The notes under the pieces: model-generated
Database searches by the model: none
Told to the model about the DNA's origin: nothing
What the model saw: only the letters and a program-made list of their open reading frames with translations
In this document: in pieces, positions 1-54,863 of the stretch
Numbering within the stretch: the first letter of the stretch is position 1
Layout: each line of letters opens with the position of its first letter
Source of the DNA: Nevskia sp.
GTDB taxonomy: Bacteria; Pseudomonadota; Gammaproteobacteria; Nevskiales; Nevskiaceae
Length of the DNA: 54,863 nucleotides
Assembly: GCA_028291705.1 (NCBI GenBank)
Contig: JAQGNS010000167.1
Coordinates: 1-54,863, forward strand
Direction of reading: 5' to 3'
Made by a program: the position numbers and the translations under genes

Positions 1-149
1 CCCACCGCCAGCGAAGGGCTGGCCGGCGCAGCGCCGCCGTCAGAACCGCCCGAACACGCCGACAGAATCAGCAGGCCGGTGCCCGCCAGCGCCCCACCCC
101 ACACCAGACGCCGCGCCTGTGCGCGCAAAACATCGAATTTCTTGTGCAT
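1..149 (-). CDS. Lipoprotein, N-terminus only (cut by the window edge)
   Basis: An open frame starts with ATG at 149 and runs off the left edge, so only 49 residues are visible. They form a lipoprotein signal peptide: a basic start (MHKKFDVLRAQARR), a hydrophobic stretch and a lipobox LSAC followed by SGGSDGG. A GGGAG Shine-Dalgarno lies 5-10 bases upstream. The signal resembles that of the NHL-repeat lipoprotein at 744-2678 (LSACSGGD), so this may be a paralogue, but no mature domain can be seen. Predicted location is the inner leaflet of the outer membrane. It lies 93 bases downstream of the PExPT-CTERM-like gene and may share its transcript. Confidence 0.7.
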   Translation of the reverse strand, partial: MHKKFDVLRAQARRLVWGGALAGTGLLILSACSGGSDGGAAPASPSLAV

Positions 150-242
150 TGCCAACTCCCTGAAAATCGGACCATGCGCCCTGGCCGGGCGCTGAAAATC
201 GAACGGGACACCCAAAGGTCCCGGCGACTGGATCGCACAGAC

Positions 243-449
243 TTAAGCCTGCGGATCGCGCTTGCCTCGGCGGGCGGCGAGCTTCGCCTTCACCCAAGGC
301 ATGCCCGCGGCGGCAGCGCCCAGCAGCCCCAGAACCGCCGTGGGATTCTCGGGGGAATCCACACAGCCGCCCAGATCGGCCAAGGCAGAGCCGGCGAAGA
401 GTTGGGACAGGGCGGCTACGGCAATCAGCTTGGTCATCCAGCGCAGCAT
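243..449 (-). CDS. Small PExPT-CTERM-like exported protein (68 aa)
   Basis: I start at ATG 449 because AAGGAG sits 8 bases upstream; longer in-frame starts lack a ribosome site. The protein has a signal peptide (MLRWMTKLIAVAALS... ending ALA), about ten residues with one cysteine (DLGGCVDS), then PENPT, a hydrophobic segment (AVLGLLGAAAAG) and a basic tail (KLAARRGKR). PE-x-PT motif, transmembrane helix and basic cluster is the layout of PEP-CTERM-type sorting signals, which direct proteins to exosortase-like enzymes. Here almost the whole protein is the two signals with no cargo domain. No exosortase lies in the window. Family assignment rests on the motif and is moderately sure; function is unknown. 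Confidence 0.62.
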   Translation of the reverse strand: MLRWMTKLIAVAALSQLFAGSALADLGGCVDSPENPTAVLGLLGAAAAGMPWVKAKLAARRGKRDPQA

Positions 450-549
450 GGTGTGGCTCCTTGATAGTCGAACGGCGGCAAATGTAAAAAACATGTAAAG
501 ACTTTGTTTTTAATTTGTTAAGCAATTACCGAAGAAATTTTGAAATTAC

Positions 550-590
550 TTCAAATTAACAAGTTGAAACAAGCAACTTGTTAATTTGAA
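550..590. repeat. 17-bp perfect inverted repeat
   Basis: The arms TTCAAATTAACAAGTTG (550-566) and CAACTTGTTAATTTGAA (574-590) are perfectly complementary around a 7-base spacer. It lies about 100 bases upstream of the 243-449 start, in AT-rich DNA. It could be an operator for that gene or a transcript hairpin. A T7 run follows on the plus strand, but no plus-strand gene is present to be terminated. Confidence 0.6.
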
Positions 591-675
591 AGAATTTTTT
601 TCAACTCAATAAATTATATTTTCTGAATATGACCATGGCATGAAACCAGGTCGGCCACAGACCGATTTACCGAAT

Positions 676-703
676 GCGGGGAGAGGCAAACGCCTCTCCC
701 CGC
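676..703 (-). terminator. Hairpin terminator after the NHL lipoprotein
   Basis: A perfect 12-bp stem GCGGGGAGAGGC / GCCTCTCCCCGC with a 4-base loop starts about 40 bases past the stop of the minus-strand gene ending at 744. There is no clear U-tract on the minus strand, so this may be a weak terminator or a 3'-end stabiliser. The stem core recurs at 2800-2826 and 4586-4608. Confidence 0.5.
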
Positions 704-743
704 ACCTTCGGTGCACCGCGGAGCCCGCGGTGTGCGGAACTGC

Positions 744-2678
744 TTACGGCAGGCGCGGCTGGCCGATCAGCGGGGTCTTGACCGGCGCAGCGGCGCCGAC
801 CACTTCCACCACGTTGTTGCCGAAGCTGCCGGCCACCCAGACGTTGCCGGAGGCATCGACCGCCAGGTTGGCCGGCTGGCGCAGCAGCGCGCCGTCCGCC
901 ACATACGGCGTACCGCTGAGCGGCGCGCCGGAGGCGTTCAGCACGGCCACGCCGTTGACGCCGGCGATGTCTTCGTTGGCGATCCAGGCATTGCCGGCAC
1001 CATCGACAGCAACGCCGCCGGGCAGGTAGACACCGTTGCCGCTGAAGTTCACCAGCGAGTAGCCGGTGCTGCCGTTGAGCAGCTCGGTCACGCCGTTGGA
1101 AGCGCCGAAGGTGGCCGAGTTCGGCACCCAGACGTTGCCGGCGGCGTCCAATGCCAGGGCCTTCGGCAGTGCCAGGCCGCCACCCTTGAAGGGGCTGCCG
1201 GCGAGCTGCTGTGCCGGGTTGGCGGCGCTCAGTGCCAGCACCGCGACGTTGGTGGAATCCGATAGCCAGACATTGCCGGCGTCATCCAGCGCCAGGCCAC
1301 CCACGGCCGGCGGGAATCCGCCGACGGGAGCAGGCAGCACGTAGCTGGTCGGAGCATAGGCGCCGGCGGCGCTCAGCACCGTGGCGTTGCGGCGCGCCGC
1401 AGCCCACACATTGCCGGAAGCATCGACTGCAATACCCACCGGGCTGCGCACAGCAGTGGTGAGAGAGAACGGGCTGCCGGACAAAGATGCGCCAGTGCTG
1501 CCCAGGCCGCTGGCCGTGGTGCTGCCGCCGTTGGCGACCCAGACGTTACCGCTGCCGTCGATGGCCACCGCGGAAGGACCGTGCATGGCGTTGTTGTCGG
1601 TGAACGGCGTGCTCTGCACGCCAGCCGGGCTGAGTGAAACCACGCTGCCCAGGCCGCTGTTGACGCTGCTGTCGCTGACGACGTTGGCTACCCATACCGT
1701 GCCGGTGGCGTCGACCGCAAGGCCCTTGGGCTGGTCGAGCGCGCCGCCGGTGAAGCTGATGGCTACGGTCCAGTCGTTCGGGGCGGCGCCCAGGACGGGC
1801 AGGAACGGGCCGCTGCTGCCGGCCAGGCCGAACACTGCAGCGACGTTGGCACCCGGGGCGCGGGCGATATTCAGCGCGGCCTGCAGGGTGCTGGTCGGAG
1901 CGCTGCTACCGGTGGGGGTGGCGGCGCTGAACAGGGCGGCGCACGCGCTGCTGGTCGGCCCGGACGCGGTGACGCAGGGAGCCAGGGTATTGGCCAGGGT
2001 ATTGACGGTGGCGGTCGGCGGGGTGCCGGTGGCGCCAGCCGCCAGCGTGGTCTGCGCCAAGCCGGTGGACAGGTCCGCCAGATTGCCGAAGGCCGCCACG
2101 GCGCCGTTGAGACCGACGGCGTTGGTGACGGATGCGCCCGGCTTCTGGCCGGAGGCGTCGAGGAACTGCGACAGGGCATAGACCGAGGCCACGGTGGTGA
2201 CTTCGTCGATCACCGCCGACGCCGGCAGGCTGTTGCAGTGCCCCAGCGCGGCGCTCAGGCCGATGGCGGTGTTGTAATGGTTGCCCACCAGGCCGCCCTG
2301 GGCCACAGCGTAAACCTGCGGGTTGCCAGCCGGGCAGAAGTAGACGGCGGTGACATCGCCGTTCTGGTCGGACAGACCCAGGCCGATGGCCGAAGCGCTG
2401 CCGGCGCCGCTGTTGCCGGCGGCGTAGAGGGTGACGACGGACAGGGCCACGGCCTGGTCGCCGCCCTTGGCCTTGCCGCGGAGGATCTTGGCGCCGGAAG
2501 TGTTGGCGTTGGCCTTGACGTAAGCGGCGCTCGCCGTGACTTCAGCGGGGGCAGCGGACATGCCGCCGCTGGAGTCACCGCCGGAACAGGCGGACAGGGT
2601 CAGCGCGGCCAGTGCGGCGCCACCGAGAAACAGCCCGCGCACCTGCGCAAGCCCATTGTTGTTCTGCTGCATGCTCAT
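744..2678 (-). CDS. NHL-repeat beta-propeller lipoprotein
   Basis: I choose ATG 2678 (MSMQQNNN) because AGGAG lies seven bases upstream; an earlier in-frame ATG at 2696 would overlap that ribosome site. The 644-residue protein has a lipoprotein signal with lipobox LSAC followed by SGGDSSGG. An Ala/Gly-rich domain of about 270 residues comes next. The C-terminal half has about seven NHL-type repeats of the form LAVDASGNVWVAN, for example PKGLAVDATGTVWVAN and PANLAVDASGNVWVAG. NHL repeats build beta-propellers that usually bind ligands or proteins rather than catalyse reactions. It is probably outer-membrane anchored. The substrate or partner is unknown; the neighbouring PstS-like gene is read in the same direction. 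Confidence 0.85.
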   Translation of the reverse strand: MSMQQNNNGLAQVRGLFLGGAALAALTLSACSGGDSSGGMSAAPAEVTASAAYVKANANTSGAKILRGKAKGGDQAVALSVVTLYAAGNSGAGSASAIGLGLSDQNGDVTAVYFCPAGNPQVYAVAQGGLVGNHYNTAIGLSAALGHCNSLPASAVIDEVTTVASVYALSQFLDASGQKPGASVTNAVGLNGAVAAFGNLADLSTGLAQTTLAAGATGTPPTATVNTLANTLAPCVTASGPTSSACAALFSAATPTGSSAPTSTLQAALNIARAPGANVAAVFGLAGSSGPFLPVLGAAPNDWTVAISFTGGALDQPKGLAVDATGTVWVANVVSDSSVNSGLGSVVSLSPAGVQSTPFTDNNAMHGPSAVAIDGSGNVWVANGGSTTASGLGSTGASLSGSPFSLTTAVRSPVGIAVDASGNVWAAARRNATVLSAAGAYAPTSYVLPAPVGGFPPAVGGLALDDAGNVWLSDSTNVAVLALSAANPAQQLAGSPFKGGGLALPKALALDAAGNVWVPNSATFGASNGVTELLNGSTGYSLVNFSGNGVYLPGGVAVDGAGNAWIANEDIAGVNGVAVLNASGAPLSGTPYVADGALLRQPANLAVDASGNVWVAGSFGNNVVEVVGAAAPVKTPLIGQPRLP

Positions 2679-2799
2679 GGTAATGCTCCTGATCATTCGA
2701 ACCGCTTGTTTGGTTGATCGCGTGAGCTGCCGGGACCGGCATTGTGGAAAGATTCTTGAAATCCCCGAATGCCCGCCCCAGGCCTCCCTGCGCTAATAA

Positions 2800-2826
2800 G
2801 GGGGAGGAGCATTGCGCCCCTCCCCC
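2800..2826 (-). terminator. Hairpin terminator after the PstS-like gene
   Basis: An 11-bp stem with one mismatch (GGGGGAGGAGC / GCCCCTCCCCC) and loop ATTGC lies about 35 bases downstream of the stop of the minus-strand gene ending at 2862. Loop and core resemble the hairpin at 4586-4608. Confidence 0.5.
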
Positions 2827-2861
2827 ATTACAGCGTTACAGCCAGTACCGCTTGCTGCCGC

Positions 2862-4133
2862 TTAGTTGACGCAGCCGGTCACCTTGGCGCTGGTCAGGTT
2901 GCCCGACGTATCGGACAGGTAGGCCAGGCCGGTGCCCGCGTCAATGTCGGCGACACGAGTGGTGTACGGCGAAGCCAGCAGACCCTGCACGGCGGTCTTG
3001 TGGGTGCCATTGGCACCGTAGTAGCCCAGCAGGTTGGACACCGCCACGATCGGGTAACCCGAGGACGGCGCGGCGTAGGACGCCGGATCAACGATCACCA
3101 CACAGCCCGGCTGCGGGGGAGTGCCCGGCAGGTTTTCGAGGACCGGACGGCCCGTGGAGCTCACGGTGGTGGCAATGTCCTTGCCGGTGGTGGTGGTGAC
3201 GGTGAAGGTGCCGGTGGTGGCGAAGTCGTTGATCGGGTCAAGGCCGTTGACCGTGGCGATCTGGCCGGCGCCGCGGGCCACCGCATCCGCCACTTCACCG
3301 TAACCGATGGTGAACGAGTTGGCGGCGACGAAGTTCACCACGCCCGGGTTGCCGCTCTGGCCGGAGGAGCCGGAGGGCAGGCCAGCGGCGGTGGCGACCA
3401 CGTTGGTGAAGGTCTGGTCGGTGGTGTAATGGCCGGTGCTGAGGCCGCCGCACGTGGCCGCCAGGTGGTTCGACAGCGAGAAGGTCGTGCCGCTGCCGTC
3501 AGAACGATACACCACGGTGATGGGGTGGTTGCCACCGCCGAACGAGCTCCAGTTGCTGATCTGGCCGGTGAAGATCTGGCACACCTGGGTGGTGGTCAGG
3601 TTCAGGCTGGCGAGAGCGGCGTTGTTGTAGATGATGGCGACGGCGCCGGCCACGGAGGGGAACTGCACCGGGGCGGTCCTGGTGGCGCCGTAGGCGCTGA
3701 TGACGGCGTTGTACTCGCTGGCGGACATCGGCGCATCGGAAGCGGCGAAATCCGGGGCGGCGACGGAGCCGACGCCGAAGCCCAGCGGGGTGGTGGTGAA
3801 GTCGCCGCAGGCATTGCTCGCCGCATAGCCGGTGACGCCGCCGAGCACGCGCTTGCCGGTGCCGCTGCCGGTCTGGCAGTAGGTCACGGTGTTGCTCGTG
3901 GCCGACGCAAAGGCGCCGAACAGCGAGTCCGTGTCGCTCACCGGATTGGTCAGGCGGGCGTTGCTGCCGCTGCCCAGGGCGGCCGGGCCGCCGACGTAAC
4001 CCACCGCCGGCAGCGTGGCGCCGCCGCCGATCAGCGTGGCGGCCTGCGCGCCCACCGTGGTGACCGCGCCCATCGCCAGCAGCACGGCACGGGCCAGGTC
4101 ACGATTCTTCGATGAAGCAAAATTCCTTTGCAT
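2862..4133 (-). CDS. PstS-like periplasmic phosphate-binding protein (orphan)
   Basis: The 423-residue protein has a signal peptide ending near AQA (residue 30), then GGGATLP, SGTG and a YRSDGSGTTF phosphate-loop motif, as in the PstS/DING branch of type-2 periplasmic binding proteins. The start is ATG 4133 with GAGGAG upstream. No pstC, pstA or pstB is nearby, so it is not evidently an ABC importer component; secreted PstS-like proteins of this kind occur in pseudomonads and relatives. Sharing a region with a PdtA-like exoprotein, whose Pseudomonas relative is phosphate-regulated, suggests a phosphate-starvation link. That link is inference, because I see no convincing Pho box. Confidence 0.82.
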   Translation of the reverse strand: MQRNFASSKNRDLARAVLLAMGAVTTVGAQAATLIGGGATLPAVGYVGGPAALGSGSNARLTNPVSDTDSLFGAFASATSNTVTYCQTGSGTGKRVLGGVTGYAASNACGDFTTTPLGFGVGSVAAPDFAASDAPMSASEYNAVISAYGATRTAPVQFPSVAGAVAIIYNNAALASLNLTTTQVCQIFTGQISNWSSFGGGNHPITVVYRSDGSGTTFSLSNHLAATCGGLSTGHYTTDQTFTNVVATAAGLPSGSSGQSGNPGVVNFVAANSFTIGYGEVADAVARGAGQIATVNGLDPINDFATTGTFTVTTTTGKDIATTVSSTGRPVLENLPGTPPQPGCVVIVDPASYAAPSSGYPIVAVSNLLGYYGANGTHKTAVQGLLASPYTTRVADIDAGTGLAYLSDTSGNLTSAKVTGCVN

Positions 4134-4734
4134 GTTCCACTCCTCTGTGTTGATGAGTTGCTCCCCGAAGTAGGAAGCACGAGCGGTTCTAGGCGTGGAA
4201 TTTGTCGTTTTCTTGACCGCTTCGTGTCAGACCCGCAGCGCAGCTCGCAAATCTGATGTTTCCCCTTTGACTTCAACGGCATGCCGGATAAAAACCGCCG
4301 CAGCGCCGGCTTCCGATTGCAAAGGGAATGTAGGAAGCACATTAAGGAAGTTTAAATTTCCGATGACGGAGGCGAAGACGCGGCATCGGATTGCGTCGGG
4401 AATGAACGAACGCTCAGGTCAATCCCCGGGATTCGGTTTTATGATACTGATTAGTATGATTTATACGACAAGAGCGCGAACCTCTTCCCTGCCCTAGCCG
4501 CCCTCGCACGCAATAGATTCGTGCCCGCGCGCGATCACAAGCAGAAAAAGCGCAGCGCGTCAGCGGCGGCTCTTCCTTCGGCAACGGGAGAGGCATTGCG
4601 CCTCTCCCCATTTGTCCGACGCGTAACGCTTGCAGTTGATCAGTTGTTGATGCAGGCATTCACCTTGCCGGCAATGACAAAAAAAATACCGAATGAACTT
4701 CCAACTCAAGACACCGGTCGCGGCCGCCGTGCAA
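4134..4734. other. 600-bp intergenic region
   Basis: No convincing gene lies here. The right part carries the hairpin at 4586-4608, downstream of the TPR-glycosyltransferase operon. The left part must hold the promoter of the PstS-like gene. The string GTAGGAAGCAC occurs twice (near 4170 and 4330). An AT-rich patch lies near 4435-4475. I could not assign a -35/-10 pair or a Pho box. Confidence 0.5.
4586..4608 (-). terminator. Hairpin terminator after the TPR-glycosyltransferase operon
   Basis: A perfect 9-bp stem GGGAGAGGC / GCCTCTCCC with loop ATTGC lies about 130 bases past the stop at 4735. It shares its core with the hairpins at 676-703 and 2800-2826, so one hairpin type ends three successive transcription units. 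Confidence 0.5.
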
Positions 4735-6522
4735 TCACGCCGCGACGGACTCCCGGGCAGCTTGGGTGGCGATGAAGCCGCGCAGGGCCTGCGCCACTTC
4801 CGCCGCCACCGCGTCCCATTGGCCGAGGGCCGGCTGGCGGAACAGGCGGGCGCTGGGATACCAGGGCGAGTCGCTGCGCCGCTCCAGCCAGCGCCAGCAG
4901 GCGGCGTGGCGGTTCATGATCCACACCGGTTTGCCCAGGGCGCCGGCGAGATGCGCCACTGCGCTATCGACGGCGATGACCAGGTCCAGGTTTTCGATCA
5001 GGGCGGCGGTATCGGCGAAGTCGCCCAGCATCTCGCCGTGGCGCTGCAGGACCGGCAGGCTTTGCAGCAGCGGCAGGTCGGCGGCGGGCACTTCCTTTTG
5101 CAGGCAGATCCAGTGGACTGGGAGTTCGAGCAGCGCCAGCAGGCTGTGCAGCGGCATGTCGCGCTTGGTGTTGATCGGCGGATACTGGCGGCCGGCCCAC
5201 AGCAGGCCGATGCGCGGACGGTCGCGGGGACCCAGGGCCCGGTTCCAGCGCTCGGCCAGCGTGGCGTCCGCGCCCAGGTACGGAACCGGCGCCGGGATCG
5301 ATTCCAGCCGGGTGCGGAAGGCCAGCGGCAGGCTCATCAGGGGACAGTGAAAATCGAACGGCGGCAACGGTTCGCCGTCCACCGGCAAGGCGATGCTTCC
5401 CTTCAGGCTGGAGAACAGCCGGCGCAAGTGCAGCGGCGCGAACAGGATCACTTCGGCGCCGAGTGCCGCCACCATCGGCGCGTAGCGCACGAACTGGAGG
5501 GAGTCGCCGAAGCCCTGCTCGCTGTGCAGGAGAATGCGGCGCCCTTCCAGCGGCGCATCACCCAGCCATAGCGGCGCGGCGAAACTGGGGCGCTGGGCCT
5601 TGAGTGAAGAGCCTTCCCAGCGGCTTTCCATGTCGAGAAAGCCCTCCTCGAGGCGGCCGAGGGCGAGATGGATGACGCTGCGGTTATGACGGCTACTGGC
5701 GCATTGCGGGTCGAGTTCCAGCGCCGCATTCAGCGCGGCCAGCGCCTCGACGCGCCGGTTGAGCCGCTCCAGCGACACGCCGCGATTTTCATGTGCGGCC
5801 ACGTTGCGGGGTGCAAGTGTCAGGACGCGATCGAAGACTTCCAGCGCCTCGGCGCAGCGCTCCAGAGCCAGCAGCGCCACACCGCGATTGATCTGCGCCT
5901 CGACCATGCCGGGCTGGAGCTGCAGCAGCCGGTCAAGGCTGTGCAGCGCTTGCTCGGGCTGGTGCAGTTGGATCAGCGCGAAGCCATGGGCATTGAGGGC
6001 GCCAGCGTGATCGGGCTGCAGCGCCAGCGCGCGCTGCAGCGGCGGCAACGCTTCCTTGCTGTGCTCGAGCTCGACCAGGGTACGGCCGAGCAGAAACAGG
6101 CTTTCGGCATGGCCGGGACGCTGCACAACGGCCTGTGCCAGGCACTGCGCCGCCGCCTCGCGCCGCCCGAGATCGAGCAGGATGTAAGCACGATTGCTGA
6201 GTGCGGCAAAGTCGCCGGGGCGCACGGCCAGCACGCCATCGGCGCAGGCCAGGGCTTCGGTGGCACGCCGCAGCCGGTGCAGCACGTAGGCGCGATTGCA
6301 CTGCGCGTCCAGGTAGCAGGGCGCGCCCGCGGGCACCTGGCCGAGATCCTGCAGCGCTTCGTCGAAGCAGCCCAGCTGCGATAGCACGGCGGCGCGGTTG
6401 CTGAGCGCGTAGGCGTCGTGCGGATTGCCTTGCAGCACCTGGCCGAAGCAGTCCAGGGCAACGCCGTAGTCGCCGCGTCCGAAGGACTCGGCGCCGCGGC
6501 GCATCAGAGCCGCGGCGTTCAT
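4735..6522 (-). CDS. TPR protein with C-terminal GT9-like glycosyltransferase domain
   Basis: The 595-residue protein starts at ATG 6522, which overlaps the upstream TGA as ATGA, indicating translational coupling. Residues 1 to about 290 are tetratricopeptide repeats (for example NRAAVLSQLGCFDEALQDL). The rest is a heptosyltransferase-like glycosyltransferase with EQGFGDSLQFVRY near 334, GLLWAGRQYPPIN near 440 and DLVIAVDSAVAHLAGALGKP near 515. Proteins of this layout usually transfer sugars to proteins or surface glycans in the cytoplasm. It is closely similar to each half of the upstream gene. The likely target is the adhesin encoded at 11285-24106, by analogy with TibC/Aah heptosyltransferases acting on autotransporters. 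The donor sugar cannot be told from sequence. Confidence 0.85.
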   Translation of the reverse strand: MNAAALMRRGAESFGRGDYGVALDCFGQVLQGNPHDAYALSNRAAVLSQLGCFDEALQDLGQVPAGAPCYLDAQCNRAYVLHRLRRATEALACADGVLAVRPGDFAALSNRAYILLDLGRREAAAQCLAQAVVQRPGHAESLFLLGRTLVELEHSKEALPPLQRALALQPDHAGALNAHGFALIQLHQPEQALHSLDRLLQLQPGMVEAQINRGVALLALERCAEALEVFDRVLTLAPRNVAAHENRGVSLERLNRRVEALAALNAALELDPQCASSRHNRSVIHLALGRLEEGFLDMESRWEGSSLKAQRPSFAAPLWLGDAPLEGRRILLHSEQGFGDSLQFVRYAPMVAALGAEVILFAPLHLRRLFSSLKGSIALPVDGEPLPPFDFHCPLMSLPLAFRTRLESIPAPVPYLGADATLAERWNRALGPRDRPRIGLLWAGRQYPPINTKRDMPLHSLLALLELPVHWICLQKEVPAADLPLLQSLPVLQRHGEMLGDFADTAALIENLDLVIAVDSAVAHLAGALGKPVWIMNRHAACWRWLERRSDSPWYPSARLFRQPALGQWDAVAAEVAQALRGFIATQAARESVAA

Positions 6523-9500
6523 GCCTCGGCGCTGGCCCGTGCTGTCAGCAATGCCTGCAGTTCGCCGCGAACCTGCTCCGCCACGCCAGCCCAATCGCGC
6601 AGCGCCGCCTGGTAGAACAGTCTCGCACTGGGATACCACGGCGAGTCCGCGCGCCGATCCAGCCAGCGCCAGCAGGCGGCGTAGCGGCTGATGATCCACA
6701 CCGGCTTGCCCATGGTGCCGGCAAGATGGGCGACGGCGGTGTCGGCGGTGATCACCAGGTCGAGCCCGGAGATGAGGGCAGCGGTATCGGCGAAGTCGCG
6801 GCAGGCCTCGCCATGGCGGGCCAGGACTGGTGAGCGTTCCAGCAGCGGCAGGTCGGACGCCGGCACTTCGTTCTGCAGGCTGACGAAATCGGCGTCGAGC
6901 GCCAACAACGGGAGCAACACTTCCAGCGGCAGGTCACGGGTGTGATTGACCGGCGGATATTGCCGCCCGGCCCAGGCCAGGCCGATGCGCGGACGCCGCG
7001 CCGGCGGCCCGAGCCGCTCCGACCAGAACGCTGCCCGCGCCGGATCGGCATGCAGGTAGGGAATTTCCGCCGGAATGGTTTCGAGCGTGGTGCCGAAGGC
7101 CAGCGGCAGGCTCATCATCGGGCAGTGGTAATCATGCGGCGGCAGGGGGCGCTGCTCGCCGGGAAGCTGTGCTTCGAGTTGCACTTCGCAAGACAGGCCC
7201 ATCAGGAGATCGTGCAGGGCCGGCGGCCCCAGGATCACCACGCGGCCGCCGCGGGCGGCGATCAGCGGCGCGTAGCGCACGAACTGCAGGGTGTCGCCGA
7301 AGCCCTGCTCGTGGTGCAGCAGGATGGTCTTGCCGTGCAGGGGCTCGCCGCGCCATTGCGGTGCCGCGGTGTCGAGACGGATGCTTTTCAGGAAAGCATC
7401 CCAGCGGCTGTCGAAGTCCTCGAAGCCGCCCTTGAAGTCGCCGCGGCCAAGTTTGATCAGGCCGCGGTCGCAGCGCGCCTCAGCCAGCTCCGGGTCCAGC
7501 TCCAGCGCCCGTTCGAAACAACTCAAGGCCTCGTCGCGGCGGCCGAGCCGGTCCAGCATGATGCCGCGGTTGAGATGTGCGTCGGCATCTTCCGGATGCG
7601 CCGCCAGGATGCGCCAGAAGCAGACCAGGGCCTCTTCGAACCGGTGCAGCTTGCCCAGGGCCAGGCCGCGGTTCCTGACGATGCCGAGATCATGCGGTGC
7701 CAGGACCAGCGCCTGCTCGAAACAAGGCAGCGATTCCTCGTGACGCTCCAGGTTGGCCAGCGCCAGGCCGCGGCCGTTGAGGGCATCGGCGCGCGGCGCG
7801 GCGCGGGACAGCACGGCATCGAAGCAGTCCAACGCTTCTTCGAAACGCAGCAGCCGTCCCAACACCAGGCCGCGGTTGCACAGCAGGTCCACGTTGCCCG
7901 GCTCGATCGCCAGGGCCTTGTCCAGGCACACCAGGGCTTCATCGTTGTAACCGGCACTGGCCAGCGTGGCACCAAGGTTATAAAGGGCGCCGACGTGGCC
8001 GGGCTCGCGCTCCAGAATCCGGGTGAAGCAGCCGAGGGCGGTTTCGTAATCACCCCGCGCGGCGGCGGCCACGCCCTGCTCCATCGGCAGGTGAGGATCG
8101 AACGCGGCAGGCGCCGTGATGGCGGCCGGCGCCACCGTTGCGCCGCCGTGCGCCAGATATTGCTCCAGCGCCCGCCGTGTCCGCTGCACCACCCCGCTCC
8201 AGTCATCCAGCGCCGTCTGTCGGAACTGGCGCAGCGTCGGGTACCAAGGCGAATCGTCGCGGTCGCGCAGCCAGCGCCAGCAGGCGGCGTAACGGTTCAG
8301 CAGCCAGACCGGCTTGCCCATCGCCCCGGCCAGGTGCACCACGGAGGTATCGACGGCGATCACCAGGTCGAGATTGGCAATGAGCGCGGCGGTGTCGGCA
8401 AAATCGGTGAGCGATTCGCCGTGGCGCGCGAGTTGGGGCAGTGCGTCCAGTACCGCGCGGTCCCCGGCCGGAACGTCCTTCTGCAGGGTGATGAATTCAG
8501 CGTCGAGATCGAACAGCGGCCTCAGAAATTCCAGGGTCATGTCGCGCGGGATGTTCAGCGGCGGATACTGCCGCCCGGCCCAGGTGATGCCGATGCGCGG
8601 ACGCTGCGCCGGTCCCAGCCGCTGCGCCCAGGCGGCGGTACGCGCCGGGTGTGCGGCCAGATAGGGCACCATCTGCGCGGGAATGGTCTCGAGCGTGGTG
8701 CCGAAAGCCAGTGGCAGCGTCATGAAGGGGGTGTGCAGATCGTGCGGCGGCAACCGCTCGCCTTCGACGACGAATTCGAACGCTCCCGGCAGGCTGGACA
8801 GCACGTCGCGCAGGGCGGCCGGCACCGCCAGGATCACCCGCTGCGCACGGCGCGCGGCCAGCAACGCATAGCGGGCGAACTGCAGGGTGTCGCCGAAACC
8901 CTGCTCGTGGCTGAGCAGGAGGGTCTTGCCTTCCAGGGGCGCATTGCCGTTCCACAGCGGCGCGGAGGTGACGAACCGGGCGCGCCGCATGCTCTGCGTC
9001 TGCCAACGCAATTCCATGGCGCCGAAGCCCTGCGGCAGCCTGCCCAGCGCCAGGTCGATGACGCCGATATTGGTGATGGCGCCCGGATGACCGGGACTGT
9101 GACGCAGCGCCTTGTCGAAAGCGGCGCGCGCTTCGTCGCAGCGGTTCATGTTCCACAGCAGCGCACCGTAGCTGTTCAGGGCCTCGACATGATCCGGCGC
9201 AATCGCCAGCGCCTGTTCCAGGCACCCCTTGGCGTCTTCGATGCGGTGCAGGCTGAGCAGGCAACTGGAGCGGGAGATCAGGGCATCCAGGTGGTTCGCC
9301 TGTACCGCCAGGACATGATCGATGCAGACCAGCGACTCTTCATGCCGGTGCAACTGGCTGAGCATGAAGGCAAGGTTGAGCCGCAACTCCAGATCGTCCG
9401 GGCGCAAACGGGAAATCTGCTCGCAAGCGGCAAGCGCTTCCTCCACGCGATCAAGCCGGGCCAGCGCGACAGTGCGGTTCTTCTGCGCGCCGAAGTGCTG

Positions 9501-9917
9501 CGGGTCCATCGCCACGGCCTGATCCAGGCAGGCCAGGGCCTCTTCATGCCGCCCGCTCTCGTTGAGCGAGAAGCCGCGGTTGCAAAGCACGTCGAAGCGT
9601 CGCGGCGCATGCTGTGCGGCACGGTCCAGGTTGACCAGCGCCTCTTCATGGCGGCCGAGCATGCCGAGCAGCAAGCCGCGGTTGTTGAGCGCGTCGACAT
9701 GATCGGGATCCTGCGCCAGCGCGGCGTCGAAACACGCCAGGGCTTCCTCCGGCCGCCCCATGGCGCCGAGCGCCGCACCGCGGTCATTGAGCGCGGCGGA
9801 CTTGCCTCCCGCTTGCCGGCCGCCGGCGAACGCGCCGCTGCCTGCGGCAGCGATGGGGCGCCCGGGGATGGAAGCTGGAGACTTGGCGCGAGGCCGCTTA
9901 CCGTGTCGATGGTGCAT
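6519..9917 (-). CDS. Double-module TPR-glycosyltransferase (1132 aa)
   Basis: Two complete TPR+glycosyltransferase modules are fused in one chain. Module 1: TPRs about 40-310, then EQGFGDTLQFARY near 332, GITWAGRQYPPLN near 442 and DLVIAVDTSVVHLAGAMGKP. Module 2: TPRs about 611-850, then EQGFGDTLQFVRY near 870, GLAWAGRQYPPVN near 977 and DLVITADTAVAHLAGTMGKP. The spacing inside each module matches the single-module gene downstream, showing duplication. I start at ATG 9917 (MHHRHG), with AGGA about 10 bases upstream; the frame stays open to 10085, but that extension crosses a strong inverted repeat and looks non-coding. Its stop overlaps the next start. Predicted cytoplasmic; adhesin or surface glycosylation is inferred from context. 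Confidence 0.85.
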   Translation of the reverse strand: MHHRHGKRPRAKSPASIPGRPIAAAGSGAFAGGRQAGGKSAALNDRGAALGAMGRPEEALACFDAALAQDPDHVDALNNRGLLLGMLGRHEEALVNLDRAAQHAPRRFDVLCNRGFSLNESGRHEEALACLDQAVAMDPQHFGAQKNRTVALARLDRVEEALAACEQISRLRPDDLELRLNLAFMLSQLHRHEESLVCIDHVLAVQANHLDALISRSSCLLSLHRIEDAKGCLEQALAIAPDHVEALNSYGALLWNMNRCDEARAAFDKALRHSPGHPGAITNIGVIDLALGRLPQGFGAMELRWQTQSMRRARFVTSAPLWNGNAPLEGKTLLLSHEQGFGDTLQFARYALLAARRAQRVILAVPAALRDVLSSLPGAFEFVVEGERLPPHDLHTPFMTLPLAFGTTLETIPAQMVPYLAAHPARTAAWAQRLGPAQRPRIGITWAGRQYPPLNIPRDMTLEFLRPLFDLDAEFITLQKDVPAGDRAVLDALPQLARHGESLTDFADTAALIANLDLVIAVDTSVVHLAGAMGKPVWLLNRYAACWRWLRDRDDSPWYPTLRQFRQTALDDWSGVVQRTRRALEQYLAHGGATVAPAAITAPAAFDPHLPMEQGVAAAARGDYETALGCFTRILEREPGHVGALYNLGATLASAGYNDEALVCLDKALAIEPGNVDLLCNRGLVLGRLLRFEEALDCFDAVLSRAAPRADALNGRGLALANLERHEESLPCFEQALVLAPHDLGIVRNRGLALGKLHRFEEALVCFWRILAAHPEDADAHLNRGIMLDRLGRRDEALSCFERALELDPELAEARCDRGLIKLGRGDFKGGFEDFDSRWDAFLKSIRLDTAAPQWRGEPLHGKTILLHHEQGFGDTLQFVRYAPLIAARGGRVVILGPPALHDLLMGLSCEVQLEAQLPGEQRPLPPHDYHCPMMSLPLAFGTTLETIPAEIPYLHADPARAAFWSERLGPPARRPRIGLAWAGRQYPPVNHTRDLPLEVLLPLLALDADFVSLQNEVPASDLPLLERSPVLARHGEACRDFADTAALISGLDLVITADTAVAHLAGTMGKPVWIISRYAACWRWLDRRADSPWYPSARLFYQAALRDWAGVAEQVRGELQALLTARASAEA

Positions 9918-10402
9918 GGGTGCAGGATCCTGGCGTCGCGCCGACACGGCATGGCGGCGTTGGCGTCGGTCTGGCGCAAGCCCGGACCCGGCTGCTGGGG
10001 CCTGACCGGGCTTGCGCCAGATGACGTCACCCCGCCGCACCCCCCGGCACGACGTTCCACTGGGACTGGTGAGTGATACTTGCACCCCAAGCTACGGAGC
10101 GATATTGACAGTTTCTTTGCACGGTGCCGCTGCTTCGCACTCTTTTTTTGATGCTCTGCTTTTTCTTCTTCAATTCAAATCGTTAAGCGCGCGGCGCAGT
10201 CCCGGGAAAGCACTGCTTGTATGAACTGCGTTAGCGAACGTTTAAGGAAACGTAAAATTGCGCGGCTGCACCATCGACAACACAGGTCCGCGGCAATCCG
10301 CAGCCTTCATCGGCCTTTTGCACCCGGGATTCCCCGGGGACGCCCCGCAATAGGAAAAACCGATGGATGTGCCGGCAGCCCTCTGGCCACGCCGGAGCCG
10401 GC
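9918..10402. other. Intergenic region upstream of the glycosyltransferase operon
   Basis: 485 bases without a supported gene. It contains the 15-bp perfect inverted repeat at 9971-10020 and, further up, a T/pyrimidine-rich stretch (10140-10185) and a small 6-bp inverted repeat ACGTTT/AAACGT (10238-10253). It presumably holds the promoter for the TPR-glycosyltransferase genes, but no clear promoter hexamers could be assigned. Confidence 0.45.
9971..10020 (-). repeat. 15-bp perfect inverted repeat, leader hairpin candidate
   Basis: Arms CTGGCGCAAGCCCGG (9971-9985) and CCGGGCTTGCGCCAG (10006-10020) flank a 20-base spacer. It lies in the leader of the double glycosyltransferase gene. There is no U-tract, so an attenuator, RNA-stability hairpin or REP-like element fits better than a simple terminator. 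Confidence 0.6.
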
Positions 10403-10762
10403 TCAATGACCCGGCAGACCCGGACGGACCGGCGGCGGCGGCGGAGCCGGCCCATGGCGAAAGGCCACGATGCGCTCGTTGGTGGCGGCCTGATTGAACA
10501 CCGCCGTCTGTGAAGGCGCCAGCGGCGCGCTCTCCTGCACCGCCATCTGCTGGGCCTGCTGTCGCCCGTCCTGGCGGCTGACGACGTCGCGCAATTCGGC
10601 GTTGATGCAGTCGAGGTAGCCGGTCGATTCGGTACCGATACGTACGTCCACGCAGACCTGGCCGTCGGCGGCGGGCGGTCCGGCGTGGGCCGGCGCCAAC
10701 CCCTGCAGAATGCCGAGCAGGAGAACGAGGGCGCATGGAAACCTGGCTGTGAAGTTCATCAT
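10403..10762 (-). CDS. Small secreted protein with Pro-rich tail, unknown function
   Basis: The 119-residue protein has a signal peptide (MMNFTARFPCALVLLL... to AHA, about residue 27). A short conserved-looking core (VCVDVRIGTESTGYLDC) follows with two cysteines that could form a disulfide, then a Gln/Ala-rich stretch and a proline-rich end (PPPPPPVRPGLPGH). The start ATG 10762 is followed directly by a second ATG; the ribosome site is weak (GGAA). I do not recognise a named family. It lies 64 bases downstream of the YbjN-like gene and is probably in the adhesin operon, so an accessory role in export or folding of the exoprotein is possible but unproven. Confidence 0.62.
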   Translation of the reverse strand: MMNFTARFPCALVLLLGILQGLAPAHAGPPAADGQVCVDVRIGTESTGYLDCINAELRDVVSRQDGRQQAQQMAVQESAPLAPSQTAVFNQAATNERIVAFRHGPAPPPPPVRPGLPGH

Positions 10763-10826
10763 CGGCGTTTCCGGTATTCGGCTCTTGCTGCATTGGACAC
10801 TTGAATGCCGCGGACGATCCACGCCC

Positions 10827-11282
10827 TCATGCCGCGGCGGCCTGGACACCCTGCGCGGCATGGCTCCGCACGTGCAGATGGAGCTGTTGCAGCAGGCGCA
10901 CCCATATTTCGAACTGGGCCCTGAGGTGAGCCTCGGTGACGCCGCCAGCCAGCAGGGATTCCATGCTCAGCACCAGGATGCCGCCCTGCAGCGACAGGTG
11001 TCCGAAGCGGGTGCTGCGGTTCCAGGATTCGATCAGCTCCCGCGGCAGCTCGCCGCGCACTGCGAGTGGGCAAACCCAGGTGAAATCGATGCAGGCCTCA
11101 CTCCCGGGCTGGGGGTTGCCCAAACGCAGGAAAAAGCCCAGCGCCTGTACCGCGCTGTGGACTTCCCGACGGCCCCGGTTGTCGATGACGCTGGCACGGC
11201 AACCGGCAGCCTGGAGCATTCCGGCAAGCTGCGCGGCGGTGGTGGAGTGGAGCAACGGCCCAATCGGGCTTTCGGTATCCAT
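10827..11282 (-). CDS. YbjN-domain protein, possible adhesin-associated chaperone
   Basis: The 151-residue protein has no signal peptide and matches the YbjN/type-III-chaperone-like fold: LAGMLQAAGCRASVIDNRG, LGFFLRLGN, WNRSTRFGHLSLQGG and a late GGVTEAHLRAQFEIWVRLL helix. The ATG at 11282 follows the stop of the 4273-residue exoprotein gene by two bases, so the two are translationally coupled. YbjN proteins are cytoplasmic and poorly characterised; the fold is shared with secretion chaperones. Here a role in keeping the giant exoprotein export-competent, or in regulating its production, is the natural inference. Family assignment is moderately sure. Confidence 0.7.
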   Translation of the reverse strand: MDTESPIGPLLHSTTAAQLAGMLQAAGCRASVIDNRGRREVHSAVQALGFFLRLGNPQPGSEACIDFTWVCPLAVRGELPRELIESWNRSTRFGHLSLQGGILVLSMESLLAGGVTEAHLRAQFEIWVRLLQQLHLHVRSHAAQGVQAAAA

Positions 11283-11284
11283 GC

Positions 11285-14200
11285 TCAGTTCATCTCGCTT
11301 TTCTTCTTCTGCCGCATGCGCTTCTTCTGCTCTTCGTCCGGGGTGCCGAAGCCGACCACCTCGACGCTGATCTGGGAACCGGCATCCGGGCCTGGGCGAT
11401 TGCTGAGGGCGCTGGCATCCGTGGCGGCGGCCGCGGCGGAACTTGCTGCGCTCAACGCGCCGGTATCGACGCGGGCAACGACCGGCACGCCGACGGAGGT
11501 GCCCTTGACCTGGATATTGAAGGCGTTGGCCACCGCCAGCGCGGCGATCACCAGGTTGCCGGAAACGCGGATGCCGGCGGCGCCCGCGTCCACCGTGCCG
11601 CGCGGAGCGACCAGCTCGACGTCGCCGGGGGGCGCGCCGGGGGTGGTCTGCAGCGTGGCGATACCGGCGCCGGTCACCTCGCCGGCGGGCTCGACGGAGC
11701 AGAAGTGGTCGAGGTCGCAGGTGTATTGCAACGGCGGCACGAAGGCAGTGGTCTTGGTGCCCTGCCCGGCGTTGATGTCGCCGTTGGAACTCCAGATCAA
11801 CAGGTTGCCGCCCTCTTCGGTGAAGACGCGGCTCTGCGCCAGCAGCATGCTGCCGTCGGTGAAGATATTGATGTTGCCCTGCTGCAGGGTCAGCACGCCC
11901 TCGGTGTTGGGTCCGGCCAAGGTTTTGCCGTTTCCGTCCACCAGAAACGGCGGCGCCGAGGCGCTGGCCAGCAGGATATTGCCGCCGGGGCCGAGGATGG
12001 AAATATCCCCGCCCTGCTGGGTCTGGATGGTGGAGCCGCGCACGTCCATGTCGCCGGTCGAAACCGGGGCGCTGGAGCCGTTGGTGCCGCCGTTCAGGCT
12101 GTTGGCGGTGTAGCCGAGCGAGGCGGGGAACAGGGTGTTGATGGCATCGTAGCCCCGGGCGTACTGCTGGAAGTTGGGGCTGGCGGGATTGTGGAAGTCC
12201 TGCCCGGTACGGAACAGGATGTCGTTGAACACCTGTTCGACAAAGATCTGCTGCACGTAGCCCGGCAGGGACTGGAACTTGGTCCAGGCCTGGTCCGCGG
12301 TGAGCGTGACGGTCTGCCGGTCCTTGAGCCGGCCGCTGTCCCACACCTGGAGCAGGCCGGCCTCGTACTGCTCGACGAAACTCAGCAAGGCCGCGGCGTA
12401 GCTCGGCACGCCGCTGACCGAAACGCCCGGGGCGATGTAGCGGGCGATGAAGTCCTGGGCATCGATGCCGGGCCCGATGCCGAACAGCACGCTGACGCTG
12501 GCGCCCTGGTGCGTGAGGTAGGGATTGTAAAGATTGCCGACGGTGTCGATGCCGGTGATGTTGCTGGGATCGGACGAGCCGAAATATCCGTACGTCACCG
12601 CCTGGATCTGATTGGTGAGCGGCCCGATGTTGCGGCCGGCCTCGATGTCGAAGTACCCCGGTCCCGCCAGTTGCAGGCTGACCGCTTCCTCATTCGGGCT
12701 GCTGAGAGAAGTGTCCCCGGTCACGGGTGTGTCGTAGATGTCGCGGCCAGCCTTGATGCGCGTCACGTCCGAGTCGGACAGGTTCTGGCCGACGAAATCG
12801 AGGTTGACGATATCCTGCCCGGCCTGGATCAGGGTCGGCTTGTCGGTCACCAGCCGCAGGTAGTCGGCGTAGAAGCCGCCCTGGGTCAGTTGGCCGTTGA
12901 CGATGCTCCCTTCCAGGCTGTAGATGCGCACCGGCTGCGGATCTCCCGCATGCAGCGGCTCCCCGGCCTGGTGCTGGGTATAGGCGCTGTGGTTGTCGCC
13001 AGTGGTGGAAGACGCCGATGCCAGGGTCAGCCCGAAAGGCAGGAGGTCAAGGCCTCCTTCGATCGGATTCAACGGCATCAGCGGCGACGGCATGGAAGCG
13101 GGCGCGGCGTCGATCATGCCGAAATAGGCCTTGCCGGCGAAAGCATCGCCGTCGACGAAGCTGATGGACTGGTCGGCAACCAGGCTGAGTTCGCCCAGCG
13201 GCGAAGGAAACAGTTCACCGGAATTCTGCACGCTGATGCCGCCGTCGAGCGCGGTGATGTCCAGAGTCGCGGGCAGCACTACGGTACCCGTATTGACATT
13301 GACACTATTGTTCCAGAGCACCAGGGCAGCCAGGCTGAAGCTGTCGAACCGCACCTCGCCCGCCGTGGCCGACAGGGTCAACGAGGAATCCTGGCTGTAG
13401 GGCTGCGAATCCGGCGCCCCCACGATGCCCCTGTACGCCAGGTAGGAAGGATCGTAAACCCCGCCGATGTCCACACCCTGGCGAGCCTGCACCCGCACTT
13501 GCGCGTCCTGCAGGGCCAGCAGGGGGGGCGCCGCATCCTGGAATATCGTATTGGGTTTACTGGCACTGCCGGTCGGGAGCAGGTAGGTGAAATCCGCGGC
13601 ATCGTCGCTCACGCCGATCCCTGCGCCGGCCTGGATGCTGCCCTGCCCCCGGGCAACGAAGTAGGCGCCGCTGAGGATGTCGCCGCCGGCGGAGACCTGT
13701 AGATTGCCGCCGCCGAAAGTCGTCCAGGTGCTGTCGCCCGGAGCCAGGGTCCAGGTGGTGGGCAGCGATACCGACAGATCGGTGATGTCGCGGCCGGCGT
13801 TGATGCTTACGTTGCCGCCGCTGCTCAGCACACCCTGGTCGAAGTTGCCGAAATTGATGGAGGAGGCATTCGGAGTATTGCCGGTCTCCAGCCAGGGACT
13901 CCACAACTGGCCGACGAACTGGCCCGCAGTGCCAGTGCGGCTGCCGTCGCTATCGACGAGGCTTTCGAGGCCGCCGACGATGTCATTCTGCGCCCGGATG
14001 GAGAGGTCCCCGGCGCCTTGCGGATTCACGGTGCCGGTGACGATCAATTCCGGCAGGATGCCGCTGCTACCCAGCCGCAGGATATCCACGCTGCCGTTCT
14101 GCATGCCATCGGGTGCGCCGGCGGTATAGACGACACCGGGTGCGACAGCGCCGGCATTGGCTGCCCCGGAATCCTGCGCGGTGGTGGGGTTGAGGCTGAA

Positions 14201-17200
14201 GTCGTTGCCGGCGGCGATGTCGATGCTGCCGGTGCCGGTGCGGACCACGGTGGGGAAAGCCAGTACCGGGCTGTTACCCGACTGGCTGCCCGCGAGAGTT
14301 CCGAAGACCGAGAGTTCATCCTTGGCAAGACTGTAACCGCCGACCAGCACGCTGCCCTCATCGGCGCCGAAGCCGGATACCGGCCGCACCGACAGCGGGT
14401 CGGCACCGTCCGCCGCACCGGCAACCAGGCGGTAGGATGTGCTGCTGCCGCCGACCAGGGTGGCATAGGCCAGCGGCGCCACGTTCTGCGTGCTGCGCAC
14501 GTTGGCCGGCGCATTACCGTCCGCGATGGCGGCCTGGACCGAGGCGGTGGAGGCCGCTGGCGGCTGCGGCGGATAGATGTAGTAACGCAGGGTGGAGATG
14601 CTGCCGAAGGGGCTGATGGTCCCTTCCAGGGTCTTTACCTTGGTGTCGTAGGCCAACCACAACTTCATATAACTGAGTGCGGTGCCGCCGGAAGGCGTAC
14701 CGTAAAGCTTGGGGTCCGCAGGCAAGGTCGGCGGCTGCGGCGTACCGCCAGACGCGGTGAGGTTGGTCAGGTAGGTATTGTAGGCCGTCGCGTAGGTGGC
14801 GAAGTCCTGCCCCTGAAGGACGGGAGCCCCGGGCGCGACGTTCTTGGGGGATACGGTGTAGTTGGTATTGCTGGTGCGGCTGGCCAGCGTGCTCCAGGTG
14901 CCCACGCTGCCAACGTAGTAGCTGTTGTAGTTGTTGTAGTAAGTGGCGGGTTGGCCGGCCGGCGGGGTCTGCAGCGGTGCGAAATTCGGATCGGTGCCGA
15001 TGGGATAGCCCGCCTGCCCCGACACCTTGATGGTGCTCAGGAAGAATTTGCCGTCGCCGGAAATCGTGTTGAAGCCGGTGCCGGCAGCGGTGGCGGCAGC
15101 GGCCGAGTAGCTCAGCTCCGGCCCGGCTACCAGTTGGCTGAAGCCATCGCTGAGGCTGGCGTTGATCTCCAGGTTGTTCTCGGCGCGCACGGTGAGCACC
15201 GGCGCCTGATTCTGGTAGCGGTAGAGGAACGTCGCATTGGTGCCGGAGCAGGGATTGCAGGCGCCGAGATTCCAGTTGCTGGCCACGACGATGTTGCCGC
15301 TGTTGATGCTTTTATCAGGGTTGTCGAGCTCGATGCCGGGCGCGACGGTCAGGGCGTCATGTGAGCCGGAGGCGGTGAGGTGGTTCTGCAGCGCGCTGCT
15401 GAAGCCGGGATTCTCGACGAAGGCCATCAGGGTGCCGGCGCCTTTCGAAGGATCGCCATCGACGTAGCCGTAGAAACTCTGGTGAGCGGAGTTGGCCGTG
15501 GCAGGCGTGAACAGGTCAGTGGCGAGCAGGGTCGCCAGTTCCTGGTCGGTCATGGGAGCGGTGTTGGCGTCGTAGTTCAGCACGACGTGGCCGTCCTGGT
15601 CGGTGAAGGTGCCGGAGACCAGATGACCGCTGCTGTCGAACCAGCCGGCGGGGTCGATGACGCCGTCGAAATGCCGGGAATCGGCGCCGGGGGGCACGCC
15701 AGGCGAAGGCGCGTCGTCAGTGCTCCACACGGCATAGGCTTCGAGACTGAATACGCCGCCGGTCGGAGGCATACCCGTTTTCGGACAGATGCTGCCCGTA
15801 CAGATCTTCGCATCATCGGCAATCTGCACATTGACGTCGCCATTGCTCAGCAGGGGCGCACGCAGGCTGACGATGCCGCCGTCATGGCCGTTGGCGGAAC
15901 CGCCGGACACGTCGATCGTCGCGCCGGCGCCGATGGTGATGGTGCCGGAGTTGCCGGGATCGATGTTCTCGTAGCCGTATTGATTGTTGAGGGGGCTGAC
16001 CGAACCCGCCGGATTCGGTGTGCCGGAGGTGCCGATCTGCACCGTGCCGCCGCGCTGGTATGGATTGGCGGTGGCGGCGCTGAGCGTGCCTTCCACGTCC
16101 ACGCCCTGGGTGCCGTACAGCGCGATGCTGCCGCCCGGGCCCTGGGTGAAGGATGCGGGATCGCCGGCTTGAGGGTTGGGGCTGCTGTCGCCTACACCGT
16201 TGGTAAGACCGTCGGCATGGATGCTGCCGCCGCTGTCGATCCTCACGGTGCCGCCGTCGGCAACCAGCTCCACGGAATTGGCGTAGATGCTGTGATCGAC
16301 CAGCTCGATATCGCCCTGCCCGGTATGGATAGAGACCAGGGCCAGGGGGTTGTCGTTACTGCTGGGCAGCGCCGCCACCAGGCTGTCGAGGTCCTTGAAG
16401 GCGGCGCCGGTGTCGAGGCTGAAGGAGCCGCCGATGAAGCCGGCCGGGGCGCTGCCATTGAGCACACCGGCGATCACCGGGGCCTGGCTGGAGTCGATGA
16501 TGAGAGCACCGGCATTGCTGCCGCCGCCTTGCGTGCCCGAAACCGGCCGCGCGCCGGAGAAATCCAGCGTGGCGCCGGAATCGACCAGTACACTGCCGTT
16601 CTCGGCGGTCAGGCTGATGCTGCCGCCGGGAGCGTAGCGGTAAACATCGAAGAATTGCTTGCCAACGCCGGCGACGCTGAGCATACCGCTGCCTTCGATG
16701 GTCAGGTTTTGGCTCTTGGCATCAAGGATCAGATTGCCCGCGGTCGCCTGCAGCTTGCCGCCGATATCGATGCTGCCGCCGTCCAGTTCGAGCTGGCCGC
16801 CCAGTTGGTCGTCCGCGCTCAAGGGCGTGCCGGCCGCCCCGGCCGCGGGCGTGACGAGGTTCAGGGCACCGGTGGTGCGCAGGACGGCGTTCGAATTGGT
16901 CGCCGCGAAGACGATCGGCGCGCTGAGCGTGACGTTCACGCTGCCGAAATCGAAAATGTTGCTCTGGCCGACGATGCCGGCCGCGGCGCTGGCCTGTACA
17001 TCGCCGAAACCAGAGAACACCACCGTATTGCCTGCCGCGCCGCCGGCGGAGCCGAACTCGATTTTGTTGGTGGCGGAGAGCAGCAGCTCTCCGGAAGAAG
17101 GAGCGGCAGCGGTGGGCTGCGAAGTCGCCAGGTCGTTGCCCAGGATCAGGGTACCGGCCGTGAGGCTGACGGTTCCGCCGCCGTTGGTGAAGCCGCCGGC

Positions 17201-20200
17201 GCTCAAGGCCAGGGTGCCATTGACAGTCACCTTGACATCGCCTTCGAAGTCGATGCCCTGGTAGCTGCGCAGGGTGATGCTGTCGGCTTCTTGGAACTGG
17301 CCCAGGGTCTGGTCGCCGATCAGCAGGCCGGCGGCGTTCGGCTGCGGCTGGCTGCCGGTGAAGAAGACGATCGAACCGGCGTCGGCGGTAATGTTGGCGC
17401 CCGTGAAGACTGCGCTGCCGTCGACGCGCGTGTCGCCGGTGGAATCCAGGATCAGGGAGTTGCCGCCGCTGATGTTGGCATTGGCCTCGATGTCGAGCAG
17501 GCCCGCTACGCCGGCCCCGGTCGGGCGCGTCAGCACCACCGGCTGGCCATTGGAAACCATCAGGAAAGCACCGCCGCCATCGATGCTGATGGGTTTGTCC
17601 GCGCCGGCGGCGACATTGCCTACTGCGGCGATTTTGCTGCCGGCGACAACGCGGATGCTGCCTTCGGTGACATTGCCCATGCCATCGGTAGAAGTCTTGG
17701 CGACCAGCAGCACTTCGGGCGCCTGCAAGGTAGCGGCCTGGAGTTTTCCGCTTCCGTCAACCGGAGCGTCATCCACGACGATATTGCTGGCCACGGCGCT
17801 GATACTGGTACCGCTGCTGCTCTGACTGTGGGTGCCGCCGAGCAGCAGGCTGCCCGCGTTGAGACCGTTGAGCTGGTCCACGGTCAGCACGACGTAGCCG
17901 TCGAGCTGCGCCTGCGCATCGGACGCCACCACCTGGATGTTCTGCGAGGCGATGTCGATGCTGGCCTGCACACCGCCGGAGGCGGCCGCGGTATCCGGCG
18001 AAAAGCCCTTGCCGAGGTCGAGGCTGGACGTAGCGCCGAGAATCAACTGGCCGGCGTCACGCGGCAGTTGCGGCGCGGCATTGCCGTTGAGTGCGGCCAG
18101 GGCCGGGAAGAAAGTATCGGCGGAGGTGCGAGTGTAATCGGAATACTGGCCCCAGGTCGCCGCGGACTGGATCTCGAAGGTGGTGGTGCGGGCATCCTGG
18201 GCGCCGTTGAGCGCGTTGACATACTTGCCCTCGACGAACAGGGTGCCGTCCGGCGCGAGGTTATTACCACCGGCCACGCTGTCGACGGCGGCGGTGTCCT
18301 GCACCACGCGGAAGGCTCCCGGCAGGGTGGCGTACTTGGCCGGCATCAGCACATAGCTGCCCGCCGGAATGCCGGGTGCGCCGCTGATCTGGATGGCCTG
18401 CCCCACACCGATGGCGGCCTGCCCCTGCGCGAATACCGGGTCGTACGGTGCAACGGCCATGGTCGCATGGTCGGCCGGCACCAGGGCATAGATGCCGCGT
18501 TGATCCGGATACAGGGGCACCTGGGTACCACTGGGGCTGGTGGCGTAGCTGAGGTTGAATTGCGACAGCACGTCGCGGGTGCCTCCGGTGCCGGGCACCC
18601 ACTCGGTGGCCTGGAGCTGGCCGCCGCCGGAAAGATCCACCGTGGCCTTGGGATCCACCGTGATGCTCGCGCCCTCCACCTGGATCAGCTTGGCCGGCGG
18701 CGCCGTCAGGTCCGGCTGCGATGCGTTGCCACCCAGGCCTGGATTGCTGTTGTACTGCCATTCCTTGCCGTCCAGCGTGGTGCCGTAAGGAAGCACGGCG
18801 CCGCCCAGGGATACGCTGGTGGTGCTGTCGCTCCCGAGCGAGACGGACTGGGTCTGCACCAGCGCCAGGCTGTTGAGCGTGCTGCCCAGGATGGAATCCG
18901 CCGGATTGAACAGCGCGACGGTGGCGGCGTCTTTCGGGTCGCCCACACCCAGCACGATGCTGCCGGCCGGCGCCCACAAGGTGCCGTCCTGGGTGATGAA
19001 GGCGGCATCCAGCAGCAGGCTGCCGCCGGCGGAAAGCGGCACTTCCGCTGCGCCGCCGGTAGAGGCGATGACGATGGTGCGGTCGTTGCCGGGGGTACCG
19101 GCTTCCACGACGAAGCTGTTGCCGCTGGCCGGGTAGAGTTCACGGCCGGTGAAGGTGAGATCACCCGCGGTGAGCAGCGCGCCGCGCTGCGGTGTGATGC
19201 TGGCGCCGTTGCCATGGTCGCCGACGAAGTCGAATTGCGCCGGCGTGACGAAGCGGATGTCGCCGCCCAGGCCGGCGGAATTTGGCGTACTGGTGAAGCC
19301 GGCGTTGGTGAAATTCTCCAGTGTGAAGGCGCCGCCCAGGTCGATGAAGCTGGCCTGGATGTCCAGGCTGGAAAGAGGCAGGGGATCGCTTGCCGGCAGC
19401 GCCATGCCGCCGGAGAGCAGGTTGCTGGTGCGATAGAACCCATCAAGGGCGACGTAGGGCGCGGTGATGCTGACCGCGGTGGGAGTGGCCGCGAGGTCGC
19501 CCAGCGTGGTCGCGCCGTCCGCCAGGGCGACGTAGTTCATGGCATCGGCGGTGAAGGACAAGCCGAGGTTCAGTGTCACGTCGCCGGCGAAGCCCAGGGT
19601 GATGGGCGCCAGGTTGCTGAAGGTCTCCGGCGCATTGCTACCAGGCGTCGCGTCCGAACCGACCGCCAGGCTGGCGATGCCGGAGTTCTTCAGGGTATCG
19701 ACGGAGAACAGCAGCGTGCCGTTCTGGTCTGTGGGCAGGGCGCTGCCGGGCGTCCACTGGTAATCCTGCGGCAGGGTGTCGCCGGACGGGCGCAGGATCA
19801 GGCCCGAGGCGCTGCCGAGCGTGATCAGGTTCAGGGTGCCGCCCTGCCCGGCATGGCCCGGGGTCTCGCCGCTGCCGCCGGCGGAGCGCAGCACGCCGTC
19901 GAAATAGAGGCCGCTGCTGGCGGCCAGGGTGACCTGGCCAGCATCGCTCCAGACCTGTTGCGGGGCGTAACTGCCGTCTTGCTGCGGCAGGTCGAAAATG
20001 TACTGCCGCTCCGCGCCGGCGCCGGAGACGTCGATGCAGGCGGCGCCGGCATCGGCACAGCCGGCGGCGGGGTTCTGCGCTTGGCCCGCGGCGTCGGGTT
20101 GTCTGGCGGCGACAATGGTACCGCTGTAGATGGAAACGCTGCCGCCATCCAGCACCTTGCCGCTCACCGGCGGCGCTACCTGGCCGGAAGTTGCCGGCGG

Positions 20201-23200
20201 CTGGTCGATATAGGGATCGACGACGGCGACGCCGGAAACGTCCAGCACGGCATGATCACCGAGGACCACCGACTGACCCGGGATGAACGATGCGGAGGAC
20301 GCGGCATCGGCGGGATCGGTCAACTGCCCCCGCTCGATATCGGAGGCCCGCAGGCCATCCAGCGCGATGGAGCCGCCATGGGCGGTGATGCTGCCGAGCA
20401 CGGCCACCTGCCCCGGCGAGCCGAGCAGGATGTGGGCGCCATTGTCGCCGTTGATCGCGGCCCCCTCGCCGACCAGCAGGGTGCCGGTGGCGACGGAGGC
20501 TGGAATGCTGGACGGCGGGCCGGCGGCATCGGCATTGGGACTGCTCCACGAAAAATAGTCCCCGGCGGTAATGGTGAGATCGGTGGCACTGCGATGGTAG
20601 TCGTCCAGCGTGCCGACACCGAGGATGCCCTTGCCGAGCAGATCCCGGGTGATGCCGCCCGTTGCCACCGACGCCAGGGCGGCGTAATCCGGCAGCAGGT
20701 TCTGTTGCTTGAGCGAGATCTGCGTACCAGGCATGACCGTGGCGTCGTACTCGGCATTGAGCACATAGTTGCCGAATCCCTCCACCTTGCCCTGGTCGAA
20801 ACCACCCTGGCCGGAGAAGAAGCTGGCGGGAAGATACAAATCCCAGGAACGGGCCTCGTCCGGCCGCTTGCCGTCCTGGCCGATGAGGATGCCCAGGGCC
20901 TGCAGTTCGAGTGTGCCGCCTTCGGAAAAGCCGTAGCCGATCAGTTGGCCGCTCTCGCCGAGCGAGATCGTGCCGCCGCTGGGCGGCGCATCCGGCAGCG
21001 GGATGTTGGCTCCAGATGGACCGAACGATCCGTTCGACGAGATTGCGTAAACCGCCAGGTCGATACGCCCGGCGCTGCCTTGCGGCACGCCACCCACGGC
21101 CAGCACCTGGCCGGTCGGGTCGATATAGCCGCCGCTGGAAACGTCGAGTGTGCCATCGATGGCGATGCTGCCGGTGGTATCGACGATCGTCGTACCGCCT
21201 TGGCCGTTGGGTACCGCCAGACTTTCTTGCTGTGTCTCGACGACAATGCTGCCGCCGTTGATGAACTCCTTGCCGCCGATCTGTTCCGGTCCGAGCCCGG
21301 TATCGTTGACCCATTGGCCGCTGGCATCCAGCAACGCACCCTTGCCGATCACGATGTTGCCGGACTGCGGGGCATCGGTGCTAGTCGAATCGTAGCCGAA
21401 GGTCGGCCCCGTGGTAAGGCCGTTGCTGACCAGGCTGATGGTGCCGGCGTGGGCGGTGAGCGTGCCGTCAACGGTGATGCTGGCGGCGTTGAGCGCGATA
21501 TTGCTGGTCTGGTCACCGTTGATGTAAGGCTTGACCGACAGTGTCGCACCGCTGGATACAACGATCTGACCCTGCGGGCTGGTGATGTTGATCGAGGAGA
21601 AGCCGCCCGCCGCCAGCGCCGCGCCGTTGACCGGCGTCCAGTTGGTGAGGTCGAAGACCGCGGTATTGGGATCGGCGCCGTTCGGCACCTGGGTGGGATC
21701 GACCCCGCCGGTAAGGCCGGGAAAGGCATCGGCCAGGCTGGTGCCGGCGTTGAAACCGTCCAGCAGCACCAGGTTCTGGTCGGTAATGAAATAGCTGGGG
21801 CTGAAGCTCGTAGTGCCCAAGGCGACGCTGGCGCCGATATTGAAAGTGCCGCCCTCGGGCTGGCTGCCGGAACTGACCTGGTTGCGCCCGGCCATCGCCT
21901 GGGCGGTGATGGTGCCGTCCAGGATCGCCGTGCCTTCGTCGATGTGCGTGCCGCTGGACTGCGCGGCGTTGACCACCACGGTGAGCGTGCCGGCGTTGCC
22001 GCCCTGGATGAAGCCGGGCTCGTAACGCGACAGGCTGCCGGACAGCAGCGGATCCACCCAGGTGTCGGTCCGGTTCCAGCGGGCATAAGTGGTGGAATAA
22101 CTGCCGGCGAAACCGACATATTCGATGTTGGGATCGGCATTGCCGATGCTGTAGAGGCGCCCATCCGCGCCCTGCAGCAGCGTCTGGCCCGCGACCATGC
22201 CGCCCTGGTAGTTGACGTAGCCGCCATCCAGGTCCAGTACCGAGCCGGTCTTGGCGATGACCTGGTGGCCGCTGAGATTGATCTTGCCGCCATTGACCAG
22301 CAACTGATCGATGCCGCGCGGCACCGCCTCGATGTAGCCGCTGGCGTTGATCAGCGGGCTACCCACCCAGGGCGTGCCGTCGGCGCGGGTGCCGGCCAGG
22401 GTGCTGTCCACGGTGACAGTCTGCGAAAACAGGAAGCCGTCGCGCAGCAGAGGCGAATCGGCCAGGTCATTGGCGGTGAGCGGGCCGATGGTGACCATGG
22501 TGTCCGACACCGGCAGGATCACGTCCGGCATGCCGGCGACGTCGATGACAGCGCCGGTGGTGCATCCGACCGGGATGCAGCCGTCGATAAAAATACGGCC
22601 CGCCTGGCCGGGTTCGACCGATGACGTATAGGTGCCGTTGAGGACGGCATTGACCGACACAGTAGCGCCAGGCGCGTCGAGCAATGAACCGCTTTCGAAG
22701 GTGACGGCACCGCCGGTGATGGACGCCGACGGGGCTTTGAAGGCGGCGCTTGCCGCGCTGCTGGACGTAGTGATTTCGCCGTCTTCGCTGGGCAGGATGG
22801 TGGTGAGCGAAGCGGAGCCGAAGTCGACCGAACCGGATACCGGATTGTTGGGATCCGTAGTGACCGACGCATTGATGGTGATGCTGCCCGGGCGGGTCAC
22901 GCTGGTAGTGGCGCCAACGATGCCGTCCTGCCGGATGTCCAGGCCCAGCAAGGTGACGTTGCCGCGCAGCGACTGGATGATGCCGTCGTTCACCAGGGTG
23001 CTTTCCGGGTGTGCCGGATCGTAGGCAAGGGTGGGCGCGATCAGGCCGGCGCTGTTGGCGGACTGGGACAGGCTGACACCGCTGCCCGCGGCAAGAATGA
23101 TCTGGCCGTCGGTGGCGGTAATGCTGCCATGGTTTTCGATATGCGGCGCGGCGATCAGCGAAAAGCCCAACTCTCCGGTGGTAATGGAGGCGCCGCTCTC

Positions 23201-24106
23201 GATGGTGATGCTGCCGGCGGCGCTGTCGCCATGGGTGAGCAATCCGCCCATGGTCGGGTCCGGGGGGGCACCCGCATTGGACAGGCCCGAGGCGAGGAAC
23301 TTGCTGTCCGCGGTGGCGCGGTCCGTGCTGAGGAAATTCAGCGTCGAGGCGATCAGCGAGTGGGTGTCGACCTTGCTGCCGGCACCGAACAGTATGCCGT
23401 TGGGATCGATGATATAGACATCGCCCTGGGCCTTGATGCTGCCCATGATCTGCGTTGCGGGACCATTGACGCGATTGAGCGCCACCCAATTGTTGGTGCC
23501 GTCTGTCTGCGTGCCCGCGCTCTGGTCGAAATCGAGCGTGGTGTTTTTGCTGATGTTGAAGCTGCTCCAGTCGAGGATCGCCCTCTGCTGGTTCTGCGTG
23601 ACCGTAACTTCGACCTGGCCGTTGGCGCTGGCGGAAGACTTCAGCGCGCCGTCCGCGCCAATCCAGTCGCCATTGATATCGCGCTGCAAACCGCCTGCGC
23701 CGACGCCGTCCGGAATATGCGGGTCACTCACGCTGATCTGTCCGGCTGCGCTTTTCTGCAGACTCTGTGCGGCACTGATTGTGGCGAGGGCCTTGGACAG
23801 GTCAGCCAGCGATTGTTGTGCCTGCGTCTTCGCCTGCTGCGGCGTGGTAATGGCACCCGGTACGCCTGAACTGGGCGCGGCCGGATTCACCGGCTGCTGC
23901 GTCCCCTTCTGCGCCAGCCACGCTGGGGAGCCGAATGCGGGCGGCGCTCCCGCCTGTGCGGTACCGGCGAGGCCGATTGGCGCCAGCGAACAAATGCCGA
24001 GGGCGCTGAGCATCGCCAACCGGCGCAGACGGCCATCCGCGGAAAGGCGGAAGACTTCGTTCCGGCCATTCATCTGCCCCGATCCGCGCTGCATGTTCTT
24101 CGTCAT
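11285..24106 (-). CDS. Giant filamentous-haemagglutinin-like TpsA exoprotein (PdtA/DUF3739 type)
   Basis: At 4273 residues this is the largest gene here. The N-terminus is a long signal region (about 1-52, ending near AQA). A two-partner-secretion domain follows at about 150-330, with QNQQRAILDWSSFNIS and the DPNGILFGAGS turn, the variant of NPNG needed for recognition by a TpsB pore. The middle is thousands of residues of beta-helix repeats (GGSISL, GSITIESGA, NSGNIVV). The C-terminus (GGNLLIWSSNGDINAG, then ISVEVVGFG and a basic end) resembles DUF3739 proteins such as Pseudomonas PdtA. No TpsB gene lies in the window. ATG 24106 has a distant AAGGA; ATG 24073 (MNGRNEVF) is an alternative. 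Predicted surface-exposed or secreted adhesin. The reading frame is intact throughout. Confidence 0.88.
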   Translation of the reverse strand: MTKNMQRGSGQMNGRNEVFRLSADGRLRRLAMLSALGICSLAPIGLAGTAQAGAPPAFGSPAWLAQKGTQQPVNPAAPSSGVPGAITTPQQAKTQAQQSLADLSKALATISAAQSLQKSAAGQISVSDPHIPDGVGAGGLQRDINGDWIGADGALKSSASANGQVEVTVTQNQQRAILDWSSFNISKNTTLDFDQSAGTQTDGTNNWVALNRVNGPATQIMGSIKAQGDVYIIDPNGILFGAGSKVDTHSLIASTLNFLSTDRATADSKFLASGLSNAGAPPDPTMGGLLTHGDSAAGSITIESGASITTGELGFSLIAAPHIENHGSITATDGQIILAAGSGVSLSQSANSAGLIAPTLAYDPAHPESTLVNDGIIQSLRGNVTLLGLDIRQDGIVGATTSVTRPGSITINASVTTDPNNPVSGSVDFGSASLTTILPSEDGEITTSSSAASAAFKAPSASITGGAVTFESGSLLDAPGATVSVNAVLNGTYTSSVEPGQAGRIFIDGCIPVGCTTGAVIDVAGMPDVILPVSDTMVTIGPLTANDLADSPLLRDGFLFSQTVTVDSTLAGTRADGTPWVGSPLINASGYIEAVPRGIDQLLVNGGKINLSGHQVIAKTGSVLDLDGGYVNYQGGMVAGQTLLQGADGRLYSIGNADPNIEYVGFAGSYSTTYARWNRTDTWVDPLLSGSLSRYEPGFIQGGNAGTLTVVVNAAQSSGTHIDEGTAILDGTITAQAMAGRNQVSSGSQPEGGTFNIGASVALGTTSFSPSYFITDQNLVLLDGFNAGTSLADAFPGLTGGVDPTQVPNGADPNTAVFDLTNWTPVNGAALAAGGFSSINITSPQGQIVVSSGATLSVKPYINGDQTSNIALNAASITVDGTLTAHAGTISLVSNGLTTGPTFGYDSTSTDAPQSGNIVIGKGALLDASGQWVNDTGLGPEQIGGKEFINGGSIVVETQQESLAVPNGQGGTTIVDTTGSIAIDGTLDVSSGGYIDPTGQVLAVGGVPQGSAGRIDLAVYAISSNGSFGPSGANIPLPDAPPSGGTISLGESGQLIGYGFSEGGTLELQALGILIGQDGKRPDEARSWDLYLPASFFSGQGGFDQGKVEGFGNYVLNAEYDATVMPGTQISLKQQNLLPDYAALASVATGGITRDLLGKGILGVGTLDDYHRSATDLTITAGDYFSWSSPNADAAGPPSSIPASVATGTLLVGEGAAINGDNGAHILLGSPGQVAVLGSITAHGGSIALDGLRASDIERGQLTDPADAASSASFIPGQSVVLGDHAVLDVSGVAVVDPYIDQPPATSGQVAPPVSGKVLDGGSVSIYSGTIVAARQPDAAGQAQNPAAGCADAGAACIDVSGAGAERQYIFDLPQQDGSYAPQQVWSDAGQVTLAASSGLYFDGVLRSAGGSGETPGHAGQGGTLNLITLGSASGLILRPSGDTLPQDYQWTPGSALPTDQNGTLLFSVDTLKNSGIASLAVGSDATPGSNAPETFSNLAPITLGFAGDVTLNLGLSFTADAMNYVALADGATTLGDLAATPTAVSITAPYVALDGFYRTSNLLSGGMALPASDPLPLSSLDIQASFIDLGGAFTLENFTNAGFTSTPNSAGLGGDIRFVTPAQFDFVGDHGNGASITPQRGALLTAGDLTFTGRELYPASGNSFVVEAGTPGNDRTIVIASTGGAAEVPLSAGGSLLLDAAFITQDGTLWAPAGSIVLGVGDPKDAATVALFNPADSILGSTLNSLALVQTQSVSLGSDSTTSVSLGGAVLPYGTTLDGKEWQYNSNPGLGGNASQPDLTAPPAKLIQVEGASITVDPKATVDLSGGGQLQATEWVPGTGGTRDVLSQFNLSYATSPSGTQVPLYPDQRGIYALVPADHATMAVAPYDPVFAQGQAAIGVGQAIQISGAPGIPAGSYVLMPAKYATLPGAFRVVQDTAAVDSVAGGNNLAPDGTLFVEGKYVNALNGAQDARTTTFEIQSAATWGQYSDYTRTSADTFFPALAALNGNAAPQLPRDAGQLILGATSSLDLGKGFSPDTAAASGGVQASIDIASQNIQVVASDAQAQLDGYVVLTVDQLNGLNAGSLLLGGTHSQSSSGTSISAVASNIVVDDAPVDGSGKLQAATLQAPEVLLVAKTSTDGMGNVTEGSIRVVAGSKIAAVGNVAAGADKPISIDGGGAFLMVSNGQPVVLTRPTGAGVAGLLDIEANANISGGNSLILDSTGDTRVDGSAVFTGANITADAGSIVFFTGSQPQPNAAGLLIGDQTLGQFQEADSITLRSYQGIDFEGDVKVTVNGTLALSAGGFTNGGGTVSLTAGTLILGNDLATSQPTAAAPSSGELLLSATNKIEFGSAGGAAGNTVVFSGFGDVQASAAAGIVGQSNIFDFGSVNVTLSAPIVFAATNSNAVLRTTGALNLVTPAAGAAGTPLSADDQLGGQLELDGGSIDIGGKLQATAGNLILDAKSQNLTIEGSGMLSVAGVGKQFFDVYRYAPGGSISLTAENGSVLVDSGATLDFSGARPVSGTQGGGSNAGALIIDSSQAPVIAGVLNGSAPAGFIGGSFSLDTGAAFKDLDSLVAALPSSNDNPLALVSIHTGQGDIELVDHSIYANSVELVADGGTVRIDSGGSIHADGLTNGVGDSSPNPQAGDPASFTQGPGGSIALYGTQGVDVEGTLSAATANPYQRGGTVQIGTSGTPNPAGSVSPLNNQYGYENIDPGNSGTITIGAGATIDVSGGSANGHDGGIVSLRAPLLSNGDVNVQIADDAKICTGSICPKTGMPPTGGVFSLEAYAVWSTDDAPSPGVPPGADSRHFDGVIDPAGWFDSSGHLVSGTFTDQDGHVVLNYDANTAPMTDQELATLLATDLFTPATANSAHQSFYGYVDGDPSKGAGTLMAFVENPGFSSALQNHLTASGSHDALTVAPGIELDNPDKSINSGNIVVASNWNLGACNPCSGTNATFLYRYQNQAPVLTVRAENNLEINASLSDGFSQLVAGPELSYSAAAATAAGTGFNTISGDGKFFLSTIKVSGQAGYPIGTDPNFAPLQTPPAGQPATYYNNYNSYYVGSVGTWSTLASRTSNTNYTVSPKNVAPGAPVLQGQDFATYATAYNTYLTNLTASGGTPQPPTLPADPKLYGTPSGGTALSYMKLWLAYDTKVKTLEGTISPFGSISTLRYYIYPPQPPAASTASVQAAIADGNAPANVRSTQNVAPLAYATLVGGSSTSYRLVAGAADGADPLSVRPVSGFGADEGSVLVGGYSLAKDELSVFGTLAGSQSGNSPVLAFPTVVRTGTGSIDIAAGNDFSLNPTTAQDSGAANAGAVAPGVVYTAGAPDGMQNGSVDILRLGSSGILPELIVTGTVNPQGAGDLSIRAQNDIVGGLESLVDSDGSRTGTAGQFVGQLWSPWLETGNTPNASSINFGNFDQGVLSSGGNVSINAGRDITDLSVSLPTTWTLAPGDSTWTTFGGGNLQVSAGGDILSGAYFVARGQGSIQAGAGIGVSDDAADFTYLLPTGSASKPNTIFQDAAPPLLALQDAQVRVQARQGVDIGGVYDPSYLAYRGIVGAPDSQPYSQDSSLTLSATAGEVRFDSFSLAALVLWNNSVNVNTGTVVLPATLDITALDGGISVQNSGELFPSPLGELSLVADQSISFVDGDAFAGKAYFGMIDAAPASMPSPLMPLNPIEGGLDLLPFGLTLASASSTTGDNHSAYTQHQAGEPLHAGDPQPVRIYSLEGSIVNGQLTQGGFYADYLRLVTDKPTLIQAGQDIVNLDFVGQNLSDSDVTRIKAGRDIYDTPVTGDTSLSSPNEEAVSLQLAGPGYFDIEAGRNIGPLTNQIQAVTYGYFGSSDPSNITGIDTVGNLYNPYLTHQGASVSVLFGIGPGIDAQDFIARYIAPGVSVSGVPSYAAALLSFVEQYEAGLLQVWDSGRLKDRQTVTLTADQAWTKFQSLPGYVQQIFVEQVFNDILFRTGQDFHNPASPNFQQYARGYDAINTLFPASLGYTANSLNGGTNGSSAPVSTGDMDVRGSTIQTQQGGDISILGPGGNILLASASAPPFLVDGNGKTLAGPNTEGVLTLQQGNINIFTDGSMLLAQSRVFTEEGGNLLIWSSNGDINAGQGTKTTAFVPPLQYTCDLDHFCSVEPAGEVTGAGIATLQTTPGAPPGDVELVAPRGTVDAGAAGIRVSGNLVIAALAVANAFNIQVKGTSVGVPVVARVDTGALSAASSAAAAATDASALSNRPGPDAGSQISVEVVGFGTPDEEQKKRMRQKKKSEMN

Positions 24107-24482
24107 GAGGTTAAAAAAATCCTTCCGCGACGGGCGCCATTCCCGGGGCCGACAGACGTCACTCGGGAAAATGTTTAGATATTGTTAATTTTATGTAATG
24201 GATACGTAAAAATGATTTACTTGCACATCACTTCATAAAATAGTTAATGAAATGTAAGCAATTATTTTACTTAAACATTTACGATATAAGTACTCATTAT
24301 ACCAATCAGGTATTGCATACTTATTTCTGTCATTAACTGGATTTATTCGGTGCATTGCAAGCAGCGTCCAGCACGCCCACGCCCCTCTCAGTCGTGTTTG
24401 GCTGAGAGCCGGCGCAGCCGGGTTTCGCGGCATGCGGAACGAAGGCGGCTCGCACCCGGAGAGCCCGTTGGAAGCAATAGCG
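24107..24482. other. AT-rich promoter region of the adhesin gene
   Basis: 376 bases, strongly AT-rich from about 24170 to 24350, unlike the surrounding GC-rich DNA. It is rich in GTAAA/TTTAC motifs, including GTAAAAATGATTTAC, and has a small hairpin at 24385-24408. It most likely holds the adhesin promoter and may attract H-NS-type silencers. I found no clean Pho box or ECF sigma site and no gene. Confidence 0.5.
24385..24408 (-). terminator. Small hairpin after the FkbM methyltransferase gene
   Basis: A 7-bp stem CTCTCAG / CTGAGAG with a 10-base loop lies about 75 bases past the stop at 24483. It has no U-tract, so this is only a weak terminator candidate separating the methyltransferase from the adhesin promoter. 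Confidence 0.3.
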
Positions 24483-25271
24483 TCAGGCGCCCTTCAGCTC
24501 GTGGATATTGGCCCGCGTGATGGAATCCAGGCCGTTGAGTTGGAGGTGTGTGGCCAGCCGGGCCGGGATGCCCAGGAAATTCTTGGCGACCCCGTAGAGC
24601 GCGTAGTTCCATCGCCAAAGCCGCTCTGCCAGCGCAATGGGATCACCTTTCAGGTACTCGAGGAAGAGGATCGGCTGGCGGGATTCGATCGTCTGGGCGG
24701 CGCCGTCGAGAACGTCCATCTCCATACCTTCCACGTCGATCTTCATCAGGTCAACACGCGGCAGGGCCAATGAGTCGACGGTGATCACGTCCACGAATTC
24801 CTGCCGGGCCGGATCGGCGATCCGCTGTTGCCCGATGAACTCTTTCTGCTCGCCGCCGAACTCCACGCTGCCGAAGCTGAGCGGCCTGGAGTAATCGAAG
24901 GTCGGAATCGCCAGGCGCCCTTTCTGGGCACCGACGGCATTGTGATGCGGAAAGACGTTTTCCAGGCTGGCGATGGCGACGTTGCCGGCCAGCATGTAGA
25001 AAACGATGCGCTGCGCCTCGAAGGACAGAACTCGCCCTCCCGTCGCCCGCAGCGCCTCACCGATCACCACGCTATGCACGCCAAGGTTGGCGCCGATGTC
25101 CATCACCACCGCGCCGGCCCCGCAGGCGAGTGCAAGCTGTCGCAACAGGTCCACCTCCGGCGGATCGTAGGCGCCGAACGTCGCAAGCTGCCAGCCGACT
25201 CCGGAATCGTTCCGGTTGACGATCAGGGTGCCTTGCGTAGTCGACAGCAAAACATTGTTGCGGGGATACAT
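24483..25271 (-). CDS. FkbM-family SAM-dependent methyltransferase
   Basis: The 262-residue protein has the SAM-binding motif VVMDIGANLGVHSVVIG, then LSFEAQ, and the FkbM signature VDLMKIDVEGMEMDVLDGA. FkbM-type enzymes methylate hydroxyl groups, often on sugars or secondary metabolites. ATG 25271 is preceded by AGGAGG nine bases upstream. It lies upstream of the giant adhesin and in a region with three sugar-transferase modules, so methylation of the adhesin glycan is a reasonable guess. No membrane segments are seen; it should be cytoplasmic. The family call is firm, the substrate unknown. Confidence 0.85.
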   Translation of the reverse strand: MYPRNNVLLSTTQGTLIVNRNDSGVGWQLATFGAYDPPEVDLLRQLALACGAGAVVMDIGANLGVHSVVIGEALRATGGRVLSFEAQRIVFYMLAGNVAIASLENVFPHHNAVGAQKGRLAIPTFDYSRPLSFGSVEFGGEQKEFIGQQRIADPARQEFVDVITVDSLALPRVDLMKIDVEGMEMDVLDGAAQTIESRQPILFLEYLKGDPIALAERLWRWNYALYGVAKNFLGIPARLATHLQLNGLDSITRANIHELKGA

Positions 25272-25688
25272 ACGCTACGCCTCCTGGGGACTGGGTTCAC
25301 CGGCCGCCGGCCCGTGCAGAATCCTACTTGCCGCCAGGACCAGTCGCCCGATGCGGTGGAGCACTGGTCACGGAACTCCCGACGGCGGATTTCCACCGGG
25401 TTCCTCGGAGGCAGGCGGGGTTTGCAGAATCGGCGCCGAACTTGAAGCCGTTGCGTGCCGCCTGAAGACATGAACGGCACGAAAAAGTATTGATGCTTGA
25501 TTACAATTTCGTGTTCGCAGTCAAATCACCGGCGTATGCGCCAGGAGTTGCAGACAAAGCCTTGAATGGCAGCTTGTTTTTATGGATGGCGTTGCAGGCA
25601 ACATTTACAATGCCTTTAAGATCTCTTAACAATTCATCGGAGTTCGGACCGGAATTCGATGCTGGCGGTTGACTCTCCCGCCGGCCCA
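25272..25688. other. Intergenic region between nikR and the methyltransferase gene
   Basis: 417 bases without a supported gene. Only the AGGAGG ribosome site of the methyltransferase gene (about 25281-25286) is clear. The stretch 25490-25640 is AT-richer and probably contains its promoter. I see no repeats or RNA structures of note. Confidence 0.4.
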
Positions 25689-26117
25689 TCAATCGTGCGA
25701 ATGCAAACGCTTGTGCGGCCCAGCCGGCACCACATGGACCTTGCCGTTGCGCACACCCCGCTCGGCGATCAATGCCTGCGCCTGAGCCGTCACTTCGGCA
25801 CCGGCGCCGCGCAGCAGCGTGACTTCCAGGCACTGGCTGTCGTCCAGATGCACATGCAGGGTGGAAACGGTCAGGTCGTGGTGCTGGTGCTGCTGGTGGG
25901 TCAGCCACCGTCCCAGTTCGCGTTCATGGTGGTCGTAGACGTAGACCACGCTGGCCACGCAGTGCGGCATCTGCGCCTGCTCCATCGATTCCTCCGCCAG
26001 CTTCCCGCGGACCAGGTCGCGCACGGCTTCGGAGCGATTGTCGTAGCCGTGACGCTTGATCCAGGCGGTGAACTGGTCGGCGAGCTTGTCTTCGAGAGAG
26101 ATGGTAAAGCGCTGCAT
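25689..26117 (-). CDS. nikR: NikR nickel-responsive repressor
   Basis: The 142-residue protein has an N-terminal ribbon-helix-helix (MQRFTISLEDKLADQF, then NRSEAVRDLVR) and a C-terminal ACT-like nickel domain. The nickel ligands are visible: the His cluster QHQHHD (77-80) and LHVHLDDSQCLEV with H88, H90 and C96, matching H76, H87, H89 and C95 of E. coli NikR. I start at ATG 26117; a GTG three codons earlier is too close to the GGAG site. It follows the TonB receptor gene by 62 bases and may be cotranscribed. NikR with nickel represses uptake genes; its probable target is the palindrome at 28494-28520. Confidence 0.93.
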   Translation of the reverse strand: MQRFTISLEDKLADQFTAWIKRHGYDNRSEAVRDLVRGKLAEESMEQAQMPHCVASVVYVYDHHERELGRWLTHQQHQHHDLTVSTLHVHLDDSQCLEVTLLRGAGAEVTAQAQALIAERGVRNGKVHVVPAGPHKRLHSHD

Positions 26118-26162
26118 GTCACGCACACTCCGGATTCATGGCTGGATAATTTTTAACACGTT

Positions 26163-26176
26163 GCGGGCAAGCCCGC
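26163..26176 (-). terminator. Short GC hairpin between the TonB receptor gene and nikR
   Basis: GCGGGC-AA-GCCCGC lies just past the receptor stop at 26180. On the minus strand the RNA continues with GTGTTAAAAATT, so there is no true U-tract. It may attenuate read-through into nikR rather than fully terminate. Confidence 0.35.
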
Positions 26177-26179
26177 GCC

Positions 26180-28453
26180 TCAGTAATACCAGGCGATGTA
26201 GGCACGGACATTGGTCGGCTCGATCGGGTGAAAATGGATGGAGTTGACGCCCTGTGCCGGATCCTGGTTCGGCATGCCCGGCGGCGTCAGCCGCGAGGCG
26301 AAGTAGTAGTCGATATCGTGATCCTTGCTGTTCAGCGCATTGATCACCTGCACGCCGACCTTCACCTGCCGGTTGAAGCTATAGCCACCGGTGAGGTTCA
26401 CCACCTTGGTGGCGTGCGAGGACACGCTGTTGTCCTCGATCAAGGGCCGCGGACCGAAGTAACGGAAGCGCGCCGCCGCGAACCAGCCGAGCGGGCTTTC
26501 ATAGGTGGCGCCGAGGGCGAAGACGCTGGTCGCCGCCTCGGGGATATGGAAGCCGATGCTGCCGTCGTCCAGCACCTGCGGCACGCGGAAGCGCGAATGC
26601 GAGTAGGCGTAGTCGGCGTCGATCACCAGGTGCTCCAGCGGCTTCCAGTAGACCGCGCTCTCGGTGCCGTAGCGGCGGGTGGCATCGCCGGGCGAGGTGT
26701 CGCCGCCATCGCCGTTGAAGGTCAGCTCGGAGTCGATGTCGAGGATGAAGAAACTCTGGCTGAACTGGACGTGCGGAATGATGGTAGTGCGCAGGCCCAG
26801 GTCCGCCCCGCGCGTGGCGACCAGGGCATTGTCCTTTTGTACCTGGCTGATGGCATCCACATGACTCTTCGGATCGCCTGGATTGGCATCGGCGTAGCGC
26901 GGATCGAATACGGCGGTCTCCGTGGTGCCGCGGCCATCGTTGCTGTGGAAACCTTTGCCCAGGTTAAGGAAGATTTCGGTCTTGTAGAACGGCCCGGCGA
27001 CGAAGGTCAGCTTGGGCTGGGTGATGCCGGCCGAAGTATGGCCGGAATTGGCCGGGTCGTTCATCACTACTTCCGAGGCCGGATTGGCCTCGTCGTCCGC
27101 AGTGACGCCAAAATCGTAGTGGTCGTACCGCAGACCGGCAGTCGCCCGTAGCCAACGGGTCAGTTCGATGGAAGTCTCGGCAAAAGTGGACTGGCTCCAC
27201 TCGCGCACGTGATCCTGGCTGACAGTGCCGAAGCGCGCCCGGTTCTCGGTGTCGTACAGGCCCACGGTGCCGATATCGTCGTAGCGGGTCTGCACCCCGA
27301 TCTCGTTCAGCGTGCGGAAACCGAACAGCGTATACGGCAGCTTGTAGGCGACCTTGCCGCCGTAGACATTGCGCGCATCGAACTGCTCGAACTGGTCACC
27401 CTTTTGCGGGTCCAGCAGGTAGTAAGTGAAGTCCGAGAACAAATCCAGCTTGTAGCGCAGCGCATAGGCCGAGCCGACCAGTTCACCGTCGCCGATTCTC
27501 TGATTGAAGCCACTGGAGAAACTGTAGCGATGGGTCTTGCCGCCGTCCGAACAGCCACCGTCGAAACAGCCCAGGCGGTCGATCAGCCCCTCGTCCACCG
27601 CGCGCTGCGGAATCTGGTCGGTGGAATCGAATTTGGCGTTGTAGCCCATAGCTGTGAGATGGAAGCCGCCAGTATCGCTCTGCTTCGAATAACGCAGCGT
27701 CACGCTGCCGTTGAAGAAATTGTCGTTCTTGATGTAGGCACCGTCGTAATGCTCACCCTCCACGCCATAGAGGACATTGCCGCCGAACAGCTTGTAGGAG
27801 CCGGCCGCGATGCCGCGTGCATAGCCGTACTCGCCGCCGGTGAACTGCACCAGGTTCTGCTCGAAGCTGTCGCGCAGACGGATGTCCGCGGCACCAGCGG
27901 CGGAGAAGTCGCCCCACTGCGGGTAGTACGGACCCTTGCGGTAGTCGATCGACTGCACCAGCTCCGGCACCAGGAAGTTGTTGTCGGAATAGCCCTCGCC
28001 GTGCGCATGGGTCGGCATGTTTACCGGCATGTCGTCGATCCAGGTGGCGAAGTCGGTGCCGTGGTCGAGGTTGAAGCCGCGCAGGAAGTACTGGTTCGCT
28101 TTGCCCTCGCCGCTGTGCTGGGTGATGATCAGCCCGGGCACCACCTCCAGCAGCTCACCGGGACGCGACAGCGGCCGGTTTTCGAACTGTTCGGCGTAGA
28201 CCGTACCCACCGTCGCTGAATCGGCCTGATCGCTGAGGCGATCGGCCGTCACCGTCACCTGGTCCAGTTGGGTCGCCGTGCCGCCGGCAAAGGCCGTGGG
28301 CGCCGCCAGCAAGGCTCCACCCACCAGCAGGCCATGCATTCCCTTGCCCGGCGGAATTACCCGCGGATTCCGGCCCTTCCATCGTCCCCTCGATGCCTTG
28401 TCCGCGGCCTTTCCCCGCCGCGGAAGGATTTCACTGCCGCTCCACTCTTTCAT
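26180..28453 (-). CDS. TonB-dependent outer-membrane receptor, probably for nickel
   Basis: The 757-residue protein has a signal peptide (MHGLLVGGALLAAPTAFA within the first 60 residues), a TonB-box-like DQVTVTAD near 64, a plug domain (RPGELLEVVPGLIITQHSG, YFLRGFNLDHGTDFATWIDD) and a beta-barrel ending in the aromatic AYIAWYY. The plug segment MPTHAHGEGYSD is His-rich and could bind metal. The N-region before the signal is unusually long; an internal ATG at 28339 is an alternative start but lacks a well-placed ribosome site. Context is a NiCoT permease upstream, nikR downstream and a NikR-like palindrome 41 bases before the start. Nickel-complex uptake like H. pylori FrpB4 is therefore likely; specificity is inferred. 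Confidence 0.85.
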   Translation of the reverse strand: MKEWSGSEILPRRGKAADKASRGRWKGRNPRVIPPGKGMHGLLVGGALLAAPTAFAGGTATQLDQVTVTADRLSDQADSATVGTVYAEQFENRPLSRPGELLEVVPGLIITQHSGEGKANQYFLRGFNLDHGTDFATWIDDMPVNMPTHAHGEGYSDNNFLVPELVQSIDYRKGPYYPQWGDFSAAGAADIRLRDSFEQNLVQFTGGEYGYARGIAAGSYKLFGGNVLYGVEGEHYDGAYIKNDNFFNGSVTLRYSKQSDTGGFHLTAMGYNAKFDSTDQIPQRAVDEGLIDRLGCFDGGCSDGGKTHRYSFSSGFNQRIGDGELVGSAYALRYKLDLFSDFTYYLLDPQKGDQFEQFDARNVYGGKVAYKLPYTLFGFRTLNEIGVQTRYDDIGTVGLYDTENRARFGTVSQDHVREWSQSTFAETSIELTRWLRATAGLRYDHYDFGVTADDEANPASEVVMNDPANSGHTSAGITQPKLTFVAGPFYKTEIFLNLGKGFHSNDGRGTTETAVFDPRYADANPGDPKSHVDAISQVQKDNALVATRGADLGLRTTIIPHVQFSQSFFILDIDSELTFNGDGGDTSPGDATRRYGTESAVYWKPLEHLVIDADYAYSHSRFRVPQVLDDGSIGFHIPEAATSVFALGATYESPLGWFAAARFRYFGPRPLIEDNSVSSHATKVVNLTGGYSFNRQVKVGVQVINALNSKDHDIDYYFASRLTPPGMPNQDPAQGVNSIHFHPIEPTNVRAYIAWYY

Positions 28454-28493
28454 CCCGAATTTCCAATATCTTCAAAAAAATGTTTCGTGGGAT

Positions 28494-28520
28494 GTATTAC
28501 GATTTAATAATTCGTAATAC
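28494..28520. promoter_or_regulatory. Candidate NikR operator
   Basis: A perfect palindrome GTATTACGA-N9-TCGTAATAC (27 bp) lies 41 bases upstream of the TonB receptor start, in an AT-rich patch that must hold its promoter. E. coli NikR binds GTATGA-N16-TCATAC, so the outer GTAT/ATAC half-sites and overall length agree. With nikR one gene away, this is the best candidate site; binding is inferred. Confidence 0.72.
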
Positions 28521-28623
28521 TGGAATACAAAAAAATAGAGCGGCAACAAGGCGCAATATAGCCGCCCCCTGCGTCACCTCGGCACGACATCGAACCATGG
28601 CCGTTCCATCCAGCCCGGTCATA

Positions 28624-29787
28624 TCAATGAAAGTGCTTATGCGAATGGCTGGCTCCATGCCCGTGCTCATGCGGGTGCACATGCAGAGCCGGATCGCCGC
28701 CATAACGCTTTTCGACACGTCCGAATTTCCACATGGCCACGGAAACGCCCCAGGCCAGCAGGAACAGGCCGACGATGGCGTACCCCAGTTCGCCGAAATC
28801 CAGCCCGCCGATGAAATCGAACAGCGGCCCCTTCAGGTCCAGCATGCCGATGAAGACCTGCAGCAGCTCCACCGTGCCGATCAGCAGCGCTACCGCGATG
28901 GACAGGCTGGTGGTGGTGAGGTTGTAGAAGATCTTGCGTAGCGGATTGACGAAAGCCCAGTTGTAGGCCTTGACCATCAGCACGCCGTCGGTGGTGTCCA
29001 TCAAGGACATGCCGGCGGCGAACAGCACCGGCAGCGACAGGGCGGCCGGCACCGGCAGGTTGCCAACCGAAGCGCCGGCGGTCATGCCGAGCAGGCCGAC
29101 TTCGCTGGCAGTATCGAAGCCCAGGCCGAACAGCAGGCCCAGCGGATACATCTGCCAGCTATGGTTGATGACCTTCTGCAATCTGCCGCCGAACAGGCGG
29201 TTGATCAGGCCGCGTTGGGACAGCAGCTCTTCCAGGTGGGCATGGCTGTGCTTGCCGGTCTTGGCCTTCTGCCAGACCTTGAGGATGTCCAGCAGCAGCA
29301 ACAGGTTTAGGACGCCGATGATCCACAGGAAGGTGCCGGACACGCCGGCGCCGATGATGCCGCCAAGGTTGCGCAGTTCCGGCAGGTCGCGCTTGACCGC
29401 CGCGGCGGCGAAGACGATGGCCACCGATAGCAGCAGTACGATGGTCGAATGGCCCAGCGAGAAATAGAAGCCGACGCCGAGAGGGTTGCGCCCCTTCTGC
29501 ATCAGGTAGCGCACGGTGTCGTCCACCGCCGCGATATGGTCGGCGTCGAAGGCGTGACGCAGGCCGAACATGTAAGCCGCCAGGCCCAGGCCGACCAGAG
29601 CGGGATAATGGGCGGAATAGTGCAGAAATACCCCCACACCCAGGAGGTGCAGGAAAGCCACGACACCGTAGAGCCGAACCAGCTCGCGCCATTCGTCACG
29701 GCTGAAGCTCAGCCGCCGCGCCGGCGCAGCCGGAGCGACATAGTCGAAGGAAGCCGGCAGGCTCCGGGTGGCGGGACGCGCGCTCAT
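28624..29787 (-). CDS. NiCoT-family nickel/cobalt permease
   Basis: The 387-residue inner-membrane protein shows the NiCoT signatures RHAFDADHI (77-85), LGHSTIV (111-117), LGFDTASEVGLL and GMSLMDTTDG, with about eight hydrophobic segments. The C-terminal tail is His-rich (HVHPHEHGHG... to the end), probably for metal binding. The start codon shares one base with the upstream stop (TGATG), so it is coupled to the His-tailed small protein at 29787-30194. The permease takes up Ni2+ (or Co2+) using the proton gradient. Linkage to nikR and a TonB receptor favours nickel. No urease or hydrogenase genes are in the window. Confidence 0.92.
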   Translation of the reverse strand: MSARPATRSLPASFDYVAPAAPARRLSFSRDEWRELVRLYGVVAFLHLLGVGVFLHYSAHYPALVGLGLAAYMFGLRHAFDADHIAAVDDTVRYLMQKGRNPLGVGFYFSLGHSTIVLLLSVAIVFAAAAVKRDLPELRNLGGIIGAGVSGTFLWIIGVLNLLLLLDILKVWQKAKTGKHSHAHLEELLSQRGLINRLFGGRLQKVINHSWQMYPLGLLFGLGFDTASEVGLLGMTAGASVGNLPVPAALSLPVLFAAGMSLMDTTDGVLMVKAYNWAFVNPLRKIFYNLTTTSLSIAVALLIGTVELLQVFIGMLDLKGPLFDFIGGLDFGELGYAIVGLFLLAWGVSVAMWKFGRVEKRYGGDPALHVHPHEHGHGASHSHKHFH

Positions 29788-30194
29788 CAGTGGTGATGAC
29801 CGCCGTCGTGATCGTGCTCCGCATGCCGGGCGTCATACCCTGCCATCAGGGCGGCGACCGAGGTACGCAGCGGGTCTTCGCGCAAATCCAGTTGTCCGGC
29901 GAGGAAGCCGGCCACACGCGCCAGCACGATGGCTTGCGAGGCCAGTACGCGGTAGCGGTCGGACTCGGCCACGCGGCGCCCGTCCTTGATGCAGGCATTC
30001 AGGATGTCGCCGAACAGCCCGTCCATGTAGCCGTGCACCGCCGCATCCGGCACGGGGCTTTCCTGGTTGTCCAGGCGGTTACGCGAGCCGCCGCGGTGAT
30101 CCACCATGTCGTGCAGCGCCGAATGCGCCGCATGCAGGAAAGCCGCGTAAAGGCGCTCGGCCTCGGTATCCTCTTCTTCAAGATCGCCGCACAT
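29787..30194 (-). CDS. Small His-tailed protein coupled to the nickel permease
   Basis: The 135-residue soluble protein has no signal peptide or membrane segment. It is mostly predicted helical (ERLYAAFLHAAHSALHDMV, ASQAIVLARVAGFLAGQLD) and ends in HAEHDHDGGHHH. The ATG at 30194 has GGAG upstream; the TGA overlaps the permease ATG by one base. I recognise no named family. The His tail and coupling suggest it binds nickel at the cytoplasmic face, as a chaperone or buffer for the permease. That role is inference. It begins the nickel locus, about 60 bases after a strong terminator. Confidence 0.75.
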   Translation of the reverse strand: MCGDLEEEDTEAERLYAAFLHAAHSALHDMVDHRGGSRNRLDNQESPVPDAAVHGYMDGLFGDILNACIKDGRRVAESDRYRVLASQAIVLARVAGFLAGQLDLREDPLRTSVAALMAGYDARHAEHDHDGGHHH

Positions 30195-30256
30195 GATCCG
30201 CTCCGTTGCTTGTCATCGTGTTGCTTGTAACCATTCTCAAAAATGCCGATGCTGAC

Positions 30257-30288
30257 GCTCCATCCGGCCCGGCAGGGCCGGATGGAGC
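30257..30288 (-). terminator. Strong hairpin terminator ending the tct-cupin operon
   Basis: A perfect 14-bp stem GCTCCATCCGGCCC / GGGCCGGATGGAGC with loop GGCA lies 10 bases after the stop of the minus-strand gene ending at 30298. A T5 run follows some 12 bases later on the minus strand. It separates the catabolic block from the nickel locus. Confidence 0.7.
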
Positions 30289-30297
30289 GGACGGCGA

Positions 30298-30855
30298 TCA
30301 GTAGTCGCAGTTCTCGAGCTGCTCGAACCAGTCGAAGCCCATGGCCTTGACGATGCGGCTGTTCATCACCACGATGCGCGCCTCACCGGGGCCGGTGCTG
30401 AAGTGCTGGTGCGCGCAGTACGGCGGGATGTAGACGAAGTCGCCCACGGTCCACTCGAACTTCTTCGGCTCCTTCTCCCATTCGAATTCGATGGTGTCGG
30501 CGCAGTCGAACTTGACGTCCCAGTGCAGGTCGTAGCCGCTGCCTTCCACCACATAGAACACTTCCTCGGAAAGGTGGCGATGCTTGCCGCTCTTCTTGCC
30601 GGAGGGGATGAAGTGCATGTAGATGTCGAGGCACATCTCCTTGGTGTTCATCTGCTCGTGGATGATGTGCTTGAGCAGGCCGTCCGGAGACCGCTCCAGC
30701 GGCATTTCCGACGACTTCACCACGTTCATGTAGCCGTCGTATTCCTTGCGGAAGGCTTCCGACTGCTTCACCGCCTCGCTGTAGAAATTCACATACTCGA
30801 CCTCGGCGTGGGCGCGATCGCGCTCCTTCGGGTCGATGATCCGCTCGATTCCCAT
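30298..30855 (-). CDS. Single-domain cupin, putative metal-dependent dioxygenase or isomerase
   Basis: The 185-residue protein contains a cupin with first motif GKHRHLSEEVFYVVEG (H92, H94, E98) and second motif IPPYCAHQHF (H149, H151), so a complete 3-His/1-Glu metal site is visible. ATG 30855 has AGAGGA upstream. It is the last gene of the tctABC-cupin-cupin series and precedes a strong terminator. Cupins of this size include ring-cleaving dioxygenases, isomerases and decarboxylases, and sequence alone does not decide. Neighbours suggest action on a transported carboxylate in the cytoplasm. It differs from the next cupin, which lacks the Glu ligand. Confidence 0.8.
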   Translation of the reverse strand: MGIERIIDPKERDRAHAEVEYVNFYSEAVKQSEAFRKEYDGYMNVVKSSEMPLERSPDGLLKHIIHEQMNTKEMCLDIYMHFIPSGKKSGKHRHLSEEVFYVVEGSGYDLHWDVKFDCADTIEFEWEKEPKKFEWTVGDFVYIPPYCAHQHFSTGPGEARIVVMNSRIVKAMGFDWFEQLENCDY

Positions 30856-30898
30856 AAATCCTCTCTCTTCTATCGAATTCAGTTGTAAGGGGTGTGCT

Positions 30899-31477
30899 TC
30901 ACAGTTCCGGCGGCGGCGCGTAGTTTTCCTGGCCGGGGGAGGCTTCCGTCGGCGGATAGCTCACCACCTTCTGGAAGATCATGTGCATGAACAGGAACAG
31001 CGGCTTGGCCTTCATGATCAGCACGATGCACTCGCCGTCCTTGTCGTCGCTAAAATGCTGGTGGACGCAACCGTTCTCGACGATCAGCGCGTCGCCGGCA
31101 TCCCAGTCGTGGCGCTTGGTATCGTGCACGTCGTGGCCCTTGCCCTTGAGGACGTAGAACACGGCGCTGTTCATGTGGCCGTGCTTCTGGCCGTAGCCGC
31201 CCGGCGCGTAGACGTCGATGTGGCATTCGATCGACTGCGCCACCTTGACCGCCTGCGGGTTGATGATCTTCTTGCCGAAATTCTGCGGGCCGCCTTTCCA
31301 CTTCCAGTCCTTGGTGTGGTACACGCGCGGCTGGTTGAACAGCTCTTCCTTCAGCTGGCCGTAGGTGCCTTCCAGGGCGCGCACGAAGACGCGCTTCTTG
31401 GTCCAGCGCTCCCACTCGGCCGGCGCGGCCGTCTCGCCGTGCGCGACGGGTGTATCGATCTGCTCTCCACTAGCCAT
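30899..31477 (-). CDS. Single-domain cupin with a 3-His site
   Basis: This 192-residue cupin has KHGHMNSAVFYVLKGKG (H99, H101) and VENGCVHQHF (H139, H141). The usual Glu of motif 1 is replaced (A105), leaving a three-histidine site like that of gentisate 1,2-dioxygenase or acetylacetone dioxygenase. AAGGAGG lies just before ATG 31477. It sits 43 bases upstream of the other cupin and 85 bases after tctC, so the two cupins may be subunits or consecutive enzymes. A ring- or C-C-cleaving oxygenase role is plausible but not proven. Confidence 0.8.
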   Translation of the reverse strand: MASGEQIDTPVAHGETAAPAEWERWTKKRVFVRALEGTYGQLKEELFNQPRVYHTKDWKWKGGPQNFGKKIINPQAVKVAQSIECHIDVYAPGGYGQKHGHMNSAVFYVLKGKGHDVHDTKRHDWDAGDALIVENGCVHQHFSDDKDGECIVLIMKAKPLFLFMHMIFQKVVSYPPTEASPGQENYAPPPEL

Positions 31478-31562
31478 TGCTGGCCTCCTTTGCTATTTGC
31501 AATTCAACGATGGGATGCACGCGCGATACGGGGCGTAGCGGCGCACGATGGGGCTCCCGCAT

Positions 31563-32564
31563 CTACTGACCGGCCTTGACGGCCTGGGTCAGCAGTTGGA
31601 GATTCTGGGGCGTCTGCTGCAGCGCCTCGGCGATCACCTGCTGCACGTGTTCACCGGTGGCCGGTGCGATCGGCGCGTCCATCTTCTTGGCGTCGGCCAG
31701 CAGCTGCGGATCGGCCATCGCCTTCATGAAGATACTGCGCAGCAGCGCCAGGCGGTCGGCCGGAATGCCCGGCGGACCGGCGGTCAGGCGCGCCACGTCG
31801 GATTCGGCGGCGATCATCTTCAATAATTGCCGCGCGTTGTCGTCCTTGGCGAACTGGCCCGCCTGCGGAATCTTGCTGTCGGCGGGGCCGCCGGCTTCCA
31901 TGATGTAGACGCCGTTGCCGTCGTCGACGAATTGAGTGTAGGACGACTGCGAGCCGATGGTGCCCTGCGTTTCACCGCGCAGCATGCTCATGGTGCCTTC
32001 GCTGCCGTTGTAGCCGGGAATCAGCTGCACGTTGAGATGCAGCGCCGAGATGGCCAGGCGGGTATCGATGTAACCGGCGGAGCCGACGCCGGCGGCGAAC
32101 AGCTTGATCGGCGGCTTGCTGCTGTCCAGCAGCTCCTGCACCGTCTTCACGCCGGAGCTCTTGCTCACCACCAGCACGCGGGTATCCGAGGCCGCCTTGC
32201 CGATCCAGCTCATCTTGGCCAGGTCGAAGCGCACGCCCGATTCCTTCAACAGCTGCAGGTAGATCAGGCCGGTGTTGAAGGTGCCGATGGTCAGGCCGTC
32301 CGGCTTGGCGGCATAGATGGTGTTGGCGCCAACCACATGACCCGCACCCGGAATGTTGCGGATGATGATCTTGGAGTCGGGCATGTACTTGTTCATGTAG
32401 CGCGCGACGAGGCGGCCATAGGTGTCGTAGCCGCCGCCCGGCGCGGTCGACACGACGTAGGTGATGGTCTTGCCCTTGTAGAACTCTTCCGCGGAATCCG
32501 CGGCCTGGGCCAGCGGCACGCTGGCGAACAGGAAGGCCGCGATGGTCATGGCGATTCTGGACAT
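31563..32564 (-). CDS. tctC: TctC-type periplasmic solute-binding protein
   Basis: The 333-residue protein has a signal peptide ending AQA (about residue 21) and the TctC/Bug-family pattern: KGKTITYVVSTAPGGGYDTYGR, NIPGAGHVVGANTIY and a C-terminal lobe. It binds a carboxylate in the periplasm and passes it to the TctAB permease. AGAGGAAG precedes ATG 32564. The gene lies 76 bases after tctB in the same operon. The ligand is unknown; the linked Rieske oxygenase and decarboxylases suggest an aromatic or related polycarboxylate. Confidence 0.9.
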   Translation of the reverse strand: MSRIAMTIAAFLFASVPLAQAADSAEEFYKGKTITYVVSTAPGGGYDTYGRLVARYMNKYMPDSKIIIRNIPGAGHVVGANTIYAAKPDGLTIGTFNTGLIYLQLLKESGVRFDLAKMSWIGKAASDTRVLVVSKSSGVKTVQELLDSSKPPIKLFAAGVGSAGYIDTRLAISALHLNVQLIPGYNGSEGTMSMLRGETQGTIGSQSSYTQFVDDGNGVYIMEAGGPADSKIPQAGQFAKDDNARQLLKMIAAESDVARLTAGPPGIPADRLALLRSIFMKAMADPQLLADAKKMDAPIAPATGEHVQQVIAEALQQTPQNLQLLTQAVKAGQ

Positions 32565-32640
32565 GTTGCTTCCTCTTGAAGACGATACTGCAGGAACAGC
32601 TTCAGGCAGCGGGAACGGATGCGGCTGGCGCGGCGGCGTT

Positions 32641-33147
32641 TCAGCCGCCGGCTTCGGACGGGAACAGCCAGTCCTTGATCAAGGGTGTCACCAGGCCTTC
32701 GAACAAGGGCACGCCCAGTGCGATCTGGAACAGGCCGTAGAGCAAAGCCAGAACCGACGCCGCCAGGATCAGGCTCAGCCACCACGATTCGCGCGAGCGG
32801 AACTTCAGGTAGCCGAACAACATCAGCGGCGCGGCGATGACGAAGCCGAACGCGACCACCGCGCCGACGAAGGACCATACCCACAGGTAAATCGGCATGT
32901 CCTTGCGCAGGTCGATCTGCTCCTCGTAGGCGCCGCGGCTGGCGCGCAGTTCTACGATCACCTGCAGCAGGCTCAGGGCCGCGCCGATGCCGCCGATGAT
33001 CAGCGGCATCGAGGCCGCCTCCGCCGGGTAGTTCACCTGCGCCACGATCACCGCGGCGGAGAAGATCACCAGGAAGGTCAGCGACAAGGCAACCGTGCTG
33101 GTGAAGCGGACACGTCCCTGGGGTACAGGCTGGGGCTGGGAACTCAT
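32641..33147 (-). CDS. tctB: TctB small membrane subunit of the TTT transporter
   Basis: The 168-residue protein (from ATG 33147, MSSQPQPVPQGR) has four hydrophobic segments, for example STVALSLTFLVIFSAAVIV and LWVWSFVGAVVAFGFVI, typical of TctB. An upstream in-frame start would overlap tctA; 33147 leaves a 13-base gap after the tctA stop, with a GGGTGA site. TctB pairs with TctA in the inner membrane. Sequence conservation in this family is low, so identity rests largely on topology and position between tctA and tctC. Confidence 0.85.
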   Translation of the reverse strand: MSSQPQPVPQGRVRFTSTVALSLTFLVIFSAAVIVAQVNYPAEAASMPLIIGGIGAALSLLQVIVELRASRGAYEEQIDLRKDMPIYLWVWSFVGAVVAFGFVIAAPLMLFGYLKFRSRESWWLSLILAASVLALLYGLFQIALGVPLFEGLVTPLIKDWLFPSEAGG

Positions 33148-33160
33148 TCGATTCACCCGG

Positions 33161-34705
33161 TCAGATGGAGCCGCCCGTCGGCTTCGGGTGCGCGGCAGCA
33201 GCGACACCCGGCTTGCGGCGGTAGGTCTTTCTAAGATTGAAGAACAGCGTGACGGCGATGATCGACATCATCACCAGCGAGGTCGGCTGGACCAGGAAGG
33301 TGAGGCCGTGCAGCGCGAACGCCTTGTGGAAGGACAGTTCCGCGGTCGGCCCCAGCACCAGGCCGATGATGAAGCAGGGCCGCGGCCAGTGGTTGCGCCG
33401 CATGACGTAGCCGATGGCGCCCATGCCGGCGAACACCAGCAGGCTCTCCCAGTGATCCTTGGCCAGGTAGGTACCGAGCAGGGCGAACACCAGTACCACC
33501 GGCACCAGTACGTTGGCACGGATGTGGGCGATGGAGCTCATGTGCTTGCCCACGATCAGCAGCAACACGGTACACAGCAGGTTGGAGATGGCGATGGCCC
33601 AGATCAGCGACCATACCAGCGGCAGGTCGTGCACGATCATCAGCGGCCCCGGCTTGATGCCGAGCATGATCAGCGCGCCCAGCATGATCGCCATACCCGA
33701 GCCGGCGGGCACGCCGAAGAACAACGTCGGCAGCAGACCGCCGCCTTCCTTCGCGTTCATGCCGGTGGACGGCGCGATCACACCCTCGATGGCGCCCTTG
33801 CCGAAACGCTCGGGGTCCTTCGAACGCGACACGGCGAAGGCGTAGCACATCCAGCCGGCCGCTTCGCCGCCGAGGCCCGGAATCATGCCGATAAAAGTGC
33901 CCATCACCGCGGTGGTAATGGTCAGGCCCCAGTGGCGGAAGTTTTCCTTCACGCCGTCCCACACCTCGGCGAAGGTGTACTTGGTGACTTCGGGTTTGAT
34001 CTCGGGCATGCCTGCTTCGCGCTTACCCTTGCCGCGGCCCAGTTGCATCATTTCCGGCAGGGCATACAGGGCGAGCACGCCGCTGATGACGTCGAAGCCG
34101 TCCCACAGGAACAGCTGGTTGAAGGTGTAGCGTTGCACGCCGGTCTGCGGATCCAGGCCGATCATGCCGATCAGCCAGCCGAAGCAGCCGACGATGAGGC
34201 CCTGTACCAGCATCTTGCCGGCCAGCGCCGAGATCAGGGTGATGCCGATAATGGCCAGCCAGAAGAATTCGATCGGGCTGAACGACAGCACGAAGGGCTC
34301 CACCACCGGCAGGATCAGCGCCAGGCAGACCACGCCGATCATGCCGCCGATGCCGGCCGCACTGAGCGCCGCGCCGAGCGCGCGCCCCGCTTGACCGTTG
34401 CGCACCAGCGGATACCCGTCGGCGAGCAGCGGCGCCTCGGGGCCGTTGGTCGGCACGCCGAAAAGGATGCTGGGGACGATGCCGCCGGTGTGCACGATGG
34501 CGTGCATCGACAGCAGGAACACCGCGCCGGGCAGCGGATCCATGCCATAGACGAAAGGGATCAGCAACACGATGCCGAGCTTGCCGCCGAGGCCCGGCAC
34601 GCAGCCGAAGAAGATGCCGAGCGGAATCGCCAGCAGCATCAGGCCGAGCAGCTTGGGGGTGAAGAGAAGACCGAGCAACGAGGAAAAGATGACGTGCAAA
34701 TCCAC
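33161..34705 (-). CDS. tctA: TctA large membrane subunit of the TTT transporter
   Basis: A polytopic protein of about 514 residues with the TctA repeats: FFGCVPGLGGKLGIVLLIP, SILFGVPTNGPEAPLLADG, and in the second half FIGMIPGLGGEAAGW and LFFGVPAGSGMAIMLGAL. It forms the cation-coupled carboxylate channel. I prefer GTG 34705 because GGGAG lies eight bases upstream; a GTG at 34720 has no ribosome site. Transcription probably starts near 34959 at the tandem-operator promoter, leaving a leader of about 250 bases. The operon continues tctB, tctC and two cupins. Confidence 0.9.
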   Translation of the reverse strand: MDLHVIFSSLLGLLFTPKLLGLMLLAIPLGIFFGCVPGLGGKLGIVLLIPFVYGMDPLPGAVFLLSMHAIVHTGGIVPSILFGVPTNGPEAPLLADGYPLVRNGQAGRALGAALSAAGIGGMIGVVCLALILPVVEPFVLSFSPIEFFWLAIIGITLISALAGKMLVQGLIVGCFGWLIGMIGLDPQTGVQRYTFNQLFLWDGFDVISGVLALYALPEMMQLGRGKGKREAGMPEIKPEVTKYTFAEVWDGVKENFRHWGLTITTAVMGTFIGMIPGLGGEAAGWMCYAFAVSRSKDPERFGKGAIEGVIAPSTGMNAKEGGGLLPTLFFGVPAGSGMAIMLGALIMLGIKPGPLMIVHDLPLVWSLIWAIAISNLLCTVLLLIVGKHMSSIAHIRANVLVPVVLVFALLGTYLAKDHWESLLVFAGMGAIGYVMRRNHWPRPCFIIGLVLGPTAELSFHKAFALHGLTFLVQPTSLVMMSIIAVTLFFNLRKTYRRKPGVAAAAHPKPTGGSI

Positions 34706-35239
34706 TTCAGAGGCTCCCACCGGATAGTCGGAAATCGGCTGCGGCGCGGGTCATCGTTCCATCGATGGGGCTAGCAGCATCACGGGGCTTCGAGGCCCGC
34801 GGCATTGCGGCCGCGGAACGGTATTGCCCGGACATGACCGGGGCGATCCGCCGCCGGAATAGGTACATCTGCGTTTCCATGCTCCTCCACATTCTCAACG
34901 TGTGCTCCTCACGTCCACTTTTTATTGTTCTTTTATACGGAACGTGTTTCCTGTATAGTGAACCGACTGTAGCGATGTTGATCGGACACGTCAAGCACGA
35001 ATTTCTTGCTGCGAATGCACATTGGCATGGGCCTTGGCTCGTCTCGTCAAAAGCCGACATCAGGCCTTCACCGAACCGTCTCGGAGCTGTCATTTTCCGA
35101 ACGGTGCCTGGCGAATCGAGAGGCGCAAAAGCGCACGAACCCGCGCCGGCATTGATGGAAAATCACCACGGGTAGCGTGGGGCCGCCCGTCTACGCGCCC
35201 TCGGAATGTGGTGCGGCCACCATCACCAGCGCGTCCGCC
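34706..35239. other. Leader and promoter region of the tct-cupin operon
   Basis: 534 bases. It holds the conserved promoter/operator at 34927-34994. Downstream of it on the minus strand, a 61-codon open frame starts at ATG 34892 (MWRSMETQMYLF...) and ends in TGA at 34707, one base before the tctA GTG. The frame has GAGGAG upstream but an unremarkable composition, so it may be a leader peptide or chance. Beyond 35000 I see nothing assignable. Confidence 0.5.
34927..34994 (-). promoter_or_regulatory. Sigma-70 promoter with tandem palindromic operators (tct operon)
   Basis: On the minus strand: TTGACG (34994-34989), 17 bases, TACAGT (34971-34966), 2 bases, then two 17-bp elements separated by 3 bases. 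On the plus strand these read GTTCTTTTATACGGAAC (34927-34943) and TTTCCTGTATAGTGAAC (34947-34963). The expected start site falls inside the operator, which suits repression. The same layout recurs at 44763-44830. The GGAAC/TTTCC core resembles IclR-family sites; the regulator is not identified. Confidence 0.75.
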
Positions 35240-35758
35240 CTACCCCGCGACTACGTAAGCCGCACCGATCAGGGCCAGCAGCAGCAGCGGGCTCACCTTG
35301 GTGCTCATCAGGGCCGCCGCACACACCAGCGACGTCGCCGCCGCGACCAGCGGATGGTCCGCACTGCGTAGCAAGGTCACCACGCTGGCCAGGGTCAATC
35401 CGACCGCCAACGGCGCCAGCCCCCTAGTGATGGCTTGCTTCCAGCGCGATTCCGGCAGACGACCCCAGATGGTGGTCACCAGGTAAACCAGCAAACCCGA
35501 CGGCAGGAACATGGCGACCGACGCGACCAGCGCGCCTGCCCAGCCCGCCACGCGCCAGCCGATCAGGGTCACCAGCTGCATGCCCGGCCCCGGCGCCGAG
35601 CGCGCGATGGCATAGAAATCGAGGAATTCCCGCGGCGTGGCCCAGTTGTGGGCGATGACCTGGCGCTGCATCTCGGCGATCACCGCGCTGCCGCCGCCGA
35701 TGGAGATCAGCGACAACGTGGCGAAGACGCGGGCAAGGTCAGCCAGGTTGCGCAGCAT
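35240..35758 (-). CDS. ChrA-family half-transporter (short CHR protein), pair 1
   Basis: The 172-residue membrane protein is one CHR domain, with SLISIGGGSAVIAEMQRQVI, AIARSAPGPGMQLVTLIGW and about five hydrophobic segments. Short CHR proteins work as pairs encoded by adjacent genes; the partner is at 35765-36325, six bases upstream. The family exports chromate in some bacteria, but many members sit in catabolic loci and their substrates are unknown. It ends the gene pair near the tct leader region and is not obviously part of the eutA-like operon. Confidence 0.88.
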   Translation of the reverse strand: MLRNLADLARVFATLSLISIGGGSAVIAEMQRQVIAHNWATPREFLDFYAIARSAPGPGMQLVTLIGWRVAGWAGALVASVAMFLPSGLLVYLVTTIWGRLPESRWKQAITRGLAPLAVGLTLASVVTLLRSADHPLVAAATSLVCAAALMSTKVSPLLLLALIGAAYVVAG

Positions 35759-35764
35759 GCGCCC

Positions 35765-36325
35765 TTATCTCCCCGCCCGGTGATAGGCCAGCAAGATGCT
35801 GAGCGGGCCGACCGACGCGATCGCATCCAGGATCGGCCAGCGCAGCCAGCCCACCATGGCGATGACCGCCAGCGCCAGCAGCCATTCGATCCGGCCGCCG
35901 AAGCTCCTGCGCGCCGAGCTGAGTCCCATCTGCAGGGTCAGGCCCACCGCCGCCGCGGAAACCCCGGCCAGCAGGTGCTGCATCAGCGGGCTCTTGCCGA
36001 CATGGAAATAGGCCAGCCCCGCCAGCACGATGATCAGCATCGGCGGCAGCACGATGCCGGCACAGGCCGACAATGCCCCCGCCGCGCCGCGCAGCTTGGT
36101 GCCGCAGAAAATGGAGAGATTCACCGTGGTGGCGCCAGGCATGACCTGGCACATGGCGTAGCCGGTAAGGAATTCATCCTGCGCCAGCCAGCGCCGGCGC
36201 TCCACCAGTTCGCGGCGGATCCAGGCCGCGTTGCCGCCGCCGAAGCTCGACATGCCGATCCTGGCGAAGGACAGCGCCAAGGCCAACAGACCCGGCGGCT
36301 CCGCCTGGGGCTGCTCCGGCGTCAT
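35765..36325 (-). CDS. ChrA-family half-transporter (short CHR protein), pair 1 partner
   Basis: The 186-residue membrane protein begins at ATG 36325 (MTPEQPQAEPPG); GGAG lies somewhat far upstream, and ATG 36385 is an alternative. It has the N-type CHR motif FARIGMSSFGGGNAAWIRRELV and AMCQVMPGATTVNLSIFCGTKLRG. With the downstream gene it makes a complete CHR transporter. The two CHR pairs in this window (here and 40430-41591) are paralogous, with opposite partners of similar type. Chromate export is possible; export of an organic anion linked to the catabolic genes is an alternative. Confidence 0.88.
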   Translation of the reverse strand: MTPEQPQAEPPGLLALALSFARIGMSSFGGGNAAWIRRELVERRRWLAQDEFLTGYAMCQVMPGATTVNLSIFCGTKLRGAAGALSACAGIVLPPMLIIVLAGLAYFHVGKSPLMQHLLAGVSAAAVGLTLQMGLSSARRSFGGRIEWLLALAVIAMVGWLRWPILDAIASVGPLSILLAYHRAGR

Positions 36326-36540
36326 GGCCAAGGAATGCTCCGGCGGCTGCAAATCAATTCCTTGCGAGTCGGGTCCGCATGACATGCGGGCACCGGTTTG
36401 TTGTCGATTGGACTGCGAGCGCCGCCTCGAGCGTAGCGGCCATCTCACCTTCCTGACACCCGCCTATGTCGGCAGGTTCCCTGCGCCGGAATCCCGAGCG
36501 GCGCCTGGCCGCCCGGTCCGGAGAAACCCGATGCCGCTTA

Positions 36541-37080
36541 TTAGTAGCCGGAAGACGGGCCGAGTCCACCGCCCACCAGCACGTCGACACGCTCCGCGTT
36601 ATCGAGGTGATCGCGGATCACCGGCAACGTAGCCTTGGCGTATTCCGCGATGCCCGCATCGGCGGACTTCGCCGCCGCGGAGAAGTTGCGGAAGGCATCG
36701 CGCTGGCTGTCGACCATCGTATCCATGAAGATACGGTCGAACTGGTCGTGGGCCACACCGCTCAGGGCGTGGATCTTGGCCAGGTCGGCGTTCGACAGCG
36801 GCGCCGGGAAGCCCACCTTGTTCTGCTCCGCCACTGCCTGCAGCAGCTTGTCGTTCTGCAGGCCATCCACCACGACGCGCTGGGCGTAGGACTTGACGTC
36901 GTCCGACTTGGCGCGCCGTATCGCCAGCTGCGCCATCGCTTCCTCTAGCGCCCGGTCGCTTGCCGTCTGCGCCGCGAAGGTCGCAGGGTCGGTCATCAGC
37001 GAAAAGCGGGTAGCGCCGTTGTGGGTTTGTTCGCAGCCGGCCAGCGTCAGCACCAGAGCCGCCAGGATCACTTTCTTCAC
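36541..37080 (-). CDS. DUF4142-type lipoprotein
   Basis: The 179-residue protein has a lipoprotein signal (MKKVILAALVLTLAGC, lipid on C16). The mature domain is helical, of the DUF4142 ferritin-like type: ALEEAMAQLAIRRAKSDDVKSYAQRVVVD, DQFDRIFMDTMVDSQRDAF and YAKATLPVIRDHLDNAE. The start is GTG 37080 with GGGGAG nine bases upstream. Function of the family is unknown. It is separated by 240 bases from cobW and by about 215 from the ChrA pair, so it is probably its own unit. Confidence 0.82.
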   Translation of the reverse strand: MKKVILAALVLTLAGCEQTHNGATRFSLMTDPATFAAQTASDRALEEAMAQLAIRRAKSDDVKSYAQRVVVDGLQNDKLLQAVAEQNKVGFPAPLSNADLAKIHALSGVAHDQFDRIFMDTMVDSQRDAFRNFSAAAKSADAGIAEYAKATLPVIRDHLDNAERVDVLVGGGLGPSSGY

Positions 37081-37320
37081 TTTATAGGTCTCCCCAGATT
37101 CTTCTATTGTTTAACTGAAATCCACGATCGCTCGTGTCGTCTGCAACAGCAACACGGCAGGTTCGAGCAAGTAACGTACCACGGGTACCAAGGTCCATTT
37201 TCCATACGCAGGGCGCCGTTTATCGTGCAATCCTGCAACATCGTGCAAGCAATTTTTCAACCTTGCAATAAGCCCTCGCAACGGCTTACAGAAAACTTCC
37301 ATTCCGCCGGCAACGCGGCT

Positions 37321-38358
<1,038 letters not shown>

Positions 38359-38383
38359 TACGAAGCGATTCCCTGCCGGCGCC

Positions 38384-39493
38384 CTACTTCCACGGCAGCA
38401 GCGACACGTGGATCACATCCTTGGCGCCTTCGTTGCCGACCGACTTGATCGCGTACTCAGCCTCGGCCAGCCCGAAGGTGTGCGTCGTCACCAGCTCCAG
38501 CGGGAAGCGGTGCGAGGCGAGCTGCTGCAGCGCCAGCTCGCAGGAGTGGTAGCTGTGGCCGCGAGCGCACTTGATGGTGATGTACTTCACCGTGATCTTG
38601 CCGATGGGGAAGTTCGGGAAGTCGGTCATCTCGCCCTGGATCAGCAGCGTGCCGCCCTTGCGCTTGAGGGCCTCGACGCCCAGCATCACCGGGATGGTGC
38701 CGGCGCCGGCCGTGCAGTCCAGCGACACGTCCACGCCTTCGCCGCCGGTGATGTCCATGATGCGGGCCAGCGGATCTTCCTTCTGCACGTCGATGACATA
38801 GTCGGCGCCGAGCACCTTGGCGATTTCGAGACGCTTGGCGTCCTTGGTGGTACCCGTGACGATGATAAGGTTCGCTCCGGCCTGCTTGCAGGCCACGATC
38901 TGCGACAGGCCCTGCTGGCCCGGCCCCTGAATCAGCACCTTCGAGGCATAGCCGACCTGCGAATCGAACAGCGCCCACTCGATGCCGTTGGACAGCGGCG
39001 TGACGATGCCCGCCAGTTCCGGCGTGACCCCGGCCGGCACCTTGTGCACCACCGCATTCCACGGCAGGTAGGTGTACTGGGCGAAGCCGCCCCACAGGTG
39101 ATAGGGATTGTCCGAGGTGGTGTAGCCGTAGCGGCGGCCATTCGGGTTGGAGCGCCAGTCGGTGGCGCTGCAATGGCGGTACTCGCCCTTGTGGCACCAC
39201 TCGCACTTGAAGCAGGGCACGTAGTGCTCGACGAACACCAGGTCGCCTTCCTTCACGCCCTTGCGCTCGCAGAATTTGCGCCCGGCCTTGGCGATGTAGC
39301 CGATGTTCTCGTGGCCCATGATCACCGGGCCGCCGGTGGCCAGCGGCTGCTTGAACATCTTGACGTCGGTGCCGCAGATGCCGGCCACCTCCATCCTCAT
39401 CAGCGCGCTTTCCTCGTCGATCTCCGGCATCGGGAATTCACGCATCTCGAGCTTGCTCGGGCCGATCTTCACGGAAGCCAATACTTTTTCCAC
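38384..39493 (-). CDS. Zinc-dependent MDR-family alcohol dehydrogenase
   Basis: The 369-residue enzyme begins at GTG 39493 with AAGGAG six bases upstream. It has the catalytic zinc motif AGICGTDVKMF and GHENIGYI, a structural zinc lobe (CFKCEWCHKGEYRHC) and a Rossmann segment (VLIQGPGQQGLSQIVACK). It oxidises a hydroxyl to a carbonyl, or the reverse, using NAD(P). It follows the HpcH/HpaI aldolase by 37 bases and precedes cobW. In this context it may oxidise a dihydrodiol, hydroxyacid or aldehyde intermediate. Substrate unknown. Confidence 0.9.
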   Translation of the reverse strand: MEKVLASVKIGPSKLEMREFPMPEIDEESALMRMEVAGICGTDVKMFKQPLATGGPVIMGHENIGYIAKAGRKFCERKGVKEGDLVFVEHYVPCFKCEWCHKGEYRHCSATDWRSNPNGRRYGYTTSDNPYHLWGGFAQYTYLPWNAVVHKVPAGVTPELAGIVTPLSNGIEWALFDSQVGYASKVLIQGPGQQGLSQIVACKQAGANLIIVTGTTKDAKRLEIAKVLGADYVIDVQKEDPLARIMDITGGEGVDVSLDCTAGAGTIPVMLGVEALKRKGGTLLIQGEMTDFPNFPIGKITVKYITIKCARGHSYHSCELALQQLASHRFPLELVTTHTFGLAEAEYAIKSVGNEGAKDVIHVSLLPWK

Positions 39494-39530
39494 GGACAAC
39501 TCCTTCAAATGGGTTGGGGCGGCGCGGCGA

Positions 39531-40394
39531 TCAGCCGCGGCCGGCAAGGCCGCGCGCGGCGCGGAGGTTGGCGAAGCTGCGCGGCGCGGCGCACATCAGG
39601 TAGCGGTAGCCTTCGGCCATGACGCGCTCGGCGTTTTCCGGCGTCACATGCGGATGGCCGACGATGACCCCGCGCTGCTTGCAGATCGACACGATCTCGG
39701 CCATCGCGTCGAGCACCACCTTGTGCTCGGTCTGGCGCGGATAGCCCAGTTCCTGGCTCAGGTCGCCCTCGCCGATCAGGATCGCGCCAATGCCCGGCAC
39801 GTTATCGAGGATGTCCGGCAGGTTGCGGATGCCCAGGGTGTCTTCGATCTGCAGCACCACCAGGATCTCGCCGTTCGGCGCCAGCGGCCAGACGTCGGCC
39901 CGCTCGTAATATTCCTGCTGTGATACACCCCAGTAGCGCGTCGCCTGCATCGGTCCGTCGCCGCGGATGCCGGCCGGCTCGTACAGCGGCTTGTCGGACA
40001 ACCGCTGGTAGCGGCAAGACGCAACGGCGTTGTACGCCTCTTCAACCGTGCTGATATGCGGCCAGACGATGCCGTAGCAGCCCAGGTCCAACGCCTGCTT
40101 GGCCAGAAACTGATTCATCTCGGCGCCATTGGCGGGAATGCGCGCGGTCGGGGTCACCGCCGGGGCCAGCGAGTTCGCGCCGGCGATCTGCTTGCGGTTG
40201 AGCAGGTACTGCAGGCTGTCGCGCAGCGCCTTGATGTCCCAGCCGCGGTGCTCGCCCTCGAACACCACGCCGTCGTACTGCGACTGCTGCAACTCCACCG
40301 CGTACTCGATCTCGCAGGGCGCGAACAGCGTGAACGAGTGCTGGCCGGACTCCAGCGCGCGGATGATGCCGTTGAGGCGTTCAGGCTTGGACAT
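39531..40394 (-). CDS. HpcH/HpaI-family aldolase
   Basis: The 287-residue protein has the HpcH/HpaI barrel pattern: VVFEGEHRGWDIKAL, LVVLQIEDTLGIRNL and GAILIGEGDLSQELGYP, where the Glu of QIED and the Asp of GEGD are the usual metal ligands. Class II aldolases of this family split or form 4-hydroxy-2-oxoacids, typically releasing pyruvate. It is somewhat longer than the common 250-270 residues. GAAGGA precedes ATG 40394. The position between ChrA genes and a dehydrogenase suggests a late carbon-splitting step in the pathway. Confidence 0.87.
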   Translation of the reverse strand: MSKPERLNGIIRALESGQHSFTLFAPCEIEYAVELQQSQYDGVVFEGEHRGWDIKALRDSLQYLLNRKQIAGANSLAPAVTPTARIPANGAEMNQFLAKQALDLGCYGIVWPHISTVEEAYNAVASCRYQRLSDKPLYEPAGIRGDGPMQATRYWGVSQQEYYERADVWPLAPNGEILVVLQIEDTLGIRNLPDILDNVPGIGAILIGEGDLSQELGYPRQTEHKVVLDAMAEIVSICKQRGVIVGHPHVTPENAERVMAEGYRYLMCAAPRSFANLRAARGLAGRG

Positions 40395-40429
40395 TCAGAT
40401 TCCTTCGTTATGAGATGCCCTGACCGCCC

Positions 40430-40978
40430 TCAGGCCGCCAGGGGATGAAACAGGGCGAATATGACCAGATAGACAGCCGCGACCGCGCCGACCGTGCCGT
40501 AGGTGCTGATCTTGGTGGTGCTCTGCAGCACGCAGACCACCGCGGTGGTGACCAGCGCCAATATCCCGGCGTGGGCCGAACTCAGCACGATCACCGCACC
40601 GGCGAAAATGAGGCCCACCGCCACCGGCGCCAGGCCGCGTTCGATCGCCTTGCGCACTGGCGACTTCTCGTTGCGCTGCCACCAGGCGCTGGCCAGGTAC
40701 ATGATGATCGAGGACGGCACGAACACCGCGATGGTGGCCACCACCGCGCCGAGGAAGCCGGACACCTGCCAGCCGATCAGCGCTACGATCAGCGTGCTCG
40801 GTCCCGGCGCCGCGCGCGAGATGGCGAACATGTCGGCGAACTGCTGATCGGTGAGCCAATGGTGCACCGCCACCACCTGGTGCTGGATTTCCGGAATGGT
40901 GGCCTGGCCGCCGCCGAAGGACAGCACCGATACCGGCGAGAACACCAGCATCAGCAACAGCAGTCGGCTAAGGTTCAT
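40430..40978 (-). CDS. ChrA-family half-transporter (short CHR protein), pair 2
   Basis: The 182-residue membrane protein starts at ATG 40978 (MNLSRLLLLM) with AGAGGAAG upstream, overlapping the partner gene by 11 bases. Its CHR motif is VLSFGGGQATIPEIQHQVV and AISRAAPGPSTLIVALIGW, closely like the 35240-35758 protein. It forms a two-gene CHR transporter with 40968-41591. It lies inside the eutA-bicupin-aldolase operon, which argues for a substrate linked to that pathway rather than general chromate resistance. Confidence 0.88.
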   Translation of the reverse strand: MNLSRLLLLMLVFSPVSVLSFGGGQATIPEIQHQVVAVHHWLTDQQFADMFAISRAAPGPSTLIVALIGWQVSGFLGAVVATIAVFVPSSIIMYLASAWWQRNEKSPVRKAIERGLAPVAVGLIFAGAVIVLSSAHAGILALVTTAVVCVLQSTTKISTYGTVGAVAAVYLVIFALFHPLAA

Positions 40979-41591
40979 GGCGCAGCTTCCTCTTCTCGTG
41001 CACATACGCCAGCGCGATGCTGAGCGGCACCGCCACCACCACCACCGGCACCATCGGCCAGTGCAGCACACCGACGACGACGAACACGGTGACCGCGATC
41101 AGCGGCGTCAGCAGGTCCCGCGGCAGGCGCCGCGCCACGCGCACACCCATGGTCAGCGTGGCGCCGACACCGGCGGCGGCGAGGCCCAGCAGGACGAAAT
41201 GCACAGCGCCCAGGTGGCCGTAGCTCCGATAGAAAAAACCGAGCAGCATGATCATGCAGAACGCCGGCACGATCATGCCCAGCACCGCCACCGCAGCCCC
41301 GACAGCGCCGCGCAACTGCAGACCGACATAGAGCGCAATGTTGACCGGGTTGGCCCCGGGCAGCACCTGCGCCACCGTCAGCCCCGACAGGAACGACTTG
41401 TTGTCGAGCCAGCCGAGCCGGTCCACCACCTCGCGATGCACCCAGGCCTGCACGCTGCCGCCGAAGGTCATCAAGCCGAGGCGCACGAAGGTGCGCAACA
41501 GCAGCAGCAACCCGACCCTGGGCGGCTGCGCCGGCTCCGCCGACAGCGGCACCGTAACGACCGCCTCTATCACTTCATTGCTATTGGGCAT
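40968..41591 (-). CDS. ChrA-family half-transporter (short CHR protein), pair 2 partner
   Basis: The 207-residue protein begins at ATG 41591 with AGGAGG eight bases upstream. The first 28 residues are cytoplasmic, then the CHR domain follows: VRLGLMTFGGSVQAWVHREVV and TVAQVLPGANPVNIALYVGLQLRG. About five transmembrane segments are visible. It overlaps the next gene by 11 bases, as expected of an obligate pair. It lies 113 bases after the bicupin gene. Confidence 0.88.
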   Translation of the reverse strand: MPNSNEVIEAVVTVPLSAEPAQPPRVGLLLLLRTFVRLGLMTFGGSVQAWVHREVVDRLGWLDNKSFLSGLTVAQVLPGANPVNIALYVGLQLRGAVGAAVAVLGMIVPAFCMIMLLGFFYRSYGHLGAVHFVLLGLAAAGVGATLTMGVRVARRLPRDLLTPLIAVTVFVVVGVLHWPMVPVVVVAVPLSIALAYVHEKRKLRHEP

Positions 41592-41704
41592 CACCCGCTC
41601 CTCCTCTCAGGTACCGACGATGCACGCGAGACCGGCGGCTCGCGTCCGGCAATGTCCCCACCGTGGAGGCCTTGCCTGGACGCGGCACGCTCTATGGCTT
41701 CCGC

Positions 41705-42832
41705 TCAGGCCGCGGCGTGGCGCGGCGGCGGCAGGTCGGCCAACTCGGCCTTGTAGGCCTCTTCCATGCGCGGCGTCATGTCGTGCTTGGCCAGCGCCTC
41801 GGTGAACAGCTGGCGCACCAGCGGCTTTTCGTCGGCGTAGTCGATCTGATCGCCGCCGATGCGCTGACTGATCCAGGCCTTGGGCACGCCCTGCGCGTTG
41901 CGGATCGAAACCACTTCGTGCTTGAACGCCAGGTAACGGCCCGGCGTGGTGCCGGTATTGAAATGCTGGTGGAACCAGAGATTAGGCGGCACCACCATGC
42001 TGCCTTCCTGCCACTCGTAGCGCTTCGGTTCCTCGCCTTCCGGCCACATCAGGGTGTAGCCCTCGCCGCTCATCACGATCACGTGCGCGCCGGGACCATG
42101 GCAATGCGCCTTCTTGTACGTCGCCACCGGGAACTGCGAGATGTGGCTGTTCATCGAGCCCTTGGCCATGTTGAAGCGGATATGGCCACCGCCGGCGCCG
42201 CGTTCCTTGGCGCTGATCAGCGGCAGGTTGATCGCGTCGGCGACGAAGTTGGTATCCAGCAGCAGGCCCTTCTGCTCGCCCTTGTTGGCGAAATAGTCGG
42301 GCTCACCCGAGAAGCGCTTCTTGAAGTCGTACTCGGTGTTGAAGACGAAGTCGAGATCGTCATACAGGTTGAGCACGGACGGGCCGTTGGTGACGGCGAC
42401 ATAGCGCGCCGGCGCACTGCCCTGGCCATTGAAGTGCTGGTGCCAGCAGTTGATCGGAATGGCGAACAGCGAACCCTTGTTCCATTCGAAGGTGATGCGG
42501 CTGCCGGCGTCGTTCCACACCGTGGTGGAACCGCGGCCGTCCAGCACGTAGATCATTTCTTCGAACAGCTGGCGCTGCGGGGCCAGCTTGCCGCCAGCGG
42601 GAATTTCGCAGACGTAGCAGTCGTTGGAGGTGCGCGAGGCTTCGTGGTTGATGTACACGCCGTTGCCGCCGCGGCGCGCCCACGGCTTCAGCTCCACCGT
42701 ATGCAGGTTCTTGATGTAATGGGCGCTGATGATCTCCAGCCCTTCATTGCGCACCCAGTTCGTATACGGAGATTCCTTTTCCGTGGCGAACTTCTTTGCC
42801 ATTTCGTCCGAAACGATCGCGTCCTTCGTCAT
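41705..42832 (-). CDS. Bicupin protein with a degenerate first cupin
   Basis: The 375-residue protein carries two cupin domains. In cupin 1 the HxH pair is replaced by glutamines (PQRQLFEEMIYVL, Q86, Q88), although E92 and WHQHF (H131, H133) remain. Cupin 2 keeps AHCHGPGAHVIVMSGEGY (H243, H245, H250) and WFHQHF (H288, H290), so it is the likely metal site. This two-domain layout resembles gentisate 1,2-dioxygenase and its relatives. GAGGA precedes ATG 42832, 19 bases after the eutA-like stop. A ring-cleaving or C-C-cleaving oxygenase is the favoured guess; an isomerase is possible. Confidence 0.8.
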   Translation of the reverse strand: MTKDAIVSDEMAKKFATEKESPYTNWVRNEGLEIISAHYIKNLHTVELKPWARRGGNGVYINHEASRTSNDCYVCEIPAGGKLAPQRQLFEEMIYVLDGRGSTTVWNDAGSRITFEWNKGSLFAIPINCWHQHFNGQGSAPARYVAVTNGPSVLNLYDDLDFVFNTEYDFKKRFSGEPDYFANKGEQKGLLLDTNFVADAINLPLISAKERGAGGGHIRFNMAKGSMNSHISQFPVATYKKAHCHGPGAHVIVMSGEGYTLMWPEGEEPKRYEWQEGSMVVPPNLWFHQHFNTGTTPGRYLAFKHEVVSIRNAQGVPKAWISQRIGGDQIDYADEKPLVRQLFTEALAKHDMTPRMEEAYKAELADLPPPRHAAA

Positions 42833-42851
42833 CTGAATATCCTCATTGCTC

Positions 42852-44612
42852 TTAGCGCGGACCCGGTTGCGGTCCGTGATCATGGTGATGGTGATGCGGG
42901 TGGCCATCGCCGTGATCATGGCTGTGATCGTGGCTATGGCCGTGATGGTGGGTGTGTTCATGCGGGCCATGCGCGTGCGGCGCGGCCGGCGGAATCTTCT
43001 GGGTTTGCAGCGAGACGTCGTCGAATACCAGCGACTTGATCGTTACCGGCACCGTATGCGAAGGCAGGCGGATACGGCCCAGGTCGATGTAGTCGAAATC
43101 CAGCAGCACCACGCCGTCGATCACCAGGATCTCGGACTGGACGTGGAAATCCTCGTGCAGCACGCCGCCCAGCGTCTGCGCCAGGTCGCCGTCGAGGATC
43201 AGGTACAGCGGCTGCTTGCGCGCGATGCTCAGCGGCAGGCCGTCGACGATGCCCTGCGCGAACGCCGCTACCCGCTCGTAAGACGGCTCGCCGCGCCACT
43301 GGAAAGCCAGGGCGAACTCGCGATCCTCGGCCGACAGGTCGAATAGTGCCAGGTGCCGCTGGATCGAAGCGGCCACCGCCGCCGGATCGATCGCCTGCGG
43401 CAACTCGCAGGCGGGCTTCACCACCTGCAGGTTGCGCCGCGGCAGCAGGGCGCCGTTGTTGGAGATGTAGATGGTGTTGCCGGTAAGCTGCACCGAATAC
43501 TCGGAGGCGCCCAGCGCCGTGGCGCGGATGCATTCCTTCGCCGGCAGCAGCGGCCAGGGCAGCGCCCCGGCTTCGAGCTTGCGGCGCAGGGCATGGCCCA
43601 GGCGCCGGCCGAGGTCGCCGAAATCGCGCGCTTCCCGGTCGTAGAGGTATTCGGCGACACCGCCGGAGAACATGACCCCGGCTATGCCGGACAGATCGGC
43701 CAGCCGCCCGGTCAGATACAGCTCGCCGATCTGCGCGGGAAGATCACCTTGGCGTACGGCCACCAGCACCGCGTCCGCCATCGACTCGGCCAACACGTCG
43801 AGATCCGCCGGATCGATCGTATCGCCCAGTGACCAGGAGAACCCTGCCATCGCCGCCAGGCGTTTGCCGGCGGGATCGAGACGGGTGATGCGCCCCGCAT
43901 CGTCGACCACCTGCAAGCGACCACCGACATGGAATGCTGCGGTGGATACGACCCGCCCGCATTCGATCACCGCGAGCTTGGTGGTGCCGCCGCCAATGTC
44001 GATATTGAGCAGCCGCTGGCCCTCGTCGGCCGACACGCGCGAGGCACCGGAGCCGAAGGCGGCCAGCATGGCCTCCATGTGATGGCCGGCGGTAGCGCAG
44101 ACAAAGTCGCCGCCCCGCTCCGCCACGATGCCGGCGATGGCCTCGGCGTTTTCACGCCGCAGCGCTTCGCCGGTAAGGATCACGGCGCCGGTGTCGATCT
44201 GCTCCGGGCCCATGCCGGCGAGGTGATAGGCCTGGTCGATGATTCCGCCAAGCGCACGCTGGTCGATGCGCTCTTCACTCTCGTACGGCGTCAAGGCCAC
44301 CGGCGACTGGAACAGGGTCTCGCGCGACACCACGAAATAATGGCTGGACAGGTCTTCGCCGAGACGGCGTAGGTTGACCCGCGAGAAGATGACCTGGGTG
44401 CCGGAAGAGCCGATGTCGATGCCGACGCTGGTCAGGGAGACATGGTCCTGCATCCAGATCGGATTCTCTTCGAGCGGACCCAGGGTATCGAAATCATCGT
44501 GATCGTGGTCGTACTCGCCACCCGGCTCATGGGCATGCATCAGGTCGCGCCCGAGCGCGTGATCCTGCAGCGCATGGGCGCCGCCTTCGGCCGGCTTCTT
44601 CTCACCGATCAT
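42852..44612 (-). CDS. EutA-like reactivase with His-rich N- and C-termini
   Basis: The protein is 586 residues (467 in E. coli EutA). The extra length is an N-terminal extension of about 60 residues with a His/Asp patch (26-39) and a long His-rich tail (about 552-586). The core is an actin/Hsp70-type ATPase: VGIDIGSSGTQVIFSR near 63-78, VILTGEALRRENA, LLNIDIGGGTTKLAVIE, MFSGGVAEYLYD and late VPVTIKSLVFDD, all close to EutA. EutA reactivates B12-dependent ethanolamine ammonia-lyase (EutBC), but no eutBC is present. It is the first gene of the cupin-aldolase operon. ATG 44612 is used; GTG 44624 is an alternative and neither has a strong ribosome site. Confidence 0.82.
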   Translation of the reverse strand: MIGEKKPAEGGAHALQDHALGRDLMHAHEPGGEYDHDHDDFDTLGPLEENPIWMQDHVSLTSVGIDIGSSGTQVIFSRVNLRRLGEDLSSHYFVVSRETLFQSPVALTPYESEERIDQRALGGIIDQAYHLAGMGPEQIDTGAVILTGEALRRENAEAIAGIVAERGGDFVCATAGHHMEAMLAAFGSGASRVSADEGQRLLNIDIGGGTTKLAVIECGRVVSTAAFHVGGRLQVVDDAGRITRLDPAGKRLAAMAGFSWSLGDTIDPADLDVLAESMADAVLVAVRQGDLPAQIGELYLTGRLADLSGIAGVMFSGGVAEYLYDREARDFGDLGRRLGHALRRKLEAGALPWPLLPAKECIRATALGASEYSVQLTGNTIYISNNGALLPRRNLQVVKPACELPQAIDPAAVAASIQRHLALFDLSAEDREFALAFQWRGEPSYERVAAFAQGIVDGLPLSIARKQPLYLILDGDLAQTLGGVLHEDFHVQSEILVIDGVVLLDFDYIDLGRIRLPSHTVPVTIKSLVFDDVSLQTQKIPPAAPHAHGPHEHTHHHGHSHDHSHDHGDGHPHHHHHDHGPQPGPR

Positions 44613-44991
44613 GGCAGGAACCACCGCAGGATTTGACCTGCCGCGATGTAAGTTTCCCGTAAGACAACGTAGACGACTCCTCCCTAATGACTGGGCATCG
44701 CACGCTCGGCCTGGGCCGCGCCGCGTTTGACTGAATGCACCGTCCCGGTTTCATTTTTTGATGTTCCTTTATATGGAACACATTTCCTATATACAGAACA
44801 CACCTTAACAAGCTGCCGATGGAGTGTCAATCGAACCATCAGGCTTACAGCATTCATACATCGCCATAACCGTACTGGGCATTCCCGTTCCGCCAATGCT
44901 GTTCCGCCATGGGGAAAACTGCATTCCTGCCCGGTCCGCGGAAAGGTATGCGCTGCCCGCAAACCGGCCTACCGCGGCGGCATTTCGGAAG
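44613..44991. other. Leader and promoter region of the eutA-like operon
   Basis: 379 bases. It holds the conserved promoter/operator at 44763-44830 and a leader of about 180 bases before the eutA-like gene. A GGGAGGAG sequence near 44678 is followed only by a short out-of-frame open stretch overlapping the eutA-like start. From 44831 to 44991, downstream of the LigJ-type gene, I see no terminator or gene. Confidence 0.5.
44763..44830 (-). promoter_or_regulatory. Sigma-70 promoter with tandem palindromic operators (eutA-like operon)
   Basis: On the minus strand: TTGACA (44830-44825), 17 bases, TAAGGT (44807-44802), 2 bases, then two 17-bp elements. On the plus strand these read GTTCCTTTATATGGAAC (44763-44779), ACA, and TTTCCTATATACAGAAC (44783-44799). 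Spacing is identical to 34927-34994, and the sequence match continues some ten bases to the left. The operator covers the expected start site, as for a repressor. An IclR-type regulator would fit; none is encoded here. Confidence 0.75.
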
Positions 44992-46020
44992 CTAGGCCTC
45001 TGCACGCTTTGTCAGCAGCGCATCGAGCCTGGGATAGACCCGGCGCGCGTTGGCCTCGAAAATCTTATGGCGGTTTTCGGCGCTCAGGCCGGTGACTTGG
45101 TCGATGTAGCGCTTGGTGTCGTCGAAGGCATGCCCGGTCTCCGGATCGATGCCCGGCACCGCGCCCAGCATTTCCGAGGCGAACAGGATGTTGTCGATCG
45201 GCACCACGCTGGTCAGCAGCTCGATGCCCGGCAGGTGATAGACGCAGGTATCGAAGTACACATTGTTCATCACGTGCTCGAGCAGGTTCTTCTTCTTGAT
45301 GCTCAGGCTCAGGCCGCGGTAGCGGCCCCAGTGATAGGGCACCGCGCCGCCGCCGTGCGGAATCACCAGGCGCAGCGTCGGGAAGTCACGGAACAGGTCG
45401 CCCTGGATGAACTGCATGAAGGCCGCGGTATCGGCGTTGATGTAGTGCGCGCCGGTATGGTGGAAATTGGGATTGCAGCAGGACGAGACGTGGATCATCG
45501 CCGGCACGTCCAGCTCGCACAGCTTCTCGTAGACCGGATACCAGTAGCGGTCGGTCAGCGGCGGATCGGTCCAGTAGCCGCCGGTCGGATCGGGATTGAG
45601 ATTGACGCCGACGAAGCCGAGCTCGTTCACCACCCGCTCCAGCTCGGGCAGGCAGTTCTTCGGCGACACGCCGGGGAACTGCGGCAACTGGCCGACGCCG
45701 GCGAAATTGTCCGGCAGCAAGGTGCAGATGCGGTGGATCAGGTCATTCGACACCATCGCCCACTGCTTGCTCACCACCTCGGTGCCGACGTGGTGCGCCA
45801 TGCCGGCAGCGCGCGGTGACAGTACGGTCAGCGTGCTACCGCGCTCGGCCTGCAACTTGAGCTGCGGCTGCACGCTCTTGATCAGCATCTCGTCGCTGAT
45901 GCCCAGATCGGTCGAAGCCGGCTTGCGCGCCGGATCGGCCAGGCCGGCCAGCTGCTTGTCGCGAAACTGGTGCAGCACCGCCGGTTCGGTGGTGTAGTGG
46001 CAATGTGCGTCGATGATCAT
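44992..46020 (-). CDS. ligJ: LigJ-type 4-oxalomesaconate hydratase (amidohydrolase fold)
   Basis: The 342-residue protein is very like Sphingobium LigJ (341 residues) in length and motifs: MIIDAHCHYT (H6, H8), LGFVGVNLNPDPTGG, AMIHVSSCCNP (H177), IPHGGGAVPYHWGR (H222) and ILFASEMLGAV (E283). These residues are the expected zinc ligands. LigJ hydrates 4-oxalomesaconate in the 4,5-cleavage route of protocatechuate and gallate. The start ATG overlaps the upstream TGA as ATGA. It is the last gene of the block beginning with the Rieske ferredoxin. Other family members decarboxylate, so a sister reaction is possible. Confidence 0.82.
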   Translation of the reverse strand: MIIDAHCHYTTEPAVLHQFRDKQLAGLADPARKPASTDLGISDEMLIKSVQPQLKLQAERGSTLTVLSPRAAGMAHHVGTEVVSKQWAMVSNDLIHRICTLLPDNFAGVGQLPQFPGVSPKNCLPELERVVNELGFVGVNLNPDPTGGYWTDPPLTDRYWYPVYEKLCELDVPAMIHVSSCCNPNFHHTGAHYINADTAAFMQFIQGDLFRDFPTLRLVIPHGGGAVPYHWGRYRGLSLSIKKKNLLEHVMNNVYFDTCVYHLPGIELLTSVVPIDNILFASEMLGAVPGIDPETGHAFDDTKRYIDQVTGLSAENRHKIFEANARRVYPRLDALLTKRAEA

Positions 46021-46898
46021 GGTGCGGCTGCATCCTGGTTCGTTGAGGGGCTCGCCGCGGCGAGGAACTGCAGCAGCCGGGCGCTGGTGCGCTCCTCGGT
46101 CTGCTCGGCCACGGCGACATCCCAGTACTCCGCGCGTGGCAGGCACTCTTCGAGGTAGCGCGCGGCGGAGGTGGCATGCGAAGCATCATGCCCGGGCAGG
46201 ATCAGGGCCGGGATGTCTAGGCTCAGCAGGTCCTCCGGCTCCGCGCCCGGTGCGGTATCGCGGTCGAACAGGCGGCGCTGCATGCCGACCACCGTGAGCT
46301 TGTAGCGCTCCACGTCCAGCGCGGCATAAGCCTTGGCGAAGGCGGGATCGGTGCGCAACACCGAAGCCCAGGGGCCGCCGCGGGGATCGGCACCGAAGGG
46401 CTTCCCGCTCTCCTGCACCAGCGCCACCACCTTCTCCAACCCGTTCTGCTGCACGAACGCCAAGTGCTCGGCGAAGCGCTGATGGCTGCTCAAGCGGTAG
46501 CGGGCGCCGCCCACCGGCCAGTACAACACCATGCTCAGCACCCGCTGCGGGTGGGCCACGCCGAAGGCCAGCACCGGCGAGCAACCCATGCAGCCGCCCA
46601 TCAGGTGCGCCCGCTCGATGCCTAGGTGATCGAGCAGCCCCCTGCCCTGGGCGACGAAATGCTCCCAGCCGATATGTTCGACGCGGCCGCCGGACTGCCC
46701 GGTTTCACGCCGGTCGAAGATGATGCAGGTATAGCTGCGGCTGAGGTGCTCGAGCGGCTTGGTCCGCGCGTAGGCGCCGAGCGTCGACCAGGTTTCCAGC
46801 GTGGCGTTGAAGCCGCCGGGCGAGAACATCAGCAGCGGCGGACCGGAGCCGAGAACCTCGTAGCGGGTCTGGATACCGTCGATGGATACGATGGGCAT
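46017..46898 (-). CDS. Alpha/beta hydrolase with Cys at the nucleophile position
   Basis: The 293-residue protein has the alpha/beta-hydrolase pattern: LLMFSPGGF (oxyanion region), CIIFDRRETGQSGG and the nucleophile elbow GGCMG, where C103 replaces the usual serine. A late acid/His segment (LILPGHDASH) supplies the likely triad. A cysteine nucleophile is known in dienelactone hydrolase, so it may still act as a thiol hydrolase on a lactone or ester. GAGGAG precedes ATG 46898. Its stop overlaps the ligJ start. It probably hydrolyses a ring-cleavage product or lactone in this pathway. Confidence 0.85.
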   Translation of the reverse strand: MPIVSIDGIQTRYEVLGSGPPLLMFSPGGFNATLETWSTLGAYARTKPLEHLSRSYTCIIFDRRETGQSGGRVEHIGWEHFVAQGRGLLDHLGIERAHLMGGCMGCSPVLAFGVAHPQRVLSMVLYWPVGGARYRLSSHQRFAEHLAFVQQNGLEKVVALVQESGKPFGADPRGGPWASVLRTDPAFAKAYAALDVERYKLTVVGMQRRLFDRDTAPGAEPEDLLSLDIPALILPGHDASHATSAARYLEECLPRAEYWDVAVAEQTEERTSARLLQFLAAASPSTNQDAAAP

Positions 46899-46908
46899 GG
46901 CGTACTCC

Positions 46909-47751
46909 TCAGGGCGCCGGCTTGACCGGCGGAGCGCCCTTGATCTGGCGCGCGGCGCGTACATCCGCCGCGTAGGCGCCGATCGCATCGAGCGCGATGC
47001 GGGCGACGTTGGCGTAGCTCTCGACCTGCGAATCGATCGAACTCGCCGCATAGCCGATGGCGGCATGGGCCATGCGCACCCGCCCGTCCAGCCAGGGGCC
47101 GCCGCCGAAACCGCCGAGCACCGGGATGCGCACCGCCTGCGCCACCGCGGGCCCGGCCACCGGTCCGGAGTTGGTGAAATCGAGCAGTGAGGCCCCAGCT
47201 GCTTCCAGCCGCTTCGCCTCCCCGATCAGCCGCGCCGTCATCTCCGGCGGCACCTGCGCGCCGGGCGCCGAGGCCGCGGCGTAGGGGATGCCGTACTGCA
47301 GAGCCGTCTGCGGCGTGATGCCGAACTGCGCGAACACCGGAATACCGGCCCGCACCAGCGCCTGCACCGCCTCGGGGAAATCGGCCGCGCCATCGAGCTT
47401 GATCATGTCGGCGCCCGCTTCCTTGACCAGCCGGATTGCGGCGCGCACTGCGGAGTCGGTGCCTTCCTGCAGCGGACCATAGGGGAAATCGCAGCTCAGC
47501 AGTGCGCGCTTCACACCGCGCCGCACCGCCTTGCACACCACCAGCATCTCCTCCATGGTGATTTCCAGCGGGTTGGCGTGGCCCCACAGATTGACGCCAA
47601 CCGTGTCACCGACCGAGACGATGTCCACCCCGGCGCGATCCACGATCTGCGCCATCTGGTAATCCCAGGCCACCACGCCGACGATCTTGCGGCCGTCGGC
47701 CTTCATCTGCTGCAGTGCGGGGATGGTCACCGCGGTACTGTCTGGCTTCAT
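46909..47751 (-). CDS. PanB-like (ketopantoate hydroxymethyltransferase family) enzyme
   Basis: The 280-residue barrel protein matches the PanB family: VDIVSVGDTVGVNLWGH (D49), ALLSCDFPYG (D88), GADMIKLDG and QFGITPQTA. Several PanB residues differ: KLEG becomes KLDG (D120), the GHIG histidine is absent, and the late catalytic Glu region reads GASLLDF. A role in pantothenate synthesis is therefore unlikely; a related carbon-carbon lyase or phosphoenolpyruvate-mutase-like reaction is more plausible. AAGGAG precedes ATG 47751. It sits 27 bases after the second decarboxylase-like gene and 10 before the alpha/beta hydrolase gene, clearly in the catabolic operon. Confidence 0.78.
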   Translation of the reverse strand: MKPDSTAVTIPALQQMKADGRKIVGVVAWDYQMAQIVDRAGVDIVSVGDTVGVNLWGHANPLEITMEEMLVVCKAVRRGVKRALLSCDFPYGPLQEGTDSAVRAAIRLVKEAGADMIKLDGAADFPEAVQALVRAGIPVFAQFGITPQTALQYGIPYAAASAPGAQVPPEMTARLIGEAKRLEAAGASLLDFTNSGPVAGPAVAQAVRIPVLGGFGGGPWLDGRVRMAHAAIGYAASSIDSQVESYANVARIALDAIGAYAADVRAARQIKGAPPVKPAP

Positions 47752-47778
47752 TTGTTTCTCCTTGTATTGCCGCCGGTC

Positions 47779-48726
47779 TCAGCCGGTCAACGCGGCGGTG
47801 CCCGGCACGAATAGTTCTTCCACAGCGCAGGGACCGGAAATGATGTGCTGCTCGACGGCATAGCCGATCAGCGCCTCCAGCATCGGCCGGTTGGCCTCGA
47901 CGCCGTAAGGCAAGGGATCCTTGCCGGTGATTTCCAGCACGCGCTGGTACATGCGGTCCGGCTTGGTCGGCGCGGCGATGCTGCCGGCGCGCAACTGCTC
48001 CAGGTAAGGCTGCTTGGCCGCGACGAAGGCTTCGAACAGGCGCGCCGGCAGTTCCGGATGGGCTCGCAGCACCTCATCCTTGACCACCAGCAGATGGTTG
48101 ATCGGGTAATGACCGTTCTGTTGCAACAGGCGTAAGCCATGTTCGGCGGCATCGGGAATCAGCGGCGCCACATCCGGATGCTCCACCTGCACGCCGATAC
48201 AGGCCGCGATTTCGCCAGCCGTCAGCAGCTGCTCCAGCGTCTTGCCCTTCTCGATGGAAACCACGTTGGACGGCGGCTGGAACTCCGCCACATGCTCGTC
48301 ACCCGACAGTACCCAGGTGATCTTGTCCAGGTCCACGCCATGCTCGTGTTGCAGGACGCTGCGCGCCCATACGCCGGTGGTCACCGTGTAGCCGCGGTTG
48401 ACGCCGACCTTCTTCCCTTCAAGATCCTTCGGGTTGCGGATGCCCAGCGCCGTGTTGTGCAGGATGGCGCCATGATGGAAGCCGCGCACCAGGAAGATCG
48501 GCAGCGCGGTGAAAGCCTTGCCATGGGCTCGCGCGCAAAGATAGGTGGTGATGGCCATCTCGCTGACCTCGAACTCCAGCCCGCGCGCCATCCGCCGGAA
48601 GGCCTGGATGATGGCCGGCACTTCCTCGAACTCCAGCGTGTAGCCCTGCGGTTTCACCGCACCGTCCTTCAGCGCCCGGGTATGTCCCAGGGTCTGCAGG
48701 GCGGCTTTCAGCTTGTGTTCTGTCAT
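47779..48726 (-). CDS. 4,5-dihydroxyphthalate-decarboxylase-like / PBP-fold protein, copy 2
   Basis: The 315-residue protein has no signal peptide and shows the Pht5/NMT1-like periplasmic-binding-protein fold: LGHTRALKDGAVKPQGYTLE, EFEVSEMAITTYLCARA, LEGKKVGVNRGYTVTTGVW and TLEQLLTAGEIAACIGV. It is a paralogue of the 50466-51458 protein but more divergent. Pht5 decarboxylates 4,5-dihydroxyphthalate in the cytoplasm; other members bind small aromatics. AGAAGGAA precedes ATG 48726. Having two copies suggests two carboxylated intermediates or a decarboxylase plus a sensor or binding protein. Confidence 0.75.
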   Translation of the reverse strand: MTEHKLKAALQTLGHTRALKDGAVKPQGYTLEFEEVPAIIQAFRRMARGLEFEVSEMAITTYLCARAHGKAFTALPIFLVRGFHHGAILHNTALGIRNPKDLEGKKVGVNRGYTVTTGVWARSVLQHEHGVDLDKITWVLSGDEHVAEFQPPSNVVSIEKGKTLEQLLTAGEIAACIGVQVEHPDVAPLIPDAAEHGLRLLQQNGHYPINHLLVVKDEVLRAHPELPARLFEAFVAAKQPYLEQLRAGSIAAPTKPDRMYQRVLEITGKDPLPYGVEANRPMLEALIGYAVEQHIISGPCAVEELFVPGTAALTG

Positions 48727-48772
48727 CGTGAAATTCCTTCTAGAGATACGGACGCCTCATGCCTCCGGCCCC

Positions 48773-49072
48773 TCAGCAGCAGTCGTCGTCGAAGCCGTCG
48801 GGCGCCGCCAGCGAACGCATCAGCCAGTCGCAGGGCAGGTCCTCCTCGGTGATCTCGAGCGCCGGCTTGAACACCTTGAAGCGATGGCGCACCCCCGCCG
48901 CGGTCCAGAACACCACCACCGTCTCCAGCGGTGGACAGCCCGGCAGGGCGCAGGCGATCTCCGATACCAGCACCACCGCCCCCGGCCCCAGCCGGAAACG
49001 CAGTCGCGTCTGTTCGCTCAAGCGATCCAGGGCCTGCAACTGCTCCGGACTTTTCTTTGGCGCCCCCAGCAT
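48773..49072 (-). CDS. Small protein with Cys-Cys C-terminus, unknown function
   Basis: The 99-residue soluble protein reads as one compact domain: LSEQTRLRFRLGPGAVVLVSE, CALPGCPPLETVVVFWT and RHRFKVFKPALEI, with cysteines in CALPGC, LPCDW and a C-terminal DGFDDDCC. Acidic residues before the terminal CC suggest metal binding. GAGG precedes ATG 49072. I recognise no named family. It lies between the Rieske oxygenase gene, beyond a hairpin at 49120-49158, and the second decarboxylase-like gene. Confidence 0.72.
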   Translation of the reverse strand: MLGAPKKSPEQLQALDRLSEQTRLRFRLGPGAVVLVSEIACALPGCPPLETVVVFWTAAGVRHRFKVFKPALEITEEDLPCDWLMRSLAAPDGFDDDCC

Positions 49073-49119
49073 CGCAAGGCCTCAGCCAGTGCCCATGTTC
49101 AAAACCATCGGGTGGGGAA

Positions 49120-49158
49120 ACGGACGGGGCCCGCGCGTGCGGAGCGGACCCCGTCCGT
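49120..49158 (-). terminator. Hairpin after the Rieske oxygenase gene
   Basis: A 10-bp perfect stem ACGGACGGGG / CCCCGTCCGT encloses a GC-rich inner hairpin, just past the oxygenase stop at 49164. The minus-strand sequence after it has only a short T-run, so it may partially terminate or protect the upstream mRNA and lower expression of the later genes. Confidence 0.45.
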
Positions 49159-49163
49159 GCTCC

Positions 49164-50450
49164 TCAGACCGAAGACTGGGCCTCGCCGGCTCGCACCGTC
49201 AGGGCATCCTTGGCGGCCTCCTTGAACAGCTGGTCCGGCGCCAGGATCACCGCGGCGGAACGCACGCGGTGATGCGCCGGATCCACGCCCGGGGGCACCT
49301 CGCCCTTGTCCGCCAACGCCTTCGCCGCCTTCATCAGGCGCATGCGCGCCATGACGATGCCGTTGTCGGTAGAGCTCAGGTTCTCCCGCGTGCGGTCGCA
49401 GATCGGGCCCATGCTTTCCTGCAGCGAAGCGTCCTGCATGCCGATGCCGTCGATACCGCTGTAGGCATGGCCGGCCTTCTGCGAGGCGCGGTCCATCAGG
49501 TAGTTGTTGCTCTTGTTGGCGAGCGGGATATAGGTGCCCGGAATGGTGGCGACGTGGATGCCCTTGCCGGCCATCATGGCGTCGCGCTCGGTCTTGCTCA
49601 GGGCGCGCACCGGGTGGTAGTCGAAGCTCCAGGCCCAGCAGCTCTCGTCGTCGATCGGGATCCAGAAGTGGCCGTGCACCGGGTGGTCGCCGCGCGGCGG
49701 CACCATGGTGAAGCAGGGCATCACCCAGGGCGTGATGCGCCAGTAGAAATTCCCGGCCTCGGCGTTGCGGCGCGCGCCGATCATCAGGCCGCCGTCGGAC
49801 GGCACCACTTCGAACACCGGCTTGGTGTCGTTGAGGTTGTACTGATTGCCCTTGGCGCCCTTGAACAGGGGATCGCTGTTGAGGTTGCCGCGATGCAGCC
49901 AGGAGACGTGGCTCGAATCGATGCCGCCTTCCATGGCCTGCAGCCAGTTGCATTCCTGCAGGCGCTTGGAGGTGTAGCTCTGCTCCGGCGGCACCAGGGA
50001 GAACTCGAACTCCGGCAGCGGCGGCTGCTTGTCGCGCGGGCCCATGTAGGTCCACAGCACGCCGCCCTGCTCCACCAGCGGATAGCCGGTAAGCTTGATG
50101 CGCGAGCAGAAACCATTCTCGGACGGTTCGGACGGCACGTCGACGCACTGGCCGGTGACGTCGTACTTCCAGCCGTGGTACGGGCAACGGATGCCGTTTT
50201 CCTCGTTGCGGCCGAACCACAGCGAGACGCCGCGGTGGGCGCAGAACTCGCTGATCAGGCCGTAACGGCCGGAACTGTCGCGGAACGCCAGCAAGCTTTC
50301 CGACAGCAGCTTCACCCGCACCGGCGGACAGTCGTTTTCCGGCAGCTCCTCCGCCAGCAAGGCCGGAATCCAGTAGCTGCGGAACATCGCGCCCATGGGG
50401 GTGGTCGGGCCGGTCTGCGTCAGCAGGTCATTCTGTTCTTTTCTAAGCAT
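49164..50450 (-). CDS. Rieske non-haem iron oxygenase, phthalate-4,5-dioxygenase-like
   Basis: The 428-residue protein has a Rieske centre (C70-x-H72 ... C89-x2-H92: FCAHRGVSLW, RCPYHGWKYD) and the catalytic mononuclear iron site EGGIDSSHVSWLH (D178, H181, H186), with a third acidic ligand probably in the IGMQDASLQES region. Length and motif positions match the phthalate 4,5-dioxygenase subfamily. It inserts oxygen into an aromatic ring using electrons from a ferredoxin and reductase, both encoded just upstream. GGAG precedes ATG 50450. The substrate is probably a carboxylated aromatic, given the linked decarboxylase-like genes and TTT transporter. The subfamily also includes O-demethylases. 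Confidence 0.9.
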   Translation of the reverse strand: MLRKEQNDLLTQTGPTTPMGAMFRSYWIPALLAEELPENDCPPVRVKLLSESLLAFRDSSGRYGLISEFCAHRGVSLWFGRNEENGIRCPYHGWKYDVTGQCVDVPSEPSENGFCSRIKLTGYPLVEQGGVLWTYMGPRDKQPPLPEFEFSLVPPEQSYTSKRLQECNWLQAMEGGIDSSHVSWLHRGNLNSDPLFKGAKGNQYNLNDTKPVFEVVPSDGGLMIGARRNAEAGNFYWRITPWVMPCFTMVPPRGDHPVHGHFWIPIDDESCWAWSFDYHPVRALSKTERDAMMAGKGIHVATIPGTYIPLANKSNNYLMDRASQKAGHAYSGIDGIGMQDASLQESMGPICDRTRENLSSTDNGIVMARMRLMKAAKALADKGEVPPGVDPAHHRVRSAAVILAPDQLFKEAAKDALTVRAGEAQSSV

Positions 50451-50465
50451 TTACTGCTCCAATCG

Positions 50466-51458
50466 TCAGATCTTGTGGCTTTCAAGCGTGGAAGGATGAA
50501 ACAGCTCCTCCACCTGCAACCGGCGCTTGGACAGGCCCTGCGCGTGATGGTGGTGGAGGAAGTTATCAAGGACCTTGTGGTTCGGCGCATAGCCGTAGGA
50601 CCAGAAATCCGGTCCCATCAGCGTGCGCGCGGCGCGCAATTGTTCCTCGACGAAAGGCAGCGTCACCTTGGTGGCGGAAGTATCGACCAGGCGCGACAGG
50701 GCGATGCTCTTGGCTTCGCCGAAAGCCTTGGCCACCGCCATCGGCAGCCAGGGATGCTGCTCGGCCAGTTCACGGCGCACGCCGAGTACATGCATGATCG
50801 GAAAGATGCCGGTGCGCCGGAAATAATCGGCGGCGGTGCGCGAAGGATCCGGGAACAGCCAGCCCACCTGTGGATTGCCCTGCTCGAAACAGGATGGCGC
50901 ACGCGGGCCGATGATGGCGTCGATCTCACCGCGCTCCAGCATCTGCGACAGTGTCACGTCTTCCGGCGCCGTCTCGATACGGATGTCCGGCGGCAGCTGC
51001 AACGGAATCTTCTCCGGCCGCCCCGGTGTTTCCATGCCGCCGCGAACCCAGGTGATGTCCGACGGATTGACGCCGTACTCGTCCTGCAACAGCGCGCGCG
51101 CCCAGACACAGGCGGTCAACTGGTATTCCGGTGTGCCGATGCGCCGGCCCTTCAGGTCGGCCGGGCTGTTGATGCCGCGGTCGGTGCGGATGCAGATCGC
51201 CGTATGGCGGAAGGCGCGCGAGGGAAACACCGGCACGCCGACGTAGGGGTTAGTGCCGGCGGCGGTCTTCACCGAAAAGCTGCTCAGCGACAGCTCGCTG
51301 ACGTCGAAGGCGACATCGCGGAAAGCGCGGAAGAACATCTCCTCCGGCGACAGCAGCATGTAGACCGGATCGGTGCCGTCGATCTGCACATCGCCGTCCA
51401 CCAGGGGACGGGTCCGGTCGTAGTTGCCCATCGCGATGGACAGTTTTAGCTTCGACAA
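50466..51458 (-). CDS. 4,5-dihydroxyphthalate-decarboxylase-like protein, copy 1
   Basis: The 330-residue protein resembles Pht5: the opening LKLSIAMGNYDRTRPLVDGD is characteristic, followed by FDVSELSLSSF, LKGRRIGTPEYQLTACVWAR and VTLSQMLERGEIDAIIGPR. The start is a TTG at 51458, supported by GAGGAG eight bases upstream. There is no signal peptide. Pht5 removes a carboxyl group from 4,5-dihydroxyphthalate to give protocatechuate. The gene lies between the ferredoxin reductase and oxygenase genes with 15-16-base gaps, which fits a decarboxylation straight after ring oxidation. Confidence 0.85.
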   Translation of the reverse strand: MSKLKLSIAMGNYDRTRPLVDGDVQIDGTDPVYMLLSPEEMFFRAFRDVAFDVSELSLSSFSVKTAAGTNPYVGVPVFPSRAFRHTAICIRTDRGINSPADLKGRRIGTPEYQLTACVWARALLQDEYGVNPSDITWVRGGMETPGRPEKIPLQLPPDIRIETAPEDVTLSQMLERGEIDAIIGPRAPSCFEQGNPQVGWLFPDPSRTAADYFRRTGIFPIMHVLGVRRELAEQHPWLPMAVAKAFGEAKSIALSRLVDTSATKVTLPFVEEQLRAARTLMGPDFWSYGYAPNHKVLDNFLHHHHAQGLSKRRLQVEELFHPSTLESHKI

Positions 51459-51474
51459 AATACGGCTCCTCAGG

Positions 51475-52743
51475 TCAGGCGGCTTTGGCCGACCGTTTCA
51501 GGTTGTTGAAAAGGGTGGCGAGGCTCACCGCGGGATCGGCCAGTTCGGCGGCGCCGATCTGCCCGCCCAGGGCGATGATCTCCTTGCCGAAGCGCACATC
51601 GCGGGCGCTGTTGATGCCGATGGCGGCAACCAATTTGCCTTCGCGCAGATGGAAGAACACCACCGGGCCGCTGCCCAGGGTGCCGCGCTGCACCACCTCG
51701 TCGCCGGGCTGCGGCACACCCGCGATCTGCAGGTTCAGGTCGAACTGGTCGCTCCAGAACCACGGTATTTCGGCGTAAGGCTTGCCGGCGCCGAGGATGT
51801 TGCGCGCCACGGCGATGGCCTGGTTCTGCGCGTTCTGCCAGGACTCCAGACGGATACGCCGGCCCAGCAGGGGATTGAAATGGCTGCTGACGTCGCCGGC
51901 GGCATAGATCTGCGGGTCGCTGCTGCGGCCGTACTCGTCGACGACAATGCCGTTGTCGATCTCCAGTCCGGCCGCCTGTGCCAGGTCGACATTGGGAATG
52001 ACGCCGATGCCCACCACCACCGCGTCCGCCGTCAGCACCTCGCCGTTGTCGAGTTCTACCAGGGCGCGGCCGTCGCCGTCGCCGATGCGCCGCACGCTGG
52101 CGCCGGTGCACAGGGCAACGCCCTTCTGCCGGTGCAGGTCGGCGTAGAACGCGCCGAGCAGCGGCGGCACGCCGCGCGCCATCGGTAGCGGCGCCAGTTC
52201 CAGCACGGTGACCTTGCAGTCACGCAGCAGCGCGGCGGCGGCCACTTCCATGCCGATGAAGCCGGCCCCGATCACCACGATATGCGCGCCCGGCAACATG
52301 CGCTGCTGCAACTGGCGGCTGTCCTCGATGGTGCGCAGGTAACTGACCAACGGATGGCCGGCGCCTTCCAGCGTCAGCGGACGCGGCCGTGTGCCCGTGG
52401 TCAGAATCAGGTTCTCGTAGGCGATGCGCGAGCCGTCGTCCAGCTCGACCATGTTCTGCGCGCGGTCGATGCGCAGCGCCTTCCTGCCGTGCAGCAGGGT
52501 GATGCCGGACTCGGCGTACCAGTCGGCCGGCCGCACCCAGGCGATCTTCGCCAGGCTGGCGTCACCGAGGAACTCCTTCGACAGCGCCGGCCGCTCGTAG
52601 GGCGGATGCGCTTCGTCGCCGACGATGGTGATAGGCCCGCTGTGTCCGCCCTGGCGCAAAGCCTCCGCGGCGCGGCCACCGGCTTGGCCGGAACCGATGA
52701 TGACGACGGCGCCCACAGGGCCCTGCCCTTCCGGCGCGCTCAT
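51475..52743 (-). CDS. FAD-dependent ferredoxin reductase for the oxygenase
   Basis: The 422-residue flavoprotein has an FAD-binding VVIIGSGQAGGRAAEAL near the start, an NAD-binding VVIGAGFIGMEVAAAAL near 155 and a C-terminal FAD motif IYAAGDVSSHFN. It is of the BphA4/glutathione-reductase-like type that passes electrons from NADH to a Rieske ferredoxin. ATG 52743 lacks a strong ribosome site, and translation may depend on coupling with the ferredoxin gene 49 bases upstream. It completes a three-component oxygenase. Confidence 0.92.
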   Translation of the reverse strand: MSAPEGQGPVGAVVIIGSGQAGGRAAEALRQGGHSGPITIVGDEAHPPYERPALSKEFLGDASLAKIAWVRPADWYAESGITLLHGRKALRIDRAQNMVELDDGSRIAYENLILTTGTRPRPLTLEGAGHPLVSYLRTIEDSRQLQQRMLPGAHIVVIGAGFIGMEVAAAALLRDCKVTVLELAPLPMARGVPPLLGAFYADLHRQKGVALCTGASVRRIGDGDGRALVELDNGEVLTADAVVVGIGVIPNVDLAQAAGLEIDNGIVVDEYGRSSDPQIYAAGDVSSHFNPLLGRRIRLESWQNAQNQAIAVARNILGAGKPYAEIPWFWSDQFDLNLQIAGVPQPGDEVVQRGTLGSGPVVFFHLREGKLVAAIGINSARDVRFGKEIIALGGQIGAAELADPAVSLATLFNNLKRSAKAA

Positions 52744-52792
52744 ACGGGCACGCCGAAAACAAGCGGCGCCACTTCAGGCAAAGACATTCGCC

Positions 52793-53149
52793 TCACGCCG
52801 CGACTCCGCGATGCTCGGACGGATCGATGCAGAGCTGGCCGTCGACGACGTGGACGGTCCAGGTGCGCAGCGCTTCGGTGCAGGGCGCCGCGGTGGCATG
52901 GCCGGTGCGGATGTCGAAACGCCCCTGGTGGAACGGGCATTCGATCTCGCAGCCCATGACGAAGCCTTCAGCCATTGAGCCGGGGCCGTGCGTGCACAGA
53001 TCCTGCGTGGCGTAATACTGTCCATCGAGATTGAACACCGCGTACGCCACGTTATCCAGCACGACCTGGACCGGCATATCGGGTTCGACGGCGGCAGCGG
53101 CGCACAGGGCGACCAGCTGCGCCTCTTGAATCTGGGAATCGGCCGACAC
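52793..53149 (-). CDS. Rieske [2Fe-2S] ferredoxin
   Basis: The 118-residue protein has the Rieske motifs LCTHGPGSM (C52, H54) and ECPFHQGRFD (C71, H74), as in NdoA/BphA3-type ferredoxins. It shuttles electrons from the adjacent reductase to the oxygenase. The start is GTG 53149 with AAGGAGG six bases upstream, a strong ribosome site. It is the first gene of its block. The sigma-54 activator gene ends 88 bases upstream, so the operon promoter must lie in that short gap or read through from the activator gene. Confidence 0.93.
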   Translation of the reverse strand: MSADSQIQEAQLVALCAAAAVEPDMPVQVVLDNVAYAVFNLDGQYYATQDLCTHGPGSMAEGFVMGCEIECPFHQGRFDIRTGHATAAPCTEALRTWTVHVVDGQLCIDPSEHRGVAA

Positions 53150-53237
53150 TTCTTTCCTCCTTCAATGACTCGGCACTTCGCCTCGGGTGGGCGGAAGTTT
53201 TATGGGAACGTCCGTCGCGGGCGGGCGCCCGCAACGT

Positions 53238-54701
53238 TCATGGATGACTTTCGATCTCGGCCCGGCCGGGAACATTGCTGATGCGCCGCATGCGTCGCCA
53301 CAGCGTGGTCACGCTGATGCCGAGTTCGGCGGCGGTCTTGCCGCGGTGACCGCTGTTGCGATGCAGGGCGTCGAGGATGGAAGCCTCCTCGGCATGCGCG
53401 ACCCGGTCGCACAGGTAGTTGCCCACCGCCGCCGGCTCCACAGCGCGCTGCAGCGGCCGATAGCCTTCGTCGGCGCGGGCGAAGTGATGCGGAAACAGGA
53501 TGTCGCCGTCCGCCAGGCTGACCGCGCGCTCCAGCACATTGCGCAGCTCGCGGATATTGCCGGGCCAGGACTGTTCGACCAGCCGGTTCATCGCATCCGG
53601 ATGAATCCTGCGGGTGGTGCAGCCATCGGCCCGATCCAGGCTGTCGACCACGCTGGCAGCGATCGCAGGAATATCCTCGCGACGATCGCGCAGCGGCGGC
53701 AAGTGGATGTCGATGACGTTCAGGCGGTAGTACAAGTCCTCGCGGAAATGACCTTCCTGCATGTGGCGGTGCAGGTCGCGGTTCGAGGTGACGATGATGC
53801 GCACGTCGGTCGGGATCGGCTTGACCGAGCCGATGCGGCAGACCTCGCGCTCCTGGATCACCCGGAGTAGTTTGGCCTGGATATCGACGTTGATCTCGGT
53901 GATTTCGTCGAGCAGCAGCGTGCCGCCATTGGCCTGCTCGAACACGCCGGGACGGCCGCCCTTGCGGGCGCCGGTGAAGGTGCCGTCCATGTAGCCGAAC
54001 AGCATGCTGTCGACCAGGCTGTCCGGCAGGGCCGAGCAATTGATGGCGACGAAAGGACCGCTGCGGCGTGCCGAGGCGTTGTGGATGGCCTGGGCGAACA
54101 GCTCCTTGCCGGTGCCGCTCTCGCCGTTGAGGAATACCGGCGCGTTGCGGCGCGCGGCGGCTTTGCCCCGCTCGATGGCTTTGGCGATGGCCGGGCCGTC
54201 GCCGATGATGTCGTCCCAGCAGTATTTCGCCGAGAGGCTGCTGAAGCCGCGGCTGCTGCCCGCATGCTTGTCACCAGAGGCCACCGGCTGATCGAAGCCG
54301 AGGCCGAATTCCGCCACCGTACCGAGGCGCACCGTGCGCGCCGCCATCTTCGATTCGGCGCTCTGCGTGATCTCCAGGATCCGCTCGCCGACCGGAAACG
54401 CCACACGGATGGTGCCGGTGGTCTCATCCTCTTCCCATTCGGGGCGACCGCTGCGGGATACCGCGCGTGCGATCGCGCTCACATGCCCTTCACGCGTGGG
54501 AAACACCGTGCCGTTGCGATCGACGCGGCGGATGCAGCGCCCGCTGCCGTCGGCAATGACCACGTCGCCGGAACACAGGCGGGCCAGGAGCGGCAGGATC
54601 GCCAGCATGTCTTCGCCCAAGGTTCCAGCTTCCCGCATGACGTCTTCCAGAATGCCATCGCCGAATGAAGGCAGCGGACGCACGCCTCTGTTGAGCGTCA
54701 T
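53238..54701 (-). CDS. Sigma-54-dependent transcriptional activator with GTFTGA loop
   Basis: The 487-residue protein has an N-terminal sensor-like region without a recognisable receiver domain (1-160), then an AAA+ domain: Walker A GESGTGKE (193-200), Walker B TLLLDE (261-266) and an arginine-finger segment FREDLYYRLNV. The sigma-54 contact loop reads GTFTGA (240-245) instead of GAFTGA. A Fis-type helix-turn-helix ends the protein (GKTAAELGISVTTLWRRMRR). It is likely the regulator of the oxygenase operon, possibly sensing a pathway compound. I could not find a clean -24/-12 promoter. A 35-codon frame overlaps its start. Confidence 0.9.
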   Translation of the reverse strand: MTLNRGVRPLPSFGDGILEDVMREAGTLGEDMLAILPLLARLCSGDVVIADGSGRCIRRVDRNGTVFPTREGHVSAIARAVSRSGRPEWEEDETTGTIRVAFPVGERILEITQSAESKMAARTVRLGTVAEFGLGFDQPVASGDKHAGSSRGFSSLSAKYCWDDIIGDGPAIAKAIERGKAAARRNAPVFLNGESGTGKELFAQAIHNASARRSGPFVAINCSALPDSLVDSMLFGYMDGTFTGARKGGRPGVFEQANGGTLLLDEITEINVDIQAKLLRVIQEREVCRIGSVKPIPTDVRIIVTSNRDLHRHMQEGHFREDLYYRLNVIDIHLPPLRDRREDIPAIAASVVDSLDRADGCTTRRIHPDAMNRLVEQSWPGNIRELRNVLERAVSLADGDILFPHHFARADEGYRPLQRAVEPAAVGNYLCDRVAHAEEASILDALHRNSGHRGKTAAELGISVTTLWRRMRRISNVPGRAEIESHP

Positions 54702-54808
54702 CAGAGGAACCCCGCGCCTTGCCGAATCTCATCGAGGTTCCTGCGCATAGCGCCGCCGGGAACCTGCCTCCAGATCCACTCAACCGTATTCATTTCGCGG
54801 ACGCTCAT
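54701..54808 (-). CDS. Short 35-codon open frame coupled to the activator gene
   Basis: The frame starts at ATG 54808 with AGGTG eight bases upstream and encodes MSVREMNTVEWIWRQ...QGAGFL. Its TGA shares a base with the activator ATG (TGATG), so it could translationally couple the activator. No domain is recognised. It may be a real small protein, a leader peptide, or chance. Confidence 0.35.
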   Translation of the reverse strand: MSVREMNTVEWIWRQVPGGAMRRNLDEIRQGAGFL

Positions 54809-54863
54809 GATTCGCACCTAATCATTGCTGCAGCCTTGCGTACCGGCATTTCTGCCTCTTTCG

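Follow-up and report, generated by a model that had tools for sequence, protein, structure and literature searches.

Diol dehydratase reactivase and the HgdC/BadF-type activators are ATPases of the ASKHA type which, like EutA, return a metallo- or cofactor enzyme to activity or supply it with energy; they belong to other families with other clients, and we know of no cupin or nickel genes that accompany them. G3E GTPases with histidine-rich regions, such as HypB, UreG and CobW, are nickel or zinc chaperones, and a XylT-type ferredoxin reactivates catechol 2,3-dioxygenase. Canonical EutA is described in PMC9426561 as exchanging AdoCbl for Co(II)Cbl in ethanolamine ammonia-lyase (EAL), and PMC11742986 describes the cupin MncA as serving as a metal trap.

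The window, by which we mean the whole 54,863-nucleotide stretch of Nevskia sp. DNA analysed here (contig JAQGNS010000167.1), carries a gene for an EutA-like protein that has the full-length Pfam family and the ATPase motifs in common with canonical EutA. It differs from canonical EutA in its N-terminal DHDHD extension and His-rich tail, in its predicted partner, which is a bicupin and not EutBC, in its position on a separate branch, and in belonging to a genome without EutB. Like HypB, UreG and CobW, it is a predicted His-rich NTPase in a nickel setting, with a CobW gene in its operon, but its fold is of the ASKHA and not the G3E type. As with XylT, it may be a dedicated helper, within an aromatic catabolic operon, of a dioxygenase that cleaves the ring, whereas XylT is a redox protein with no ATPase and its client is not a cupin. 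The features of the window are as follows, in descending coordinates.

52793-53149, minus strand: Rieske ferredoxin
51475-52743, minus strand: ferredoxin reductase
49164..50450, minus strand: Rieske oxygenase alpha subunit, phthalate-dioxygenase type (9ina 487 bits, 7fhr 333 bits)
46909..47751, minus strand: PanB-like TIM-barrel enzyme
46017..46901, minus strand: alpha/beta hydrolase (PF00561)
44992..46032, minus strand: 4-oxalomesaconate hydratase-family amidohydrolase (PDB 2gwg 505 bits, 6dwv 434 bits)
44763..44779, no strand: operator-like palindrome GTTCCTTTATATGGAAC, upstream of the EutA-like gene
42852..44612, minus strand: EutA-family (ASKHA) ATPase (PF06277 388 bits; Gly/Asp motifs; fold search)
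41705..42832, minus strand: bicupin, the proposed client of the EutA-like protein (Cupin_2/Cupin_1; start taken at 42832)
40430..41594, minus strand: gene pair of the CHR (chromate transporter) family (PF02417)
39531..40394, minus strand: HpcH/HpaI-type aldolase (PF03328)
38384..39547, minus strand: zinc-dependent dehydrogenase, start uncertain (PF08240, PF00107)
37321..38358, minus strand: CobW/G3E GTPase with His-rich insert (PF02492, PF07683)
34927..34943, no strand: second palindrome copy, one mismatch to the core, upstream of the unit from TctA to the nickel/cobalt transporter (NiCoT)
33161-34720, minus strand: TctA of a tripartite carboxylate importer (PF03401, PF07331 and PF01970 across TctABC)
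32641-33207, minus strand: TctB of the importer
31563-32564, minus strand: TctC of the importer
30899..31477, minus strand: single-domain cupin (Cupin_2 40 bits; a cluster of cupins of this kind is present in 38 of the 80 relative loci described below)
30298..30855, minus strand: single-domain cupin (Cupin_2 37 bits)
28624..29787, minus strand: HoxN/HupN/NixA nickel/cobalt transporter with His-rich C-terminus (PF03824 301.8 bits)

An earlier note on this DNA had placed the EutA-like gene at the head of an operon with the bicupin, a ChrA pair, the HpcH/HpaI aldolase, the dehydrogenase and CobW, and these genes do follow one another on one strand. The same strand also carries, upstream of the EutA-like gene, a sigma-54 activator and two NMT1/SsuA-like proteins, and downstream a second CHR pair, TctABC, the two single cupins, a 135-aa protein, the NiCoT and a TonB receptor, in that order. 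No microcompartment shell protein was found among the window proteins scanned with Pfam. The window's own assembly (G000) consists of 614 contigs, with an estimated completeness of 98.94% and contamination of 4.56%. Nearly the same operon is present in an independent MAG (L032), where the gene order in the stretch seen equals that of the window from ferredoxin to CobW, minus the hydratase.

The predicted protein matches Pfam EutA over profile positions 3-474 of 475, and the three EutA core motifs cited in the earlier note were found in its translation; the reactivase-type open reading frame recognised there is therefore a real, full-length family match. Its start may be the ATG at 44612 or the GTG at 44624 (minus strand), of which the ATG aligns with the methionine of its nearest relative, in L032. 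All four NCBIfam EutA equivalog models match below their curated cut-offs, the best at 316 bits against cut-offs of 598-952. The glycine and aspartate motifs of the ATPase are kept in the alignment, and a fold search with the predicted model (pLDDT 77, both ends below 50) matched PilM, HgdC, MreB and PPX, with HgdC (1hux) as the second match. These conserved motifs identify the predicted product as an ASKHA-type ATPase. The translation also confirms His-rich patches at both ends, consisting of an N-terminal extension of about 60 residues with DHDHD and a His-rich C-terminal tail; the His-rich stretches of the EutA-like protein, CobW and NiCoT in the window contain 19, 12 and 8 His in 40 residues, respectively.

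In a scan of genome contigs 125 relatives were confirmed, so the open reading frame is no chance match. The best 80 of these, at 50-76% identity, come from Alpha-, Beta- and Gammaproteobacteria, Streptomyces and kin, Blastococcus, Mycolicibacterium and one acidobacterial MAG; gene labels at these loci were assigned to ORF clusters by eye, with Pfam run on some representatives. A first class-wide search gave a match at E 0.001 in 337 of 369 genomes, and most of the matches listed were partial, at about 35 bits or less, the exceptions being G000, G145 and a fragment in G011. The weak matches, mostly in open reading frames of about 410-500 aa, were taken for FtsA. The window's own genome holds one real EutA and a second match of 44 positions in a 429-aa open reading frame.

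In order to place the window protein, we compared 113 EutA sequences, which comprise the window protein, those of the loci and of sampled genomes, and those of four named records (L112, L121-L123), and which include the near-duplicate rows L108/L169, L121/L155 and L057/L156. EutAs that are 27-33% identical to the window protein, where measured, adjoin EutB (L117, L118, L123, L171, L172 and L173), and together with E. coli K-12 EutA, which is 33% identical to it, they make up one side of a branch with an SH-aLRT of 96 in a quick tree in which the program flagged long branches. The predicted window EutA is thus separate from the sampled EutBC-linked branch. The remaining 106 rows divide into clade A (above 48% identity, 87 rows) and clade B (19 rows), and since sampling began from the window protein the sizes of these branches are uninformative about nature. 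An N-terminal motif of the D-H-H type is present in 57 of the 60 non-actinobacterial and 26 of the 27 actinobacterial clade A rows, and in none of the 19 clade B or seven EutB-linked rows. A C-terminal tail with at least six His was found in 53 of the 60 non-actinobacterial clade A rows and in none of the other three groups.

A full-length match to the EutA family might be expected of an ordinary EutA whose client, ethanolamine ammonia-lyase or some other B12 enzyme, is encoded elsewhere, as the earlier note had allowed, and EutB does occur in 13 of the 49 close-relative genomes searched (drawn from 50 of the 80 loci). The other 36 genomes have none, however, and neither does the whole genome of the window, where EutB (PF06751) has no match; eutBC is missing from the window, as noted earlier, and EutA does not always occur with eutBC elsewhere in the genome. 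In addition, the seven sampled EutB-linked EutAs lie outside the window's branch. Neither the window nor the 7 loci scanned out of the 80 gave an Rfam match, and thus none of them shows a cobalamin riboswitch. We consider an ordinary EutA very improbable here, and the search for a B12 enzyme, which covered EutB, lends the suggestion no support.

The bicupin is a regular companion. On a first count, 84 of the 106 clade A and B rows have a bicupin within 12 kb of EutA. With a stricter requirement (a bicupin match above 700 bases) 81 do, of which 64 lie less than 400 bp away, and 58 of these 64 close pairs are on the same strand. Bicupin and EutA belong to the corresponding clades in 78 of the 81 pairs, the mismatches being L037, L039 and L044. 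The pairing also extends across whole orders. Among 297 genomes of the order of G388, EutA was found in eight (E up to 1e-15), one of which (G904, 28% identity) adjoins EutB, and bicupin at the same threshold was found in seven, which are exactly the genomes with an EutA that is not EutB-linked. Among 250 genomes of the order of G417, six have EutA at E up to 1e-20. Three of these EutAs are EutB-linked, and bicupin (1e-15) was found in exactly the other three genomes. The chance of such co-occurrence would be 2.7e-14 and 3.9e-7, respectively, under full independence of the genomes, which does not quite hold. Copy numbers also agree in the order of G388, with three EutAs and three bicupins in G388, one of each in G724, two of each in G838, G849 and G952, and three of each in G933 (one EutA being a fragment); G827 has one EutA and two bicupins.

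We also chose 24 genomes without a bicupin within about 4 kb of EutA, and 21 of these have one somewhere, including L040 and L044, where it lay farther off, and G967 and G973, which have a clade B bicupin only; in the remaining three, MAGs of 2.2-3.1 Mb, none was found. In the samples taken, the EutA of this predicted bicupin type is almost never without the bicupin family. This near absolute linkage runs against the absence of conserved cupin linkage that the earlier note had named as a possible outcome, and it strongly supports, from gene content and position, an EutA-bicupin partnership; the suggestion of a non-B12 client, for example the bicupin, is in this sense well supported. Correlation of distances was also tried as a sign of co-evolution. 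It gave 0.88 for EutA and bicupin, 0.82 for EutA and Rieske, and 0.90 for bicupin and Rieske, so that the EutA-bicupin value was hardly above that of EutA and Rieske and was not singled out.

Other neighbours are less regular. At three loci (L038, L049 and L053) EutA and an ABC permease form one open reading frame joined by a His-rich linker, the permease having been identified by its likeness to that of L066 (PF00528), and ABC or Tct importers are frequent neighbours in general. The ATPase might then couple the bicupin or its pathway to substrate import, as an assembly or gating factor of a membrane importer. However, different loci have different importers, or none in view, whereas the bicupin is constant, and the one importer binding protein tested, of the type found with the ABC permease, resembles ferric-binding proteins, which would also fit metal delivery; we consider such a role in import unlikely.

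The model of the bicupin (pLDDT 88) has MncA and oxalate decarboxylase as its closest folds in a structure search, and a bicupin fold is common to all three. The title of an MncA structure entry states that folding location can regulate manganese versus copper or zinc binding. The window protein has 11-14% identity to these proteins among the 50 matches listed, and differs from them in lacking the Glu of the second-domain motif and in its catabolic setting; no solved structure related to it by sequence was found. H243, H245 and H288 of the second cupin domain are all present in 41 of 42 aligned bicupins, and a fourth His replaces the usual Glu in that domain in 34 of 35 clade A bicupins. These conserved His ligands of the cupin motif mark the second domain as a predicted metal-binding cupin. 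In domain 1, all 35 clade A bicupins have Gln at the second motif His position. The gentisate/5-aminosalicylate dioxygenase model NF049978 gave 38 bits against a cut-off of 650. EutQ was considered as an origin of the bicupin; a BLASTP comparison with E. coli EutQ fell short of significance (E 0.16), and Pfam gave no match to the EutQ family.

Nickel did not figure in the earlier note, including the NiCoT of the window. This transporter passes TIGR00802 (361 bits, cut-off 333) and falls narrowly under the NicT model NF052500 (416 against 450 bits). The family is named for nickel and cobalt, and can carry cobalt too. Genes for NiCoT and the regulator NikR lie near EutA in Comamonadaceae, in Burkholderia/Paraburkholderia and, in clade B, in Phyllobacterium zundukense, whose public annotation gives the order cupin, EutA, HoxN/NixA, nikR; NikR_C scored 96.8 bits in L085. 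NiCoT was found within 12 kb of EutA in 21 of the 113 rows (18 of 60 non-actinobacterial clade A and 3 of 19 clade B), a count that leaves out the window, where the distance exceeds 12 kb, and NikR in 12 (10 and 2, respectively), so that both occur with both bicupin clades. Co-occurrence with CobW, which the earlier note proposed to score, holds in part, as CobW is within 12 kb in 16 of the 113 rows (15 non-actinobacterial clade A and 1 clade B). None of the three was found within that distance in the seven EutB-linked rows. The 27 actinobacterial rows lack all three within 12 kb as well as the His tail.

His-rich EutA tails and the CHR-family transporter genes close by could also point to an ATPase that mainly stores or detoxifies nickel, its pairing with the bicupin being a matter of operon history. 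The pairing, however, holds without His tails in actinobacteria and clade B, and it survives duplication into paralogues; we regard a nickel store as quite unlikely.

Import and catabolism may be tied together by a promoter palindrome, GTTCCnnATAnnGGAAC, which the window carries 138 bp ahead of the EutA match and again 260 bp ahead of the match to TctA. The window and the 80 loci together contain 21 exact sites and 47 near ones (up to one mismatch), confined to 25 of the 81 sequences, of which many are related to one another. In comparison, 27 permuted control palindromes gave no exact sites and a mean of 1.26 near sites (maximum 4). Of the near sites, 46 are followed within 700 bp by a gene match belonging to these clusters, and the genes behind them are EutA, NiCoT (L046, L108 and L109), Rieske, Tct, ABC, CHR, bicupin, IclR and a few others. 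As the palindrome stands ahead of NiCoT as well as of the cluster genes, nickel import is, on the evidence of these putative operators, wired with the catabolic genes in proteobacterial clusters. In the window and several proteobacterial lineages the EutA gene shares both its cluster and this predicted promoter element with a nickel importer. In three Comamonadaceae loci a terminator-like sequence was seen by eye between EutA and NiCoT. IclR-like genes occur in 21 of the 80 loci and the palindrome is presumably similar to IclR-type operators, from which an IclR protein may be its binder. No copy was found in Streptomyces, Blastococcus or Mycolicibacterium loci; the actinobacterial members have neither nickel genes within 12 kb nor the palindrome, and the nickel reading therefore falls short of the whole branch.

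That actinobacteria keep EutA and bicupin without nickel genes within 12 kb suggests an alternative in which the ATPase reactivates or folds the bicupin and the metal is not nickel (for example iron or manganese), while the importer supplies a different protein of the cluster, for instance the single-domain cupins, or provides nickel in general. Manganese is the metal of the two cupins with the closest folds, MncA and oxalate decarboxylase, and the window's NiCoT unit includes two single cupins. Moreover, of 18 genomes with a nickel importer at these loci, 10 have a clear urease (at least 66 bits). By our reading 7 of the 18 have neither urease nor hydrogenase, where urease matches below 30 bits over some 40-60 positions were discounted, several of which exceed the 23-bit cut-off, and many of the genomes are MAGs that may be incomplete; only G373 has a full-length hydrogenase. 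Against this alternative, NiCoT and NikR are linked to both bicupin clades, the palindrome precedes NiCoT just as it does EutA, and the window's own genome has no match to urease or NiFe hydrogenase. A metal other than nickel is a possibility to be taken seriously, yet we think it doubtful, and the bicupin metal is probably nickel. The earlier suggestion that the ATPase loads metal into its client gains indirect support from NiCoT and NikR, the His tails, the common palindrome and the lack of urease and NiFe hydrogenase matches in the own genome.

The relative of 4-oxalomesaconate hydratase and the phthalate-type Rieske oxygenase suggest, from their sequences, breakdown of an aromatic acid via 4-oxalomesaconate. 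Hydratase matches were found in 10 of the 80 loci, as well as in L121, L159 and L161. The HpcH/HpaI aldolase is a candidate for the 4-carboxy-4-hydroxy-2-oxoadipate aldolase slot; the P. zundukense cluster includes an RraA-family gene like such aldolases (138 bits, under the cut-off). The cupins are the only plausible candidate ring-opening dioxygenases among the window genes scanned in the region, with the bicupin first. The class III ring-cleaver LigB was considered as a pathway enzyme and set aside, as its three own-genome matches are all off the window contig; among 18 genomes it had no match in G388 and G967 and matched somewhere in the other 15.

We put it at about an even chance that the window protein represents an EutA branch dedicated to the bicupin, which maintains the metal of that enzyme, probably nickel. 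The pathway would run from Rieske dioxygenation through decarboxylation, ring opening and 4-oxalomesaconate hydratase to an aldolase, with the bicupin catalysing ring opening or another oxygen-dependent step. The bicupin may lose its metal or be filled with a wrong one, in the way that intact B12 leaves ethanolamine ammonia-lyase. The EutA-like ATPase would then bind the bicupin, and an ATP-driven opening would release the dead or wrong metal and admit the right one, analogous to the exchange of AdoCbl and Co(II)Cbl with metal in place of cobalamin. The His- and Asp-rich ends of EutA, together with the CobW GTPase where present, may hold the incoming metal, most likely Ni2+ supplied by NiCoT in the window, beta-proteobacteria and Phyllobacterium. 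Induction in response to substrate, probably through an IclR regulator, would switch on importer, ATPase and enzyme together. The metal, its chemistry and the ATP-driven step are what we infer. In its strongest form, in which a repurposed actin/Hsp70-fold ATPase inserts or exchanges nickel in a ring-opening bicupin dioxygenase of aromatic-acid degradation, the proposal is tentative, and we would sooner doubt than expect it.

No description of an EutA-bicupin module was found in the open-licence PubMed Central literature, and none that links EutA to ring-hydroxylating genes or NikR to cupin and Rieske genes; what would be new is a reactivase-family ATPase with a new client. The P. zundukense homologue is annotated as "ethanolamine ammonia-lyase reactivating factor", an annotation that is probably wrong for the whole branch in Alpha-, Beta- and Gammaproteobacteria and Actinomycetota. 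If the partnership is as proposed, EutA-type reactivases would not be bound to B12, and wherever ethanolamine use is predicted from EutA alone, the prediction would need correction. Aromatic-acid degradation would have a cupin step that needs ATP-driven upkeep, probably with nickel, and the strongest form would make this the first ASKHA metal insertase and the first ring-opening route that depends on nickel and has a nickel import regulon to itself. The module also makes it testable how cells place the right metal in a promiscuous cupin site.

Two genes of the window cluster, a putative aromatic-acid catabolism cluster, encode NMT1/SsuA-like proteins:
47779-48726, NMT1/SsuA-like protein
50466-51458, NMT1/SsuA-like protein
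The pair look more like enzymes than binding proteins, since an obvious signal peptide is absent from both and we take them to resemble 4,5-dihydroxyphthalate decarboxylase-type enzymes. A 99-aa protein without a Pfam family is encoded at 48773-49072, and similar genes, found in the related loci L121, L160, and L162, recurrently adjoin the Rieske oxygenase or dehydrogenase of such clusters. In Streptomyces-type clusters the Rieske oxygenase gene is adjoined by that of a ~170-aa protein (ORF cluster 14; L069:6463-6984 and 17 further loci), for which no Pfam family was found in the one member tested.

The same window cluster carries two gene pairs of the chromate transporter (CHR) family:
35240-36448, CHR gene pair
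40430-41594, CHR gene pair
In the related locus L108, a CHR gene is preceded by the operator-like palindrome of the pathway, and the cargo of CHR transporters in these clusters may therefore be other than chromate.

In three relatives, a single open reading frame of 1185-1335 aa joins the EutA-like protein to an ABC permease via a long His-rich linker:
L038:4489-6222, EutA-like part, permease part following
L049:7925-9538, EutA-like part, permease part following
L053:9971-11647, EutA-like part, permease part following

Elsewhere in the window, a 4273-aa open frame (11285-24106, minus strand) adjoins TPR/glycosyltransferase-type proteins (4735-10085). A 135-aa protein with a His-rich C-terminus (29787-30194), whose gene overlaps the start of the nickel/cobalt transporter gene, had no Pfam family and may be a nickel-related accessory. 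Directly downstream of the transporter gene lies that of a TonB-dependent receptor (26180-28453), matched by NCBIfam haem, B12, and siderophore receptor models, all far below cut-off, which could be an outer-membrane port for nickel.
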